NCBI GenBank assembly: GCA_918797485.1
Contig: CAKKNE010000006.1
Coordinates: 1,922,001 to 1,986,000 of the forward strand
Length of the DNA stretch: 64,000 bases
Source: Pelagomonas calceolata
Lineage: Eukaryota; Sar; Pelagophyceae; Pelagomonadales; Pelagomonadaceae
Reading direction: 5' to 3'
Made by a program: the position numbers and the translations under genes. The notes beneath the pieces were generated by a model. The model saw only the letters and a list, made by a program, of their open reading frames with translations, had not been told where the DNA came from and ran no database searches. Of the stretch, positions 1 to 64,000 are shown in pieces (position 1 is the stretch's first letter; every line of letters starts with the position of its first letter).

Positions 1-1234
1 TTGGACGGGTGTCTAGCTCATGCTTGAAATTCTTGATTTCATTGGCACTCATGATATCATCAACTTGCGAAGCAATCTGGGAACGAATTTGAGCTAGGTC
101 ACCCCTGTCTGCCTTGATCGTGCGCATTTCATCCAGGCCGCGTCGCAACTGGGACGTTTCTCGGCGGACATCGTCGTCATCAGCTTCTGTGGCGTGTAAC
201 GCCGATTGTAGGTACACTAATATCTCACCAAATCTGGCTTCCACCTTGACGTCCACATCTTCATAAGAAACTTTGTACTTGAGCTGGTTCAGGATATCTA
301 CAAGCTGTTTTTCTGCTTCATCGATTGCGGCCAACATAGATGGTAAATGACACTCTGCATTTGCATCGATTTTTGCCTGAACTCCTTCTAGATGCAATGA
401 ATGGGAGTGAACGATATTTTCAATTTCTATTGAGGCTTTACCACTGATGGCTATAGCATGATCTTGCAGCATCTTGCGCTGACGCTCAACATCGGCCTCG
501 TGGATTTCTAATTGATCCCGGAAACTTGCTAGCAGGTGAGTCAACTGAGAGCCTCTGTCGTCTACGTTTCCAGTCAGATCAGCTTGTAGTTCCGTCGGTA
601 GTGTCACGTTCTGCGCAGGAACCAACAAGTTCTCTTTTAGCTTGGCTACACGGGCTTGTAAATGTGATACAACTTCTTCAACAGTCCCCAAACGCATGTC
701 CACCTTTGATAGGAATGTTTGGGTTCCTTCAAAACGTCTTGTAAACCGTGCGTCCATGTCATTTGCCAGCTTCTGAAGCGCGGTGATTTGCCCGTCTTGA
801 CTGCACACTTTGTCCTCTAGATCCTTGAAAGTTGAAAGTCTGCCTTGCAACACTGAGATTTGATCTCTATTATCAATCAATTGCTGCCGTGTCCCAGCAA
901 GCTCTTCGGATTGCTTCCTGGTGCTTCGCTCAACCGCAGCTAAGAATTCACGCAACTGTTTCATCTCGTGGCGGGCTGATTCAAGTAACTCGTCGTGTCG
1001 ATCAACAGTTTCCTGGATGGCACCTAGGATAGCGTTGTGTCCTCTAAGAGTCTCCAAAAGAGTCGTTTCTGCCACGTATGGCATGCTGTGCTTTGTTGCT
1101 CCTACCATGTCGACGTGCGAACTCTCGACGTCATGCTCCATTTGCCTAAAAAAACCCACAGGCATCGACTGGCGAATTGCATCGTCAAGAAGTGATGTTT
1201 CAAGGCTGACAGGTTCAAGGTTAACTGAGTTCAT
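1..1234 (-). CDS. Coiled-coil protein, C-terminus beyond the window edge
   Basis: Reading the minus strand from an ATG at 1234 gives 411 open codons with no stop before the left edge. An in-frame TAA lies about 50 bases upstream of the ATG, so the start is well bounded unless there is an upstream exon. The product begins MNSVNLEPVSLETSLLDD and is heptad-rich and charged throughout, with few prolines. The last visible part (IKADRGDLAQIRSQI) resembles repeats of long coiled-coil proteins such as the DUF4795 type, but the match is weak. Codon use is AT-tolerant like the docking-complex-like gene at 2416-4143, unlike the GC-rich genes to the right. No enzymatic motif is visible. A structural, perhaps flagellar, role is inference from the neighbour only. 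Confidence 0.7.
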   Translation of the reverse strand, partial: MNSVNLEPVSLETSLLDDAIRQSMPVGFFRQMEHDVESSHVDMVGATKHSMPYVAETTLLETLRGHNAILGAIQETVDRHDELLESARHEMKQLREFLAAVERSTRKQSEELAGTRQQLIDNRDQISVLQGRLSTFKDLEDKVCSQDGQITALQKLANDMDARFTRRFEGTQTFLSKVDMRLGTVEEVVSHLQARVAKLKENLLVPAQNVTLPTELQADLTGNVDDRGSQLTHLLASFRDQLEIHEADVERQRKMLQDHAIAISGKASIEIENIVHSHSLHLEGVQAKIDANAECHLPSMLAAIDEAEKQLVDILNQLKYKVSYEDVDVKVEARFGEILVYLQSALHATEADDDDVRRETSQLRRGLDEMRTIKADRGDLAQIRSQIASQVDDIMSANEIKNFKHELDTRP

Positions 1235-1302
1235 CGCTTTGTCGATTGATAGGCGGCTTGAGACAACTAATACGAGGTATAATACTTAGCGCCTCTCTTC
1301 GT

Positions 1303-1375
1303 TGTACCGTAGGTACCCTACGGTAGGTACCTGGGGTACAAGTACCTACGGTACCCACGGTACCGTGCAGTACCT
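1303..1375. repeat. Cluster of GTACC/GGTACC palindromic repeats
   Basis: About 70 bases are built almost entirely of GTACC, GGTACC and TACGGTA units in both orientations, so the stretch can fold on itself. The same vocabulary recurs at 33781-33812, around 37394-37412 and at 40453-40485. No coding potential. Confidence 0.6.
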
Positions 1376-1378
1376 ACT

Positions 1379-1432
1379 AGAGAGAGAAACCTACTAGCCT
1401 ATCCTACCCTAGATATGTATCTCCAACTCTCT
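1379..1432. repeat. Dispersed inverted repeat, copy 1
   Basis: A GAGAGAGAAAC arm, a CTACTAGCC segment and a partly complementary right arm (AGATATGTATCTCC then CTCTCT) form an imperfect hairpin. A second copy with the same order of blocks lies at 35215-35268, 34 kb away. Family unknown. Confidence 0.55.
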
Positions 1433-1527
1433 AAATTTGAGTCTATACATTGAGTGTCTATCGACGCTACGGTGTAAACTTGAACCAATTTACTATAAAA
1501 CACTCTCGTAGTTCAACTTAGGTTGGC

Positions 1528-1560
1528 CCACTGGCAGCCTGAGCCTCTGGCTGCCAGTGG
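1528..1560. repeat. Perfect 12-bp stem hairpin
   Basis: CCACTGGCAGCC (1528-1539) is the exact reverse complement of GGCTGCCAGTGG (1549-1560), with a 9-base loop. It sits between the two minus-strand coiled-coil genes, just before the 258-bp repeat. No function assigned. Confidence 0.6.
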
Positions 1561-1571
1561 TGAGCTAGTAT

Positions 1572-1829
1572 GCAATGGAAATACACGTCTAGTAGGATCC
1601 CAAGGTTCAACTGAGACGTATCCAAGCACAACCCGTACTTGTATTACCCGCCTAGGCTACTTCCCATCCTAGGGTACTCCGATATCCCCTTAGTAGGGGG
1701 AAGTCGCCTCTCACTCCTAACTATTATCATCCTGAGTCACTTTTATTGACGGACGCAATTCCCCGTCACAAACCCCATCAAACATGGGAGAACCTATTTC
1801 GTTAGACGACTACACTACGCTGCCGGGGA
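1572..1829. repeat. 258-bp direct repeat, copy A
   Basis: The stretch from GCAATGGAAATACACGTC to CGCTGCCGGGGA recurs almost unchanged at 8061-8319, with a handful of substitutions and one extra base. Similarity stops abruptly at both ends. The ends are not inverted repeats of each other and no reading frame is conserved. The two copies flank two host genes, so they are not the ends of one element. The rest of 1235-2415 outside the listed repeats holds nothing recognised. Confidence 0.8.
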
Positions 1830-2415
1830 CCCTAATTTCTCGGCGCGGAGGAGTCGTGGTCTATACTCGACAGGTATGTGCTTGGATCTGATGAGCTTGG
1901 TGCAATAAATGCACAATGCTGCTATGGTAGCTAGGTCTCTCGGGTGTCAATGTGACACGGGAGATGCCAACAGGAAGGACTCTCACTGACTCGGAGACGT
2001 GGGAGTGTGGGCCCGGGAACCCCCTCAGGCTACTACCTCCGAGTCCGAGTCGGCTACTCGGGCGACTACCCGGCTACTTCCAGTCCGTGCAGTCCGTGAG
2101 CGACCTCTAGGCTCGCTACCCCCCCCGGGCCCTGGGCATTTGCGTCCCGGAACTTGAACCCGACTCGGAATTGACCCGGACTATGGCTATCATGATTTCA
2201 TTCAAGTTAGGAAAAAGACAAAATAGAGGGTCTAGGGCACCGATCATGATTGATAGGGTTAGCCGGAGGTCTGCAAGGGTTTTGTTGTGTTGCTCTCATA
2301 CCACGTCGGCTAATGTGCGATTTGCATGTGATCTGCAAAACTTGGAACAGACACACAATCCCAATATCAAGCAATCACTATATACACATGCCAAGGCCAT
2401 TTTATCTCTCCTGTA

Positions 2416-4143
2416 TTACCGCTTTTGGGATATTCTTGCCGCTGTGTGGCGGCGTATTTCCTCTAAGCCGACAGGTCGGCGGTTGACATCTTTTGCCGAC
2501 TCGTTATCATCCTCTTCCATGTCAGGTGGATACATGTAGTCTTGACTGGTTGCCGTCGTCAGGCTACGACTGGGCTCCAAGGTATGTCCTGAGGCGCATT
2601 TTTCTCGGCTACTGATACGACGGTTGAAGTCTGACATAATTTCAAGCGCGCGCTGTTCGATTAGCTCAGCGTAAGCCAAGATATTAGATTTGGTGACTCC
2701 TTGGCCAGAAAGAAGAGCAAGACTTCCACCCGACCGATTGAAAATGACTCTTTGTCCACCTTTATTTCCACTGGCGTCATGTGCAAGAGCAACAAGCTGA
2801 TCACACTGTATTTTGAAAAAAAATGACTGAATCTTTCTTGCAATCTGCTCGAGGGCTTGCTGTGCCTCTAGCGCAGCGTATTTGCACTCATCTGCATTTT
2901 CTTTTGCGCTTCGCCACTTACCCTGTAAATCGGCCATCGCATCTGCGCGCTGCGTCTCCTCTTCACTTAATTTATCTTCATATGTGCATATCTCTGCTTC
3001 TAATCTTGCACGACGTTTAAGAGTCCAGTCGGTCTCCTGATTCTGAGCCTGGACATAGTTAAAAAGCGAAAACGCTTCTTCCTCTGATTTAACGTACTTG
3101 CGGACAATGTCCCCGAGCGCATTGATTCCACTAACACGCTTAAGCTCAGCGAACGAAGTTCGGTAGAGAAATATTTTATCTTTGGTGTGTTGCATGACTT
3201 CTTTTTCGTTTGCGATCTGCTTCGCGAGCTCTTCGACCAAACCTGCCTTCTTTGTCTCCTCTTCGATCGTCATCAACCCCCGCGTTAAAGGTTCCTCTCC
3301 TAGGCCATTGTTGTGCGTCACTGATGATGCTGCTGCTGCCGCCATAGACTCTTCAAACTCGCGGTTTTGCTGGTCAATAAATTCAGACAAAGATTTCATT
3401 TTCTTTGAGAAAGTTGCCCTATCTTCTGCCTGTGATTGATGTAGCTCGCGTAATTGCTTGACAACCTTGTCGCGCGTTTCAGATATCGCATAGCTTCGTT
3501 CTAACACCTTCTCGACGCGACAATTGACCTCTCGGATCGATTGCTCAATTTTGGCGCGAGATTTACCGGACGACATTCGATGTCTCCGCACGGAGTTTAT
3601 CTGCAACCTGAGCTTTTCATTGTAGTTCTCTGATTGCGACAGCCTTATGTGCATATGATTCAGGCGATGCTCAAACGAAGATATCAATTTTTTCCTGGAA
3701 ATCTCCGCCAGCTTCGAAGGATCAATACCATCTGTTCGAGCTTTGGCTGGCCTCAAGGTAAATCTGTGTTGATTCAATAAATCGACAGCCGTATTTTTCG
3801 TAGACAGGCGAAAATGTGCGATCTGTTCGTCTGCCTTTCTTAGTGCACCTTCTAAATCGCTTAACCTTTTTCGCTCAATGATCATCTACGTGCTACTGGA
3901 TTAGGGTATTAAATGAGTTTCGTGTATGTCAACCTGTCGTGTATGCCAATCAGACTTGAGCTGCAGCGCATTCATTTCCAGGTTCATTCGCTTCTGAGTC
4001 GCGATTGTTGCCATCTTGACTAGCTCGACAAGGCGCTGTAAGATGGCAAGAGAAGCTGCAGATATGTATCTGCGCACCGCCTCGGGCTCTATTAATGGTA
4101 CGAAATAATCGTATGACTCCTGCGGCGAGACGACGGAAATCAC
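2416..4143 (-). CDS. Outer dynein arm docking complex-like coiled-coil protein (DC2/CCDC63/CCDC114 type)
   Basis: The main exon (2416-3885) encodes 489 residues of coiled coil. The segment VSGINALGDIVRKYVKSEEE followed by AFSLFNYVQAQNQE matches the conserved 'GI..L..IV..FV..E..NFSLFNYVNEQNNE' region of outer-dynein-arm docking proteins DC2/CCDC63/CCDC114, which anchor outer arms to axonemal doublets. A 48-nt GT-AG intron (3886-3933) joins it in phase 0 to an upstream exon (3934 to about 4143) encoding ISVVSPQESYDYFVPLIE and ending WHTRQ. The 5' end is not resolved: no ATG is in frame before an upstream stop, although a pyrimidine-rich acceptor near 4170 suggests another exon. Base composition is much less GC-rich than the genes from 10.2 kb on. 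The family call rests on one recognisable block plus overall architecture. Confidence 0.7.
3886..3933 (-). other. 48-nt spliceosomal intron
   Basis: On the minus strand the intron starts GTTGAC after CGACAG and ends CACGTAG before ATGATC. A CCCTAATCC branch-like site lies about 20 bases before the acceptor. It contains an in-frame stop, so splicing is needed to join the two open segments, both read in phase 0. It has no TIR and is not an introner. Confidence 0.65.
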
Positions 4144-4151
4144 CCGCGCTC

Positions 4152-5724
4152 GATCGTTGGGGCTTCATACCCCTATGAGCTGGTTAAGTGAGAAGTGAGG
4201 TGGTCGATGGGCGCCCACTCTCTAATATTTCAAGTTGACTCCGACCGTGACTCGCACAACGACCCCCCCCTTACGTAACATGCCTAAGTCGCTGTCCCCG
4301 CCCCGATTTCGGTTGCAGTGAGGCTCCGCAGGGTTGTGACTTCTAAAGGGTCGCACTTGTCCTCAGTCCCGAAAGTCGTCGATTTATTTATGTCGCCGCG
4401 TACGCCGAGAACCTCGAATCGGTCTCTCGCGATGCTAAGACGGCCACTACGATAAGCCAAGATGACCGTAGCTTCGCCCGGTCGTACCAGGATAGCAGCC
4501 GCGCGGAGGGCAGCTTCTGCGCATGCCCGGCGAGATTTTGTGCGTACGAAGGTGGGGATTCGACTGTAGCTGGATCTTGGCGCTACGTGCGTCTTTTTTT
4601 ATGCTGAAAAGCAGAGTATCCCGCATTTCCGGGCGCTCGGGCAGCCCAAGTGATGCACCTGCTTCAAGTATACGATACGGCTCAATTGCGCGGCTATATT
4701 CGCATCGTGCGGGAATATCTCGTATATTCGGCCTTTTCTCCATAGGCACGTTAGGTAGGGGGGGGGGGGTCTAAGTGCGGAGTCCGAGTCGGCGGACTCA
4801 GGCTTGGACTCCGAGTCGGAGTCTACACCGTGACCGTGACCGTTAGCCTGGGCTACTTCAGCATTTAAGAGGATTGAGGTCTTCCGGACGCCTGCCGGAC
4901 TGCCAGTGTTACTAGGTCATTCAAGTCACCCGGGCCGTGACGGTCACGCTTGGCGTGTAAACTTTTTGTATTAAATTGCAGTATGGCGCGTAACAAATCA
5001 CAGGTGCCCCGATTTTCACCGGGCAGCGGCTGGACCGCGGCAAAAATAAACACAACAGACAGTTTAAATTGCATGCAAAATGAAGAAAGTATATTCGTAG
5101 CGAGCCACTAGGTGTGACGATATTGCTACTGAGATACCGATCCTAGCTGACAGACCTGAGTCAGCCTCATATAAGTCCGGGACAGCCCTGGGGCCCTAAA
5201 AAAAGCTCCTCCTGCAAACAGAGGGCTGTTGAGGCCTCTACAACACGGGCGCCGCCGCGGGATCGGAACGACCCACCAATAGGATTTGAAGGGTGAACAA
5301 GAAGTTCCGGGGGTAACCCCACACCTTCAGGGGAATTACCAAAAGCCCCTTTGGCAGTGCCTGAGCAAGCTGATAACAGTTTGGCTCGCCAACAGCCCGG
5401 GCCTGAGATCATTATATTCCGAGTCAGCCTGAGGTTGATCTGCGACAGGTCGAACAGGATGTATTTATTTGGGAACTAAGCCCAGCTTAGGGATATAAAT
5501 CCCCTGCTTCTTAACTGCCAAAGGCAGCTGGGTTGAACACCCGGAGCACCATAGACGTAAATACAAGGATACGTGGCCCATATCATAGGAGGTACCGCAG
5601 TATTCACTTAATGGGGTCGTAGGTGGAAACATCGCAAACACACAACGCACAAGAGCATCGACCAAGCTTTAGACCCGAGCATATGAGGTTCGCGGTTGTT
5701 CGCTCTAGTTGAATCGTATGGCAT
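4152..5724. other. Intergenic, no gene seen
   Basis: Contains homopolymer runs (C at 4263-4270, G at 4757-4767), CCGAGTCGG-type short palindromes around 4770-4825 and GTGACCGT repeats. Open frames here are short, compositionally mixed and resemble no protein family. Part of the left end may hold the missing 5' exon of the docking-complex-like gene. Confidence 0.5.
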
Positions 5725-7452
5725 TTGTGCACGAGAACGATGTGCGGGCATGAATATGAAAGACTGGCTTTAAGATTCGCAGCGTCGAAAGATGGCGCTT
5801 TGGCGCAGGAGGCGGGCAGCTGTGCGATGCGTCACTTGGTGGAGAGTTGCTACCTGAGGCACGGAGACAAGTTCTGGGGAATGGAAGCAAACAAGCTCTG
5901 GCGAACGTGCACCAAGAAGATGAGAGCGAGGCAAAAAAGTCTAGTACGGCGGGGAAACTCTGCGCTGGGTACGCTTTTAACAAGGGAAATTTACAAATGC
6001 GCACGGAGGCTTGCACCAGAGCGACCACTCAGAAGGGAAGTGGGATCGCGAACTGTGGGAGATCCTGGATGGGGATGCTTGGCCCAGATTTTTCATGCCT
6101 GTCGATCAGCCGCCGAGCAGCACAATCCTTATTGGACAGGGGCTGGTAGTAGCCAAGACGAAAACATAAAAAAACCAGGGCCCGTGCCAACAAGATACAA
6201 TACTTCCAGAGACGACCTCAGCCATCATGGCAATGCCCAAAACTACAGAAAGCAAGGTCAAGTGTTTGATTTTGGCATGGAAGACAGCAGGCCAGTGGTC
6301 GAGCTATTAGAAAAGGAGTGGCACAAAGTATCAGAGCCCTCTGAATCAGTACAGCTTGAACTCCAAAGCGAGTCGAAGTGCGTAGAACTTCAGCCCTCGC
6401 AGCAGGCTTTGCTGACAAATGCACACGAGGTGGGGATCAGAAGATTTCGTGAGGCTAAGTATCAGCCATTCAAGATCACTCCTAGTGGTGAAATTTGTAA
6501 ATTACAGTCCTTATGGCGTGCCACTATCGCTCGTCACATGTGTAGCGCGGCACTCAAGGATAGATGCTCTCTTAGAGTAGCCATAACAGCTACACAGACC
6601 AAGTTCTTATATGAGTATACGACCAAGTGTTGTCAAACCACATCTTTAAGCAATTTTCGTGCGACCCGGACCCTGCAACAGCTTCGCAGGGACAAGAAAG
6701 CCAGAGAATTAAAATCACCGAGGTGTCAAGTGACTGCTACTTTTTGCCCTATATCCCTGGGGGGCGCAACCAGGACAAAGGCGAGTCGGCTGATGCGGGC
6801 ACGTAAAACGGATGGCAATCTGCGGGCTGCTCTAGCTGCATCCGACACCACTATTATTAGGATGCAAGATGAGCTAAACCTACTTCACGCGACTCATACT
6901 GTTGTATTGGATGAAGTTCATAATCTGGTGAAGGCCACTCGCTCACTTTCTGCAATTATTGCTAATGGAGCCATATTTTCAGCCACCGCGTATAACTTCA
7001 CACCAGCACGTGATGCTCTCAAGTCAAACGAGCCAAATGTTGCGCTCCCGATTCTCCGCAAGCTTAAAGTTCTGAGCGAGCGCCATATTGGTTGCTGCTT
7101 GAAAATGGTTCAAGTGGGAATGCCCTTTGCCCTTGTCCGCTTACTTGGTCAAGCAGACGACGCACGTGCACTACTTTCATTTGAAATCCTCGAAAATTTA
7201 GCAAAATGGCAAATTAGCGCCATTGCAGATACTGGCGTAGTTATTGCTCTCACGCGCACCCTCCTACTCAGCGTCACTCCCGAGGTTAAAGACCAGGCGG
7301 CACGCACTCTTGCGCTTTTCCAGCCAACTGAGTACTTCCAAAGTGGGTTCAGGTGCGCCATCTCCAACACAAACACAGGCATATTGCTAGTAGACAAGTT
7401 ATTTCTTAAAAGAGCCGGTATTCACGAAGCGTTCCTCGCTAAAATTGACTGA
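5725..7452 (+). CDS. Unknown protein with an IQ-like motif and armadillo-like C-terminus
   Basis: A 575-codon frame. The N-terminal 220 residues are not recognised. Residues about 255-272 (LQSLWRATIARHM) fit an IQ calmodulin-binding motif. Residues about 390-550 are helical and repeat-like, with FALVRLLGQADDARALLSFE and VVIALTRTLLLSVTPEVKDQ resembling armadillo/HEAT units. Codon use is AT-tolerant like its left neighbours. The first ATG is assumed, and introns in the poorly conserved N-terminal half cannot be excluded. With two axonemal-looking coiled-coil genes alongside, a flagellar role is possible but unproven. Confidence 0.55.
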   Translation: MCTRTMCGHEYERLALRFAASKDGALAQEAGSCAMRHLVESCYLRHGDKFWGMEANKLWRTCTKKMRARQKSLVRRGNSALGTLLTREIYKCARRLAPERPLRREVGSRTVGDPGWGCLAQIFHACRSAAEQHNPYWTGAGSSQDENIKKPGPVPTRYNTSRDDLSHHGNAQNYRKQGQVFDFGMEDSRPVVELLEKEWHKVSEPSESVQLELQSESKCVELQPSQQALLTNAHEVGIRRFREAKYQPFKITPSGEICKLQSLWRATIARHMCSAALKDRCSLRVAITATQTKFLYEYTTKCCQTTSLSNFRATRTLQQLRRDKKARELKSPRCQVTATFCPISLGGATRTKASRLMRARKTDGNLRAALAASDTTIIRMQDELNLLHATHTVVLDEVHNLVKATRSLSAIIANGAIFSATAYNFTPARDALKSNEPNVALPILRKLKVLSERHIGCCLKMVQVGMPFALVRLLGQADDARALLSFEILENLAKWQISAIADTGVVIALTRTLLLSVTPEVKDQAARTLALFQPTEYFQSGFRCAISNTNTGILLVDKLFLKRAGIHEAFLAKID

Positions 7453-8060
7453 AAAAAAATTGAATGAAAAAAACGAGGAAGCTGATTGTTGGTTCCATTA
7501 AAAAATACACTGCCTCACGGTGCACGACGACGCTTTTGGCGGCACGACGACGCTTTTGGCGCTGCTGCAGTCGACCACCGCGGCCAAGGCGGCGGCTCTG
7601 AAGGACCCATAAGGCCTTAGATACGGCTCTGACCACAGCGTGGTGCCGGTAGCATGGCTTCTAGGGAACTTACGCTGCGCCAGCTGTCACTAGGACAAAC
7701 GACCCAAGTTCTGCATGCAGAAAAGAAGCGCAAAATTTGCGGCTTGGAGAAAATTGAGGCCTTGAGGTTCTTCCCTTGGGTTCTCGAGGACCTGGCCCGG
7801 CACGGACACCAAGCCAGGAGCGCCGTGCGTCGCGAACAAAAGTTGCCGATAGTGCCTGGATTTTAAAATCTAGTGAAGGAAGTGGATGCCTAAGTGAATG
7901 ATCGTCCCCATAGGACGATGGCGGTGGACTGTCGGAGTCCGATGATTCTATGGGCCAGCGAGCAGGACGCCGGGGCGGCGGAGAGAGCAGGCCCGGGGGT
8001 TGACACTCTCAGGCTTGTCACTCCACAGGTCTAGCGACCTGCTGCGCAACATAAGCGAGT
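7453..8060. other. Intergenic with a 20-bp tandem duplication
   Basis: GCACGACGACGCTTTTGGCG is present twice in tandem (7522-7561). A 70-codon plus frame at 7654-7866 (MASRELTLRQLSLGQTTQVL...) has no recognised homology and could be chance. Nothing else is supported. Confidence 0.4.
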
Positions 8061-8319
8061 GCAATGGAAATACACGTCTAGTAGGATCTCAAGGTTCAAC
8101 TGAGACGTATCCAAGCACAACCCGTACTTGTATTACCCGCCTAGGCTACTTCCCATCCTAGGGTACTCCGATATCCCCTTAGTAGGGGGAAGTCGCCTCT
8201 CACTCCTAACTATTATCATCCTGAGTCACCTTTAATTGACGGACGTAATTCCCCGTCACAAACCCCATCAAACATGGGAGAAACTATTTCGTTAGACGAC
8301 TACACTACGCTGCCGGGGA
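8061..8319. repeat. 258-bp direct repeat, copy B
   Basis: Near-identical to 1572-1829 in the same orientation, 6.2 kb away. The most visible differences are near the middle (ACCTTTAATTG against ACTTTTATTG) and at the right end. No ORF and no terminal inverted repeat. Confidence 0.8.
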
Positions 8320-10200
8320 AGTCCGGAGCTACACACTCTATTTCCCTATGCATCGCAGGTTATGGGCCCACGCTCTGCGTGGTGTCTAACGGAACTGTCC
8401 AGAGGCATTGAACAACCCTCCGGACGTTTTAAAACCTAACCTAAATCATTATAAAACATCACTAAACGTTATTCAATTACCAAACTCCACAAATTAATAT
8501 ATTAAACGCAAAACTCAGAAGGCTCGCAATCTCGAAATTAACATAAGATGGCGGAACCTCCTGTACCAGCCGACGGCAACCCTTCTACCTGAGAACCCCA
8601 GCGGGTATGACGACTGAGGTCATAGGAGGATCCCGTAAGGCATTAGCACTAAATATGTGGTAGAAATTACTAGAATGAGCCTGGGACTCGGAGTGTCTCA
8701 TACTAAGTAATTACGCTTATTGAATGTAGTAGAAAGTCAGTAGAAAGAGGATAAGGGAACCTACTAGGGAGTAGGCCGACACCCTCACTAGGTTGCCATT
8801 AACCTGTTAATTACCCGTTATTAACCTATAATTACCCCTCGGAGGGGATCCGGGGTTAATAACCCGCTAACCCGACGGGTTTTCGACTAACCCGTTTAGT
8901 GAGTTTAGCGAAAGACCCCTCCGGGCGAGCGGATGGGCGCAAGCAGCCCGTTGGGCTTTTGGATACGTACAGGTGCGCCAGGGCAAGTACCAACTCATGT
9001 GGCCCGGCGCAGCCCAGGCCAGCGCCAGTGGCCCGTGAGGCCCCCTCCCCTACCCCTCTATAAGATCCCGGGGTTAATAACCCATACTAACGGGTAATTA
9101 CCCGGGTTACTGACCCCGGGCCACGATTGGGGTTAATAACCCCTCGGGTAAATGGCAACCTAGCACCCTCACTGGCACCGACTCGGAGTTTTTTTTACAG
9201 TAAGATCCTGAGCGATCCTCCCCAAGGTAAATTCGTGCTGAATTACCCTGCGACACTTAATGCTGGAGCCGTGCCAGTGAGTACAGCTAAATTTGGCTGT
9301 TTTACCCCCCCCTTTTCAGCGTGAACGGCTCAAACCTGATGGCCAGTGAATATTGCCACCGTTCGGCACCTTCCGATTCCCGAGGGCGAAAGCAACCACA
9401 CTTTGCCATATAACAATGGGGTCTCGCTTCACGTAGGTCCTGTCCGCGTCCTTGGGGGCTGCGCAGAAGCTGAGATCAAAACTATTCGCGTGCTATGCGT
9501 CGGTGCGATCGGCCGCACGAGCTCCGCACGGAGCTCTGCACGGCCGCCGGATGCTGCCAAATCACCTCACTCGCTGGTCAGCGTCGATAGACTCCCTTCC
9601 CGCGCGCGGGCGGGACGCAGCAGGCGCGCATCGGCGGCACCGGCAGCCAAACGAGACACTCATGATGCTGGCTCGTAGTTTTACCCCCCCTACTTTTCCA
9701 AAAACCACATCGCAGAGAAAAAAGACATGCGATCGTCTTTTTTGGCGCCGTTTCGAGCCGATCGGGACTCTCCGACAAAGTTATTATTTTTAGATGCAGC
9801 CGAACTCCAGTCATCAGGCAGCCTCGCAGCCCGCTGTGGTGGTGCACCACAGAGCCACTTTAGCCTGTCCCGCCATAGCTTTTACGATTACCGCCGGCTG
9901 CTCGTCTAGATACCTGACCACGTTGGTGATAGGTTTCTCGTTACTAGAGGGCAAGGGCAAGATTTCCATCTAGATTTCCCGCACTGGGCACCTCAAAGCA
10001 GAAATTTCAAGTCAAAGTGCAAGCGGGGATGTCGAATTTCGGGTTGAGGGTTCACTAAGGTACCGCATGCCAGCCTGAGTGTCGGTCCCGTGACATTACT
10101 AGTTGTATATGAAGCATGTCAACTCGTCAAGTTAGCTACCGCTATGTTAGTGTTTGCCCGTTGACTGCAAACTTAAAACGTCCCGCTCCCACCACTCATC
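8320..10200. other. AT-richer intergenic stretch up to the compositional boundary
   Basis: Apart from the MITE at 8788-9163, no gene is supported. Short plus frames around 9346-9793 are not protein-like. The sequence changes from mixed composition to strongly GC-rich between about 10.1 and 10.2 kb, directly before the CAP-Gly/AAA gene. Confidence 0.5.
8788..9163. mobile_element. hAT-like non-autonomous element (MITE), 376 bp
   Basis: CTAGGTTGCCATT (8788-8800) is the exact reverse complement of AATGGCAACCTAG (9151-9163). Both ends are directly flanked by CACCCTCA (8780-8787 and 9164-9171), an 8-bp target-site duplication. Eight-base duplications with short TIRs are typical of hAT transposons. 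The interior is rich in GGGTTAATAACCC-type palindromes, several of them repeated near both ends, and has no ORF, so it would depend on a transposase elsewhere. Intact ends and duplication suggest a fairly recent insertion. Confidence 0.82.
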
Positions 10201-12177
10201 ATGGCGGCCGGGCCGAAGCAGGCCGCCATCCACGTGGGCGACCGCGTCGCGGTCCGACTCGACGCCAAGTCCACGGAGGAGTCCCGGGGTGAGGTGCGGT
10301 ACGTCGGGCCCAGCGGTGCACAGCGCGCGGTTGTGGGCATACGCCTGGACGAGCGCAAGCGGGGCCTCGGGGATGGCAAGCGGAGCAGCGGCGAGCGGCA
10401 CTTCCGCTGCGAGCCGGGCCACGCCATCTTCGCGAGCCCCTCGCAGTGCCGGCTCGTCGCGCGCGCGCCGCGGCGGGACCGCCGCGCCGCGGGCAAGGAG
10501 AACGAGGCGGCCCCGGCGCCCGCGGCGGCGGCGGCGCCCCCACCGGCGCCGCCCTTCGACCTCGAGGCCGAGTTAGAGGCCGTTGTGGGCCTGGCGGGCG
10601 CCAAGGATGCGCTACGGAGCCTGCGGAACCGGCTCGTCGTCGGCAAGAAGCGCGCGGCGCTCGGCGTCGTCGACGCGCCGCCGCGCCTCTACCTGCTGGT
10701 GGGGGCGCCGGGGGCCGCCTTCGGCGCCGTGGCCCGGGCGCTGGCCGGCCTGCTCGGCGACCTGGGCGTCGTCGGCGCGTCAAAGGTGGCGCGGGAGGAG
10801 GCCACGAGGTGGAGGTGCGGCGGCCGCGGCGACCGCGACCGCGCGGCGGCCGCGGCCCGGGCGGCCGCCGACGCCCTCGACGCGGCGGGGGGCGGCGTCC
10901 TCCTGGTTGGGGGCGCGGGCGACCTCTGCGACGGCGACGGCCAGGCGGCGGCGCTGGACGCTCTCTGCGAGGGGTGGCGCTCGGAGCGGACGGTCCTCGC
11001 GGTCGCGGTGGACGAGCCGCGGCGCGCGGCGCTCCTCCGCGCGGCGCCGCGGCTGGCGGCGGCGCGGCCCGTGGCGCTGGAGCTGGCCGACTACTCCGAG
11101 GCGGAGCTGGCCGAGCTCGTGCGGCGCGACGCGCGGGCGCGGGGCTTCGCCGTGGACCCGGCCGGGGACGGGCCGGACTGGCTCGTGCGGAGCCTGGCGC
11201 CGCGCCGCGCGGGCGCCGGCGAGGGCGAGGGGGGCGTGATCCTGGCGCGGGCGTGCGTGGACGGCGCGCTCCGGAGGCAGACGGACCGCGTGTACGCGAG
11301 CGGCACGGCGTCGTCCGAGAGCCTGCTGCGGCTCCGGCGCGCCGACTTCGAGGACGACGGCGCGCGGGCCGACGCGGGCGCCGCCGCGCTGGCGGCGCTC
11401 GACGGCGTCGTGGGCCTCGCGGGCGTGAAGGAGCACGTCCGGGCCCTGACGGCGCAGGTGCGGCTGGACCGGGAGCGGCGGCGGCACGGCATGCCCGTGG
11501 AGCGGGGCGCGAGCCTGCACTGCGTCTTCCGGGGGCCGCCCGGCACGGGCAAGACGACGGTCGCGCGGCTGCTGGCGCGGGCGCTCGGCGCGCTCGGCGC
11601 CGTGCGGGCGGGCGACCGGGTCGTCGAGTGCGACCGGGGCGCGCTCGTCGCGCCGTACATGGGGCAGACGGCGCTCAAGGTCCGGGAGGCCTTCGACCGC
11701 GCGAGCGGCGGCGTGCTGTTCGTGGACGAGGCCCACGCGCTCGTGGAGAGCGACAAGGACGCGTTCGGGCGCGAGGCCCTCGACACGCTCGTGAAGCTCC
11801 TCGAGGACCGGCGGGGCGACGTCGTCGTCGTCCTCGCGGGGTACTCCGCGGAGATGGCCGCCCTGTTCCGGCGGAACCCCGGCCTGGCGTCGCGCTTCCC
11901 GCACGTCTTCGACTTCGAGGCCTACACGGCGGCGGAGCTGGGGGCCATCGCGCGCGGGCTGCTCGCCGCGCGGGACCTCGAGCTCGCGCCCGGCGCCGGC
12001 GCGGCGCTCGACGAGGCGCTCGCGGCCGCGGGCGGCGGCAACGGCCGCGCCGCGCGGAACATCGTCGAGGCGGCCGCGCGCCGCATGGCGCGGCGCCTCG
12101 ACGGCCGGCTCCGGGACCGCCGGACGGTCCCGCCGGACGAGCTGCGCCGCCTCCTCGCCGCCGACTTCCACCCCTAG
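10201..12177 (+). CDS. CAP-Gly domain fused to tandem CbbX/CfxQ-type AAA+ modules
   Basis: 658 residues. Residues about 10-80 (VGDRVAVRLDAK ... GERHFRCEPGHAIFA) look like a CAP-Gly domain, the microtubule/EB-binding fold of tubulin cofactors. A first AAA-like module starts near residue 125 (VVGLAGAKDALRSL), but its P-loop position reads GAPGAAFGA with no lysine, so it should not hydrolyse ATP. The second module (from about residue 400) is complete: Walker A GPPGTGKTT near 445, Walker B LFVDEAHAL near 505, and a sensor/arginine-finger region with FRRNPGLASRF. This second module is typical of CbbX/SpoVK-type ATPases. A cryptic first and active second module is a known layout of tandem CfxQ proteins; the CAP-Gly fusion is unusual. 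No targeting peptide is seen, so a cytoskeletal rather than Rubisco-activase role is inferred. Confidence 0.8.
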   Translation: MAAGPKQAAIHVGDRVAVRLDAKSTEESRGEVRYVGPSGAQRAVVGIRLDERKRGLGDGKRSSGERHFRCEPGHAIFASPSQCRLVARAPRRDRRAAGKENEAAPAPAAAAAPPPAPPFDLEAELEAVVGLAGAKDALRSLRNRLVVGKKRAALGVVDAPPRLYLLVGAPGAAFGAVARALAGLLGDLGVVGASKVAREEATRWRCGGRGDRDRAAAAARAAADALDAAGGGVLLVGGAGDLCDGDGQAAALDALCEGWRSERTVLAVAVDEPRRAALLRAAPRLAAARPVALELADYSEAELAELVRRDARARGFAVDPAGDGPDWLVRSLAPRRAGAGEGEGGVILARACVDGALRRQTDRVYASGTASSESLLRLRRADFEDDGARADAGAAALAALDGVVGLAGVKEHVRALTAQVRLDRERRRHGMPVERGASLHCVFRGPPGTGKTTVARLLARALGALGAVRAGDRVVECDRGALVAPYMGQTALKVREAFDRASGGVLFVDEAHALVESDKDAFGREALDTLVKLLEDRRGDVVVVLAGYSAEMAALFRRNPGLASRFPHVFDFEAYTAAELGAIARGLLAARDLELAPGAGAALDEALAAAGGGNGRAARNIVEAAARRMARRLDGRLRDRRTVPPDELRRLLAADFHP

Positions 12178-12226
12178 GCGGACCGGACCGCAACCAACCC
12201 CGGGGACAACGATTAATCTATCGCGA

Positions 12227-13282
12227 TTACTTCACCGCCACGGCGTCCGCGGCGGCGAGCGCCGCGTCGATGTCGGCGTGGAACTCGGCCTCGAGGGGCG
12301 CCAGGGGGGGCCGGATGCCGGTGGCGAGGCCCCGGGCGCCTGCGTGGAAATCAACCGGCGTGTCGGGCGCACCGTCGAGCGGCGAGGACCCGACATGGCC
12401 ACGCCATCGAGCAGATATCAGGACGAACGCGCCGTGCACTTGATTTCCTCGCGGCCGCGCGCGGTGCAGCGCGTACTTCACCGGGATGGGGTTCGCCTGG
12501 CAGAACAGCTTCTCGTGGAGCGGCCGCAGCGAGTCGTCGATGGCCCGCGCGGCGGCGCCCGCCGGCGCCCGCAGCATGCGCGCCATGGCGGCCGGCGCGA
12601 CGTTCGCCGTGACCGAGATGACGCCGTCGCCGCCGAGCTCGACGAACTCGCGGCCCATGGCGTCCTCGCCCGAGTAGAGCAGGAGGTCGCCGCCGCAGGC
12701 GTCCCGCAGCGCCGCGACGCGTCCGTTGTCGCCCGTGGCCTCCTTGATCCCCCTGACGTTCGGGTGCGCTGCCAATCGCGCGACGGTCTCGGGCAGCAGG
12801 TCGACGCCCGTGCGTCCCGGCACGTTGTAGAGGACCATGGGCAGGTCGACGGCCTCGGCGACCGCGAGGAAGTGCGCCTCGAGCGCGCGCTGCGGCGGCT
12901 TGACGTAGTACGGCGTCACGACGAGCGTGCCGTCCGCCCCCAATGCTTTCGCCCGCCGGCCCATGGCCACGACGGCGCGCGTGTCGATGGCGCCCGTGCC
13001 GGCCACGACGGGCACGCGGCCGCGGCACGCGTCGACGCACGTCTCGAGCACGCGGTCGCGCTCGGCGGCGTCCAGCGTCGAGGCCTCGCCCGTCGTGCCG
13101 AGCGCCACGACGCCGTCCGTGCCGCTCGCGACGTGCCACTCGAGGAGGTTGCGCAAGGCGCCGTAGTCCACGGCGTTGGCCGCGTCCATGGGCGTCACGA
13201 GCGCGACGTAGCTCCCGCGGCCGAGCTGGACGGCGGCGGCCACGACGCCGGGCCAGAGCATGATGAGGCGACCGCCACGCAT
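12227..13282 (-). CDS. dapA: Dihydrodipicolinate synthase-family enzyme (DapA-like), interrupted by an introner
   Basis: Two exons, 12463-13282 and 12227-12339, give a 310-residue protein. Family signatures are present in order: the phosphate/pyruvate motif GTTGEAST, the VAGTGAIDT loop, TPYYVKPPQ, YNVPGRTGVD and the Schiff-base lysine in GIKEATGD. The C-terminal NPIPVKYALHRARG|LATGIRPPLAPL is restored only when the 123-nt intron is removed (GC donor, CAG acceptor, phase 1). DapA condenses pyruvate with aspartate semialdehyde in lysine synthesis; related lyases use other aldehydes, so the substrate is not certain. The start was set at MRGGRLIMLWPGVV; the frame is open further upstream. No clear plastid peptide is seen. 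Confidence 0.85.
   Translation of the reverse strand: MRGGRLIMLWPGVVAAAVQLGRGSYVALVTPMDAANAVDYGALRNLLEWHVASGTDGVVALGTTGEASTLDAAERDRVLETCVDACRGRVPVVAGTGAIDTRAVVAMGRRAKALGADGTLVVTPYYVKPPQRALEAHFLAVAEAVDLPMVLYNVPGRTGVDLLPETVARLAAHPNVRGIKEATGDNGRVAALRDACGGDLLLYSGEDAMGREFVELGGDGVISVTANVAPAAMARMLRAPAGAAARAIDDSLRPLHEKLFCQANPIPVKYALHRARPRGNQVHGAFVLISARWRGHVGSSPLDGAPDTPVDFHAGARGLATGIRPPLAPLEAEFHADIDAALAAADAVAVK
12340..12454 (-). mobile_element. Introner element 1 (115 bp), spliced as an intron
   Basis: Ends are CTGCGTGGAAATCAA and TTGATTTCCTCGCGG (plus-strand view), matching the introner TIR CTGTGTGGAAATCAA. Flanks are near-identical 8-mers: GCGCCCGG (12332-12339) and GCGCGCGG (12455-12462), read on the gene strand. 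The intron is the upstream target copy plus the element (12340-12462, 123 nt). The donor GC comes from the target duplication and the acceptor CAG from the element end. The internal CCACGCCATCGA core is kept on one arm only, so this is a deletion derivative. Its orientation is sense to the gene. Confidence 0.88.
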
Positions 13283-14207
13283 AGCAATTTGCTCTAAAAC
13301 ACTCTCGTAGTTGGGCCCTGCTACTGCGGTACCGCGTTCTATGGGTAAAGCGCGCGGGCCGCGCGGCGAGCGTAGACTAGTGACAGAGACGCTAGCAAAG
13401 AGACAAAGGTACCAGCCGCTAGAGGGCGTACGGGCACCCAAGCGGCCGTCGGCAGCTTTCCTTTTGCGCGCAGGCGCAAAATTGACCGAGAACGACGGAA
13501 AACGTTAGCAATTTTAGACGATGCGACGCCGACGCGAGAGCTCCCTTTCAGAGCTCCATCCTCCCGCTTTAGAGCCCCGAGACGGGTAAAAAAAAAAAAC
13601 TTAAAAAAAGTACTATATCGCGGCGACGGTGTGCATATGGCCTTGACGCAGCCGTTGAGCGTCGTCGAGCCGCGAGGGAGCCTCTCATACCCTACCGACC
13701 AGCGTCCGCCTTTGGTTCCAGCGAAAACCGCCGGGAAATGAGCCATAGTGCCCCCGTTCGCGACCGTGTTCGGGAACGAATGGATGAAAATCTACGCGGT
13801 GGATTTGTAACTTTCTCATAGCAAAGTTCACGCAAATGCGGTCCTGAGCCCCTGTGTCGCGCTCAGTTACAAATCCAACGAGAGGGGGCCGCGGGGCGTC
13901 GATCGTCGAATGGAACCGCCGACCGTGGCTGCCCTTCCCGAGCACCGTTGCTGCTGAAACTTGGCATGCGAGGCCGTCATGGGGGCATGCCTCTGCCCCC
14001 GGGGCGGTGCTGGTGGCGGTGCACCCGCTGGGTCGCACTGGCATCCGCCTCTAAAACACCAAAAGGAGACATACATCTGCGGGGTAAAAGTAGCCTGGTT
14101 CCTCCGGTGCTTCTGCTCCCTCCCGTGTATAGCATATGCCCCATGGTCTATGGCTGTAAGACAAAGCTCAAGATAAATCACTGGCGATCTCCTTTCGAAA
14201 GATAAGT
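13283..14207. other. Intergenic, no gene seen
   Basis: Includes an A-run at 13591-13600 and an 18-base match, TAAAACACTCTCGTAGTT (13295-13312), to the left arm region near 1496-1513. Open frames here are antisense or low-complexity. It probably contains the promoters of the DapA-like gene (minus) and the small plus gene at 14208. Confidence 0.4.
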
Positions 14208-14828
14208 ATGGCAGACCTGCTGGCGCCGCCGGCGCCGCCGCCGCTAGCTCCCGACGAGCGCCGGAAATTGTTGAGCGCGGCGCGGCGCCATCGAGCGGCC
14301 TGGCTCGACGACCTGTGCGTCGGCCTGGCCGCGACGCGGCGAAGCAGGGAGTGCTCGCTCGTCGACGCCATTTGCGCCGACGCGATCCCGTCGGCGGGCG
14401 CGGTGGTACGGGCGCTCTGCAAGGCCGCCGGCGACGACGGGGCGGTCCTGCCGCCGGGAGCCTTCGTGGCGGACGCGCTGGACCTCGCGCGGGCGCAGCC
14501 GGACGCGACGCGGGAGGGGGCCGCGGCGCTCGCCGAGGCGTTGAAGCACCCGCGGCACGCGGAAGCCGCGCGCGCTCTCGAACGAGGTGGGCGCGGGCTT
14601 GGCGACGTCGCCGAGCTCGCCGCGCGGCTGGCGAACGAGGTGGGCGCGGACGTGGAGGCCGCCGAGGCGCTCGTGCGGAGGGCGCGGGCGCTCTACGGCG
14701 ACGCGGCGGCGGCCGCGACGACGACGGTCGCGGCGGCGCCGGCGCCGCGGGCCGCACAGCAGCGAAATCGGGTGACGGCGCGCGCCGTCCGCGCGCGGCG
14801 TACTGGCACGAGCTCCTCTCCTTCATGA
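14208..14828 (+). CDS. Hypothetical alanine-rich helical protein
   Basis: 206 codons starting MADLLAPPAPPPLAPDERRK. The composition (Ala, Arg, Asp, Glu; GC at third positions) is like that of the recognised genes on the same side of the boundary, and the frame is predicted mostly helical (residues 15-165), with a basic low-complexity tail. No domain recognised. A longer antisense frame over the same bases is arginine/proline-rich and looks like a shadow. Confidence 0.45.
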   Translation: MADLLAPPAPPPLAPDERRKLLSAARRHRAAWLDDLCVGLAATRRSRECSLVDAICADAIPSAGAVVRALCKAAGDDGAVLPPGAFVADALDLARAQPDATREGAAALAEALKHPRHAEAARALERGGRGLGDVAELAARLANEVGADVEAAEALVRRARALYGDAAAAATTTVAAAPAPRAAQQRNRVTARAVRARRTGTSSSPS

Positions 14829-14898
14829 AGTGCCCATGTTTAGACCCGTGTTTGTAATCATAATTATTTGCTCTATCGTTTCTTGACGTCTCTTTTTA

Positions 14899-14990
14899 AG
14901 CGCCGGCTGGGTATCCTAGCCGCGCAGGGAGAAGGCCTCTAGAGGCTTGGTGTATGTCCTTTTCCTTTAGGATATTCCTTCCTTCCTTAA
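14899..14990 (+). mobile_element. LINE 3'-end stub, diverged
   Basis: AAGCGCCGGCTGGGTATCCT ... GCAGGGAGAAGGC followed by TTCCTTAATTATTTGA parallels the conserved 3' end of the LINE copies at 15003, 21555 and 26553 (AAGCTCCGGTTGGGCATCCT ... CAGGGAGAAGGC ... CTTCCTTAATTTA). Only the last few codons and the 3' UTR remain. It is more diverged than the adjacent copy. Confidence 0.6.
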
Positions 14991-15002
14991 TTATTTGAAT
15001 GC

Positions 15003-15304
15003 TCGGCTTTTACGAAAGAACGTGACACGTTCCTTGAACGATTATACGAGTTGCACCCTATCGCGCGTGGTTTGAGCCCCGAAGGTCACTGCGACTTCTT
15101 CAAGTTAATGCGTGACGATTTACCTCACGAGACTGAGAATACTGTGTATAGATACCTTTCTGCTATTTCGAAGCTCCGGTTGGGCATCCTGACCGAGCAG
15201 GGAGAAGGCTCTTAGGAGCTTGTTCCTTTTTTTAGGTCTTCCTTAATTTATTTATTTATTTATTTATTTATTTGCTTTGCTTAGAGCTAGGCCGCCTAGC
15301 TACC

Positions 15305-15355
<51 letters not shown>

Positions 15356-15357
15356 TG
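15003..15357 (+). mobile_element. 5'-truncated LINE (non-LTR retrotransposon) with (TTTA)n tail
   Basis: The frame from about 15014 reads KERDTFLERLYELHPIARGL, then YRYLSAISKLRLGILTEQGE, ending in TAG near 15213. This matches the end of the minus-strand copy at 21617-21955 (YRYLIAISKLRLGILTEQGE). A short 3' UTR (GGAGCTTGTTCCTTTTTTTAGGTCTTCCTTAA) leads into an ATTT microsatellite (15246-15273), a CTTTGCTTAGAGCTAGGCCG block and a second ATTT array (15304-15357). Truncation at the 5' side with a simple-repeat tail is typical of LINE target-primed integration. Confidence 0.75.
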
Positions 15358-15883
15358 TATTCATAATTAATTCCTCCTCCGAGTCGAATCTAAAGGCGTC
15401 CCGCCGACTTCGCGCACACCGAGAGGGGGCCGCCGCCAAGGGGCCGGACCCCGATTGCATCGGGGGCTGTGGCGCCTCCCCGTCCATAGCCCGAACGGGG
15501 AATCTTACTGCGAATGACCCCAGTGGTTGCCCCACATTCTGGCAGAGGGTGGGGCCCTGAACAAGCGAGGGGCCGGAAGCCGCACCAGGCGACGTTTGGG
15601 CAAACAAACCTACACTAAGAGCCGCCGTAGCTTGCGAATCCTACCGGCCAGGGGCACCAAAGGCGGTCGATCTACGCTATCGACGTAGAAACCCGCGAGC
15701 TCTGGAGGCTCGGGGCTCAATCGCCAGTGATTTATCTTTAGCCTTATTTTACTCTGCAGCCAAATGTGCTCGTCAGGTAAGCCCAAACAGCGACGTCGAT
15801 CACCAGATTTCGGGCACCCCTCACCCCGCGAGAGGGGGGCGCCCTCGGGGCGAACTAGGTACTCGTACTACTAGTAGGATGCC
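15358..15883. other. Intergenic, no gene seen
   Basis: Moderately GC-rich sequence downstream of RPS23 (which reads on the minus strand). The 84-codon frame at 15353-15607 has no recognised domain. Nothing else is supported. Confidence 0.35.
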
Positions 15884-16318
15884 TTAGGACCGCGGCTTCT
15901 CCTTCTTCTCCTTGTAGAGCGCGAGCAGCGACACGCCGGCGACCTTGGCGATCTTGAAGCGCACGCCGGGGATGTCGCCGACGGCGTGGCCGCGGCGGCC
16001 GAAGCCCGCGACGAGGACCTCGTCGTTCTCGTCGACGTAGTTGAGGCAGCCGTCGCGCGGCACGAAGGCGGCGATCTTCTTGCCGTTCTTGATGAGCTGC
16101 ACGCGGACGCACTTGCGGATGGCCGAGTTGGGCTGCTTGGCCTCGATGCCGATCTTCTCGAGCACGATGCCCTTGGCGTGCGACGCGCCGCCGAAGGGCT
16201 TGGCGTACTGCGAGATGTTGTGCGCCTTGGCGTACTCCTTGTTCGCCCACTTCTGGAGCCGCCGGTGGTTCTTGAGCTTGCGCCCGGCGCGCAGGCCGTT
16301 CGGCTTGCCCTTGCCCAT
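15884..16318 (-). CDS. RPS23: 40S ribosomal protein S23 (uS12)
   Basis: 144 residues from [20 protein letters not shown] to KKEKPRS, full length for eukaryotic S23 (about 143). The nearly invariant blocks [55 protein letters not shown] and [16 protein letters not shown] are all present. The protein lines the decoding centre and controls accuracy; the loop with PNSAIRK is the conserved decoding loop. The start is chosen at MGKG because the family begins there; the frame is open upstream by composition only. Single exon. Confidence 0.97.
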
Positions 16319-18181
16319 GGTCCGCGCGGCGCCTGCGTTGTGATTTGAACGAGTGAGCGTCGCGGCCTCGACGGCGGCCCCCCTTGTGGCTGATGCAGCG
16401 CGCACGCGCCGCCCGACGCCCGCGCTCGACCCTGTGGCCTCTCGCGCACGGCCGAGCGAGCCGGAGCCGGAGCTCGACCGTGCCACTGCCGGCGACGACG
16501 GTCTCAAGCGCGAGCGAGCTCGCGCCGCCGGCGCCGGCTTTGAGCGGGCACGCGCCGCCGCCACTTTGGGGAGGCGCAATGAGCACGCACAAACCGTAGC
16601 GCAACCGCGGCGCAAGCCTCTCTCGCGGGCGTCCTCGGGAAGTCACAGCTCGTCCCGACGCGGCGCTCGCGCTGTCAGCGGAAAGCTTAGGCTGTCGCCT
16701 AAAGCTTTAGGCGCTCGCTACAAGCTCGTACAAGCGACTACTAGTAATACTAGTAGCAAGCTCGACAGGCAGCCGTTTTTGGGCAGCACGTCTCGACGCG
16801 CTACGCGCGGAAGAGGGATTCAGACGACGCGCAGCAGTGCGGACAGCAGCGATGACGTTGTGAAAAACGAGTCCGGGGGTCCGAGCGCACAGCCCTCAAT
16901 TTACCTTGGTACCGGCTGGAGCTGCCGGCGCGGCGCCGACGGGACGGATTTAGCAGGTAGGATAGCAGGTTAGCAGGTAGAGACGGAGACGAATTGGATG
17001 TATGCGGGCGTGCGACTACGCACGGGCTCGAGCACGCGGACGTGAACGTCCTCACCGGTATCGGGCGGCGGCCTCTGAAAGCTCTCTGAGACTAGCGGTC
17101 GCGTCGGAGCTACGCCGCCGAAGCCGACGTTCGGGAAGAAATCAAGAAAAAAAAGTAATGCTACCACATTATCAATATTCATATAATGTGCCGGGTTCCA
17201 GGTCCGGAATACAAATCTGCAGAGTGATATTTTTACTTGTAATAATTCTTACCCGACGGCCGTGCCTACGCCTGACGCTGCGGTCTACATGCACGGTGTT
17301 CGACCTAGTAGAGCGGCCGGCGTCGGCTGCTGCGCGCGTTTGTTGTTTTACCTGCGGGTTTTGATATAAGTATCAAAATATTTCATTCGGGCGGCGGGGG
17401 CGGTCCCGAGCGGGGCGTCGCGTCGGCGGCGCCACCGAGAGCCAGACAGAAGAAGGACCCGACGCGACGAACGGGGCCGTCGGCCGTCGTGGGCTCGGGC
17501 GTGGGGTGCCCGCCTCGCGCGCCGGCCGTGCCGCGTCGGCGGGCGTGCCGGCGGCGTCATCCTCGCCGCGCCGCGCGCCCGGGCGGCGCCGCGCGCGCGG
17601 GACGCGCACTCCGCCGCGGCGCGACTGCGAAGTTTAGGGCAAGAACGAAGCAGCGGTGTGTGTAGGACGTCATGGTGATTTCGACGCGGTGTGGCGCGCG
17701 AGTGGGTGACGTTATACGGCCCCGTTAGAGCGCCTTTTAGGCGCTGGTGCTGGCGTTGGTGTCAGGGCTTGAGTGCAGGCGCGGCGAGGGTGCCGAGCCG
17801 ATGCGCTGGGCGGCGAGGTGCCGTCGGGTGCTGCCGCGGCGTGCTGCGTCCTCCGCGGCGCGGGGGCTGCGATCACGCTGTTATACGGCGTCTCAGTGGC
17901 ATTCACGATGAGCAAAAAGGCCAGACTTGCCTTACTGAAATTCTCTCAGGAGGCCTCCGCGGACCAAGACCCATCCGTGCCGGGGCCTAGCAGGACGCCT
18001 CTTTGGCCGTGCGTCCGAAAGTACGAGCCTGTACGTCGTCCGCGAGGCATAGAGGTTCTAGCTTCTAGCGGCGCCGAGACACCCCGGCCGCGAGCGCGCG
18101 GCACCTGAAGAGTCCCGCCGACCGGAGGCGGCACCTGGAGGACGCCGTCCCGCCGAACGCGAGGAGGCGAAAAACACGCAC
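16319..18181. other. Intergenic between divergent RPS23 and the HAT gene
   Basis: About 1.9 kb. It contains TACTAG repeats near 16738-16756, AGCTTTAGGCG-type repeats near 16683-16715 and a GATAGCAGGTTAGCAGGTAG duplication near 16961-16980. Several plus frames are arginine/serine-rich without recognisable domains. Promoters of both flanking genes must lie here, but no clear TATA box was identified. Confidence 0.4.
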
Positions 18182-21100
18182 ATGGCGGCGCAGACCAGCG
18201 CCAGCGAGGACGAGGAGGACGACGCGAGCGCGGCGCCGGGCGCGGCGCCCGGCGCGCCCCCCGGCTATGCCTGCCAGCACTGCCGCGCGCTCTGCCCGTA
18301 CAACGCGCGGCGCTGCGGCGCGTGCGGCCGCGGCGTCCGCTACGCGCCCGCCGCGGGGCCCGAGGCGGAGGACGGCGACGACGACGCACGGCGCGCGTCG
18401 GCGCCGCCGTCGGCGCGGCGCGCGGCGCCGGGCCGGGCCGGGCCGCGGCTGAGCCCCGTCGGGGCCTTCGACGCGCGCGAGGTCGCCGCGCACCTGAGCG
18501 CGCTGCGCTGCGAGCAGCTCCACCGCGCGCTGCGCCAGCTCGTGCAGCGGCTCATGCAGCACCCGCTCAACCAGAACTGGTTCAACGAGCCCGTCGACCC
18601 CGTCCGGCTGAACCTGCCGGACTACTTCGCCATCGTCCGCGAGCCCATGGACCTCGGCACGGTCAAGTCGCGGCTCGCGGCGTTCGCGTACAGCGACGTG
18701 CCGGCGCTCGCGGCGGACGTGCGCCGCGTCTTCGACAACGCGCAGCGCTACAACCCGCCGCGCAACGCCGTGCACCGCGCGGCGGCGGAGCTCGCGCGCG
18801 ACTTCGACGCCGACCTCGAGCGCGCGCTGGAGCGCTGCGCGCGCGCGAGCCAGGCGGCGCACGAACACGCGTGCGGCCTCTGCCGCGGGCGGCGCTGCGC
18901 CCTCTGCGGCGACAAGTGCATCACGCTCGAGGCGCCGGCGCTCATCTGCTCGGGCCCGTGCCAGCAGCGCGTGCGCCGCGACCAGCAGTACCACGCGACG
19001 CGCGACGGGAGCCGGCTCTGGTGCCACAAGTGCTACCTGGGCCTCAAGGCGGTCATCCCGCCGCCGGCCGACGCGCACGCGCGGCCGCGGGCCCAGGACG
19101 CGGCGCACGCGCAGGCCACGGGCCTCTGGTACAAGCGCGACCTGATCAAGCGGCGCTTCGACTGCGACGTGCACGAGCCCTGGGTCCAGTGCGACTGCTG
19201 CCTGCGCTGGGCGCACCAGGCCTGCGCGCTCTTCAACGCCAAGGCCGAGCGCGACGCGCGGGGCGCGGCCGGGGCCTTCGTCTGCCCGCTCTGCGAGCTC
19301 CAGCACGCGCACCTGCCGCCGCGGGGGAAGCGGCGGCGGGGCGACGGCGCGGAGGCCGCGGCGCCGCTGCGGCTGCGCGCGCTGACGAAGACGCGGCTCG
19401 CGCTCGAGGACGACGACGACGCGGCCTCGGACGACGACGGCGGCGGCGGCGGCGGCGGCGCGCCGCGCGCGCGGCCCGCGCCGGCAACGGGCGCGCGGCG
19501 CTGCGACGACACGGTGCTGCGGTCGTTCCCCGCCCCGGGGCCGCTGCTCGAGCTGCGCGAGGGCGACGCGTGGCACGGCCCGCCGCCGCCGGGGCCGCCC
19601 GAGGCCGCGCCCGGCGCCGTCGCGGGCGCGCGGCGCCGGGCGCCGGCCGCGCCCGCGCGCTGGTGGCGCGCGGCGGACCTCGCGGACACGCGGATGACGG
19701 CGTTCCTGCAGGCGCGCGTGCGCCAGCGCATGGTCGAGCTGGGCGGCGCGGCGGCGGGCTTCGCGCCGACCGTGGCCGTCAAGCTCGTGAGCTGCGTGCC
19801 GCGGCGGCTCCGCGCGCCGGACATCCTGCGGGAGCACTTCCGGGGGCGCGACGGCGCGGCGCTGCCCGAGTTCCTCAAGTACGAGTCGCGGGCCGTCGTC
19901 CTCTTCCAGAAGCTGGACGGCTGCGACGTCATGGTCTTCTCGATGTACGTGCACGAGTTCCCGACGGCCGCGGGCGGGCCCTCGGCGGGGCGCGTCTACG
20001 TCGCCTACCTGGACAGCGTCGAGTACTTCCGGCCGCGCACGGCGCGCACGGAGGTCTACCACGAGCTGCTCGTGGCCTACCTCGACTGGTCGCGCGGCCG
20101 CGGCTTCGACGCGGCGCACATCTGGGCCTGCCCGCCGCAGCGCGGCAACAACTTCATCTTCTGGTGCCACCCGCAGCACCAGCGGACGCCGTCGCGCGAG
20201 CGGCTCACGGAGTGGTACCGGGCGATGGTCGCGCGCGCGACGGCGACGGGCGCCGTGCGGCGCGTCGCGACGCTCTACGACGAGTGCTTCGCGGCCTGGG
20301 ACACGACGCGGCGGCGCCACAAGCCGCAGCACGCGCAGCGGCCGGCGGTCTGGGTCGACAACGCCGACGCCGACGAGGGCGCCCCGGCGCCGCGGCTGCC
20401 CGTCTGCCCGCCCGTCTTCGACGGCGACTACTGGCCCGAGGAGTGCGGGCGGCTGGGCGGCCTGATCGAGCGGCGGCGGGGCCTCTTCGGGGGCAACCAC
20501 GCGCTGCGGTCGCAGACCGAGGGCGCGCCGGAGCACCAGCTCGAGGGCCTCGTGCTCTCGCTCAAGGCGCAGCCCGCGGCGTACCCCTTCAACCGGCCCG
20601 TCGACCCCGAGGCGCTGGGGCTCAAGGACTACCGGACCGTCTGCCCGCACCCGATGGACCTGGGGACCGTGGCCACGCAGCTCCAGGCGAAGCGGTACGC
20701 GACGCCCGACCGGGTCGTGGCCGACGTGCGGCTCGTCTTCCGGAACGCCTCGCGCTACAACCCCCCGGGCCACCCGGTGCACGAGGCCGCGCGGACGCTG
20801 CTCGCGCACTTCGAGCGGAAGCTGGACCAGCTGCTCGAGCGGCTCGTGAGCACGGGCGCGGCCGAGTCGCCGGACGCGTGGCTCGCGGGCTACCCCCTGG
20901 ACCGGGCGGCGGCGGACGCGGAGGACCGGGCGCCGTCCGTGCGCGCGCGGCTCCTGCCGGAGCTCGCCGGCAGCGTGCACCGCATGAAGGAGTCGCTCTT
21001 CGTGCTCTACCTGCAGGACGGCCGCGCGGACGCGTCGGGCGAGATCCGCGACCCGGACGCGGGCCTCCGGCTGAGCTGCCCGCTGCTCGACTCGCGCCAC

Positions 21101-21505
21101 ACGTTCCTGGAGATGTGCCAGTTCTGGCACTACCAGTTCGACTCGCTGCGCCGCGCGAAGCACTCGACGGTGATGCTGCTGTACCACCTCCACGTGCCGC
21201 GCGCGGAGTCGCTGGGCATCAGCTGCGCGGCCTGCGCGCGCGAGATCCGGCGGGTGCGCTGGCACTGCGCGACGTGCGTCGACTTCAACATCTGCCGCGC
21301 GTGCGAGCGCGAGCGCGGCGCGGCGCACCGCCACGCGCTGACGCCGTTCCGCATCACGTTCTCCCGGCGGCGCGCGCTCGCGCCGGAGCCGGCGCGGATC
21401 GACCGGGCGGTGGTCGCGGTCGACGCGGAGGAGGAGGACGACGACGAGGAGGACGAGGAGGACGAGGACGACGAGGAGGACGACGAGGCGGAGGAGGAGG
21501 CGTAG
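18182..21505 (+). CDS. p300/CBP-type histone acetyltransferase with two bromodomains, one inside the HAT domain
   Basis: 1107 residues in one exon. Order: bromodomain 1 (about 105-215, ..IVREPMDLGTVKSRL.. and ..NAQRYNPPRNAVH..); zinc-rich C-terminal cluster (about 228-282) and PHD finger (about 315-378); KAT11 acetyltransferase (about 525-755), with the p300 substrate-tunnel Trp in HIWACPPQRGNNFIFWCHP and the catalytic Tyr in LTEWYRAMV; a second bromodomain (about 785-890, PHPMDLGTVATQLQAKRY); the rest of KAT11 (about 930-1005, MKESLFVLYLQDG ... CPLLDSRHTFLEMCQFWHYQF); a ZZ finger (about 1013-1060); and a long Asp/Glu tail. The enzyme acetylates histones as a transcriptional coactivator. No TAZ or KIX domain is seen. 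The second bromodomain occupies the position of the p300 autoinhibitory loop. Confidence 0.92.
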   Translation: MAAQTSASEDEEDDASAAPGAAPGAPPGYACQHCRALCPYNARRCGACGRGVRYAPAAGPEAEDGDDDARRASAPPSARRAAPGRAGPRLSPVGAFDAREVAAHLSALRCEQLHRALRQLVQRLMQHPLNQNWFNEPVDPVRLNLPDYFAIVREPMDLGTVKSRLAAFAYSDVPALAADVRRVFDNAQRYNPPRNAVHRAAAELARDFDADLERALERCARASQAAHEHACGLCRGRRCALCGDKCITLEAPALICSGPCQQRVRRDQQYHATRDGSRLWCHKCYLGLKAVIPPPADAHARPRAQDAAHAQATGLWYKRDLIKRRFDCDVHEPWVQCDCCLRWAHQACALFNAKAERDARGAAGAFVCPLCELQHAHLPPRGKRRRGDGAEAAAPLRLRALTKTRLALEDDDDAASDDDGGGGGGGAPRARPAPATGARRCDDTVLRSFPAPGPLLELREGDAWHGPPPPGPPEAAPGAVAGARRRAPAAPARWWRAADLADTRMTAFLQARVRQRMVELGGAAAGFAPTVAVKLVSCVPRRLRAPDILREHFRGRDGAALPEFLKYESRAVVLFQKLDGCDVMVFSMYVHEFPTAAGGPSAGRVYVAYLDSVEYFRPRTARTEVYHELLVAYLDWSRGRGFDAAHIWACPPQRGNNFIFWCHPQHQRTPSRERLTEWYRAMVARATATGAVRRVATLYDECFAAWDTTRRRHKPQHAQRPAVWVDNADADEGAPAPRLPVCPPVFDGDYWPEECGRLGGLIERRRGLFGGNHALRSQTEGAPEHQLEGLVLSLKAQPAAYPFNRPVDPEALGLKDYRTVCPHPMDLGTVATQLQAKRYATPDRVVADVRLVFRNASRYNPPGHPVHEAARTLLAHFERKLDQLLERLVSTGAAESPDAWLAGYPLDRAAADAEDRAPSVRARLLPELAGSVHRMKESLFVLYLQDGRADASGEIRDPDAGLRLSCPLLDSRHTFLEMCQFWHYQFDSLRRAKHSTVMLLYHLHVPRAESLGISCAACAREIRRVRWHCATCVDFNICRACERERGAAHRHALTPFRITFSRRRALAPEPARIDRAVVAVDAEEEDDDEEDEEDEDDEEDDEAEEEA

Positions 21506-21554
21506 CGCGCCCCGCTCCGGGGGCGGGCACGACGACCGAGCAACTTTGAATAAC

Positions 21555-21960
21555 TACTAGATAAATAAATAAATAAATAAATAAATAAAGGAAGACCTAA
21601 AAAAAGGAACAAGCTCCTAAAAGCCTTCTCCCTGCTCGGTCAGGATACCCAACCGGAGCTTCGAAATAGCAATAAGATAACGATACAACGGATTTTCAAT
21701 CTCCCGGGGCAACTTATCCCCCATGACCAGCCGACAACGGTACTCGTCATTCAATTGCCGTGCGAGGGGGCAAACCGAATATAGTCTCGAAAGAAATACC
21801 TTGCGTTCTTCCTCAAAGGCCTCGCACTCAAACAACGTGTGTTTCTTTCGAGACGCGGGGTCTTTTGACCGGCCAAGACCGATCGAACGCAACGACATGA
21901 TGCCGAAGGACGTCGCAAACGCTGTTCGCGTGCGTAGGTCCCGTGGGAACGACAACTGCC
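21555..21960 (-). mobile_element. 5'-truncated LINE copy with (TTTA)n tail
   Basis: A minus-strand frame of 112 codons (21617-21955) ends the RT polyprotein: HTLFECEAFEEERKVFLSRL is a CCHC-knuckle-like tail with His and Cys, then PLYRYLIAISKLRLGILTEQ. Such short Cys/His tails are usual behind the RT domain in many LINE ORF2 proteins. The 3' UTR (AGGAGCTTGTTCC ... TTAGGTCTTCC) runs into a TTTA microsatellite at 21560-21590. Another AAAT run at 22054-22075 lies on the 5' side and may mark the original insertion site. It lies directly behind the HAT gene. Confidence 0.75.
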
Positions 21961-22137
21961 CCCAGCCCGCGGCCAGGATGGGCGAGGGGTCGCGCCGCCC
22001 CCCTACAACGACTAGACTCTCATGATAACTACCCCTTTCGGGGTGCAGTAACTAATTTTAAATAAATAAATAAATCGGCGGCCGGCCGCGCCGGCCGGCA
22101 ACAACCACAAACTAAATATATTACAAACCTCCAGGCT

Positions 22138-25100
22138 TCACCCGAGCGGCAGGAGCACGTCCACGGAGCTGCGGAGCGGCCGGCGGCCGGGGTGCGTCCG
22201 CAGCCATACGCCCAGGCACGCGAAGGCGACGACGGCCTCGCGCGGCGAGAGATCCGCCAACGCGTCCGCCACCATTTCGGGCAGCGGGAGCGCCAATCGG
22301 ACGCCGACGGGCACCAACGCGTACGCGCCCACGAGGACCAGCACGAGGGCGACCGACGCCGACGTCACGTGGCGGCCGCGCCGCGCGAACTTCCGACCCC
22401 GCGACGACGCCCTCCGCGCGACCGCGGGCGGGGCCACGGCCGCGGCGCCGCCCGCGAGTTCGCCGCGCTCGAAGTCGTACATGCGCTTCCGCCGCGGGTC
22501 GACGACGAGCATGAGCCGCCAGACGACGCGGAACGCCGCCGCGTCGTCGTCCCGGCCGCCGCGCAGCGAGTGGAAGGCGACCTCGACGTCAACGAGCGGC
22601 CCCGTGATCTCCGCGACGCGGCACCGCATCTCGTAGGCCTCGCCCTCGAGCAGCTCCGCGTCGAAGCGGGCCTCGAGGCGGCTCGCGAAGAACATGACCC
22701 GGAAGTAGTGCTCGAGGTGCGCCAGCCCCGACGCGTGCACGAGGTTGTAGAAGCCGCGCTCCGAGTCGCGCACGATCTCCCGGACCGTGAAGTGGCGGTT
22801 GTAGTCCGTCTGGGCGAAGGCGACGCGCGGCCCCGGCACGACGACGACCCGCTCCAGGTCGACGGCCGTCGGCGCGTCGAGCAGGAAGCGGAAGAGCCCG
22901 TCGCGCCACTGGATCCGCAGGTAGTGGAAGAGGCCCCGCCGGGCCATGTAGACGACGCCGCGCGCCGCCTCCGCGAGCAGCGACCGCGCCGCCTGCGGCG
23001 CCTCGGCGCCCGCGAGCCGCGCGTCCACGATGCGCTGCAGCGCCTCCCGGTCCACGTGCGCGAAGCGGCCCGCGGCGGGCGCGGCCGCCGTCGCCGCCGC
23101 CGCGCGCACCGCATCCACCAGTCCGCCGAAGTCCGCGTCCGCGAGCCGCGCCGCGTCGAGCGCCACGCCGAACCTGCGCGGACATCAACGTCTGCGGCGC
23201 CCTCGCGTCGCCGACGGGACGTCTGCTCGCGGCCGCGGGCGGCTGACGTCCACACCGGTGCCACGCGCGGTTGATCTTCCCCACGAGCTCGACCGCGCGC
23301 AGCGAGTGGAGCCCGTTGTCGAAGAGCGACTTGGCGCCGTCGACCGGCGCGCCCGCGACCTGCGCCCCGAGCGCGAGGATCCGGCCCCGCAGGTCGCCGG
23401 CGCCGGCGCCCGCCGTCGGCGGGGGCCGCGCCGCGCCGCCGGGGCCGGCCCCGGGCCGCGCGTCGGCCACCCGGGCGAACCGCGCGCCCTGCAGCGTGGC
23501 GACGAGGGTGCCGTCGCGCGTCCGGAGGGCGACGTCGCAGGCCAGCGCCGCGTCGGTCGCGGCCGTCAGGCGGCCCGTCGCCACCGCGAAGGCGGGCGCG
23601 CGCGCCGCGTCGAGCAGCTCGCAGCGCTCGACGCCGACGGGCACGAACGTGGCGCCCCTCAGCGCGTGTAGGGCGCAGACGGCTTGGAGGGGCGCGTCCA
23701 TTAGGGCCGCGACGCTCTCGGGCCGGACGTCGACGGCGAAACTCCGATCCGCGAACCAGCGCACGCGCTCGACGCACTCGAACGCCGCCGAGTAGCGCAG
23801 CCCGATGCTCGCGCAGCGCCGGTAGTGCAGCGCCTTGCCCGCCTCGTCCAGCACGTAGGTGCAGGTTGGCGCGCACGTCGCGAGCTCCACGAGCGCGGCG
23901 CCGGCGTACAGGCACGTCGCGCACGTCTCGGCGCCGGCCTCGACGGCGGCGCGCCCCCGGTCCAGGCTCAGAACCAGCGGCGCGCCGGCGTCGCGGACGC
24001 CCCGCAGGAACCGCGCGCGCCGCAGGCCGACCGGCGCGTCGGACGCGGCCGTCGCGAGGAGGCAGAGCCAGCCCGCCGCGGGCAGCACGGGCGAGCCGCC
24101 GACGTCGTGGCCGTCGACGCCCAGCCGGCGCCACGTCGACGGAGGCAGCGGCACGCGGAGCCGGGCCCGCGAATAGCGCCAGCGCTGGGCCGCCGCGTGG
24201 CACGCGGCGTACGCGCCGGCGTCCGCCACGGCGGTCCGCGCGCGTGCCGGGCAGAGGGCCGCCTTGCCCTCCAAACTCGCCTGGAGCAGGCCCCGCTGGG
24301 TCTTGCCGGTCACCGTCTTCGGCAGCGCCGGCACCGCGATGACCGCGCCGGGCTCGGCGTGGCCGCCGACGGCGTCCCGCGCGCTCTCGCGCCACCGCCG
24401 CAGCAGGTCCGGCGCGGCGGCCCCGGGGGCCAGCACGACCCAGCCGACGGGGACCTGGCCGCCGACGGCGTCCGGCCCGCCGACGACGGCCAGGTCCCGC
24501 GCGGCCCCGCCGGCCGCGGCCCACGCGGCCCGCTCGAGCTCCTCGACGCCGACGCGGACGCCCGCCACGTTCAGGACCTCGTCGCGGCGCCCGTGGAACG
24601 TGAAGGCGCCGTCTCGATGGGCGCGGGCGCCGTCGCCCTGGACGAAGCGCCCCCCCCGAAAGTACGCCGCGTACCTCTCAACATCGCCGCGCCACTCTGA
24701 ACATCCGTAGCCCTCGGCCGCGAAGACGGTCCGCGCGAGGCCGGCGTAGGGCGCCGTGAGCACGAAGTCGCCGAGGCCCGCGCCCTCGACGGCCGCCGAC
24801 ACCCACGGCACCGGCCAGCACTTCGCGTCGGGCGCGGACCGCCCCGACGGGTCGCGCGACGCGACGATCGAGCCGTGCTCCGTGGCCCAGTACGAGTTGA
24901 CGAAGGGCGCCACGACGTGCCGCGCGGCCCACCGCTGCACGTCGGCGCTCAGCGGCTCCGCGCAGAACGTGCCCATCCTTAACGACGACCGGGGCAGGTC
25001 CAGCTTCACGAGGGCCGCGCGCCGCTCCGGGTCCGCCATCGCCTGGCGCACGTAGGCCGCCGCGCACTTTAGAATGGTGGCCTTTGTCATGAGCGCGACG

Positions 25101-26200
25101 CGGGCCCACCGCAGGCCGTCGCCGCCGAGAAGCGACCCCTCGACGAGGATCGACGCGCACCCCGCGAGCGCCGGCCCGTAGAGCATGTAGGACTGGCCCG
25201 TGATCCACGCGAAGGTGCCCAGCGTCAGGACCCTATCATGTCCCGCGCGCGCCGCGAAGACGTAGTCCATCGTCCGCGCGACGCACGCGCCGTAGCCCCC
25301 GTGGCCGTGCACGAGGCCCTTGGGCCTGCCCGTGGAGCCGCTCGTGAAGACGACCATGAGCGCGGCCGCGTCGCCGACGGCGACGGGCGGCGCGTAGGGC
25401 GCGCGCCGCGCCGCCCACGCCTTGGCGTCGCCCCGACGTACCGCGAAGCGGGGCCCGGCGTCCCCGAAGAGCCGCGCACACCGCGCGGCCGCGGCCTCGC
25501 CCCTCGTCACGGCGTCGCTCGCGGCGACGACGAGGTCGGGCCGCAGCTCCCGGAACCGGTGCGCGAGCGCCTCGTCCGTCGCGTCCAGCGCCGTGCACGT
25601 GTAGCACGCCGCCGCCCGCGCGAGCGCGTGGCAGACGACCGCCTGCTCGAGGCCCGTAGACGCGTGAAGGTAGACGCGCGACGCCGGCGTCAGGTCGAGC
25701 GCGCCGCGGCAGGCCAGGACGGCCGCGAGCAGCTCCGCGCGCGTCAGCCGGTCGCGCTCGTGCTCCGCGGACACGGCCTCGTACGCCGCGGCGGCGCCCT
25801 CCAGCGCGGCGGGCGCGTCGACGGCGCTAAGCGCGATGTTAGTCATAGCTCCCCGAAACCACGTCAGGTAGGGTGCCTCGGCGTCGTCGACGAGCCGCGT
25901 CCACGGACGCCAGGCCCGGGGCCGCGCGGTCGCGGCGGCGCGCAGGCCGCCGGTGCCCGGCACCAAGCACTGCCACTGCGTGGCCCCGAGTTTGCACCAG
26001 GCCCCGTCGTCGTCGGCCCAGTAGATCGCGGACGCGTAGGCCTCGGACTCTCGAGTAGCACAACCATCTGCCTCGGGGCGCACTTTCACGAGCTCCTGTG
26101 TGAAGCGACATCGATGGCGTCCCGACCGGCACGCCATCGCCGCGACACGTCGAAGAGTTCTGGCGCGGGACCGCACGGCTGCTGCTCGCGTGCTATCCAT
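22138..26200 (-). CDS. Multidomain acyl-activating megaenzyme: adenylate-forming ligase, dehydratase, ACP, hotdog thioesterase-like, membrane anchor
   Basis: Exons 23265-26200 and 22138-23173 give about 1323 residues. An acetyl/acetoacetyl-CoA synthetase-like ligase spans about 60-650 (VFTSGSTGRPKGLVHGHGGY near 281, FHGRRDEVLNVAGVRVGVEE, and the catalytic Lys in PKTVTGKTQRG near 634). A polyketide-type dehydratase follows (about 680-900): HDVGGSPVLP fits the HxxxGxxxxP catalytic motif and MDAPLQ the second Asp motif. A carrier domain (about 930-1010) has DNGLHSLRAVEL with the phosphopantetheine Ser. A hotdog thioesterase-like region (about 1090-1210, FAQTDYNRHFTVRE) and one hydrophobic helix (about 1255-1280) end the protein. 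No ketosynthase is present. An unusual lipid or polyketide-like product is inferred. The N-terminus is uncertain: a hairpin-like possible intron lies at 26098-26150. Confidence 0.8.
23174..23264 (-). mobile_element. Diverged introner-like intron (91 nt)
   Basis: On the gene strand the intron starts GTGGCACC and ends GATGTCCGCGCAG. Inside it, CGGTGTGGACGTCAG and the complement of its end (CTGCGCGGACATCAAC) are recognisable relatives of the introner TIR, with GGACRTCA in place of GGAAATCA. Splicing in phase 2 restores KINRA|FGVALDAARL across the carrier-domain helix. The flanking octamers have diverged, so this is an older copy or a separate subfamily. Confidence 0.65.
26098..26150 (-). mobile_element. 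Possible degenerate introner (53 nt)
   Basis: The minus strand has GTGTCGCGGCGATGGCGTGC ... GACGCCATCGATGTCG, a hairpin resembling the introner core (GATGGCGTGG/CCACGCCATC), ending CACACAG. If removed it would join PAPELFD to ELVKVRPEAD in frame. If retained, the frame from the ATG at 26200 also stays open, so splicing is unproven. Confidence 0.4.
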
Positions 26201-26511
26201 AATTACCAACTCTATATTCCCCAGGCTGCTTGCTAGTGTCTGTCTTTGCAGCGGCGTTGTGCAATGTCCGTGCCGTTTAAAGACTTGCGGCAGACCAGCA
26301 CACGCAGCCTCCGAGGAAGTGACGATGGTCGAGGAGAAGAGACCCACGCGCCGGGGTACCAGCACGTACAGCACGTACTTGGCGTACCCGAGCAGCTAGC
26401 GGCCGATGGGCTCTAGAAAAAAAGAGCTGCCTGCGCCTAAATAAGAGCGGGAGGGGTACAGGGGACCCCGCGACGTAACTAGCCTGAGCCTGAAAAAGAC
26501 ATACAGCTGTA

Positions 26512-26548
26512 ACTCCTAAGAGCCTTCTCCCTGCTCGGTCAGATACCA
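26512..26548 (-). mobile_element. LINE 3'-end stub
   Basis: CTCCTAAGAGCCTTCTCCCT followed by GCTCGGTCAG is the same LINE terminus as at 26610-26650, but it breaks off after about 37 bases and passes into an ACGTACACGTACA run and AAAT repeats. It lies immediately next to the longer copy, giving two nested or tandem insertions. Confidence 0.6.
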
Positions 26549-26552
26549 TACA

Positions 26553-26745
26553 CGTACACGTACATAAATAAATAAATAATAAATAAATAAATTAAGGAAG
26601 ACCTAAAAAAAGGAACAAGCTCCTAAGAGCCTTCTCCCTGCTCAGTCAGGATGCCCAACCGGAGCTTCGAAATAGCAATAAGGTATCTATACACAGTATT
26701 CTCAGTCTCGTGAGGTAAATCGTCACTACCGGTATCTCTGCTTTT
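26553..26745 (-). mobile_element. 5'-truncated LINE copy with AAAT-type tail
   Basis: The minus strand reads CACGAGACTGAGAATACTGT, then the YRYL.AISKLRLGILTEQGEG codons, then the AGGAGCTTGTTCC 3' UTR and a TTTA microsatellite (26563-26590). Closely related to the copy at 15003, including the ACTGTGTATAGATACCTT stretch, so both derive from the same or very similar source element. Confidence 0.75.
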
Positions 26746-26982
26746 CTTGGCCATTTCTGGTGCGATTTCGCTGCGGTTTTCTGCTGTGGCGAGCGCCCTA
26801 TGGGGGGCGAGTGCGCTAAAGGGGCTGGGGGCAGCCCGGGTGCGCTTAGCGATTGTCGCTAGGACGCTAGTGTGTTAAAAAACACAACGAAGTCCTACTA
26901 CGTACTGTATTTACGCCGCCGCCTTCGCGGCCAAGGCTGCTTAGCCGTTCTCGGCTTCCAGCGCGGCGGACGCGGGCGACCT

Positions 26983-28506
26983 TCATCGTTCAAAGCGCTG
27001 TCGCTGCGCCGCCCGCTCCTCCGGAGCCCCCGCCTGCGGCCGCTTCGATTGCTGCGATGGCGCCGACTCGCGCGCGCGGTCCAACAACGCGTCTTGCCCC
27101 GGCGCGAACATGGGCCTCCTCATGCTCTTGCGCTCGAACGCGCCGCCCTCGTCGTTCACGTTGCCGTCCAGCGCGACTGCGAACCAGCCGCGCTGCTTCC
27201 TTTCGAGGATCGTGGCGACGCGGCCGCCGGCGGTGAGCACCAGGATCTTTCTTCCCAGTACGGTGAGCTTGCCGGCGCGCGCGGACCGAAGCGTGCTCTC
27301 GCCCTCGAGGCGCACGCTCCACCAACCTCTCTTCCCAAGTTCTACGACGTTGCCGGCCTTGCCGCCCAGCGCGACGCGCGCGCCGACGCCCAGCTCGCCC
27401 GTCGTCCCCAGGACGCGGATGCCGGTTTCCGCGAAGTTTATGACTTGGCTCAGGCCGTCGGCGTCGAAGAATACCGTGGCGCGGTGCTCGTCGAGCGCGC
27501 CCCCGACGACAGTGCCCGCGTACCAACGGTCGTCAAATAGCACTTCGACGCGGCTCTCCGGCGGCGGCGGCGGCCGCGCGGTGGCGTTGTCGCCGGCGCG
27601 CAGGACGCGGACGTCCTGGTCCGGGAAGCGGATGACGTCGCTCGTGCCGTCGTCGAACTGACACATGGCGCTGCGCTCGTCCAGCGCGTCGCCGATGGTG
27701 CCCCCGTAGTCCTGGCCGTCGTCGAAGCGCACGGCCACGCGGGTGCCGGGCGGCGGCAGCGCAGCTGCCGTCACTGGTGCGGCGGGCGCAGGCGTCGCCG
27801 GTGCATCGGCCAGCTCGCGGATGTGATCTTCCAAAACATCAGCATCGTAGAGGTACGGGGGGGAGTCGTCACGGTATTTTTCCCCGTCGAAGATGACAGC
27901 ATAAGTACCATCCACGTTGACTTCGTGGACCGTCCCGGGATAATAGCGTGCCATATCCTTCCGGCAGAACGCCTCGATGCGGTCGTCCTCCTTCCACTTG
28001 GCCGACGCTGGCGCCTCCGGCGACTGTGGCGAGAGCAGCACGTGCTCCGGCACGGTCGCGGCCTCAGCCGCGAGCGCGCGCGCCTCCACTCGAGATGCGT
28101 CTAGACGATTGTGATGATCGATACATAATCGATAGTAATGGTGCTCCGAGGTCGGCGCGGCGGCGTCGTCGGGCTCGTCGGCGGAGGACGGCGAGCCTTC
28201 TCTATCGCCGGTCGCATCGTCATCGTCATCGGCGGGTAGGGCCCAACCGCTTCTTTGGGCCCACGCCCAAAGGTCGCCCTTATCGAGAAAAATACTTTCC
28301 CCCAGCTTCCCCGCGCCCCGGGACCGGAGCTTCCCCGCCGCGTCGAGGACCTCGGGCGCGCAGTAGATCCACGTCCGCGGGTCGCCCCGGGCGAACCAAT
28401 GCGGCTTCGCCAGTACTCTCCAGCCCTGGTCATACATCTGCCCCCAGAGAATGCCGAAGACCCGCTCCGGTGGGACCTCCGCCGCCTGGCCGCGCCGCGA
28501 CCGCAT
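26983..28506 (-). CDS. Protein with repeated Tudor/chromo-barrel-like modules
   Basis: 507 residues, single exon. The N-terminal region (about 15-85, ILWGQMYDQGWRVLAKPHWF ... FLDKGDLWAWAQRSGW) resembles a tryptophan-rich module found in stramenopile chromatin-type proteins, but it is not confidently named. Three barrel-like repeats follow: YYPGTVHEVNVDGTYAVIFD (about 190-235), GTRVAVRFDDGQDYGGTIGD (about 255-305) and SRVEVLFDDRWYAGTVVGGA (about 315-365), then two SH3/KOW-like stretches (GARVALGGKAGNVVELGKRG...). Such barrels bind methylated peptides or nucleic acid. The C-terminus is basic and Gln-rich, possibly a nuclear signal. The function is not known. Confidence 0.65.
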   Translation of the reverse strand: MRSRRGQAAEVPPERVFGILWGQMYDQGWRVLAKPHWFARGDPRTWIYCAPEVLDAAGKLRSRGAGKLGESIFLDKGDLWAWAQRSGWALPADDDDDATGDREGSPSSADEPDDAAAPTSEHHYYRLCIDHHNRLDASRVEARALAAEAATVPEHVLLSPQSPEAPASAKWKEDDRIEAFCRKDMARYYPGTVHEVNVDGTYAVIFDGEKYRDDSPPYLYDADVLEDHIRELADAPATPAPAAPVTAAALPPPGTRVAVRFDDGQDYGGTIGDALDERSAMCQFDDGTSDVIRFPDQDVRVLRAGDNATARPPPPPESRVEVLFDDRWYAGTVVGGALDEHRATVFFDADGLSQVINFAETGIRVLGTTGELGVGARVALGGKAGNVVELGKRGWWSVRLEGESTLRSARAGKLTVLGRKILVLTAGGRVATILERKQRGWFAVALDGNVNDEGGAFERKSMRRPMFAPGQDALLDRARESAPSQQSKRPQAGAPEERAAQRQRFER

Positions 28507-28887
28507 ATGTTTTTTGGCTTGAGGCTGGTCTCATATCCAAGATATCACAATGGAGGATAGATATAGATGCGCAAAAGGCTGCCCAAAAGCGCTTGTGTTG
28601 CTCTCTATCTTTCCAGGGATCTTTTGACTCGGTTTCGGGGACGCTTTCTTTTTCTCTTTCGATGCGACACGCGGGGGTTTTAGTCCCTAGCATAATCACA
28701 CCCCCACCATTGACTAGTATGTATCCATACTGTGGCTCCTTTATTATTTGTATTGCATTATTATTATTATAACTTACCTTAATTAGGTTCGGATCATTGC
28801 AATTATATTCAAGTTTAAGCAATAATAGGGTCAGCCACTAGCGGGGTCAGCCACTGCCCAGGTCCTACTTAATACATGCGAAGTTAG
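28507..28887. other. AT-rich intergenic stretch
   Basis: Markedly AT-rich compared with its surroundings (TTATTATTATTAT near 28750, TATATTC). A minus frame of 130 codons crosses it but overlaps the Tudor-like gene and is not protein-like. A 13-bp duplication GGTCAGCCACTRS occurs at 28830-28855. Confidence 0.4.
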
Positions 28888-31365
28888 TTAAGACCGCCTT
28901 TCCCGGACGCCACGCTTCTTCGGGGCCGTCGCCCAGGGGGGAGGCCCGGCGTCCGTATGCGCCGCGCGCCGCTCCTTCCAGCGGACGGGCGGCGGGACGG
29001 CCGCGTCCGCCACGACCGACACGTCCTGTCCGGCGAATGTCACGTCGCCGCGCCTGACGCCCGCGAGCGTCTGTCCGGCGGCGAGGTCGACGTCGACGCG
29101 GCCATTCGGGCGCACGCACTTGATGGTGCCGGTGGCGCCGTTGACGGTGACGGCGGCGCCGACCGTCAGCTCCCCGGGGTTCTCGCGGCGCGGTCGAGGC
29201 AGGGCCCGCCCCAATGGCTCCGCGTCCGCGAGGCGCTCGAGCGTTCGCAGGAAAGCGCGGTCCCCGGGCGGCGGTGCGACGCCCGCCGCCTCCAACGCGG
29301 CCGGGTCGTCGAGCAGCGCGCCGCGAGGCAGGTCGCGCAGCGCGCCGACGGCCGCGCACAGCGCCGCGGGGCCCGCGGCCCAGGCCGAACCCAACTCGGC
29401 CAAGGCCCCCTCGGCCCAGGCCGCCGTCGCCGCCATGAACCTCCCGACGGACGGCCCGAGCGGCGCCTCGGCGGCGAATTCGCGCGCGCACGCGTCGAGG
29501 TCCCGCCGCGTGAGCCCCAGCCGGAGGCATTCGAGGGCCTCCCCCGCGTCGCGCGGGCAGCGCCGAAGCTGCGCCCGGTACCGCGGCGTCTCCAGCCAGG
29601 CCCCGAGGCCGCGCCGCAGGTGGCGCAGGGCGGCCCGCCGCCGCTCCTCCCGCTCTCCGTCGTCGTCGCTCGCGACGTCGCGTTCCACGCTGTACGTGTT
29701 GCCGCCGGCGAACAGGTCGTCCCAGTCGTCGGCGAGGCGGCCGGTCTCCCGGGGGGGCGAATCGGACGACGACGCGTCGTCGCCGTCCTCGTCCTCGTCC
29801 TCGCCCCGCACGAACGCGACGAAGTCGGCCTCGTCGACGCGGCCGTCGCCCCGCCGGTCGAGCCGCGCCGCGACGGCCCGCCGCGAGGCCGAGCCGAGCC
29901 TCGCGCCGACGCGGTCCAGGAGCCGGCCCACGTCCACCGCCGCCCGCCCCGCGGCCGCCTCGCGGAAGACCGCCGCCGCGTCGATCGTGCCGTCGGCACG
30001 CGCCGCGCAGCGCCGCAGCTCGTGCCGCAGCGCGTCGATGGCGCTGGCCGCGCTCCTCGACTCCGCGCCGTCGGCGGCGGCGAAACGCGCGAGACCCTCG
30101 AGGTCGTCGCCCCCGGCGGCCGCCCACAGCTCGGCCGCGTCCGCCTCGGCGAGTCCGTGGCGGCCGAGGAGCGCCTCGACGGCCCTCCGGTCGACGCGCC
30201 CGCCGCGCGCCAGCGGCGCAAGGCACCACCGGACGCCGCCCGGCGCGCCGCGGCTCGCCGCGGCGAGCGCCGCGCGGACGCGCGCCGCGACCGCCGGCGC
30301 CACCGCCGGCGCCGCCGCGCCGGCCGGCCCGCGGCTTGCCCGGGGCCGGCCGCCCGTCTTCGCCGCCACGTCGCCGGGGGCGACGCGGTCGCGCGTCCCG
30401 CCGTCCGCGAACGCGACGTCCAGCGTGCCGTCGAGGCGGCAGCGCGTGACCGTCGCGGACTTCTCGCCGCCGGCCGCGTCCGCGACGACGACGTCCGACC
30501 CCGCGCGGAGGTCCGGCGGCGCGGCGGCCGGCGCGGCCGCGGCGCCGGGGGCCTCGTGGGCGTCCGGCAGCCGGAGGACCTGGTCGTAGGACGCCGCGAC
30601 GGCCGGCGCGCCGGGCCGGGCGCCGTCGAGCGCCACGAGGAGGAAGCCCGGCCGGCGGCTCGTCACGGCGCCGCGGCGCCACTCGCCGTCCAGCAGGACC
30701 GCGCAGCGCGCGAAGCGCGGCCAGGGCCGCGCGTCGTCGGCCGCGGGCGCGGGGTCCGCCGCCGCGTCGTCGCGGCGCCGGCGCCAGCGCGCGCGCAGGG
30801 TCTCGGCCGGCAGCGTCCCCGCGCCGGCGTCGTCCGCCGCCGCGGCCGTGTCGTCCGCCGGCGAGAGCGGCCGCACGCGGTCGCCGGCGACGCCGTGCTC
30901 GACGCCGCCCTCGTCGTACGCGACGTCGAAGCGGAGGGGGCCCTCGGCGCCGACTTCGTACCGCGCGCGCGCGTTCGGCGCGGCGCCGGCCGCGACGACG
31001 TGGCGCCTCTCGTCGCAGCGGCCGCGCCGGAGCACCTCGCCGCAGCGGCGCCGGCCGCCGTGGAACGCGACGGCGACGCGGCGGCCCGCGGCGCGCGGGG
31101 ACGCGCCGTCCCGCGACGCCTCGGCGTCGGGCGTCGTCGCGTCGGCGGAGGCCGGCCCGCGCGCCCGCGGCGTGTCCGTCGTCGTCGCGGCGGCGGTCCC
31201 GCGCCTCCGGAGGCGCCGCGGGTCGACGCGGTGGAGCCGCGCGCCGTCCGCGGAGAAGAGGTCCACGCGGCGGTCGGACCGGACGCGCGCCACGCGGTAG
31301 GGCGCCCAGGCCGCGCCGGCGTCCGCGAGGCAGTCCACGACGTCGCCCACGGCGAAGGAAGCCAT
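28888..31365 (-). CDS. Large protein with Tudor-like barrels and an EF-hand
   Basis: 825 residues from MASFAVGDVVDCLADAGAAW, chosen because the barrel-like domain begins at once; the frame stays open to 31641. Barrel-like repeats lie at about 3-45, 85-150 (RRVAVAFHGGRRRCGEVLRR), 215-265 (CAVLLDGEWRRGAVTSRRPG) and 285-330 (GSDVVVADAAGGEKSATVTR). A helical centre follows, containing one plausible EF-hand (LDRRGDGRVDEADFVAFV, about 510) and an acidic patch (GEDEDEDGDD). The C-terminal region has another barrel (VGAAVTVNGATGTIKCVRPN). It is related in layout to the 26983-28506 gene beside it on the same strand; the two may be tandem relatives. Chromatin or scaffold function is inference. Confidence 0.65.
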   Translation of the reverse strand: MASFAVGDVVDCLADAGAAWAPYRVARVRSDRRVDLFSADGARLHRVDPRRLRRRGTAAATTTDTPRARGPASADATTPDAEASRDGASPRAAGRRVAVAFHGGRRRCGEVLRRGRCDERRHVVAAGAAPNARARYEVGAEGPLRFDVAYDEGGVEHGVAGDRVRPLSPADDTAAAADDAGAGTLPAETLRARWRRRRDDAAADPAPAADDARPWPRFARCAVLLDGEWRRGAVTSRRPGFLLVALDGARPGAPAVAASYDQVLRLPDAHEAPGAAAAPAAAPPDLRAGSDVVVADAAGGEKSATVTRCRLDGTLDVAFADGGTRDRVAPGDVAAKTGGRPRASRGPAGAAAPAVAPAVAARVRAALAAASRGAPGGVRWCLAPLARGGRVDRRAVEALLGRHGLAEADAAELWAAAGGDDLEGLARFAAADGAESRSAASAIDALRHELRRCAARADGTIDAAAVFREAAAGRAAVDVGRLLDRVGARLGSASRRAVAARLDRRGDGRVDEADFVAFVRGEDEDEDGDDASSSDSPPRETGRLADDWDDLFAGGNTYSVERDVASDDDGEREERRRAALRHLRRGLGAWLETPRYRAQLRRCPRDAGEALECLRLGLTRRDLDACAREFAAEAPLGPSVGRFMAATAAWAEGALAELGSAWAAGPAALCAAVGALRDLPRGALLDDPAALEAAGVAPPPGDRAFLRTLERLADAEPLGRALPRPRRENPGELTVGAAVTVNGATGTIKCVRPNGRVDVDLAAGQTLAGVRRGDVTFAGQDVSVVADAAVPPPVRWKERRAAHTDAGPPPWATAPKKRGVRERRS

Positions 31366-31640
31366 CGCCGCCGGGCGGCTTTGGCCTGCGGGCAGCCCCG
31401 TGCCCGGCTCTGTGTCGCCTCGACGGGTCACCGGGGCAGCGGTAGGAGGCTCTGTCCAAACTCGGCAACGGGTATAAGGGGCTAGAGGGGCTAGAGCTAG
31501 GATAGCTTGGAGGTGAAACTCGAAATCTCCGACCGCAAACCCAGATCTCAAACCCCCACAACCTCCAAGCCCATTGCTAGAAGGTGGCAAGCCGAGGATG
31601 TATCTGGTGACGGCTTTGTTGTAAGACAGCCAGCACTGCA

Positions 31641-32564
31641 ATGCCGCGCCCGGAGGCCTCGGGCCCGCCTGCCAACTACTACGACGCCACCGAGGCGGCC
31701 AAGTACACGTCGAGCAGCCGCATCATTCGCGTGCAGGCGGAGATCGCCGCGCGCTGCGTGGAGTTGCTGAACTTCCCGGCCGGGGCGCGGCGCCTCGTGG
31801 TCGACGTCGGCTGCGGGAGCGGCCTCTCGGGCGCGGCGCTCGAGCGCGCGGGCCACGCGTGGGTCGGCTGCGACGTGTCCCGCGACATGCTGCGGGTCGC
31901 GGCGCGGCGCGCGGCGCGGGACGACGACGGCGGCGAGGCGGAGGACATGGACGACTCGGAGGAGGAGGAGGAGGAGGAGGAGGAGGAGGCGGAGGAGGAG
32001 AACGGCTCGGAGGAGGAGGCGGACGGCGGCGCCGGCGACCGCGCCGCGAACGCCACGGCGGAGCTCCTCGAGCACGACATGGGCCTGGGCCTGCCGTTCC
32101 GCGACGGCGCGTTCGACGGCGCGGTGAGCGTCTCGGCGCTGCAGTGGCTCTGCTACGACAACGACGCGGCGTCGTCGGCGCCGCGGCGGCTGAACCGCTT
32201 CTTCGCCTCGCTCTACCGCTGCCTGCGCGCCGGCGGCCGCGCGGCGCTCCAGTTCTACCCCGAGAACGACGCGCAGGCGGCGCTCATCGCGGCGGCCGCG
32301 CAGCGCGCGGGCTTCGCCGGCGGCGTCGTGGTCGACTTCCCGCGGTCGACCAAGGCGCGCAAGCACTACCTGTGCCTGAGCACGGAGCGGCGCTACCGCG
32401 CGCCGGACGCGCGGGACGCGGCGGGCGCGCCGCAGCGCCGCGGCGGCGGCCGGAAGCGCGGCCGCGACTGGGTCCTCGACAAGAAGGCGCACCAGCGGAA
32501 GAAGGGCGGCCGCGTGCGGCCGGACTCGAAGTTCACGGGGCGCAAGCGCAAGGATAAGTTTTAG
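31641..32564 (+). CDS. BUD23: 18S rRNA (guanine-N7)-methyltransferase Bud23/WBSCR22
   Basis: 307 residues. The SAM motif VVDVGCGSGLSG, the preceding YTSSSRIIRVQAEIAARCVE, the family motif QWLCYDND ... RLNRFFASLYRCL, RAALQFYPEN and the C-terminal nucleolar tail WVLDKKAHQRKKGGRVRPDS + KFTGRKRK are all characteristic of Bud23, which methylates a guanine of 18S rRNA during 40S maturation with Trm112. An unusual acidic insertion (about 95-125: EDMDDSEEEEEEEEEE...) sits in the loop after the second SAM strand (GCDVSRDML). The gene converges on the TTLL9-like gene with 11 bp between stop codons. Confidence 0.95.
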   Translation: MPRPEASGPPANYYDATEAAKYTSSSRIIRVQAEIAARCVELLNFPAGARRLVVDVGCGSGLSGAALERAGHAWVGCDVSRDMLRVAARRAARDDDGGEAEDMDDSEEEEEEEEEEAEEENGSEEEADGGAGDRAANATAELLEHDMGLGLPFRDGAFDGAVSVSALQWLCYDNDAASSAPRRLNRFFASLYRCLRAGGRAALQFYPENDAQAALIAAAAQRAGFAGGVVVDFPRSTKARKHYLCLSTERRYRAPDARDAAGAPQRRGGGRKRGRDWVLDKKAHQRKKGGRVRPDSKFTGRKRKDKF

Positions 32565-32575
32565 GAGGCGCCCTC

Positions 32576-33715
32576 CTACCGCCCCCGCTTCCGGGGCTTC
32601 GCCGCCGCGGCCGCGGCCGCGGAGCGCTCCCCCGCCTCGTCGTAGAGCACCGCGAAGCCCCCCGCGCCGCGCATCGGCCGGTCGCGCGCCTCCGTGCCCT
32701 CGCGCAGCACGACGTCGAGCACGTCCCGGATCAGCGCCAGCTTCATGACGCGGTCGGCGCGCGTCGTCGCGGACAGCGAGGGCGACGCGTTCACCTCGAC
32801 GAGCCACGGCTTCAGGTCGTCGTCGACGAGCACGTCGTAGCCGTAGCACTCGAAGCAGTGGCGGTCGTTGATGATCTGGGCCTGCACGGCGCGCAGCGAG
32901 TCGACGATGAGCCGGTCCATGTCCGCGAAGAGCCGCGCCGCGGCCGCGCGGCCGCGCGTCGCCTCGACGTGCAGCCGGCAGTGCCGCAGGTTCCACTTGC
33001 CGCCGTGGTGCTGGTTGTAGTCCTTGCCGTGCTTCTGCACGGCCACGTTCGTCAGGTGCACGAAGGGGTTCCCGAGGTTCGCCGGCGAGGGGTCGTACTT
33101 GGACGTGCAGAAGCGCGCGAAGCCCTCGCGGTGCTTGTAGACGCGCAGCGGCCGGTACGACGTCACGAGCACGTAGAGCCGCAGGTCGTACTTCCGGCCG
33201 CCGACGAGGTGCGGCCGGTCGACGTAGCGCGAGATGACGTAGGACTCGCTCGCCTTCGTCGCGGCCCAGCGGCCCGCGGACCACTTCCGGAGCTGGTGGA
33301 GCTTCGTGACGAGGAAGATGCCCCGGCCCTGCGCCGCGTTCGCCGGCTTCATGATCCACGTCGCGCGCGGGCACCGCCGGAACTCCTCGACGAAGAGCGA
33401 GTAGTCCGCCGGCAGGAGGTGCGTCACGGGCACGAAGTCGAAGACCTCGCGCTGCTTGTCGCGGCCCTGCTCGCGCAGCCACCGCTTCACGTTCTTGACC
33501 ATCTGGTCCTTGCGCGTCAGCTCGAGGTGGTTCGGGAAGTGGTTCACGAGCTGGTCGTCGCGCAGGCGCGTGCCCAGGTCCGGGTGGAAGAGGCGCTGGA
33601 CGTTCCAGGGGTGGCCCCAGAAGACGTTCCAGTCGTCGCCCTCGGTGCGCGCGCCGCACCGCCGGCTGAAGTTCTGCACGATGGCCTGCACCTCGCTGTC
33701 CGACTTCCACTTCAT
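32576..33715 (-). CDS. Tubulin polyglutamylase, TTLL9-like
   Basis: 379 residues with the complete TTL ATP-grasp core: VNHFPNHLELTRKDQMVKNV, FVEEFRRCPRATWIMKPANA then QGRGIFLV (nucleotide-binding), YVDRPHLVGGRKYDLRLYVL, VHLTNVAVQKHGKDY and CFECYGYDVLVDDDLKPWLV then EVNASPSLS (Mg/ATP ligands). The alignment I can make by eye is closest to TTLL9, which adds glutamate chains to axonemal tubulin. The gene starts MKWKSDSEVQAIVQ, matching the family N-terminus, so no missing exon is needed. Together with the docking-complex-like gene at 2416 it argues for a lineage that builds a flagellum. Confidence 0.88.
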   Translation of the reverse strand: MKWKSDSEVQAIVQNFSRRCGARTEGDDWNVFWGHPWNVQRLFHPDLGTRLRDDQLVNHFPNHLELTRKDQMVKNVKRWLREQGRDKQREVFDFVPVTHLLPADYSLFVEEFRRCPRATWIMKPANAAQGRGIFLVTKLHQLRKWSAGRWAATKASESYVISRYVDRPHLVGGRKYDLRLYVLVTSYRPLRVYKHREGFARFCTSKYDPSPANLGNPFVHLTNVAVQKHGKDYNQHHGGKWNLRHCRLHVEATRGRAAAARLFADMDRLIVDSLRAVQAQIINDRHCFECYGYDVLVDDDLKPWLVEVNASPSLSATTRADRVMKLALIRDVLDVVLREGTEARDRPMRGAGGFAVLYDEAGERSAAAAAAAKPRKRGR

Positions 33716-33780
33716 CTTGGGCAGCCTTTACCGCGTTGCTAGTCCTCGCAGCTTTGCAAGCCCCGCCACTGGCCTGTACC

Positions 33781-33812
33781 ATGGTACCGTACCGTAGGTA
33801 GGTTCCGGTACT
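33781..33812. repeat. GTACC repeat cluster
   Basis: ATGGTACCGTACCGTAGGTA and GGTTCCGGTAC form a short self-complementary cluster like those at 1303-1375 and 40453-40485. It lies in the spacer upstream of the TTLL9-like gene. Confidence 0.5.
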
Positions 33813-33922
33813 GTGTCTATGTATATAGGTATAGGGACGGACGGACTTAATACAACATTGGTTATTAGATCTCTTCGTTTCGGGGTCGTAGAAGCCGTTT
33901 CGTAGGTCCCGGCCTCGGAAAC

Positions 33923-34447
33923 TCACGCGGCGGCAAAGTCCGCGACGGCCTTGCGGACGTCCAGCCAAATCACAGAGTGCTCGTTCTTGTAGGGAAGGGG
34001 CGTCTCGTACACCTCAACCTCCGAAAGATGCCACGCGTAGACGTGCTTCCACGACATCTTGTGTTGCACCGCCTCGCAGCTCGGCGCGTGGACACAATGT
34101 TGGTCCTGGAGCTCTTTGAAACGGTCATCCTCCAAGGGCCCTTCGACGCGATGCAACTTCGCCTGACCCCAACACGCTCTTCCGTCGCCACTCGAACACA
34201 ACGCGATGGTCTCTCCCACATGCATTTCATGATAAGAACCATACTCCCTCATGTATTCCTTGCCACCACCACCTTCCGAAGAGCGCTTGTAGTCGATCCT
34301 GGGGGCTTCCGCGAAGTCTGGCAAGTCCAGAGGACAGTACCTTCTGTTGAGCTGATTACCATCGTAGTAAAATTGGTGTAAACTGAGCGGTTCCACCATT
34401 ACTTCACACGAGCGGAAAGCAGCCGCGAAGCAGTCCGTCGTCCGCAT
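33923..34447 (-). CDS. ASCH/PUA-like domain protein
   Basis: About 174 residues from MRTTDCFAAAFRSCEVMVEP (the frame opens 20 residues earlier). The middle reads HVGETIALCSSGDGRACWGQ, then a variable loop, then HVYAWHLSEVEVYETPLPYK. This pattern (a 'GE.I.L..S......G.A' strand pair, then 'YAWHL..VE.Y..P.PY') fits ASCH domains, a PUA-like fold that binds RNA in activators such as ASC-1. The call is by pattern only; no catalytic residues can be assigned. Codon use is somewhat less GC-rich than the neighbours. Confidence 0.55.
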   Translation of the reverse strand: MRTTDCFAAAFRSCEVMVEPLSLHQFYYDGNQLNRRYCPLDLPDFAEAPRIDYKRSSEGGGGKEYMREYGSYHEMHVGETIALCSSGDGRACWGQAKLHRVEGPLEDDRFKELQDQHCVHAPSCEAVQHKMSWKHVYAWHLSEVEVYETPLPYKNEHSVIWLDVRKAVADFAAA

Positions 34448-34681
34448 GGTGTAGATGTGGGATCTACCTCGACGACGATGGCGTCGTTCTCGTGCGCGTC
34501 GTGCCAAGGTTCAGCTGACCGACTTTGTGGGCTTTAGCTTTCAACGGCTTCTCACCCTCTGGGACATCTGCAGATGGGAGAGCCTCCGTCGAGCCGCCGC
34601 CGCCGCCGCTCTGCTCACGATAACAATACAAAGTAGCGCTGCTGCCGAGGTCTTGGTCCTCTGGAGAAAAGCGCGGGCGCA

Positions 34682-35065
34682 TCAGGCAGCCTTCCTCGTT
34701 GAGGATACGGAGCTTGCTGGGGCAGTCACCCACCGCCTGCGTGCAAATCGAGCACCCCTGTTTACGTCGGCACCGGCTTTGAGTAGGGCGGCGACGACGT
34801 CCGTGTTGCAGCACTGGGTCGCCCTATGGAGAGGTGTCTTCTGCAACCTGGTCGTCGGCACATTCAAATCCGCTCCCGCTTCGACGAGCACATTTAAGCA
34901 GGCTACTTGTTTTTCCGAGCTGCAGTCATGGGAGCAACAATAGTATGCAGGCGTCCGGCCCGACCGATCTGGTACATTTGGCAAGACGCCATTCGCAAGC
35001 TCCCGTCGCAACGCGGCGACGTCGCCTCTTTCACATGCTCTGTGTATGGGTTCGTTCCTCGGCAT
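34682..35065 (-). CDS. Short ankyrin-repeat protein, 3' end uncertain
   Basis: From MPRNEPIHRACERGDVAALR the frame gives three ankyrin units: PIHRACERGDVAALRRELAN, SGRTPAYYCC ... CLNVLVEAGADLNVP and KTPLHRATQCCNTDVVAALL then KAGADVN. After GADV the frame loses ankyrin character (NRGARFARRRWVTAPASS). A GTAAAC donor-like site at that point suggests an unrecognised intron, or that the coding region continues in another frame. The start was placed at the Met immediately before the first repeat. Confidence 0.55.
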   Translation of the reverse strand: MPRNEPIHRACERGDVAALRRELANGVLPNVPDRSGRTPAYYCCSHDCSSEKQVACLNVLVEAGADLNVPTTRLQKTPLHRATQCCNTDVVAALLKAGADVNRGARFARRRWVTAPASSVSSTRKAA

Positions 35066-35813
35066 GATCTTCTGTGCCAGATGTTCGTGACAGCGCCTTG
35101 TAGCGCGGCGTCCGGGAGAGATATATGAGCACTGCGTGTCAATTGGCTCTACGGCCGCCCTTGGGACCAACGCTGTCGACGTAGAAAGACCAGAAGATAG
35201 GTCCTCTTGCCCCGAAGAGAGAGAAACCTACTAGCCCTTCCTACCTAGATATGTTTCTCCCTCTCTCTAATAATTCAGCTTACCCTAGGCTCCTTAGTGG
35301 CTAGTGAAGTAGCAGCAGACTAATAGTTGGGAATTTACTCTTTGCTCCGCTGCCGCCCATCGGGCCAACCAACCCGGGGACAGGTAGTAGCTCTCCCCGG
35401 GCCCCATCAAACAGGGAGGGAGGGCGGGCTAAATAAATCTGAGGACCGCATAAACCACAGCCAACTTGGCTTTGGATTGGCCGGAAGATCCCAGGGGAAG
35501 TAAGGCTAGTACAGTGGCCAGGATAACTGTGCTAGCTGGCTTCTAGCCTCGTGTTAAAATTTGGTACACTCACAGAGGTGTCCCAGCCCAAGGGGCAGCC
35601 CAGGAATAACCTGGGTTGTGGTTGGTGCCATATTAGACCCCCTGGTGCTGGGGGTCTGCGGCGCTTAAATTGTTTATATTTGCAACTGTTGCTTTACGTC
35701 TGCTGCGCGTGTGCACACCATTACAAGCCGAGGAGGACGGTGACATCTCCTTGCCGCGCGGTAGCCACCATAAATTACAAAGCTAAATCAAACAAGGAGA
35801 TAAGCGCAGTAGT
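35066..35813. other. Repeat-bearing intergenic region
   Basis: Contains the second copy of the GAGAGAGAAAC...GTTTCTCC inverted repeat (35215-35268) and a CCCCATCAAACAGGGAGGGA segment similar to the CCCCATCAAACATGGGAG part of the 258-bp repeats at 1572 and 8061. It therefore appears to be a diverged member of that repeat neighbourhood. No gene is supported. Confidence 0.45.
35215..35268. repeat. Dispersed inverted repeat, copy 2
   Basis: GAGAGAGAAACCTACTAGCC, then CTAGATATGTTTCTCCCTCT. The arms are complementary (GAGAAAC/GTTTCTC with flanking CT/GA runs). It matches 1379-1432 block for block. Confidence 0.55.
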
Positions 35814-36764
35814 ATGAGAAGCAAAGCCGCCATACAGGCCTCGAAGGCGGCCTTCGCGGAGGCGCGGCCCAACTACGTCGGCCCCGACGGGCGCTGCGTC
35901 CGCGCGGGCAACGGAACCGTGAACAACGCGGAGCGGCCGGCCTACTTCGTCTGGGCGCCGGCGCCGGCGACGGCGCCGCCGCCGCCGACGCCGGAGTGGC
36001 CCAGCGCCCAGCCGCCGCGGAGCGGTGGCAAGAAGCGGCGCGAGCAGCAGGCCGCGCACGTGGTCCTCGAGCCGCCCTACGCGCGCGACGGCGAGTGGGC
36101 GCCGCGCGCGCCGCCCGCCGCGCCGCGCGCCGCCCTCGAGCCGCCCTACGCGCGCGGCGGCGACTGGGCGCCGCGCGCGCCGCCCGCCGCGCCGCCCGTG
36201 CTGCCGCGCCCGCCGATCGAGACGGCGCCGCCGGCCCCGCCGACGCTCGCGGCGCCGCCGCCCGCCCCGCCGATCGAGGCGCCGCCGCCGGCCGTCGCGG
36301 CGGCCTTCCGAGCGCTGGCGGGGCCGTCGGCGGGCGTCGACGTCGTGCTGCGGAAACTCGCCGCGCCGCCGCTCGACGTCGCCGCCGCGGCGCCGGAGCC
36401 GCCGCCCGAGGAGGTGGACGAGGACGCGGCGCTCGCCGACGCCGCGGCCGCCACGGCCGTCGTGCCGCGGCGGCCGCCGAAGGCGCCGAAGGCGCCGAAG
36501 GCCGCGCCGGTCCGGCGCTACATGCGCATCAACGGCGGCCCGCCGGGCCGGCCCGCGGCCGTCCGCCGCGCCTTCGCGGGCAAGGCGCAGACCGTCGTGC
36601 GCAAGCAGCAGCGGGCCCTGCGCAACGCGGCGCCGCGCGCCAACAAGCACGCACCGACGTCGCCGCTCCTCTCAAACCCGCGCTACCCGACGCCCACGGC
36701 GAACGTGTACAAGACTACGGCGCGCCGCGCCTACGCGTGGCCGGCGCCCACGCCCGAGCTCTGA
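35814..36764 (+). CDS. Hypothetical proline/alanine-rich protein
   Basis: 316 codons. The N-terminus (MRSKAAIQASKAAFAEARPN) and the basic C-terminus (residues about 230-316, with KAPKAPKAAPVRRYMRINGG) look like real protein. The centre is low-complexity, with a duplicated unit LEPPYARDGEWAPRAPPAAP / LEPPYARGGDWAPRAPPAAP. No fold is recognised. Long antisense frames over it are shadows of the GC-rich codon pattern. Function unknown; possibly a structural or RNA-binding basic protein. Confidence 0.5.
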   Translation: MRSKAAIQASKAAFAEARPNYVGPDGRCVRAGNGTVNNAERPAYFVWAPAPATAPPPPTPEWPSAQPPRSGGKKRREQQAAHVVLEPPYARDGEWAPRAPPAAPRAALEPPYARGGDWAPRAPPAAPPVLPRPPIETAPPAPPTLAAPPPAPPIEAPPPAVAAAFRALAGPSAGVDVVLRKLAAPPLDVAAAAPEPPPEEVDEDAALADAAAATAVVPRRPPKAPKAPKAAPVRRYMRINGGPPGRPAAVRRAFAGKAQTVVRKQQRALRNAAPRANKHAPTSPLLSNPRYPTPTANVYKTTARRAYAWPAPTPEL

Positions 36765-37056
36765 CCGCGCGCGCGTTTTTCCCCGCCCCCCTCCGCCGCG
36801 CGCGCGTAACGAGCCGCCACCGTCCCCCACAGTAGTCTCCTTGCCGCCGCCGCGTCGATGCGTCCAAACGCGCGCGCTCCGCCAGTCCGGCATGCGATGC
36901 GTCGACGAGCGTGGAGCATGGGCTAGCGGCCTGTACTTAGACAGGCCGCTAGCTCGTTATCACGCGGCAACTGGCTGCCCCGGATATATCTACAAGAGAG
37001 TCGTTATATTCAGGGGAGAGGACCTAGGGAGATAGGGAAGTGAAGCTCGTGAAAGC

Positions 37057-37382
37057 TCAGAGGACCTCGAAGTCCTCGCCGCGTTTGTACCAGTCCACGC
37101 CGCGTTTGTACCAGTAGTTGGCGTCCTCCGCGTCCTTGATGTCGTCGAAGACGATGCGGTACATGCCGTCCGATTCGCGGTAGTCGACGATGTAGCCGAA
37201 CTCCGGCGCCGGCTCGGCGGAGGCCTCCCCCTCGGCGGAGGCCTCCCCCTCGGCGTCAGTCGACGGAATCAAGGTGAGAGCTGATTTGAAACAGGACAGC
37301 GGCTCCGCCTGATCGTCGAGCTGCACCTTGTAATACCTCGCCTGGCCGACCGGCGTTGAGACAATGGAGCCGAGCGACCCGT
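37057..37382 (-). CDS. 3' exon of a Tudor/KOW-like protein, 5' part not found
   Basis: The minus frame reads GSIVSTPVGQARYYKVQLDD ... FGYIVDYRESDGMYRIVFDD and ends WYKRGEDFEVL. Two barrel-like strands sets with an EGEASAEGEASAEP duplication between them, and a duplicated YKRG.DWYKRGED near the end, are visible. There is no in-frame ATG before a stop at 37384-37386, so it must be spliced from an upstream exon, or it is a gene fragment. It resembles the Tudor-like genes at 26983-31365. Confidence 0.45.
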
Positions 37383-37520
37383 CTTACCTGTGTAGGTACC
37401 TACCTGCATATGAAACATACCATACGCCGGAATTCATTGCACGACGAGATACTGACCCACGGCTGCTACGATTGCCGGAATTCGTTGGCACGACGAGACA
37501 CTGCCCCACACAGTACTCGC

Positions 37521-37937
37521 ATGGGAGAGCCAAGCAATGATAATGACACGATGCTGTTGGGGGGGCAGCCCGCGGCGCTAGCGGTCGCCCTGCAGGGCTT
37601 CGCGCGGCTCGAGGTGGCGGCGGCGTCGGCCCGCGCGGTCGCGGACGGCCTCCTGCGGCGCGACGTCGGCGCGCTCGTCGACGCGCTGCGGGCCGAGCGC
37701 GCGCGGTCGGCGCAGCTCGCCGACGACTTTGCGGCCGCGCGCTCGCGGTGGCGGCGCGAGGCGAGGCGGCGGGCGCGCGTGGTCGAGGAGCTCGTGGCGG
37801 AAAACGACTCGCTCGCGGAGCGCCTCGAGGCGGCTGTCGACGAGGTCCGCCGGCTCCGCAAGGCGGCCGCCGCAGATGCCGCTGCCCCCGAAGCCGCCGC
37901 GGGCCGGCGGCGGAGCGGTCGAAGGCGGCGCGCATAA
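37521..37937 (+). CDS. Small hypothetical coiled-coil protein
   Basis: 138 residues from MGEPSNDNDTMLLGGQPAAL. Residues 30-115 form a continuous heptad-rich helix (FARLEVAAASARAVADGLLR ... LVAENDSLAERLEAAVDEVR). It ends in a basic stretch (GRRRSGRRRRA). No family recognised. It converges on the kinase gene. Confidence 0.5.
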   Translation: MGEPSNDNDTMLLGGQPAALAVALQGFARLEVAAASARAVADGLLRRDVGALVDALRAERARSAQLADDFAAARSRWRREARRRARVVEELVAENDSLAERLEAAVDEVRRLRKAAAADAAAPEAAAGRRRSGRRRRA

Positions 37938-38017
37938 TTATTAGTCTGTTTACACTTGGAGGAAGGAGGATGGTGAAGAAGGTGGTGGATGGTATCTTGG
38001 AAATGACGATGGGGGGG

Positions 38018-39094
38018 CTAGAGCTCGTCGTCGAGGAGCTCGCGCGCCGAGCGCAAGCGCCCCCGGACCGGCACCGGCGGCGGCGCGACGGCGTCCGGCG
38101 CGGCGAACCACGCGTGCGCGCGCGCGGCGGCGGCGGCGACGCGATCACAGGGCGCGAGCCGCAGGCACGCGCGCGCCAGCGCGAAGGCCTCCGGCGGCCA
38201 GCCGCTCGCGTCGCGCGGGAGGTCGTCGCGCGCCATCGCGTCGGCCCAGGCCTCGCGCGGCACGCGCGAAAGCGGGTGCCTGCCGACGCACAGCGCGCAG
38301 AGCACGATCCCAAAGGACCAAAGGTCAACCGACGGATCGCAAGTGCCGCCCCGCAGCTGCTCGGGCGCCATGTACGGCAGAGTGCCGACGTGCGCCGTCG
38401 CGGCCTTGCCGTTCGTCGCGCTCGTGGAACTGAAGCGCGCGCTGCCGAAGTCGCAGAGCAGCACGTGCAGGGGCCCGTCCGCGTCCCTGACCAGGACGTT
38501 CTCCAGCTTGAGGTCGCGGTGGACGATGCCTCGCGCGTGCAGGAAACTCAGCGCGTCAAGGATTTGGGCCGAGGCGCGCCTCGCGACCGCTTCGGGCGGC
38601 GTGCCGTGTCTTACGACGTCCAACAACGTGCCGCCTTCGGCCTTTTCCATCACGACGTAGTTCGTGGCGGACGAGAGGACGACCTCGTGGCATTGCACTA
38701 CGTGTTTGTGGAAGGGCAGCGCGCGCTGGAGAAGCAGCTCGCGCTTGACGGCCTCCCTGAACGGCGGCGGCTTCTGCCGCTTCCGCTCGGAGTCGGACTC
38801 GGGCGCGGCCAGGGCGGCGGAGTCCGCCCGCTGGAGTCTCGCGGCGTCGCGGCGGCGGCGGCGCCGCGCCAGCACCTTGATCGCGACCCGCGTTCCGTCC
38901 GCGGTCCGCGTCGCCTCGACGACGTCCGCCGCGACGCCGCGCGCGATCACGGCGCCAAAGACATATCTCGCCCGCAGCGGCTCCGCGTCGCCGCCCCAGC
39001 CGCCGCGCGCCAGCGCGCGCCGCGGCGTCGTCGCGCCGCCGGACGCGCCCGGCAGCGACTGCTCCGCGGTCTGGCAGAGGCGGGGCCAGGGCAT
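38018..39094 (-). CDS. Serine/threonine protein kinase
   Basis: 358 residues from MPWPRLCQTAEQSLPGASGG; a start 35 codons upstream is possible. The kinase core is complete in most motifs: VAIKVLARRR (VAIK lysine), HRDLKLENVLV (catalytic loop with Asp and Asn), CDFGSARF (DFG), HVGTLPYMAPEQLRG (APE) and DLWSFGIVLCALCVGRHPL. The glycine-rich loop is weak (IARGVAADVVEA instead of GxGxxG), so nucleotide binding may be atypical. It is closest in style to CAMK/AMPK-like kinases, with a Lys/Arg-rich insert after the VAIK strand. The substrate is unknown. Confidence 0.85.
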   Translation of the reverse strand: MPWPRLCQTAEQSLPGASGGATTPRRALARGGWGGDAEPLRARYVFGAVIARGVAADVVEATRTADGTRVAIKVLARRRRRRDAARLQRADSAALAAPESDSERKRQKPPPFREAVKRELLLQRALPFHKHVVQCHEVVLSSATNYVVMEKAEGGTLLDVVRHGTPPEAVARRASAQILDALSFLHARGIVHRDLKLENVLVRDADGPLHVLLCDFGSARFSSTSATNGKAATAHVGTLPYMAPEQLRGGTCDPSVDLWSFGIVLCALCVGRHPLSRVPREAWADAMARDDLPRDASGWPPEAFALARACLRLAPCDRVAAAAARAHAWFAAPDAVAPPPVPVRGRLRSARELLDDEL

Positions 39095-39407
39095 ACTGCG
39101 TCGTCGCTGCGCAGCCGCTTTTATCAGCACCAGCAGCACTTTGGTACAACGCCGGAACGAGGGTTTTGATAGACGTTGCTGTTGGCGACGCCGGCCCACT
39201 TTTTTGTTTAAATTTCGGCAGAGACCTGATGCTGGCTTGCGGTATTGCAGCTGGCCAATCCGCTTGGCGCCCGCCTGCGGGTTTTCGCAAAAAGGTTCGG
39301 GGCGAGCCGCCTCTTTTGTCCGCTGAGGAGGAAATGGCGGCGGAGGCCTCCGCAGGCGGGTGTCCGCTTGGCCTAGTAGGAATGACTAAAAATAGGTAAA
39401 TAATGCA

Positions 39408-39437
39408 TTGCTTTGCTTAGAGCTAGGCCGCATAGCC
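39408..39437. repeat. Short block shared with the LINE tail at 15.3 kb
   Basis: TTGCTTTGCTTAGAGCTAGG followed by CCGCATAGC repeats the sequence between the two TTTA arrays at 15273-15300 (TTGCTTTGCTTAGAGCTAGG CCGCCTAGC). It is presumably the tail end of another dispersed repeat; no LINE coding sequence is seen beside it. Confidence 0.45.
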
Positions 39438-39563
39438 GCGACCCACCCTGGGGACTATTAATTTACCATTTCGCTATACTTGTTGGTGCAGCGGATGGTG
39501 GGGCAAAAACCCACGCCCTTCTAGATACGTTATATTATTAATCGTCACAACTGTCGCGGGTGT

Positions 39564-40169
39564 TTGATTGCTCCCTGCGAACAATGGCTCACAGGAGTGG
39601 TGTGCGAACAATGCAAGAACAGAGATGCCTACATGGACCCGTGCCTCCACATCTATTGGTGCTCCGTGAGCCCATCCACAATCCACGCGTCCTGGAAGTG
39701 GAGCGTCCCCGATACTTGGGAGGACATGAGCGGCTTGACGGTGGCCTCTGTGCTAGAGCACTTCGTTGACTGGAGGTAAGTATACTTTTATGATGTAATT
39801 TTTGATTGGACATGGGCTACTGAGGGCGAGCTGGCAGCAGCACTGCGCTCCGACCAAATCTGTCGGGAGAATGGGCGGCCCGTCCACAATTTTCCTCGCG
39901 ACGGGGATCTGGGTGCGGAACCGCCTGCCTCTAGATATTACGGAGTGACGAAGAAAATTCGCAAGTCTGATGTGGTTTGGCGGGCAAGAATCACATATTC
40001 AAATTGGAAAAATGATATATATATTGGCTGCTTCGACGAAGAGCAGGAAGCCGCGCGAGCCGTCGACGAGTATCTCGCGTCGATAGGATACGAGCGCCGG
40101 AACTTCCCGGAGGACGAGGTGGAGGACCTCGAAGACCTCGGCGGCGACGCGGTCTCGAGTCCGCAGTAA
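39564..40169 (+). CDS. AP2-domain protein, two visible exons, 5' end uncertain
   Basis: Exon 1 (open from 39564 to 39775) encodes CEQCKNRDAYMDPCLHIYWC ... VLEHFVDW, with Cys/His residues that could bind zinc. A 159-nt intron (39776-39934; GTAAGT donor, CCTGCCTCTAG acceptor, phase 2) joins it to RYYGVTKKIRKSDVVWRARI ... IYIGCFDEEQEAARAVDEYL, an AP2/ERF-type DNA-binding domain (YGV..., WRARI, GxF.xE.EAARAVD...). The C-terminus is acidic. No in-frame ATG precedes exon 1 apart from the internal Met at 39633, so an upstream exon is likely. AP2 domains in algae occur in transcription factors and also in homing-type endonucleases; no endonuclease motif is seen here. Confidence 0.65.
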
Positions 40170-40604
40170 TTCTCTTTTCTCGTCCCGGGTAATTATCATC
40201 AAGAGAGAGAGAGTCGCTTATTGAACCCACCCCCAGGTACGGATCAACTCCGAGCACAGTAAATGCTACTACTAGTACTAGTACTAGCCCACCGCAGCGC
40301 GTCGTCGTCGACGCGGTCAAAAACCGCGACGTAAAAACGCACGCGCACGCTGCGCGTCGCTTCCAATCTCTTCGATACCGATGCACGAGATACACCCTAG
40401 AGCCATGAGGCTTCGTATTAGTATACCAAAATTCAAGAGGTACTTAGTACTTATAGGGTACCGTAGGTACCGTAGGTACCTACGGCCTTGAGGGCAAGCA
40501 TCATCATGCGGATGCTGGCCTCAAGCTCTGCCCAGCAGCAAGGGCTGGCACCGCTGGGCGAGAGTCACACTAGTGCTCACACTGTTGTGGCACGTAGGGC
40601 ATCC
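40170..40604. other. Spacer with TACTAG and GTACC repeats
   Basis: CTACTACTAGTACTAGTACT lies at about 40265-40285 and a GGTACCGTAGGTACCGTAGG cluster at 40453-40485, the clearest example of the GTACC palindrome family in the window. The promoter of the D27-like gene should lie here. Confidence 0.45.
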
Positions 40605-41744
40605 ATGCGCACGGCGGCGGCGTGGTGCCTGCTCCTCCCGAGCGCCGCCGCGTTCGCGCCGGCGCCACCACCTGATAGTAGACGGCGCGCACTCACGACG
40701 CGGAGCGCCGGCGCCGGCGAGCTCCTGGCCGAGGTCCGCGACCTCGCGCGGCTGCGCCCGACGCGCGACGACATCGTGCGGCTGAGCGACGCCTGCGACG
40801 CGGGCGACGGCGCCCTGCGCTTCCTGCGCCGCCGCAAGCGCTACGGGCTGCTCGCGGAGCTGCTCAAACGGGACGCGGCGGCGTACGCCGACGTCGCCGG
40901 CTGGCTCCACGGCGCGTGTGGCGTCGGGCGCGACCAGCTGCCGAACCTCGAGCGCGTGCCCCTCGCCGCGGCGCCGCCGCCCGCGGTCGACGACCTCGTG
41001 CCCGACTGCACCTTGACGAACAAGACGTTCGCGGAGACGCCGCTCGACGCGTTCCTCCTCCAGTTCACGCGGGACCGCTACGCCGAGCACACGCCCGGGC
41101 CGGCCTTCCGCTCGCGGCAGGCCGGCATCCTCGGGCTGCTCGAGGAGATGCGCGTGCTCATGCTCGACGAGCGCGGGACGGACGCGGCGCAGCAGGACCT
41201 GGTGATCCGCGTGCTGCTGGACCTGATGACGCCGGCCCTGCCGCCGTTCTACCGGCTCTTCATGGGCGGCCTCGTGCCGTCGGCGGAGCGCGGCGACCCC
41301 GCGTGGCTCGTGGACCTCGCGGCGCGGCAGTCGCTGCGCCGCCCGGGCGAGCGCTGGCTCGGCGGGCGCGGCCCGCCGCCCTACGCGCCGCTGCTGACGA
41401 GCGTCGTGGCGCCGTTCGTGTTCGGCTTCCTCGTGGGCCCCGGCCGGGTCAACCGGCGGGGCGACGGCGCGCGGGGCGGCCTCGTCGTGGACAAGTGCAA
41501 GTTCCTGCAGGAGTCGAACTGCAAGGGCCTGTGCCTGCACCAGTGCAAGCGGCCGGCGGAGCGGCTCTTCGACGACCTGGGCGTGCCGCTGCGCGTCGCG
41601 CCGAACTTCGAGACGCAGGAGTGCCAGTGGTCCTGGGGCGTCGCCGCGCCGGCGCCCGAGGCCGACGACGCGTGGCCCGACAACTGCCTCGCCGGCTGCG
41701 CGAACCGGAAGCTCCTACCGGCGGCCGGACGAAGGGAGTGTTAG
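40605..41744 (+). CDS. Beta-carotene isomerase D27-like protein, plastid-targeted
   Basis: 379 residues from MRTAAAWCLLLPSAAAFAPA, a signal peptide with an AAAFAP cleavage motif followed by a basic, Ser/Thr-containing stretch. This is the bipartite leader for plastids surrounded by four membranes. The frame opens 39 codons earlier, but only this Met gives the leader. The C-terminus holds the DUF4033 signature: CKFLQESNCKGLCLHQCKRP (Cys cluster), AERLFDDLGVPLRVAPNFET and ECQWSWG. D27 proteins are iron-dependent isomerases acting on carotenoids at the start of strigolactone-like pathways in plants; algal members have less certain substrates. The substrate is therefore inferred. Confidence 0.88.
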   Translation: MRTAAAWCLLLPSAAAFAPAPPPDSRRRALTTRSAGAGELLAEVRDLARLRPTRDDIVRLSDACDAGDGALRFLRRRKRYGLLAELLKRDAAAYADVAGWLHGACGVGRDQLPNLERVPLAAAPPPAVDDLVPDCTLTNKTFAETPLDAFLLQFTRDRYAEHTPGPAFRSRQAGILGLLEEMRVLMLDERGTDAAQQDLVIRVLLDLMTPALPPFYRLFMGGLVPSAERGDPAWLVDLAARQSLRRPGERWLGGRGPPPYAPLLTSVVAPFVFGFLVGPGRVNRRGDGARGGLVVDKCKFLQESNCKGLCLHQCKRPAERLFDDLGVPLRVAPNFETQECQWSWGVAAPAPEADDAWPDNCLAGCANRKLLPAAGRREC

Positions 41745-41769
41745 CACTCCCTTAAAATAATATACCTTC

Positions 41770-43155
41770 CTAGAGCATGTGCGTCCGCTTGACCCACTTG
41801 TAGAAGCCGCGCATCTTCGCCGCCCAGACCGCGAAGACCACGACGAAGCTCAGGAACGCGGGCCGCCAGAGGCGCCACCGCCGCGCGAGCGACGTCTGGG
41901 CCGCGCGCCGCGCGGCGCCCGCGAGCTTCCGATCCAGCGCGCGGTACTTGGCGTCCGTGCCGCGCGCGACGAGGCCCTCGAGCCTCGCGACGCGCCGGTC
42001 CAGGTCCGACGTCGCCGCCGCCGTCGCGCGCGCCTCGAGGGCCGCGAGGCGCCGCGCCGCGCTCGTCCGCGCCGCGATGAGCTCCGCGAGCGTCCGCCTC
42101 AAGTCGTCGCGCACGGCGATGAGCTCGTGCTCGTAGGACGCCTCGACGTCCTCGATGCCGTGCAGCACGGCGTCGACGCCGCGCTCGAGCGCGTCCGCGC
42201 GCTCGGGGTCCACGGCCGGCGAGTGCCGCGCGTAGCCCGGCGCGACCGGGTCGCGGTCGGCGTCCGACGCCGCCTGGCGCCGCAGCGTGAGCGCGAGCAC
42301 GTCCTGGCGGTCCGGCGGCCGCAGGCCGTCGCCCGGCGCGTCGGCCGGGTCCGGCGCCGGCGCCGCGGCCGCGAGGCCGAGCCGCGCCGCGCGCATCCAC
42401 GCGCGGTCGTGCAGCGCGTCGAGGTCCACGCGGAAGTCGCAGAGCGTCGCGGCGCGGCGCTGGCCGGGCCGCCGCGCGGCGACGACGGTCAGCCGCGCGA
42501 AGCCCGGCTGCGGGAAGGCCTCGCCGTCCTCGACGAGCGGCGCGCCGGCGACGACCTCGAGGCGCACGGTCCGCGTCGCCCGCGCGAGGTCCGCGCCCGG
42601 CGCCGTGCGCGTGCGCAGGTCGCAGCGGCAGGACCCGGCCACGCCGACGACGCCGCGGTCGTCCCTGACGACGACGCGCGCCGCGCCGGCCGAGAGCACG
42701 ACGCCGACGGCGGCGGCGTCGGGCACGACGCGCGCGTCGTCGACGAGCGGCGCCGCGCGGAACGCCGCTTCGAGTGACGGCGCGTCCTCGGGCCGCCGCG
42801 CGACCCACAGCGCCAGGCCCGCCGCGCGCGCGGGGTCGACGGGCGCCGCGCCCTCGCCCTGGACGCGCAGCGCGAGCTCGCCCACCACCGCCACCTCGCC
42901 CAGCGGCACGCGGGACCAGAGCGCGCCGCGCCGCGCCGCGCCGCCCGTGAGCCGCACGAAGTGCTCCCAGACCCGCGCCCCGCCCGAGAGCTCCCAGAGC
43001 GGCGACGCCTGGCGGTCGCCCAGTTCGTTCGAGTGCACGAAGGGCGCCGCGAGCGACTCGCGCATGACGATCGCGCGCAGCGGCCGCGCGGGCGGCGGCG
43101 CGGCGAGGGCCAGGAGGAGGAAGAGCCAGCCCATGGGGCAGCCCCGGCTGGCCAA
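41770..43155 (-). CDS. L-type lectin cargo receptor, ERGIC-53/VIP36-like
   Basis: 461 residues. The start MASRGCPMGWLFLLLALAAP gives a signal peptide. The luminal lectin-like domain (about 30-280) has VWEHFVRLTGGAARRGALWS then RVPL, close to the 'IRLTP...QG.LW...PL' strand of L-type lectins, and AGLALWVARRP at the place of the DGFAFW strand. Calcium- and mannose-binding residues cannot be assigned by eye. A predicted coiled coil (about 345-420, ELIAVRDDLRRTLAELIAAR) is followed by one transmembrane helix (FLSFVVVFAVWAAKM) and a short basic cytosolic tail (RGFYKWVKRTHML). This is the topology of ERGIC-53, which carries glycoproteins from ER to Golgi. The gene converges on the D27-like gene with 25 bp between them. 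Confidence 0.75.
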   Translation of the reverse strand: MASRGCPMGWLFLLLALAAPPPARPLRAIVMRESLAAPFVHSNELGDRQASPLWELSGGARVWEHFVRLTGGAARRGALWSRVPLGEVAVVGELALRVQGEGAAPVDPARAAGLALWVARRPEDAPSLEAAFRAAPLVDDARVVPDAAAVGVVLSAGAARVVVRDDRGVVGVAGSCRCDLRTRTAPGADLARATRTVRLEVVAGAPLVEDGEAFPQPGFARLTVVAARRPGQRRAATLCDFRVDLDALHDRAWMRAARLGLAAAAPAPDPADAPGDGLRPPDRQDVLALTLRRQAASDADRDPVAPGYARHSPAVDPERADALERGVDAVLHGIEDVEASYEHELIAVRDDLRRTLAELIAARTSAARRLAALEARATAAATSDLDRRVARLEGLVARGTDAKYRALDRKLAGAARRAAQTSLARRWRLWRPAFLSFVVVFAVWAAKMRGFYKWVKRTHML

Positions 43156-43535
43156 CGAGTGGTGGTGGCAGCGCTGCCGGCGCGACCGCGGGGGCAGAGG
43201 CAGCGACGAGCCAGGACTCGCCTGCAGCGAGCACTGTGTTCAAGCTTAACAAATTTCAGGAGAGGCCTAGGAGGAAACCCGCACCAATATCCAGGCGGCG
43301 GACCGGGCACCCCCACGACTCCCATCCGCCGGGGCGGGACACGGCGAGGCATCGCCGGTACCTCTCTTCGAATCGGCCCCGCACGAAGCGCCGGCGCTAG
43401 CGCTATAGCGCGGTGCTGAGGCTCTAAGCTCCCCGACAAGAGCCAGCCGGGGAGTCCTTCGTGAAGTGTTGCTCGGCCCCTCGAGCCGCGAGCGACGAGG
43501 CTGCCCTGGAGGATGAACCACGATGAATAACTAGG

Positions 43536-46500
43536 ATGCCGTTCCGGAAAGGCGGCGAGGCGGCCCAGACCGGCCGGCGGAAGCGCAAGGGCCGGCCCTC
43601 GGCGGCGCTCGAGGCCATCCCCATGGTGCAGGCGCGCCGCAAGGCCGCGGACCTCGGGGCCGCCGAGCGGCGCGCGGAGGTGCAGCCGCCGTTTCGCCTG
43701 GCGGCGACGCTCCGCGGCTGCGCGGCGCCGCGGCGACCCGCCGCGTTCCGGCGGGGCTGGCGCGAGGCGGGCCGCCGCGTCATGATGAAGCGGCTCCACC
43801 TCGAGGTCGTCCTGCGGGACGCGGCGGCCGCGGCGGGCCTGCCGACGCAGCCGCACGCGCCCCGGGCCCTGGAGAAGGCGCACGTGCGCCTGGCGACGCA
43901 CTACCTCGCCGCCGGCGAGCACGCGCTCTGCAAGGCGCACCTCGACGAGGTGCTGCGCGGCCGCGCGGCCTACGCGTGGTACGCCCACGCCCCGCTCGAC
44001 GCCGCGTTCTACCGCCGCCTCGCCGTCTGCGAGTGCGAGCTGCACCTCCGCGACACGGCCCTGCTGGAGCTGCCCTTCGCGCGCGACGAGGCCGTCGCGG
44101 CGGCGCTCGACGCGAAGCGCGCGAAGCAGCGCCTGCAGCGCGAGCGCCACGCGAAGCTCGTCGCGAAGCGCCGGGACATGGACCGCCTCGCGGCGGCGGC
44201 CGCGGCGGCCGAGGCCAAGGAGGCCGAGCGCCGGCGCCGCGCGAAGAACAGCCGGCCGAAGATGGGCCTGAGCCGCGCGGAGCGGAAGCGGCAGCAGGCG
44301 CTCGACGAGCAGCGCCGGGACCTCGAGGCGGCGCGCCTGCGCGAGGAGGCGCGGCGCGAGGCCCTGCGGACGCCGCCGCCGTCGGAGGCGCAGCTCGCGC
44401 GCGAGGCGCTGGCGCGGGACCGCGCCCTCGCCGACGGGGCGGTCGACCGGTGCCGGGCGGCGGCCGCCGCGCGGGCGGCGCGCGCGTGGCTCGAGGACGC
44501 GCGCCTGCGGGCCGCGCGGGCCGCGTACGAGCAGTGCCTGGGGCGGCTGCCGCCGGGGCCCGCGGCGGCGTCGCGCGTCGCGCCGCTGCTCGTCGAGGCG
44601 GGCCTGGTCCACGAGCGGCTCGGGGGCCGGCGCGGCGCGGCGGCGGCGGCGAAGCTCTACGGCACGGCGATCGAGTTCTTCCCGCGGCGGCCGGGCTACC
44701 GGCGCGCGTGCTTCCGGGCCGCGCTCGCGGCGTGGCGGGCGCGGCGGCGCGGCGACGCGGGCGGCGCCGCGCGCGCGCGCGACCTCCTCGCGCTGATCGT
44801 CCCGCCGGAGCCCGGCCCGGAGGCGCCGGCGGCGCCGGAGGAATCGGAGGCGCCGGAGGAACTCGCGACCCCGGAGGAGGAGGCGACCCCGGCGCCGGCA
44901 CCCGCGCCGGAGCCTCCGCCGGCGCCGGCGCCGGCGCCGGCGCCGGCCGCGGCCGAGGCCGTCGACGAGGCGCCCGCGCCGACGCCGCCGCCGCCGCCCG
45001 AACAGATCGCGGAGCAGGGCGGCGCGCTCCGCTGGTACCAGAGGCTCCTGGGCCCGCGCGTGGTCGCCGCCGAGTCGGACTCGGACTACTCGGACTCGTC
45101 GTCGTCGTCCTCCTCGTCGTCGGAGTCGGACTCGGACTCGGAGTCGTCCGAGGAGGAGGGCACGCTGACGCGCGCGCAGCAGGTGAAGAAGATGGCGCGC
45201 GCGAAGGCCAAGGCCGCCGCGCTCGAGGCCAAGGCCAAGGCCGAGGAGGAGGAGCGGCAGCGCATCGTCGCGGAGCGCCGCGCGGCGTCGGCGGCCTACC
45301 GGCGCGCCAAGGCCCAGTACATCCTCGCGGACCTGGACAAGCGCATGGCGGCGTGGCGCGCGCGGCCGCGGCGGACGCGCTACGGCGACGACGCGCTGTG
45401 CCTGCTCCTCTACGCCCTGGCGCTCGAGGCGGCGCCCGCCGAGGCGGCCGTCGAGGCGCCGGCCGGAGACGACGCGTCGCTCGCCTCGACCGGCGAGGCG
45501 GCGCCGCCCGAGGCGCACCTCCCGGCGCCCGCCGCCGCCCCGGAAACGGGGGCCCCGGCGCCGGCGCCGGCTGCGGCGCCGCGGCCGTGGCGGACGCCGG
45601 ACGCGCTCCGCGACCGCGCGTTCCGGCTGTCCCGCGACCTCGACCAGTTCGACGCGGCGCGCCACGACGGCCCCCGGAGCTGGCTCGGCGACCGCCGGAC
45701 GTGGCGCGCGCTCGCCGAGGCCGCGGCGGCGCGCGGCGAGCCCGTGCTCGCCGTCGAGTGCTACGAGCGCGGCCTGGCCCTCGCCTACGTGTCGCCGCTG
45801 CGGCGGGCCCAGACGGACCCCGAGCGCGTCGCCGCGTACGACCGCGACGACGACGTCGCGCTGCTGCTCGCGGCCGGGCGCCAGCACATGCTGCTGCGGG
45901 ACCCCGCGCGGGCGCGGCGGTGCGCCGACGCCGCGTTCGGCCTCGACGAGTGGGACCCGCGCGCGCGGCGCGTGCAGATGGCGTTTGACCCGGAGGTCTT
46001 CGACCGCGCGCGCGCCGAGGAGGCCGCGGCGAACGTCCTGCAGAAGAAGTTCTGGCGCGGGCGCGTGTGGTGGCCGCCGTTCTGGGCCCGCGTGAAGGCG
46101 CACCGGATCGCGGTGGCCGAGGCCCTCGTGGAGGCCGACCGCTGGGGCCACTACGCCGCGCGCGAGGACCTGCGGTACTACTACCCCAAGAAGTGGTTTT
46201 GCCTGCTCCTCTACGAGGACCACGTCGTCGCCGTCGCCCAGCGGTTCATACGGCGGGTCCTCGACTACCGGACGAAGGTGCTGCTCGACGCGGCGCGCCA
46301 CCTGCGGACGGTGAACGCGGCGCTGTCCGCCTTTACCAGGGCGCCGTGCGACGGCGCGGCGCGCGCCCGCTGCCGCGAGGTCGCGCGCGATCCGCGGACG
46401 CTCGCGGACCACGCTATTGTCGGCGCCGCCGCCCGCATCGTCGAGGAGGACGCGGCGGTCGTCGTGCTCCAGTGCCTGGCGCGGCGCCGCCAGGCCGCGG

Positions 46501-48312
46501 CCCGCTTCGCGGTCGTCAAGGACGAGTGGGAGTGCGCCGAGTACGACCGCGAGATGCGCCTCGACGCGCTGCGGCGCGAGGCCGACGACGCGGTGGCGCG
46601 GTGCTGGCGGTTCGAGGCGTGCCGCGCGGCGGCGACGCGCATCCAGGCGCGGGCGCGGGGCGTCAACGCGCGCGCGACCGCGAAGCGCGTCGCCGCGCTC
46701 CGCGTCTTCCACGCGGCGTGCGTCGTGTTGCGCGCCACGCGCCAGCTCGCCCACGCGCGGCGGGTCATGATGCGCGCGGCCGAGGCCTTCGACGGCCGCA
46801 TCGTCCTCGCGCGCGCGCTGCAGCGCGCGTGCCGTTCCGCGTCCTTCTTGATTGACCGACCTTGCTTCCAGCGGTGGTTTTCGTTAATCCGCACAATCGA
46901 CGACGGCTCACCGGCGCGTCGCGCGCAGGCTCCGCCGGCGCCTGGCGGCGCGCGGCGTCTGCGCCCTGTTCGCACAGGCGCGGTGGCGCGGCCGCGCGGG
47001 CCGGAAGGTCGCGCGCCTGGCCTGGGTCCGCGCGAACGCGGCCGCGACGTTCGCCGAGAAGTGGCGGTGCCTCGCGCACCGGCGGCGCTACGCGGTCCTG
47101 CGGCGGCGGCTCGCCGGGCGGCGGGACGCGGTCCCGCCGCGGACGATGGAGACGGTCGCGCGGCTCGTCGAGGCGGCGCGCCGCGACGCGGCCGCCGCGG
47201 CCGACGCCGGCGCGGGCCAGCGGCCGACGACGGCCGCGCGGCCCGTCTGGGTGGCGCCGGGCCTCCGGGGCGAGGCCATCGCGCGGCGGACGAGCCTCGC
47301 GGCGCTGCCCGACGCCGCCAAGGAGGGCGGCCACCCGCTGGCCGGCGCGGCCGCGGCGCTCTTCGCGCTGCACCTCCGCGCGTGGAACTGCGCGCTGCGC
47401 ACGGTCGTAGTCGTCGCCGCGCCCGTAGACACCGACCTCGCGGCGGCGCTCGGCGGCTGCCGCACGCTGCGGGAGCTGTGCCTCGTCGACGGCCGGCTCG
47501 GCCCCGAGGCCCTCGCCGCGCTCTGGGGCGCGGTCCGCGCGGCCGGGCTGCGGCTCGAGGCGGTGCGCGTCGACGACGCGCACCACCACCGGCGCCTGGC
47601 GCCGGGCGCGGCGCGGGCCGCGCGCTACGGCGACGTCGGAAGGGCGGTCGGCGCGTGCGTCGGCGACTACGTCTTCCGCCAGGTCGGCCGCCTGCGCGCC
47701 GTCGCGCTCGTGCGGGGCGGCCTCGGGGACGCCGCCGTCGAGTGGATCGGGCGCGCGCTCGCGGCCTGCGACCTCGTCGAGTTGCTTCTGGACGACAACC
47801 GCGTCGGCGACGGCGGCGCCGCGGCGCTGGCCGGCGGCCTCGCCGCCAACGGGAGCCTGCGGGTGCTGGGGCTCGCAGACAACTGCGTCACGAACGTCGG
47901 GTTGGGGGCGCTCCTGGGCGCGCTGCGGACGCGCCCGGCCGGCGGCGACGGCGGCGCGGCCCGCCTCGACCTCGCGCGCAACCACACCGACGACCGGCTC
48001 GCGCCCTGGATCTGCCAATATGCGCCCCTGCTGGCGCGGGACCCGGCCTTCTGGGGGCTGGCGCTCGAGGGCAACGCGTGGCGTCCGACGCCGCTCGCGC
48101 GTGTCTACGCGGCGCGCGACGCGGCGGCGGCGGCGGCGCGCGAGGGCGCCGTGCGCGCGCGGACGCCGCCGCCGCGGAACCGCCTGGCGACCGTCGTCGA
48201 GCGCCGGCGCCCGCCGAAGGCGGCTCCGTCGCCGCGCCAGTTCCTCCGCACGCTCGCGTCGACGAAGCGGACGCTTGTCTCTCCTTTGACGACGTCGCGC
48301 GAAAAAGAATAA
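43536..48312 (+). CDS. Large TPR-like, IQ-motif and leucine-rich-repeat protein
   Basis: Exons 43536-46828 and 46929-48312 (100-nt GT-AG intron, phase 2) join ALQRA to LRRRLAARGVCALFAQARWR, giving 1558 residues. The N-terminal third has TPR-like helix pairs (RLATHYLAAGEHALCKAHLD; AKLYGTAIEFFPRRPGYRRA), a long charged coiled coil (about 190-310) and a Pro/Ala/Glu linker with a Ser/Asp/Glu-rich stretch (SDSDYSDSSSSSSSSSESDS). The middle carries several IQ motifs (NVLQKKFWRGRVWW, VAQRFIRRVLDYR, VLQCLARRRQAAA, ATRIQARARGVNA). The C-terminus is an RNase-inhibitor-type LRR (LRELCLVDGRLGPEALAALW; LVELLLDDNRVGDGGAAALA; LRVLGLADNCVTNVGLGALL). IQ+LRR/TPR combinations are common in axonemal and centrosomal proteins; that role is inference. 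Confidence 0.78.
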
Positions 48313-48504
48313 TATATTTTGTTGATTATTACAATATATACATAGCATAGTTTGTTCAATCTCATATTAGCGTAGTTGACCCAACTCGCGACTAATTAAA
48401 AGCGTTTGCTCGCAAGTCTGCAAAGCGTTTCTCAAGTACGTCTTCCCCGTGCCGCTCGCGGCGCTCAAAACGCAGAGGTATTACTTTTCGCAGGTGAGGA
48501 AGAG

Positions 48505-49564
48505 ATGAGAGTGCTTTGCTCGCTAGCATTGATAGCATCGGCGGCCGCAGAGGGTCACGACGGCCACGACCATGGTGGAGCCTCTTATGAGCGAGTGGCC
48601 GCGTCTGAATCGACGCGCTTCAACGAGTCCTGAAGGTGCGACTACTAAGGTCACGTTCAACACACAGGTGGGGCGCCATCTTCGAGCTCCACAAGGGCGA
48701 GGACTACACCTGGCGCGCGCAGAAGGTGGACAATGCCTACGCCGATCCCATGATGAAATTGGTGGTCCACCCGGCGACGGACGGCACGATGGAGGCGCTC
48801 GAGGCGCTCGAGGGCGAGGCCGGCGAGCTCATGGAGGGCGCGTGCACGGACGTCAAGGCGGGCGAGACCATCACGCCGGGCGAGACGTGCTACAACCTCG
48901 TCTTCGACGCAGCGGCGGCCGAGACCACGTTCGTTGTCCGCCCGACGGACGACGGCCAGGAGCCCCACGACGCGTTCTTCGCGTTCTTCGCGGAGCACGT
49001 GCCCACGGAGTTCGAGAACGACATCCACTACCTCCAGGACGCCGCGGGCGCCGACGTCGAACCCTGTGCAGAAATCAAATTTCGCGGTGCATCTCCGCTT
49101 GCGGCTGAATCATAACTTCCACGCCATCGACGCGACGCCTGCTCGATGGCGTGGCGGTGTGGGTCTTACCGCACCCGACTCACTGGTTGATTTCCACACA
49201 GGTCGAACCCGTCGTCGAGGAGGGCGGCGGCGGCCACGACGGCCACGACCACGACGACCACGGGCACGGGCACGGCCCCTACGAGTGGATCGGCGTCTTC
49301 GAGCTCGCGGACGGCGAGCCCTACACGTGGACGGCGGACAAGGTGGGCGAGAAGTACGCCGACGCGACCATCTACGTCTACGTCGCGGCGACGGAGGCCG
49401 CGCACACGTTCCTCCACAAGCCGCTGTCGATCTGCATGAAGTTCGGCGTCTTCATCTGCTTCGCCATCGGCGCGGTGGCCATCGGCCTCGTGCTCCTGGA
49501 CCACGAGCACTGCTCGGGCAACGAGGGCGGCTCGGGCGACGCGCACGCGGGCCACAACCACTAG
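48505..49564 (+). CDS. Truncated ZIP relative: His-rich ectodomain with only the last ZIP membrane segment
   Basis: Exons 48505-48590, 48668-49055 and 49202-49564 (GC-AG, then GT-AG introner intron) give 278 residues. The signal peptide MRVLCSLALIASAAAEGHDG is followed by the ectodomain unit also found in the full ZIP gene to the right: AIFELHKGEDYTWRAQKVDN, TTF...FFAEHVPTEFENDIHYLQD and GADVEP. A His/Asp/Gly linker (GGHDGHDHDDHGHGHG) may bind metal. The end, YVYVAATEAAHTFLH ... FGVFICFAIGAVAIGLVLLD then HEHC ... AHAGHNH, is the C-terminal end of the ZIP transporter with the preceding membrane helices and the HNxxD and HExxxxxGD metal sites missing. It cannot transport alone in the known way; a metal sensor, chaperone or regulatory partner role is possible. 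Confidence 0.78.
48591..48667 (+). other. 77-nt GC-AG intron
   Basis: Removal joins SYE to WGAIFELHKG, matching the homologous YEWIGVF, HEWAGIF and YEWAGVF units. The donor is GCGAGTGG and the acceptor ACACACAG. The acceptor end resembles the introner end and TIR similarity is weak, so it may be an eroded introner. Confidence 0.6.
49064..49201 (+). mobile_element. Introner element 2 (138 bp), spliced as an intron
   Basis: Ends are CTGTGCAGAAATCAA and TTGATTTCCACACAG (13 of 15 complementary). It is flanked by a perfect 8-bp duplication GTCGAACC (49056-49063 and 49202-49209). The intron 49056-49201 (146 nt) uses GT from the left target copy and CAG from the element, in phase 0, restoring GADVEPVVEE. 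The interior holds the perfect hairpin CCACGCCATCGA/TCGATGGCGTGG (49119-49130, 49143-49154). The homologous DVEP sites in the neighbouring ZIP gene have no intron, so this insertion came after the duplication. Confidence 0.93.
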
Positions 49565-49625
49565 GCGCCGCTTCAACGAACACTACCCCTCTCCCTCCCC
49601 CCCCCCCCCGGACGCGACCGCAACG

Positions 49626-49857
49626 TCGCGTCCGCCTCCACGTAGTAGTCGCGGGCCGCCGGCGTAAGGCTTCCGCACGGACTCGTTGGCCAGACGCGAC
49701 AGCAACTGTCGCGTCCGCCTCCACGTAGTAGTCGCGGGCCGCCGGCGTAAGGCTTCCGCACGGACTCGTTGGCCAGACGCGACAGCAACTGTCGCGTCCG
49801 CCTCCACGTAGTAGTCGCGGGCCGTCGGCGTAAAGCTTCCGCACGGACTCGTTGGCT
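49626..49857. repeat. Three 83-bp tandem repeats between convergent ZIP genes
   Basis: The unit beginning GTCGCGTCCGCCTCCACGTA occurs three times at an 83-bp period (around 49626, 49709 and 49792), with very few differences. Each junction carries GCGACAGCAACTGTCGC, a 7-bp stem with a 3-base loop. It fills most of the 355-bp spacer between two convergent stop codons, so it could influence 3' end formation on both strands. Not coding. Confidence 0.75.
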
Positions 49858-49919
49858 GGCATGAGACTTAGGGGGAGGGGGGTCAGCGTCGGTCGCGGCG
49901 CCGCCTCGGAGAGGGGGAC

Positions 49920-52148
49920 TTAGTGGTTGTGGCCGGCGTGCGGGTCGGCCTCGCCGTCGGCGACCTTGACGCCGCAGTGCTCGTGGTCCAGGAGGATGAG
50001 GCCGATGCCGATCGCGCCGAGGGCGAAGCAGGCGACGAGCCCCATCCGCTTCGCGGGCGAGAGCCGGCCGACCTCGTGGAGAATCTCGCCCGCGGCCTCG
50101 GTGCACGCGACGTACGTGTAGACGCCCGCGGAGAAGGCGAGCAGGATGCCCTGCGTGCCCATGCCGGGCTCGAGCCAGAGGTACCACATGGCGCCGATCA
50201 TGACCGACACGCCGGACACAAAATTCACGGCGCAGGCCTGGGGCACCGTGAGGCCGCCGGGCCCGACGAGCAGGAAGAAGTCGCCGAACTCCTGGACGAG
50301 CTCGTGATAAATTGTACCCGCCGTCACGACCCAGCCCTGGCCGCTCTCGCACCGCAGGAACGAGTGGGCGATGAAGATGCCGTCGACGAAGTTGTGCCAG
50401 AAGTCGCCTGTGTGGAAATCAAAATTTTACGGCGCGTTCGTGCTGAATCTTCGCGTCGACCTCCACGCCATCGATGCGACGCCTGCTCGATGGCGTGGCG
50501 ATGCCGGTTCCTCGCCGCTCGACCGAGCCAAGACGGCCGCGTCATCGCCGAGAAATGACTTAGTGAACCCGACGCACTGGTTGATTTCCACTCAGGAAGT
50601 CGCCGAAGAAGATGTTGAAGCAGAACGCGTAGTCCGGCGCCGCCTCCTCCGCCTCGGCGACGGCCGCCTCGTCCACCCCGACGTCCTTCGCGTCGGCCGG
50701 CGTCGCCTCGGCGGCCTTGAGCGCGCTGCCCAGGCCCTTGACCTCGCGCGGGAACGCGAGCTCGGTCAGCAGCCCGAGCAGGTAGCCGCCGAGCACCGCC
50801 GTGCCCCAGCGCCAGACGACGTCGACCTCGCCGGGCCAGCGCGCGCCCACGAGGTGGCTGCCCTCGATCATCATCAGAAAAACCGCGCAGCCGAAGAGCG
50901 CGCCCGTGCCCATGGCGCTCGCGAAGGGGATGATCGCGCGCGCGCGCACGATCGCGTCCTTGAGCGCGAGCCGCGACAGCGCGCCGGCGAAGGTGCACAG
51001 CAGCACGATGAACGTCGCGAGCATCGAGTGGCGCCACGCGTAGCCCTCGTCGAAGGACAGCTCCGTCTCCGGCGGCCCGGCGGGGACCTCGAGGACCGGC
51101 TCGACGTCGTCGCCGTGGTCGTCCTTCAGGTAGTGGCTGTCGAGCTCGAACTCGATGGGGAAGTGCTGCGCGTAGAAGCCGTACTTGCCCGAGCCGCCGG
51201 TGGGCACTTCCAGGAGGTAGGTCGAGGTGTAGAGGTTCGTGTCGAAGATGAGCTTGTTGCACGTACCGAACGCGATGGGCTCGCTCGAGTGGACGTCCAC
51301 GCAGGTGTTGTTGGCGCTGAGGCGGCGGTGCCCGTGGGAGTGGCCGCCGCCGCCGCCCTCCTCGAAGAGCGGCTCCACATCAACGTCGTTGGAGTCCTGG
51401 AGGTAGTGTTTGTTGTGTTCGAATTCGATGGGCACGTGCTCCGCGAAGATGGCGACGTAGCCGTCCGCGGCCATCGTGAACGTCGTCTCCACCGCGGCGG
51501 CGTCGAAGGTCAGCTGCTTGCACGTGCCGTCGGTTGCCACGGACCCGCCGGCGGCCACCGTCGCGCACGACGCCGCCTCGAGCGCGGTCGTGGCGGCCGC
51601 CTCGGCGCCCTCGAGCGCCTTCCCGAGGTGGTCCTCGGACTCGCTCGCCGGCGTCACCGCCATCACGACGATCTTCATCGCCGGGTCGGCGTAGTCCTTC
51701 AGGTTCTCGTAGTGGGCGTCGTCGTTGGCCTTGACGGCCTCCTCGGTGTTCGCGGTCACCTCCTTGATGAAGAGCTCCATCGAGTCGTCCACGTATTTAC
51801 CGTCCGTCTTCTGCGCGATCCACGCGTACTTGTGGCCGGGCGTCAGGTCGAAAACGCCCGCCCACTCGTAGCCGGCGGCCTGCGGGGGGGTCGAGCTGAG
51901 CGAGCCCGGCGCGGGGGGACGCCGGCGCGCACCTTCTGCGCCCGCCAGGTGTAGGTCTCGCCGGCATTAAATTTAAAGATGCCTGCGTCGCGGCTGCGGT
52001 GAGGCCGGGGACGCGCGCGCGTTGGTTTGTTTCCTTTGGACGCAGGCTGTGGACCAGCCCACTCGTGCGCGGCCTCGCTGCTCACCGCGGCCGGCGCGGC
52101 CGCAGCAAGGAGGAGCGCCAGCGTGCGCGGGCAGCGTCTCGCAGGCAT
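49920..52148 (-). CDS. ZIP (SLC39, LIV-1 type) metal transporter with repeated ectodomain
   Basis: Four exons (52055-52148, 51933-51982, 50604-51879, 49920-50407) give 635 residues. The signal peptide is MPARRCPRTLALLLAAAAPA. The ectodomain has repeats ending AEHVPIEFEHNKHYLQD and AQHFPIEFELDSHYLKDDHG, and a GGGGGHSHGHRR stretch. The ZIP core has about eight helices, with the intramembrane metal-site motifs FWHNFVDGIFIAHSFL (HNxxD) and IYHELVQEFGDFFLL (HExxxxxGD), which match the LIV-1 subfamily of Zn/Fe/Mn importers. The C-terminus is LLDHEHCG ... HAGHNH, shared with the short relative on the left. Introns: 72 nt (phase 1), 53 nt (phase 0) and a 196-nt GC-AG introner intron (phase 1). Confidence 0.9.
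50408..50595 (+). mobile_element. Introner element 3 (188 bp), inserted antisense and spliced
   Basis: Plus-strand ends are CTGTGTGGAAATCAA and TTGATTTCCACTCAG (nearly perfect TIRs). It is flanked by a perfect 8-bp duplication GAAGTCGC (50400-50407 and 50596-50603). The host gene reads on the minus strand, so the target copy supplies a GC donor (GCGACTTC) and the element's other end supplies CAG. The interior hairpin CCACGCCATCGA/TCGATGGCGTGG is at 50463-50474 and 50487-50498. Compared with introners 1 and 2 this copy lies in the opposite orientation to its gene. It is the longest of the three. Confidence 0.93.
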
Positions 52149-52682
52149 TTTCGTGCAGTTTTGGCCAGTTTTGTGCGCCTAATCAGCCACCAACAATCTC
52201 AGAGTCTTAATAACAGAAATCGCTGAACCCCCCCCGCCTCTCTCGGAGCTCGGCCACGAAGCCGGATATGGCGCTACATTCGTGTTGACGGTCCGTGGAA
52301 AAAATTCGGCGCGCCCAGACTTGCTGATCCCGGGCGGCTCCTGTTTCACACACGCCGAGTCTCACGCACCGGCTCGCCGTCAAGGCACGTCGCGAGGGCT
52401 CCTCCGAGAGTTCCCGGCGGCCTCCGTGCGCGCGTCCCCATGACCCCGGACGACGCGCAGCGGAGAGCCCATAATTTTTGACGCTTAATTCATGGCGCAC
52501 GCCGGCGCGGCGCCATATGCGCGTCACACCGACGACGCATCGCTCGGGCCGACGACGCATGCAATCGCTCGGGCGGGGCTGCGTGCGTGAGGGCCCGTGA
52601 TCGACTGGAGCCGGGAGCGCACCAGACGGGGCTGCGTTGCGGGACGCCGGTCGCTCGGGCGGGGCTGCGCGGGGCGTCGTCG
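52149..52682. promoter_or_regulatory. Divergent promoter region between the ZIP and PH-ankyrin genes
   Basis: 534 bp separate the two start codons. TCGCTCGGGCGGGGCTGCG occurs twice (52565-52583 and 52651-52669), with a partial third near 52549, and CGACGACGCAT twice (52531-52541, 52550-52560). GGGCGGGGC resembles a GC-box. No TATA box is seen. Regulatory role is inferred from position and repetition only. Confidence 0.4.
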
Positions 52683-54577
52683 ATGGCGGCGCGGCGCAAG
52701 CCGCCGCGCTTCCGCGCGCGCGAGGCGGACCCGCGCCTCGCCGAGGAGGTCGCGCGGCTCCGCGCCGAGAACGAGCAGCTGCGGCGGCAGCAGGCCTACA
52801 GCGACCTGAGCGACGCGGCGTCCTCGTTCAACTCGCGGACGTCGCTGTCACGGAGCTACGACCAGGAGCTCGCGGACCTGCGCGGGTCGAACGAGCGGCT
52901 CCTCGCGGAGCAGCGGTCGCTCGCGCGGACGGTGCAGGAGCTCCGGGACGCGGCCGTCGCGACGCCGTCGCCGCCGCGGCGGCGCGACGGCGCCTGGCCG
53001 CCGCGGTCGCCGCCGCCGGATCCCTGGCCCGCGACGTCGCCCGCGTCGCCCCCGGCGTCGCCCGCGGCGCCGGCGTCGCCGTGGGACGGCGCCGGCGCGG
53101 CGGCGGGCGCCTGGGCGCGCGCGGCGTCCCCCGCCGCCGACGACGACCCGCTACTGGCCCTCGTGCCGCGCCTGATCCGCGAGGGCGGCTACCTCTGGAA
53201 GGTGCCGGCGCACCACGTCGCGACGGCCGCGCGGCGGCGCTGGTTCCGCGTGGCGCGCGCGCGCCGGGGCGACGTCGCGCTGACGTGGTGCGACCCGCGC
53301 GCGCTGCGGCGGGCGCAGCAGGGCGGCGGCCCCTTCGCGCCGCCGGCGCCGCGCGTGCGCGAGTTCGCGCTGGCGGACGCGCGCGAGCTCCGGCCGGGCC
53401 ACCAGACGTCGGCGTGGTGGAGCCAGGCGGCCGCGCGCGCGGCGCTGCCCGTCGAGGACCTGTGCTGGTCGCTCGTGGCGGGCGACGGCCGGACGCTCGA
53501 CCTCGCGGCGGAGACGGTCCAGGAGGCGCGGCTCTGGAAGGAGGCGCTCGGGGCGCTCCTGCGGGCCCTGGACGGCGGGCGCGCCGCCGCGGCGCCCGCG
53601 GCGGCGGCGGCGGCGCCGCCCGCCGTGCCGGCGGTGCTCCCGCTCGAGGCGCGGCGCCTGGCGCGGGCGGTGGGGAGCGGCGACGCGGCCGCGCTGGGCG
53701 ACGCGCTGCGGACGGTGGCGGACGTCGACGCGTGCCTCGACGAGGCGACGGGCGACACGGCCCTGCTGCTCTGCTGCCGGCGGGGCTTCGCCGCCGGCGC
53801 GGAGACGTGCCTCGCGGCCGGCGCGCGCAACGACCCGCACCCGACCTGGGGCGGCACGGCGCTCCAGCTCGCCGTCGCGCACGGCCAGACCGCCGCGGCG
53901 CGCGCGCTCCTGGCGGCCGCGGCGGCGTCGGGCGCCGACCGCGCCGTCGCGAACCACGTCGTCGTGTCCGAGGACCGGGGCGGCGCGGACCTGCGCCGGG
54001 GCGACGCGCCGCTCCACACGGCCGCGCGCGCCTGCGACGCGGCGACGGCGCAGCTCCTGCTCGAGCACCACGCGGACCCGCTCGCGCGCGACGCCGGCGG
54101 CCGGACGGCCGCGCACGTCGCCGTCGCGGCCGGGCGCGACCGGGGCCTCGACGTGCTCGCGCTGCTGCTCGACGCGGGCTTCGCCGGCGCCGTCGACGCG
54201 CGCGACGGCTCGGACCGCGGCGAGGCCGTGCTCCACGTCGCGTGCCGGAGCGGCGCGAAGCGCTGCGCGGCGCTCCTGCTGCGGTCGGCCGCCGACGCGC
54301 GCGCGCGGGACGGCGCGGGCGCGACGCCGCGCGACGTCGCCGCGCGCGCGGGCTTCGCCGACGTCGCGGACCTCGTGCTCGGCTACGAGGGCGCGGCGGC
54401 CGCGGCGGCGGCGCCGCCGCCGCGCGCGGCCGCGCCCCTCGCCGAGGAGCGGCGGCTCGGGCGCGGCGCGACCGTCGTGGCCGCGGCCGAGACGACGCCC
54501 GTCAGGCGGGGCTACGCGTCGGACTCGTCGCGCGGGTCGCGCGACGGCGACTGGCCCGCGGCCATGACGCGCGCCGC

Positions 54578-54608
<31 letters not shown>

Positions 54609-55655
54609 ACGTTCCTCTGCGACGGCGACGAGTGGCAGGAGCTCTGGTCCGAGGCCGACCAGTACGCGTACTTCCAGCACGTCGCGACGGGCCACACGCA
54701 GTGGGACGACCCGCGCCGCGGCCGGCCGCCGCCGCCGCCCGCGCCGCCGCCGCCGCCGCCGCCGCCGCAGCGCGCGTCGCGGAGCCGGTCCGCGCCCGAG
54801 GTCCTCGGGAACGCGCGGCGGCGGCCCGCGCGCGACGCGAGCCCCGGCCGCCGCGCCTTCGCGACGGGCGGGCCGCTCGTGTCGCCCGTCGACGTCGTCG
54901 CCGTCGCGCGCGGCGCGGCCGCGGCCGCGGCGGCCGCCCCGGCCCCGTCGTCGACGCGCGCCGCGCCGGCGCCGTCCTGGGACACGGTGTCGACGCTCCG
55001 CGCGTCGCCGGCGCCCGACTGGGACGAGCGCTCCGCGTCGACGGCGCGCAGCTGGGGGCCCGAGCCCCCGGCGTCGACGCGTTCCAACTTCTCGGCCCGC
55101 ACCTTCGAGTCCTCGGCCGCGTCCGACGGCGAGTTCGAGGACGTCGACATCGCGACCGACGACGGCGGCGGCGGCGGCGGCGACCCCGAGGACGAGGTCG
55201 ACGAGTTCTTCGAGGAACTCGTGGCGCCCGAGACCGGCGCGGCGGCGCCGCCGGACCTGCCCGCGGAGCTCCGGACCGAGTTCACCTTCGCCCCCGCGGA
55301 CGAGGGCGCCCCCGCGGACGACCCAGCGGTGCCGCTCGCGGACGACGGCGCGGCGGCGGCCGACCCGGCGGTGCCGGCGCCGGCGCCCGCGGACGAGGCG
55401 TCGCCCGGCACGGCGGCGGCAGACGCCGCGACCGACGCGGTCTTCGCGGCCGCCGCCGACGCCCAGCGCCTCGTCGCGGCGGCGGCGGCGCAGGTCCTGC
55501 GGACGGAGTCGCCGGCCAAGCCGCGCGCGGGCCGCCCGCCTCGACCGGAGTCGCCGGCGGCCATCGCGGCGCGCGTCGTGACCGCGAAGCGGTCGCCGGG
55601 CGCCGACGACGCCTATCCGAAGTACTCGGTCAGCGAAAAGACGTATGATCTTTGA
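52683..55655 (+). CDS. PH, ankyrin-repeat and WW-domain scaffold protein
   Basis: 990 residues from MAARRKPPRFRAREADPRLA. An N-terminal coiled coil (about 15-90, EEVARLRAENEQLRRQQAYS) is followed by a PH domain (about 160-305: EGGYLWKVP ... RRRWFRVARAR ... LWKEALGALL). Ankyrin repeats follow (about 340-580: TALLLCCRRGFAAGAETCLA; APLHTAARACDAATAQLLLE; AVLHVACRSGAKRCAALLLR). A poly-Pro stretch precedes a WW domain (about 640-675, DEWQELWSEADQYAYFQHVA then TGHTQWDDPR, with the second Trp kept). The C-terminal 300 residues are Ala/Pro/Asp-rich and likely disordered. Single exon. A membrane-associated scaffold role is inferred; partners cannot be read from the sequence. Confidence 0.82.
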
Positions 55656-55697
55656 ATTAATTTGCAGCGTATTTGTAAATTACGTAGTAGACGCAGC

Positions 55698-56087
55698 TCA
55701 CTCCGGCCGGCCGCGGTCGACGCCCTGGAGCACGTCCTCGGAGCCCTTCAGGATGCCGTCGCCCTTGAGCAGGTTGCCGAGGTTGATGAACGCGTCCGCG
55801 TACTGAGGGTCCAGTTCGCAGGCCTTGCGGTACGCCGTCTCGGCGCCGGCCTCGTCGCCGCGGATCTCCTCCAGCAGGATGCCCAGGTGGTAGTACGCGA
55901 CGGCCGACTTGGGGTCGCGCTCGATGGCCTCGAGCGCGCGCACGAGCTTACCCGCGTCCTCCTCGATCTTGCGCTCGGCGCCGAGCATCTCGCCGACGAA
56001 CGACGCCGTCGCGTCCGCGGGCCGGCCCGGCGGCGGCGGCGGCGCCGCGCCGCTGAAGGACCTGCGCGTGATTCCGCCGTTGACCAT
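55698..56087 (-). CDS. Small TPR protein
   Basis: 129 residues from MVNGGITRRSFSGAAPPPPP. Two or three helix pairs match the tetratricopeptide consensus: IERDPKSAVAYYHLGILLEE and CELDPQYADAFINLGNLLKG (W/L-G-Y-A-F-P pattern). It is short for a TPR protein; no further domain follows. TPRs mediate protein-protein contacts; the partner is unknown. It converges tail-to-tail with the PH-ankyrin gene, 42 bp apart. Confidence 0.7.
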   Translation of the reverse strand: MVNGGITRRSFSGAAPPPPPGRPADATASFVGEMLGAERKIEEDAGKLVRALEAIERDPKSAVAYYHLGILLEEIRGDEAGAETAYRKACELDPQYADAFINLGNLLKGDGILKGSEDVLQGVDRGRPE

Positions 56088-56383
56088 CAGGCGTCGACGG
56101 CTTTGTGTCGGTAGTCTAGCGTGCGTGACCGCTTAACTACTCCTCGGCTGCGGAGCCACGAGTTTTTTTTCGCAGTTTCGCAGAATTATTGACCCGGATT
56201 GTTGCCTGGAGGATGAAGATTTTCGCGAGAGTATTGACATATTGGCTTGTCGCGTGAGCGCGAGCGGTGAGGAAAAGCTCCTCTCGGGGCCACAAAAGTT
56301 AGTATAGGTAACTAGATAGAACTCGCCCGGGATAGATATATCTCTAGCGGGAAACTTCTAAGCGGCATAGACGTCCCCCAGGG

Positions 56384-56390
56384 TATAAAA
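56384..56390 (+). promoter_or_regulatory. Possible TATA box upstream of the RING gene
   Basis: GGGTATAAAACGCGGGGG is a good TATA-box match (TATAAAA) in a GC-rich setting, about 260 bp upstream of the first RING ATG. The sequence downstream is open in the RING frame. Assignment is by motif only. Confidence 0.35.
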
Positions 56391-56645
56391 CGCGGGGGCA
56401 AATTCTCCCCCGGTATCGCCTCTACTAGTATAAGCGTTCACGATACACGCCCGCCGGCGCGCCTTTCCCCGAGCGCCCGCGCCGCGGGCCTCGCGCCGCT
56501 CCCGCCGACCCGCCGCCGCCAGCCGGCCCGGCACGCGCCGAAGCGCCGGTTCGAGGACCTGGTCGACACGGGCAAGCGCTACGGCGAGGAGGCGCCGTCG
56601 GCCGGCGCGCCGCCGCGGTCGTGGCCGCGGCCGCGCCAGGGCCAG

Positions 56646-56945
56646 ATGCTGCCCCCCCCCCCGCCGCCGCCGCCGAGGCCCCGCGCGCCGCCGCCGACGC
56701 CCCAACTCATCGCGGGCCTCCAGAAGACGCTGTCGTGCCCGCTCTGCCACGAGCTCTTCGACGACGCCTGCACGCTCCCGTGCGGCCACACGTTCTGCCA
56801 CGGGTGCGTCCACGGCCACTTCGACACGGTCGGCCACGCGTGCCCGCGGTGCAAGGTCCCCTGGCGCCGCCAGGACATCACGCCCGCGGCGACGACGCGC
56901 GGGCTCGTGCGCATCTTCGCGCGGCGCGACGAGTACCCCTCCTGA
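56646..56945 (+). CDS. RING-finger protein (probable E3 ubiquitin ligase)
   Basis: From MLPPPPPPPPRPRAPPPTPQ the frame encodes a C3HC4 RING: CPLCHELFDDACTLPCGHTF, CHGCVHGHF, CPRC, with all eight metal ligands present, then 30 residues to the stop. The same frame is open upstream and protein-like (APKRRFEDLVDTGKRYGEEA) but has no ATG, so an upstream exon or a longer N-terminus is probable and the true start is uncertain. RING proteins of this type bring an E2 to a substrate; the substrate-binding part would lie in the missing N-terminal portion. Confidence 0.75.
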   Translation: MLPPPPPPPPRPRAPPPTPQLIAGLQKTLSCPLCHELFDDACTLPCGHTFCHGCVHGHFDTVGHACPRCKVPWRRQDITPAATTRGLVRIFARRDEYPS

Positions 56946-57273
56946 TTCATGATCCGTAGACGATCCCCCCGCCCCTCCCTCGACTGGTAACGCACTCAGT
57001 TTCCTGATATATGGCGCACCCCTCCTAGATCACCCATCCCCCCGCCCTGGGTACATCCTTGCCTAGTACGTGTATGCAGCACAAACCGGAAAAAAAAAAA
57101 GAGACATTGCCAAAATGCCCAACCCGTGTCCTGTGATTTGCTATCTTTTTTAGCCTATTGTGCACGTCGGCGTAACAGAGCTGCAGAAAGTAGTATTTCA
57201 TCACGTCTGTTGCACGCGACCAGCGCTGCGCACGTCTAGGAGCACCGGTCGCCGCGAGCCGCACAATCCAGTC

Positions 57274-58713
57274 ATGGACGCCACCGCGCCCGCAGCGGTG
57301 AAGGTCTCCATCAAAGTCATGAAGGAAATCATCCGCCGCGCGGGCCTCTCGACGGCGGATCTGCTCGAGAGGCACGACGTCGAGGCGCGCTATGCGCAGG
57401 CCGAGGCGCGCCTGGCCGAGGCCGAGCGGCTGAAGAACCAGTCGAAGAAGCGCGGCCACGTCGCCGGAAGCAGCGGCGACGACGGCCCGATGACCCCCGA
57501 GGCCCTGGGCAAGAAGAAGAGCAAGGTCGCGACGACCTGCGTTTCTTCCGGCCGCTTCAGCAACTGCGCGTCCCAGGAGAACGTGGCCCACGAGCCGATC
57601 GACCTCGCGGGAGACGCGAGCGACGGCCACCGGACGTCGGACGACGAGGACGAGGACGACGACGCGGCTCATAAAAGAGCGGAGCGATTACTGAGCGAGT
57701 GCGGCGCGTACGCGGCGAAGCTGATCACGGAACTGAGATCGGCCGGTCTAGCGTCGTCGACGCGGCACGGCGCGCTCTGCGCCGGCGAGATGGTCTCCTC
57801 CAATAGTTCGACGGACTTCGTGCCCCTGGACCAGGCCGAGGTGCGGCGGTGCTGCGGGCCGGACCTGAAATTGCGGCAGCACCAGATCGTGGGCGTGAAT
57901 TGGCTGCTACTCCTCGAGCGCGTCGGCGCGAACGGCGTCCTGGCCGACGACATGGGCCTGGGCAAGACGATCCAGACCATCGCTTATTTAGCGGCGTCGC
58001 GCGCGCGGAAGCTGGCGCAGAATCCTAGTTATCAAGGCCGGGACGTCGTCGTCGTGCCGGCGTCGACGTTGGGCAACTGGCAGCGCGAGTTCGCGCGGTG
58101 GGCGCCCTATGAAAAGCGCGTCGTTGTCTACCATGGGTCCATGAAGGAGCGCCACCTGCTTCGCTACGATCAAGATGTGACAACCGCGCACGTCATTCTC
58201 ACGACCTACACGTGGTGGGAGCGCGAGGACTGCGAAGACGATAGAAGCTTCTTCAAGCATTACGCGCCCTGGGCCCACGTCGTGCTAGATGAAGGTCACA
58301 ATTTGAGGAACCCGGACGCGTCGCGGAGCCGCCATTTACGGCGCTTGGGGGCGCGGTCGCGGACCGTACTCTCCGGCACGCCCATCATGAACCGGCCGCT
58401 TGATCTACTCTCGATTTTGCTCTTCCTGATGCCCGATTTATTTAGAGACTGCCGCGTGACGGACCGGCTCGAGGAGGTCATCACGGCCATGGACTCGGTC
58501 GGAGGCGTGAAGAAGTTGCGGGAGCTGCTGGCGCCGTTTTGTTTGCGGCGGGTGAAGCAGGACGTGTTGCAGTCGTTGCCGCCGAAGACGTCTCATATAA
58601 GCAAACAAAAACGTGGACTTGAGCGGTACAGTGGTCCGTACTACTTCCGGGTGACCCTATACGAGTTCCCACTGCCCGCCGACGTCCCCGAGGAGTGTAA
58701 GTTTCTGTCTTAG
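57274..58713 (+). CDS. SNF2-family ATPase, Fun30/SMARCAD1-like, C-terminal lobe not found
   Basis: From MDATAPAAVKVSIKVMKEII the first 190 residues are charged linker with an acidic patch. The DEXD lobe is complete: LRQHQIVGVNWLLLL, DDMGLGKTIQTIAYL (motif I), VVVPASTLGNWQREFARWAP (Ia), VVLDEGHNLRN (motif II; DEGH rather than DEAH, as in Fun30/SMARCAD1), VLSGTPIMNRPLDLLSIL (III) and FCLRRVKQDVLQSLPPKT (end of lobe 1). After PADVPEE a GTAAGT donor occurs at 58697, and the frame closes at 58713. No helicase C-terminal motifs (such as QAxDRxHRxGQ) were found in the next kilobase. The gene is either split by a long intron leaving this region or disrupted. Confidence 0.8.
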   Translation: MDATAPAAVKVSIKVMKEIIRRAGLSTADLLERHDVEARYAQAEARLAEAERLKNQSKKRGHVAGSSGDDGPMTPEALGKKKSKVATTCVSSGRFSNCASQENVAHEPIDLAGDASDGHRTSDDEDEDDDAAHKRAERLLSECGAYAAKLITELRSAGLASSTRHGALCAGEMVSSNSSTDFVPLDQAEVRRCCGPDLKLRQHQIVGVNWLLLLERVGANGVLADDMGLGKTIQTIAYLAASRARKLAQNPSYQGRDVVVVPASTLGNWQREFARWAPYEKRVVVYHGSMKERHLLRYDQDVTTAHVILTTYTWWEREDCEDDRSFFKHYAPWAHVVLDEGHNLRNPDASRSRHLRRLGARSRTVLSGTPIMNRPLDLLSILLFLMPDLFRDCRVTDRLEEVITAMDSVGGVKKLRELLAPFCLRRVKQDVLQSLPPKTSHISKQKRGLERYSGPYYFRVTLYEFPLPADVPEECKFLS

Positions 58714-59866
58714 ACTGGAGCGCTTCCCCGGGGATAACAAAACCGAAGGGTCCGCACTACGACTCCGGTGAGCGCGTCTCCACGCCATCGAGCAGACGGC
58801 GCGTCGATGGCGTAGAAGTTGCCCGCCACACGCCGTCGAGCAGACGCCGCGTCGCCAGCACTCCCTGAGATCAGGAGCCCCACACGTTTAGAGGAGGTCT
58901 CCTGCTGAGCGAGCCGAGCCTTGGGGATGCCTGCCCGTCGCGTAGGTCACGGTGACCATGTGCTCGACGGCGCACCGCAGATTCGTCACAGATCGGGTGC
59001 GCTCGCGGCGCCGTGGTCCGCGTCTCGTTCTGGGGCTGCGGCCAGCGTATCGAGGCTTTGGTATCCGCGAAACAGAGAGCATTGATGTCCATCTCCTCCT
59101 ACGACTTCGCGAGTCGCCGTGGACAGGCTACAGACCGACGTCGTCGCGGCGGCGATGGGCGTTCGCTCTGGCTCTGCCCCGCGCCGACCGCGAACGACGG
59201 CGTTTGAGCATTCCAATGGGTGGACACAAAATCGGCGCCCGAGGTTGCGCGGGTCGCCCGGCGCGTCCACCACGACGACCGGCTTCTTCGACGCCCTGGG
59301 GAACCGCCCGCGGGGCTCGAAGGCTGCACGCCGCCCCCAGGAGGTGGGCAGCCCCATGGATTGGCCGCCGCCGTCAACCCGTTTTCGTGGGCAAGGCCGC
59401 AGCCCGCGGAGCCGTTATCGTAATATCCCAGAGCAGCGTGGGGCAGCGCGGGCGGGCTGGTGCGATTTGGGTGGCGGCCCAGCTGATGCCCCGAAGGTCC
59501 GGCCGGGCGGGCCCTGGCCAGGGCTTTGTCTGATTTCGGTTCTTTTTCTAGAAGGGAATTGAACGCCCGACGCGGCTTGGTGCACGCGTCGCCCGGGCTC
59601 CAGGACTCGTGGTGTGGAATTTTTGGTGCTCCTGTATTTACCACTTTTAGCAGCTAAAATAGCGCGCACCGGCTGCAATTGGGCCGCCCGGGCAGCTTGG
59701 CTGCCGGCAGGGCGAGCCCCTGGCGTACGCCACCATGGCGCACTGTCGGGCAGCCTATGCCGGTAGCTTGATGAGACACACTAGCAAGCAGTCGCGACTT
59801 TTGAGAAATCAAGCAAGGTCTGTGACTAGCTCTAGTGCTGCTCACCGATCCCGATTGACGACGCCA
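58714..59866. other. Downstream of the SNF2 fragment: introner-like cores, no exon recognised
   Basis: CTCCACGCCATCGAGCAGAC with a partner GTCGATGGCGTAG (58781-58820), and a second CACGCCGTCGAGCAGACGCC (58832-58851), repeat the introner hairpin core without intact TIRs. The frames here (for example the minus frame around 58986-59644) do not match a helicase. The missing SNF2 3' part is therefore not in this stretch, as far as I can see. Confidence 0.5.
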
Positions 59867-62261
59867 ATGCAATACATTCGCTGCGCCCTCCTCGCCGCCG
59901 CCGCCTCTGCACTCGCTCCGCCGAGCGTAAGCGCGCGTGCACCCATATCCTTCAAGGCTGTCCACCAGGACAGCACCATCGCCGTCGACGAGCGCTTCGC
60001 CGGCGACAAGACCCTCCCGACCTCCTGCGAGACGGTCGCGACCCCCGGCGTGCAGTGGTGCGCGGACGTCGCTTCAAGCCTCGCCGAGCCCGGGCCGGAG
60101 CTACTCTCGACGCTGACCATGCCCCTGCCATTCCACGTCCCAACGAAGAAAGGCTCTGGTCTAGTACTGGCGAAGGACGAGAAAGGGGAGGACGTTTATG
60201 TGCCGGACCCGCAGTCGTCGAGACTTTGCGAGGAGCTCGTGGCGCTCGAAGGTGTGCCGAACCCCGAGGCTTTGTGGCTATTAGTGAGGGATGTTCCTGG
60301 GCACATTCTCGTGCCGAAACTAAGCGCAGCGATCGCCTACCAGAAGTCGGCGCCTAAGGGAGATTTCTGCCAGTATTTCCTCGACACCCTCGTCCCCCAG
60401 GTGGAGGAGGCGATCAAGGCCGCGCCGGACCTCTACTCGGCCTCGAAGGCCATGAGCGACGTCTCGCATCTCGGCGTGAACCTCGGCGGCGGGTGCTATC
60501 GGACCGTCGACCTCCTGGACAACAAGAACCTGAAGGTGATACCGGGCGTGATGGTGTTCCACCTCGCCGTCGGTCGCCGCGGCGACGGACACAACTCTTT
60601 TGCTAGGGACCGTAACAAGTGCGAGACCGGCAAGGCGATCGTGGAGTCGCTGCGACGCGTCTACGCGGAGGCCGGGTGCCTCCCGGAGATCGTCCTTGTA
60701 CAGGAGTCCTGGGCGATCAACGGTTGTGATCAAGTAGGCGTCCGGCGGTCCGAGAAGGGCGACGTCGTGACGTAAGTTGTCCGAGTCGGACCACTTTACG
60801 CGTCTTCAACTTGCGCGAGCCTCCACGCCGTCGACGCGACGGGCTCCTCGCACGCAGGTACTCCATCAACAAGCAGGAGTGCGCGATCAACAAGGTGGCG
60901 CTTGCGCTACGGCGAGCGGTGCGGAAGGCGACCGCGCGCCTCAACGTGATGGTGCTGGCCTCTGAGGACCGAGGGCCCATCTACTTCGTCGACGCCGGCC
61001 GCGACGCGATCCTCGGCGCCCACTCGGGCCGCTTCACCGCGCTCGAAGCCCATGGTCTGGTGGAGCGAGTCTGCGGCTCGGCGACCTGCCACCACCCAGG
61101 CTTAGCGTGGATGTGCCAGGCCTCGAAGGTCACGTTGGATGCGGCCGTGGCGCCCTGCGTCCGAACGCCGATCTACCGATCTACTCGACCTCATATTTTA
61201 TTTACGCACAGGTGGCGCAGGGCGTCGCGGCGATCATGGGCGCCCACGGCATGAAGGTGCCCGACGCGCTCGCGCAAGCGACGACGGCGGGCGTCCAGGA
61301 GCCGCCGGAGGGCTTCGAGCGCAAGATTGTTTCTGGACACCTCAAACTCGTGGCGCGGGACGGCGCCGTCGCGTCGCGCGCCGACGACGCATACGCGGCG
61401 GCGGCTTCATTAGAGGCGGACACGTCCTTGACGCCCACGGCGGCGCTCGATGCTGTGCGGGCGGCGCGGCTCCGCCTGGAGGGCCTCCGGTACGAGCCCC
61501 GGAGCAACGGCCACGCCCGGTGGTTCTTGGACGGCGCCCCCGAGCCGATCACGCGCGTGAACTACGCGGAGGCGCTGTCGGCGCGCCTCGTCGACGAGGT
61601 CCTCGTCGGCCTGCGCTACGACGCGGACGAGCGGGTCAAGGTCGCGTTCGACGAGACCGTGCGGGAGCATTACGCTGTGAAAGGTCTCGACTACGAGTGG
61701 ATCAGCGGTATGAGCACGCGCGGCTATTTCATCGAGGGCTGTTTGGCCTCCTGCTGGCCTTTCCGGATCCGTTCGATAGAGGACGCCCGCGAGTGTTCGC
61801 GCGAGCTGGGCGACGGAGGCCTCATCGGCCGCGGTCTCGACGACCTGGACGTGAGGCGGACCTTCTTTAAGTACGCGACGGACTGGAGCGGGCGGTCTCA
61901 GGCGGAGCGCGACGCTTTGCCCACCCCGACGCATAACTTTGCGGGAGGATGGGTGTCCGTCGTGCCAGAAGACTTCGAGACGCTCGGCTCCCCCGCCGAT
62001 TTGCGCTGGGCGGCAGAAAGGACGGACGACATGCCCGAGAATCGCCCCGTCGGGATTTCATTAACGTCCGGTCCGTCGTCGAACTGGCGGGTGTTCATCG
62101 CGCGCACGCATCTCGGCTGCTATCCCTCCGCGGCCCAAGCGTGGGCCGCGTACCCGAAGGCTACTGCCGACGACGACTCCGAGTCCGACAACAACTCGAT
62201 CACGCTCGACCAGATGCGCGAGAACGCGATGCTGCCGCCGGCGAAGCGGCATCGCTCGTGA
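59867..62261 (+). CDS. Unknown protein with plastid-type leader, three exons
   Basis: Exons 59867-60771, 60858-61128 and 61212-62261 (introns of 86 and 83 nt, both GT-AG; phases 2 and 0) give 741 residues. The start MQYIRCALLAAAASALAPPS is a signal peptide with an ASALAP motif, a variant of the ASAFAP plastid-import motif; the frame opens 44 codons earlier but without a leader. The rest is not recognised. It includes a cysteine-bearing stretch (YSINKQECAINKVALALRRA), a central region with GRDAILGAHSGRFTALEAHG and a C-terminal half with EWISGMSTRGYFIEGC and THNFAGGWVSVVPEDFETLG. It ends acidic then basic (DDDSESDNNS ... PPAKRHRS), which could be a nuclear signal and conflicts with plastid import. 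Confidence 0.6.
60772..60857 (+). mobile_element. Degenerate introner-like intron (86 nt)
   Basis: The intron GTAAGTTGTCC ... GCACGCAG contains CTCCACGCCGTCGACGCGAC, half of the introner hairpin core, but no recognisable left TIR. The left and right octamers GTAAGTTG and GTACTCCA share only GTA. It is best read as an old introner whose left end has drifted to a stronger donor. Confidence 0.5.
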
Positions 62262-62452
62262 TAAGTGTGCTATTTGTTAGCTTGCCTCCCAGAGACGAGA
62301 GAGAGAGTAGCTTGTGCCTCCTTGGCGGAGACTTGACTACAACTGTAGCCATAGCGGCTACGCATCCGTACGCGGGGCATTGCGACTTATCTGCTCCGCA
62401 GCCAACAACCCAAGCTTGACCCTTTGCAGAGAGAGGACGCCACAGCTGCAAC

Positions 62453-63304
62453 ATGCGTCTCCTTGCAGTGCTGAGCACGGCGGCGGCGCTGGTGGCGCCG
62501 CCGGCCCGCGTGGCGCGGGGCCGGACCTGCGCGCTCGCGGCCGAGCGGGGCCACGAGCGGCGGCGGCGGCCCGAACTGAGGGCGGCCGCGGCGGCCGCGT
62601 CGCTCGCGGCGCTGCTGCCGGCGGCGGCGCACGCGGCGGATTTATCGACCATGGCGGCGCCGCTCGACTCGACGTTCCTGCAGTCGACGTCGCTCGTCTT
62701 CCTGTCGGAGATCGGCGACAAGACCTTCTTCATCGCGTCGATCTTGGCGGCGAAGGCGAGCCGGCTCGTCACGTTCGTCGGCAGCTTCGGGGCGCTCGTC
62801 GTCATGACGGTCATTTCGGTACTGATCGGCCAGGTCTTCCACCAGGTGCCGGACTCGTTCACGGGCGGCCTGCCCATCGACGACTACGTCGCGATCGCCT
62901 CCTTCGTCTACTTTGGCGCCAAGTCCATCAGCGACGCGCTGGGCAACGAGGACGCGGGCGCAGGCATGGCCGAGGAGTTGGACGAGGCGGAGCAGGTCCT
63001 CGCCGAGGGTGACGTGCTCGAGAAGACGCGCGGGAAGGCCCTGAGGCTCGCGGGCGAGGCCTTCGCGCTGACGGTGGCGGCGGAGGTCGGCGACCGGTCG
63101 CAGCTCGCGACGATCGCCCTGTCGGCGGCGCAGAACCCCTACCTGGTGTGCGCGGGCGCGTGCTTCGGCCACGGCCTCGCGACGGGCATCGCCGTCGTCG
63201 GGGGCGCGTTCATCTCCAAGTACACGAACGAAAGGACCGTGGGCCTGGTGGGCGGCGTCCTCTTCCTGGTGTTCGCGGCGACGACGGCGCTCGGGACCTT
63301 CTAA
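62453..63304 (+). CDS. GDT1/PAM71-type cation transporter (UPF0016), probably plastid
   Basis: 283 residues. The leader MRLLAVLSTAAALVAPPARV and a basic stretch to about 60 (ending AAHAAD) suggest a signal plus transit sequence. Two copies of the family motif E-x-G-D-K/R-T/S follow: LVFLSEIGDKTFFIASILAA (about 76) and LTVAAEVGDRSQLATIALSA (about 210), each at the head of a three-helix bundle, joined by an acidic loop (AGMAEELDEAEQVLAEGD). GDT1/TMEM165 family members move Mn2+, Ca2+ or both; the plastid form PAM71 supplies manganese to photosystem II. The family is certain; the compartment is inferred from the leader. Converges on CDC48. Confidence 0.93.
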   Translation: MRLLAVLSTAAALVAPPARVARGRTCALAAERGHERRRRPELRAAAAAASLAALLPAAAHAADLSTMAAPLDSTFLQSTSLVFLSEIGDKTFFIASILAAKASRLVTFVGSFGALVVMTVISVLIGQVFHQVPDSFTGGLPIDDYVAIASFVYFGAKSISDALGNEDAGAGMAEELDEAEQVLAEGDVLEKTRGKALRLAGEAFALTVAAEVGDRSQLATIALSAAQNPYLVCAGACFGHGLATGIAVVGGAFISKYTNERTVGLVGGVLFLVFAATTALGTF

Positions 63305-63327
63305 TATTTAGTATTATCCGGAAGCAC

Positions 63328-64000
63328 TTACTCGAACATGGCCTCGTCGCCGTCGTCGTCGAACGAGAACGCCTTGGCCGGCTCGCCGTCGACGGCGTCG
63401 GCCGATACCTTTTGCTTGGCCGCGTAGGCGTCGTACTTGGCGAGGTCCGCGTCCGTGACGGAGCGCCGCGCCGTGGCCATGGCCTCCTCGAAGTGTTTGG
63501 TGGAGACGGCCGTCGGGCCCTCTACTCCTTCCGCCGCCGCGTGCACGGCGTCCCGGATCGCGCAGCGCGCGGCCCGCTTCGCGACCTCGGCGCAGTCCGC
63601 GCCCGAGAAGCCCGGCGTGCACCTTGCTAACAAATCAAGGTCCACCTCATCAGAAACGGGCGAGTTCCGGAGCGCCGCGCGGAAGACCGCCGCGCGCGAC
63701 GCCTCGTCGGGCAGCGGGATATACACTAAAGTATCTAAGCGTCCCGGCCGCGTGATCGCCGCGTCCAAAACCTCCGGTCTATTGGTCGCGCCGATGACGA
63801 AGACGTCCTTCCGCGCGCCGACGCCGTCGATCTCCGTCAGGATCTGGTTGATGACGCGGTCGCCGGCCTCGGACGCGCCGCCCTGGCCCGAGCCGCGCTG
63901 CTTCGCGATGGCGTCGATCTCGTCGAAGAAGAGGATGCAGGGCGCCGACGCGCGCGCCTTCTCGAAGAGCGCGCGGACGTTCGCCTCGCTCTCGCCGAAC
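63328..64000 (-). CDS. CDC48: CDC48/p97 (VCP) AAA ATPase, C-terminal part
   Basis: Runs off the right edge; 224 codons of the D2 ring are visible. From the edge it reads [39 protein letters not shown] (Walker B), [40 protein letters not shown] (sensor 1 and arginine finger region) and [20 protein letters not shown], then the small helical subdomain [20 protein letters not shown]. The tail is acidic ([10 protein letters not shown]) rather than the DDDLYG seen in animal p97. The segregase unfolds ubiquitinated proteins for ERAD and many other routes. In algae with secondary plastids a second, symbiont-derived Cdc48 exists; this fragment cannot distinguish them. Confidence 0.93.

Follow-up and report, generated by a model that had tools for sequence, protein, structure and literature searches.

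The host gene and the focal element

The window, that is, the whole 64-kb stretch of Pelagomonas calceolata DNA analysed here, contains two convergent ZIP-related genes separated by a tandem repeat of an 83-bp unit in three copies (49611–49856). Its G+C content is 48–53% in positions 1–10000, below the 58–81% of the remaining window (2-kb steps). The plus-strand gene of the pair, which hosts the focal element, extends from 48505 to 49564 (start to stop codon of the spliced model) and is predicted to encode 278 amino acids, comprising a ZIP-related extracellular region and the last membrane segment. In BLASTP comparison with the neighbouring ZIP, 64 of 181 columns are identical in the extracellular region and 37 of 70 in the last membrane segment. 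The host protein has no match in Pfam at E-values up to 0.1. The label 'ZIP-related', given in the first-pass annotation, thus applies to only part of the gene.

The focal element is 138 bp long (49064–49201, plus strand) and is a shortened relative of a ~203-bp form. Its 5' terminal inverted repeat, CTGTGCAGAAATCAA (49064–49078), and its 3' terminal inverted repeat, TTGATTTCCACACAG (49187–49201), are complementary at 13 of 15 positions, and the 5' terminus carries two changes. The element lies between two identical 8-bp copies of GTCGAACC, at 49056–49063 and 49202–49209, interpreted as a target-site duplication. The GT of the first copy is the predicted 5' splice site, the downstream exon begins with the second copy, and the 3' terminal repeat bears the CAG acceptor together with a possible branch site, TTGAT. 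The predicted intron is thus a GT-AG intron of 146 nt (49056–49201, plus strand). Its deletion fuses GCC GAC with GTC GAA CCC GTC, giving ...QDAAGADVEPVVEE... in frame and restoring GADVEPVV. The left and right flanks of the element, each taken alone, pick the plus strand and matching frames. The element, its terminal repeats, the perfect duplication and the restored frame had all been described in the first-pass annotation, correctly to the base.

The 278-residue model would also require removal of a second, upstream intron of 77 nt (48591–48667, plus strand, GC-AG), which is predicted from a repeated YEW...YTW segment of the protein: its removal restores YEWGAIFELHKGEDYTW, similar to the second repeat, YEWIGVFELADGEPYTW. 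This intron is not recognisably an introner, and neither a duplication nor a terminal repeat was seen at it. It starts with GCGAGT and contains TACTAAG in its 3' half.

The focal element has at least 43 matches in the genome at E ≤ 0.001 (40 of 760 candidates scored), and its closest full-length relative among the matches listed is 86% identical. The first-pass annotation had called the intron young and had dated the insertion after the duplication of the ZIP-related genes. The youth of the intron has no special support, given this 86% identity and the perfect duplications also found in 47 of 70 sampled elements (see below). As that annotation had stated, no interruption is present at the matching DVEP sites in the neighbouring gene, so the insertion is consistent with an origin after the gene duplication; this is compatibility and gives no date.

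Other copies in the window

Two further copies of the family are present in the window. One, of 188 bp (50408–50595, minus strand), lies in the adjacent minus-strand ZIP gene, within the segment encoding GDFWHNFVDG. It has a perfect duplication, GAAGTCGC, at 50400–50407 and 50596–50603, which reads GCGACTTC on the coding strand and would provide a GC donor. This copy and the focal copy are in opposite orientation relative to their own genes, with the internal motif common to both on the plus strand. Against the Pfam Zip model the gene scores 52.7 bits with precise removal of the predicted intron and 50.3 bits with 12 nt added.

The other copy, of 115 bp (12340–12454, minus strand), lies in the minus-strand dapA gene, flanked by the duplication CCGGGCGC/CCGCGCGC, which matches at 7 of 8 positions. 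Its sense 5' terminus is decayed to CCGCGAGG and has GA, not GT, at element position 5; its sense 3' terminus, the acceptor end, is intact. Three dapA models were scored against TIGR00674: the precisely spliced version reached 302.6 bits, the version lengthened by 12 nt 297.7 and the version keeping the element 291.5. The precisely spliced product, the only version so compared, aligns without gaps over the junction to a solved DapA (PDB 6p90). Retention of the element would leave the frame open for 41 codons, so it is the score and not the frame that argues for removal.

At 58766–58861 (strand not assigned), 143 clustered BLASTN alignments mark a decayed fragment of the family, where a search for two termini flanked by a duplication found none. 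Short, weak matches (E from 8e-4 to 3e-6) occur at 13638–13679, 18205–18235, 26123–26148, 29086–29117 and 60806–60851 of the window, and are possibly remnants.

Copy number, length and orientation in the genome

The first-pass annotation had proposed a genome-wide search with the terminal repeat, and a search with the terminus points to very many copies. In the 32,445,274 bases searched (8 contigs), the exact 15-base terminus CTGTGTGGAAATCAA occurs 1,562 times (790 forward, 772 reverse), compared with 0 for the same pattern read backwards. With up to two mismatches there are 3,250 occurrences (1,653 + 1,597), compared with 22 (14 + 8) for the control. Since each element has two termini, this suggests that the genome holds roughly 1,600 introner copies, a figure made imprecise by copies with a decayed end.

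Individual elements were sampled from 80 fetched loci, of which L001–L030 were picked for their resemblance to the focal copy, L031–L060 for an exact terminus and L061–L080 from the list of exact termini. A sampled element was required to have both termini matching at 10 or more of 15 positions and an 8-bp duplication whose copies differ at no more than one position; the presence of the duplication is thus a condition of the search. These loci yielded 70 distinct elements, 47 of them with a perfect duplication, and 106 elements with no more than one mismatch in the duplication were found in 120 loci. The coding strand was assigned with a codon model; its training set was the window plus the fetched loci, and it gives the expected strands for the two genes concerned here. 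Sufficient flank was available for 68 elements, and 44 of these passed two requirements, joined flanks free of stops and a strand difference of at least 25. The focal copy is among the 44. The ZIP copy is outside because its locus ends too soon. An enlarged set of 67 coding copies was also assembled, with the added loci taken mostly from a list preselected for GY at both ends; the 44 copies of L001–L080 are therefore used as the primary test.

Elements of 203 bp are the most frequent (12 of 67 copies). Together with one 8-bp copy of the duplication this length predicts an intron of 211 nt, which agrees with the peak near 210 that appears in published passages on intron length in this species (PMC9481584). 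Relative to the gene, 27 copies are sense and 24 antisense among the 51 of 67 coding copies that could be assigned by alignment to one reference orientation. A variant at L003:1501-1592 (on the other strand in L004 and L005) matches the focal element over 86 bp at 97% and then passes directly into ACACAG; it seems to be an internal deletion which kept an acceptor. Two termini that point the same way and lie 140 bp apart, at G000:C2:2598098 and 2598238, have the flanking 8-mer AGGAGCAT in common, possibly representing a tandem pair.

These counts bear on the reading of the focal site as an ordinary old intron, whose apparent duplication and terminal inverted repeats would be chance look-alikes. 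We found no point in support of this reading. It has to contend with 1,562 exact termini in the genome against 0 in the control, with the perfect 8-bp duplication at the focal site itself, and with the 106 elements in 120 loci whose duplications differ at one position at most, and it is extremely improbable.

The predicted donor dinucleotide and the coding strand

Among the 1,562 exact termini, the outer end of the flanking 8-mer is GY in 987 cases and the inner end is RC, which is GY on the opposite strand, in 1,002; 494 show both, which by subtraction leaves 67 termini (4.3%) with neither. Of the 70 distinct elements, 23 have a duplication starting with GY on the forward strand only, 26 on the reverse strand only and 21 on both; no element has neither.

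When the coding strand is considered, the pattern is one-sided. All 44 copies have a coding-strand GY as the first two bases of the duplication, 8 nt away from the element, compared with 13 of 44 for the antisense equivalent, and where GY is confined to a single side, that side is always the coding strand (31 of 31). At other offsets from -20 to -1, GY is present in 4–15 of 44 copies, except for two offsets that overlap the GY at -8, where it is found in none. The frames of the left and right flanks fit precise removal in 43 of 44 copies. The predicted acceptor reads CAG in all copies but one (43 of 44), which has TAG. Of the 24 copies that were dropped, 17 failed through stops and 7 through a weak strand difference; 16 are concordant with the pattern and 7 have GY on both sides. 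In the last dropped copy, L061:785-990, the best strand opposes its only GY, and there are three stops. This coding-strand pattern is what would be expected if the duplication gives the donor, the terminal repeat gives the acceptor, and insertions that cannot be spliced are lost.

The antisense frequency of GY (13 of 44) exceeds the 18.5% background, so part of the GY signal may be a target preference. On a rival reading, the element would be an unspliced MITE tolerated in the gene, with the GY pattern reflecting transposase target preference only. The antisense excess would fit a mild, symmetric preference, and the open frame of 41 codons in retained dapA is also as such a reading would have it. 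However, there is no reason to expect that a transposase can tell which strand is coding, whereas the one-sided GY lies on the coding strand in all 31 cases; in 61 of 67 copies a retained element would disrupt the frame or bring in a stop; and the retained dapA model scores 11 bits lower. A retained element is accordingly regarded as very improbable.

The predicted donors of the 44 copies consist of 31 GT and 13 GC, taken from coding flanks in which 755 GT and 1,864 GC are available. Allowing for availability, GT is thus retained at ~5.9 times the rate of GC. The distribution of intron phases is close to that predicted from how often each dinucleotide is available at each codon position: for GT donors the counts are 13, 3 and 15, compared with an expected 14.6, 4.0 and 12.4, and for GC donors 2, 6 and 5, compared with an expected 4.6, 3.8 and 4.6. 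In the primary set of 44, positions 3–8 of the duplication do not differ from background (p from 0.071 to 0.43), nor do exon positions -6 to -1 (p from 0.2 to 0.97). In the enlarged set, positions 3, 6, 7 and 8 of the duplication do differ (p = 0.003, 0.04, 0.0002 and 0.0007). Part of that set was selected on positions 7–8, which may explain the differences at 7 and 8 but not those at 3 and 6. It is possible that there is a further donor or target preference beyond GY.

Splice signals and the predicted position of the donor

The 5' end of the U1 snRNA is canonical, AUACUUACCUGG; two U1 places were found genome-wide, scoring 64.3 and 58 bits, under the family gathering score of 69.5. The U6 snRNA carries ACAGAGA. 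The predicted introner donors have no better a match to the U1 5' end than a correspondingly mixed set of GY sites from coding sequence (mean 3.41 vs 3.53 of 11 positions). Within the primary set, GT donors have a mean match of 3.45 compared with 3.80 in the background (p 0.08), and GC donors 3.31 compared with 2.88 (p 0.13). In the enlarged set GT donors are lower (p 0.048) and GC donors higher (p 0.03).

It is conceivable, though doubtful, that the donor is set by position, with the spliceosome recognising the terminal repeat and cutting at the GY 8 nt upstream without useful U1 pairing. If so, the length of the duplication made by the transposase would be part of the splicing code, and about one-third of the donors would be GC (13 of 44).

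Most copies (36 of 44) also have a GT at position 5 of the element, where the U1 match is slightly better (3.89 of 11). This raises a serious rival explanation, in which the element bears both splice sites and its donor lies at position 5, so that each insertion adds 12 nt (8 of duplication and 4 of element), equivalent to four amino acids. A family of this type is known in Aureococcus sp. (MAG), according to the legend of Fig. 2F in PMC9860276, and the position-5 GT has a slightly higher U1 match than the duplication donor (3.89 vs 3.41 of 11). Since 12 added nucleotides keep the frame, and would introduce an in-frame stop in 0 of 67 copies, the frame does not discriminate between the two donors. 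However, an element-borne donor leaves the GY exactly at -8 on the coding strand of 44 of 44 copies without a reason. Position 5 is not GT in 8 of 44 copies, including the focal copy, where it is GC, and it is GA in the dapA copy. The dapA and ZIP models lose 4.9 and 2.4 bits, respectively, when 12 nt are added, and a 203-bp element would give an intron of 199 nt, unlike the peak near 210 in the published passages on intron length (PMC9481584). Given the register of GY, the scores of the dapA and ZIP models and the intron length in print, a donor within the element is judged the less likely of the two, and quite improbable.

TTGAT occurs at a fixed place in the terminal repeat in 61 of 67 copies, and we infer that it is the branch site; its frequency is not independent evidence, because detection of a copy requires most of the repeat. 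Among the 67 copies, mismatches at terminus positions 1–3 are more numerous at the sense 5' end than at the 3' end (9 vs 1, Fisher p = 0.02), whereas at positions 11–15 there is no clear difference (18 vs 10, p = 0.18). This asymmetry of decay was considered as a sign of splicing selection and was given little weight, as the detection threshold biases the counts.

Search for an autonomous partner

One hAT-like element was found, at L082:3042-6708, with terminal inverted repeats CAGGGCAGCAGAAG that match at 14 of 14 positions, an 8-bp duplication, TTGCTCGC, and an open frame of 721 amino acids. It was rejected as the partner of the introners: its termini are unlike CTGTGTGGAAATCAA, and the shared termini by which a hAT MITE would be recognised are not seen. 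The genome contains no match to the Mutator-like transposase model PF10551, for which the control was found in 3 of 14 genomes, and none to the KDZ transposase model PF18758, for which the control was equally silent. Among 31 exact termini whose flanking 8-mer is neither G-initial nor C-final, inspection by eye revealed no facing termini within 10 kb.

A proposed origin of the intron

Based on these observations, it is very probable that the focal element is an introner, that is, a non-autonomous, MITE-like DNA transposon acting as a predicted intron, whose donor is provided by the target-site duplication and whose acceptor is provided by the terminal inverted repeat. The features that place it among introners of the DNA-transposon type are the terminal inverted repeats (13 of 15 positions in the focal copy), the duplication of constant 8-bp length (free of mismatches at the focal site, as in 47 of 70 sampled elements), the dispersed copies (1,562 exact termini vs 0 in the control) and a splice site apparently co-opted from the duplication (coding-strand GY in 44 of 44, specific to this register). 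Members of the family have this anatomy and duplication, carry GY in register on the coding strand, restore the frame on removal and occur in both orientations relative to the gene.

In the mechanism envisaged, a transposase supplied in trans would insert the element, with an 8-bp stretch of exon duplicated in the process. Of the two resulting target copies, the upstream one, when it starts with GT (or GC, as at other elements), would become the 5' splice site, and the terminal repeat ending in CAG would become the 3' splice site. Splicing would then excise the element together with one copy of the duplication, leaving the mRNA unchanged. Since the same repeat is present at both ends, an acceptor is available in either orientation, and the main requirement on the target would be GY on the coding strand at bases 1–2 of the duplication.

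Several observations fit this explanation less readily: the predicted donors have no U1 advantage, 36 of 44 copies have GT at position 5 of the element, one dropped copy (L061:785-990) is discordant, antisense GY is above background, and dapA would stay in frame if its element were retained. The first-pass annotation's central proposal, an intron made by transposon insertion, is largely borne out, with a duplication donor and a terminal-repeat acceptor supported by GY in 44 of 44 copies, frames in 43 of 44 and the homology of dapA and ZIP; the splicing itself is predicted.

The focal locus is a clean, base-resolved example of a transposon turning into an intron. The coding-strand GY rule, together with the silent U1 signal, makes it testable how little sequence defines a donor for a spliceosome. 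It is likewise testable whether intron phases and GC-AG introns merely reflect the placement of GT and GC in codons.

Comparison with known introners

Introners of Aureococcus anophagefferens, as Huff, Zilberman and Roy reportedly described in 2016, carry one splice site and co-opt the other from the duplicated target. The host there is also a pelagophyte and the element also a short, non-autonomous DNA transposon, the likeness being one of description. Passages of PMC7789003 describe the Aureococcus introners as having direct repeats and constant-length terminal inverted repeats with canonical splicing motifs, and their characteristic length in the passages of PMC9481584, ~210 bp, is close to the 211 nt predicted here for the most frequent intron. 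For Pelagomonas calceolata RCC100 the same source gives a genome of 32.4 Mb, made up of six nuclear contigs and one each for plastid and mitochondrion, and an intron-length peak of ~210 bp, which it links to the introner elements described in Aureococcus (PMC9481584). The peak is like that predicted here, and the published passages on these introns give length only. In the literature searched, including those passages of PMC9481584 and few subscription papers, no description was found of the focal locus or of the coding-strand rule in Pelagomonas.

Other introner families differ in several respects. Those in the passages of PMC9860276 have a 4-bp duplication, compared with 8 bp here, and family 4 of Aureococcus sp. 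in that source carries both splice sites and adds 12 bp, an arrangement disfavoured for the Pelagomonas family. The introners of Amoebophrya, as far as the passages of PMC7789003 go, resemble the present family in having inverted repeats inside and direct repeats at the boundaries. However, the direct repeats there are 3–5 nt long, in contrast to the 8-nt duplications here, and the elements were defined among non-canonical introns, whereas those in Pelagomonas are predicted to be GY-AG (PMC7789003). A figure legend in the same paper indicates that a U1 protein is missing in Amoebophrya (PMC7789003), whereas the Pelagomonas genome has a U1 with a canonical 5' end, and U6. On these comparisons, it is well supported that the Pelagomonas introners represent a known kind of intron-making system, of which the focal copy, with its predicted intron, would be one of very many.
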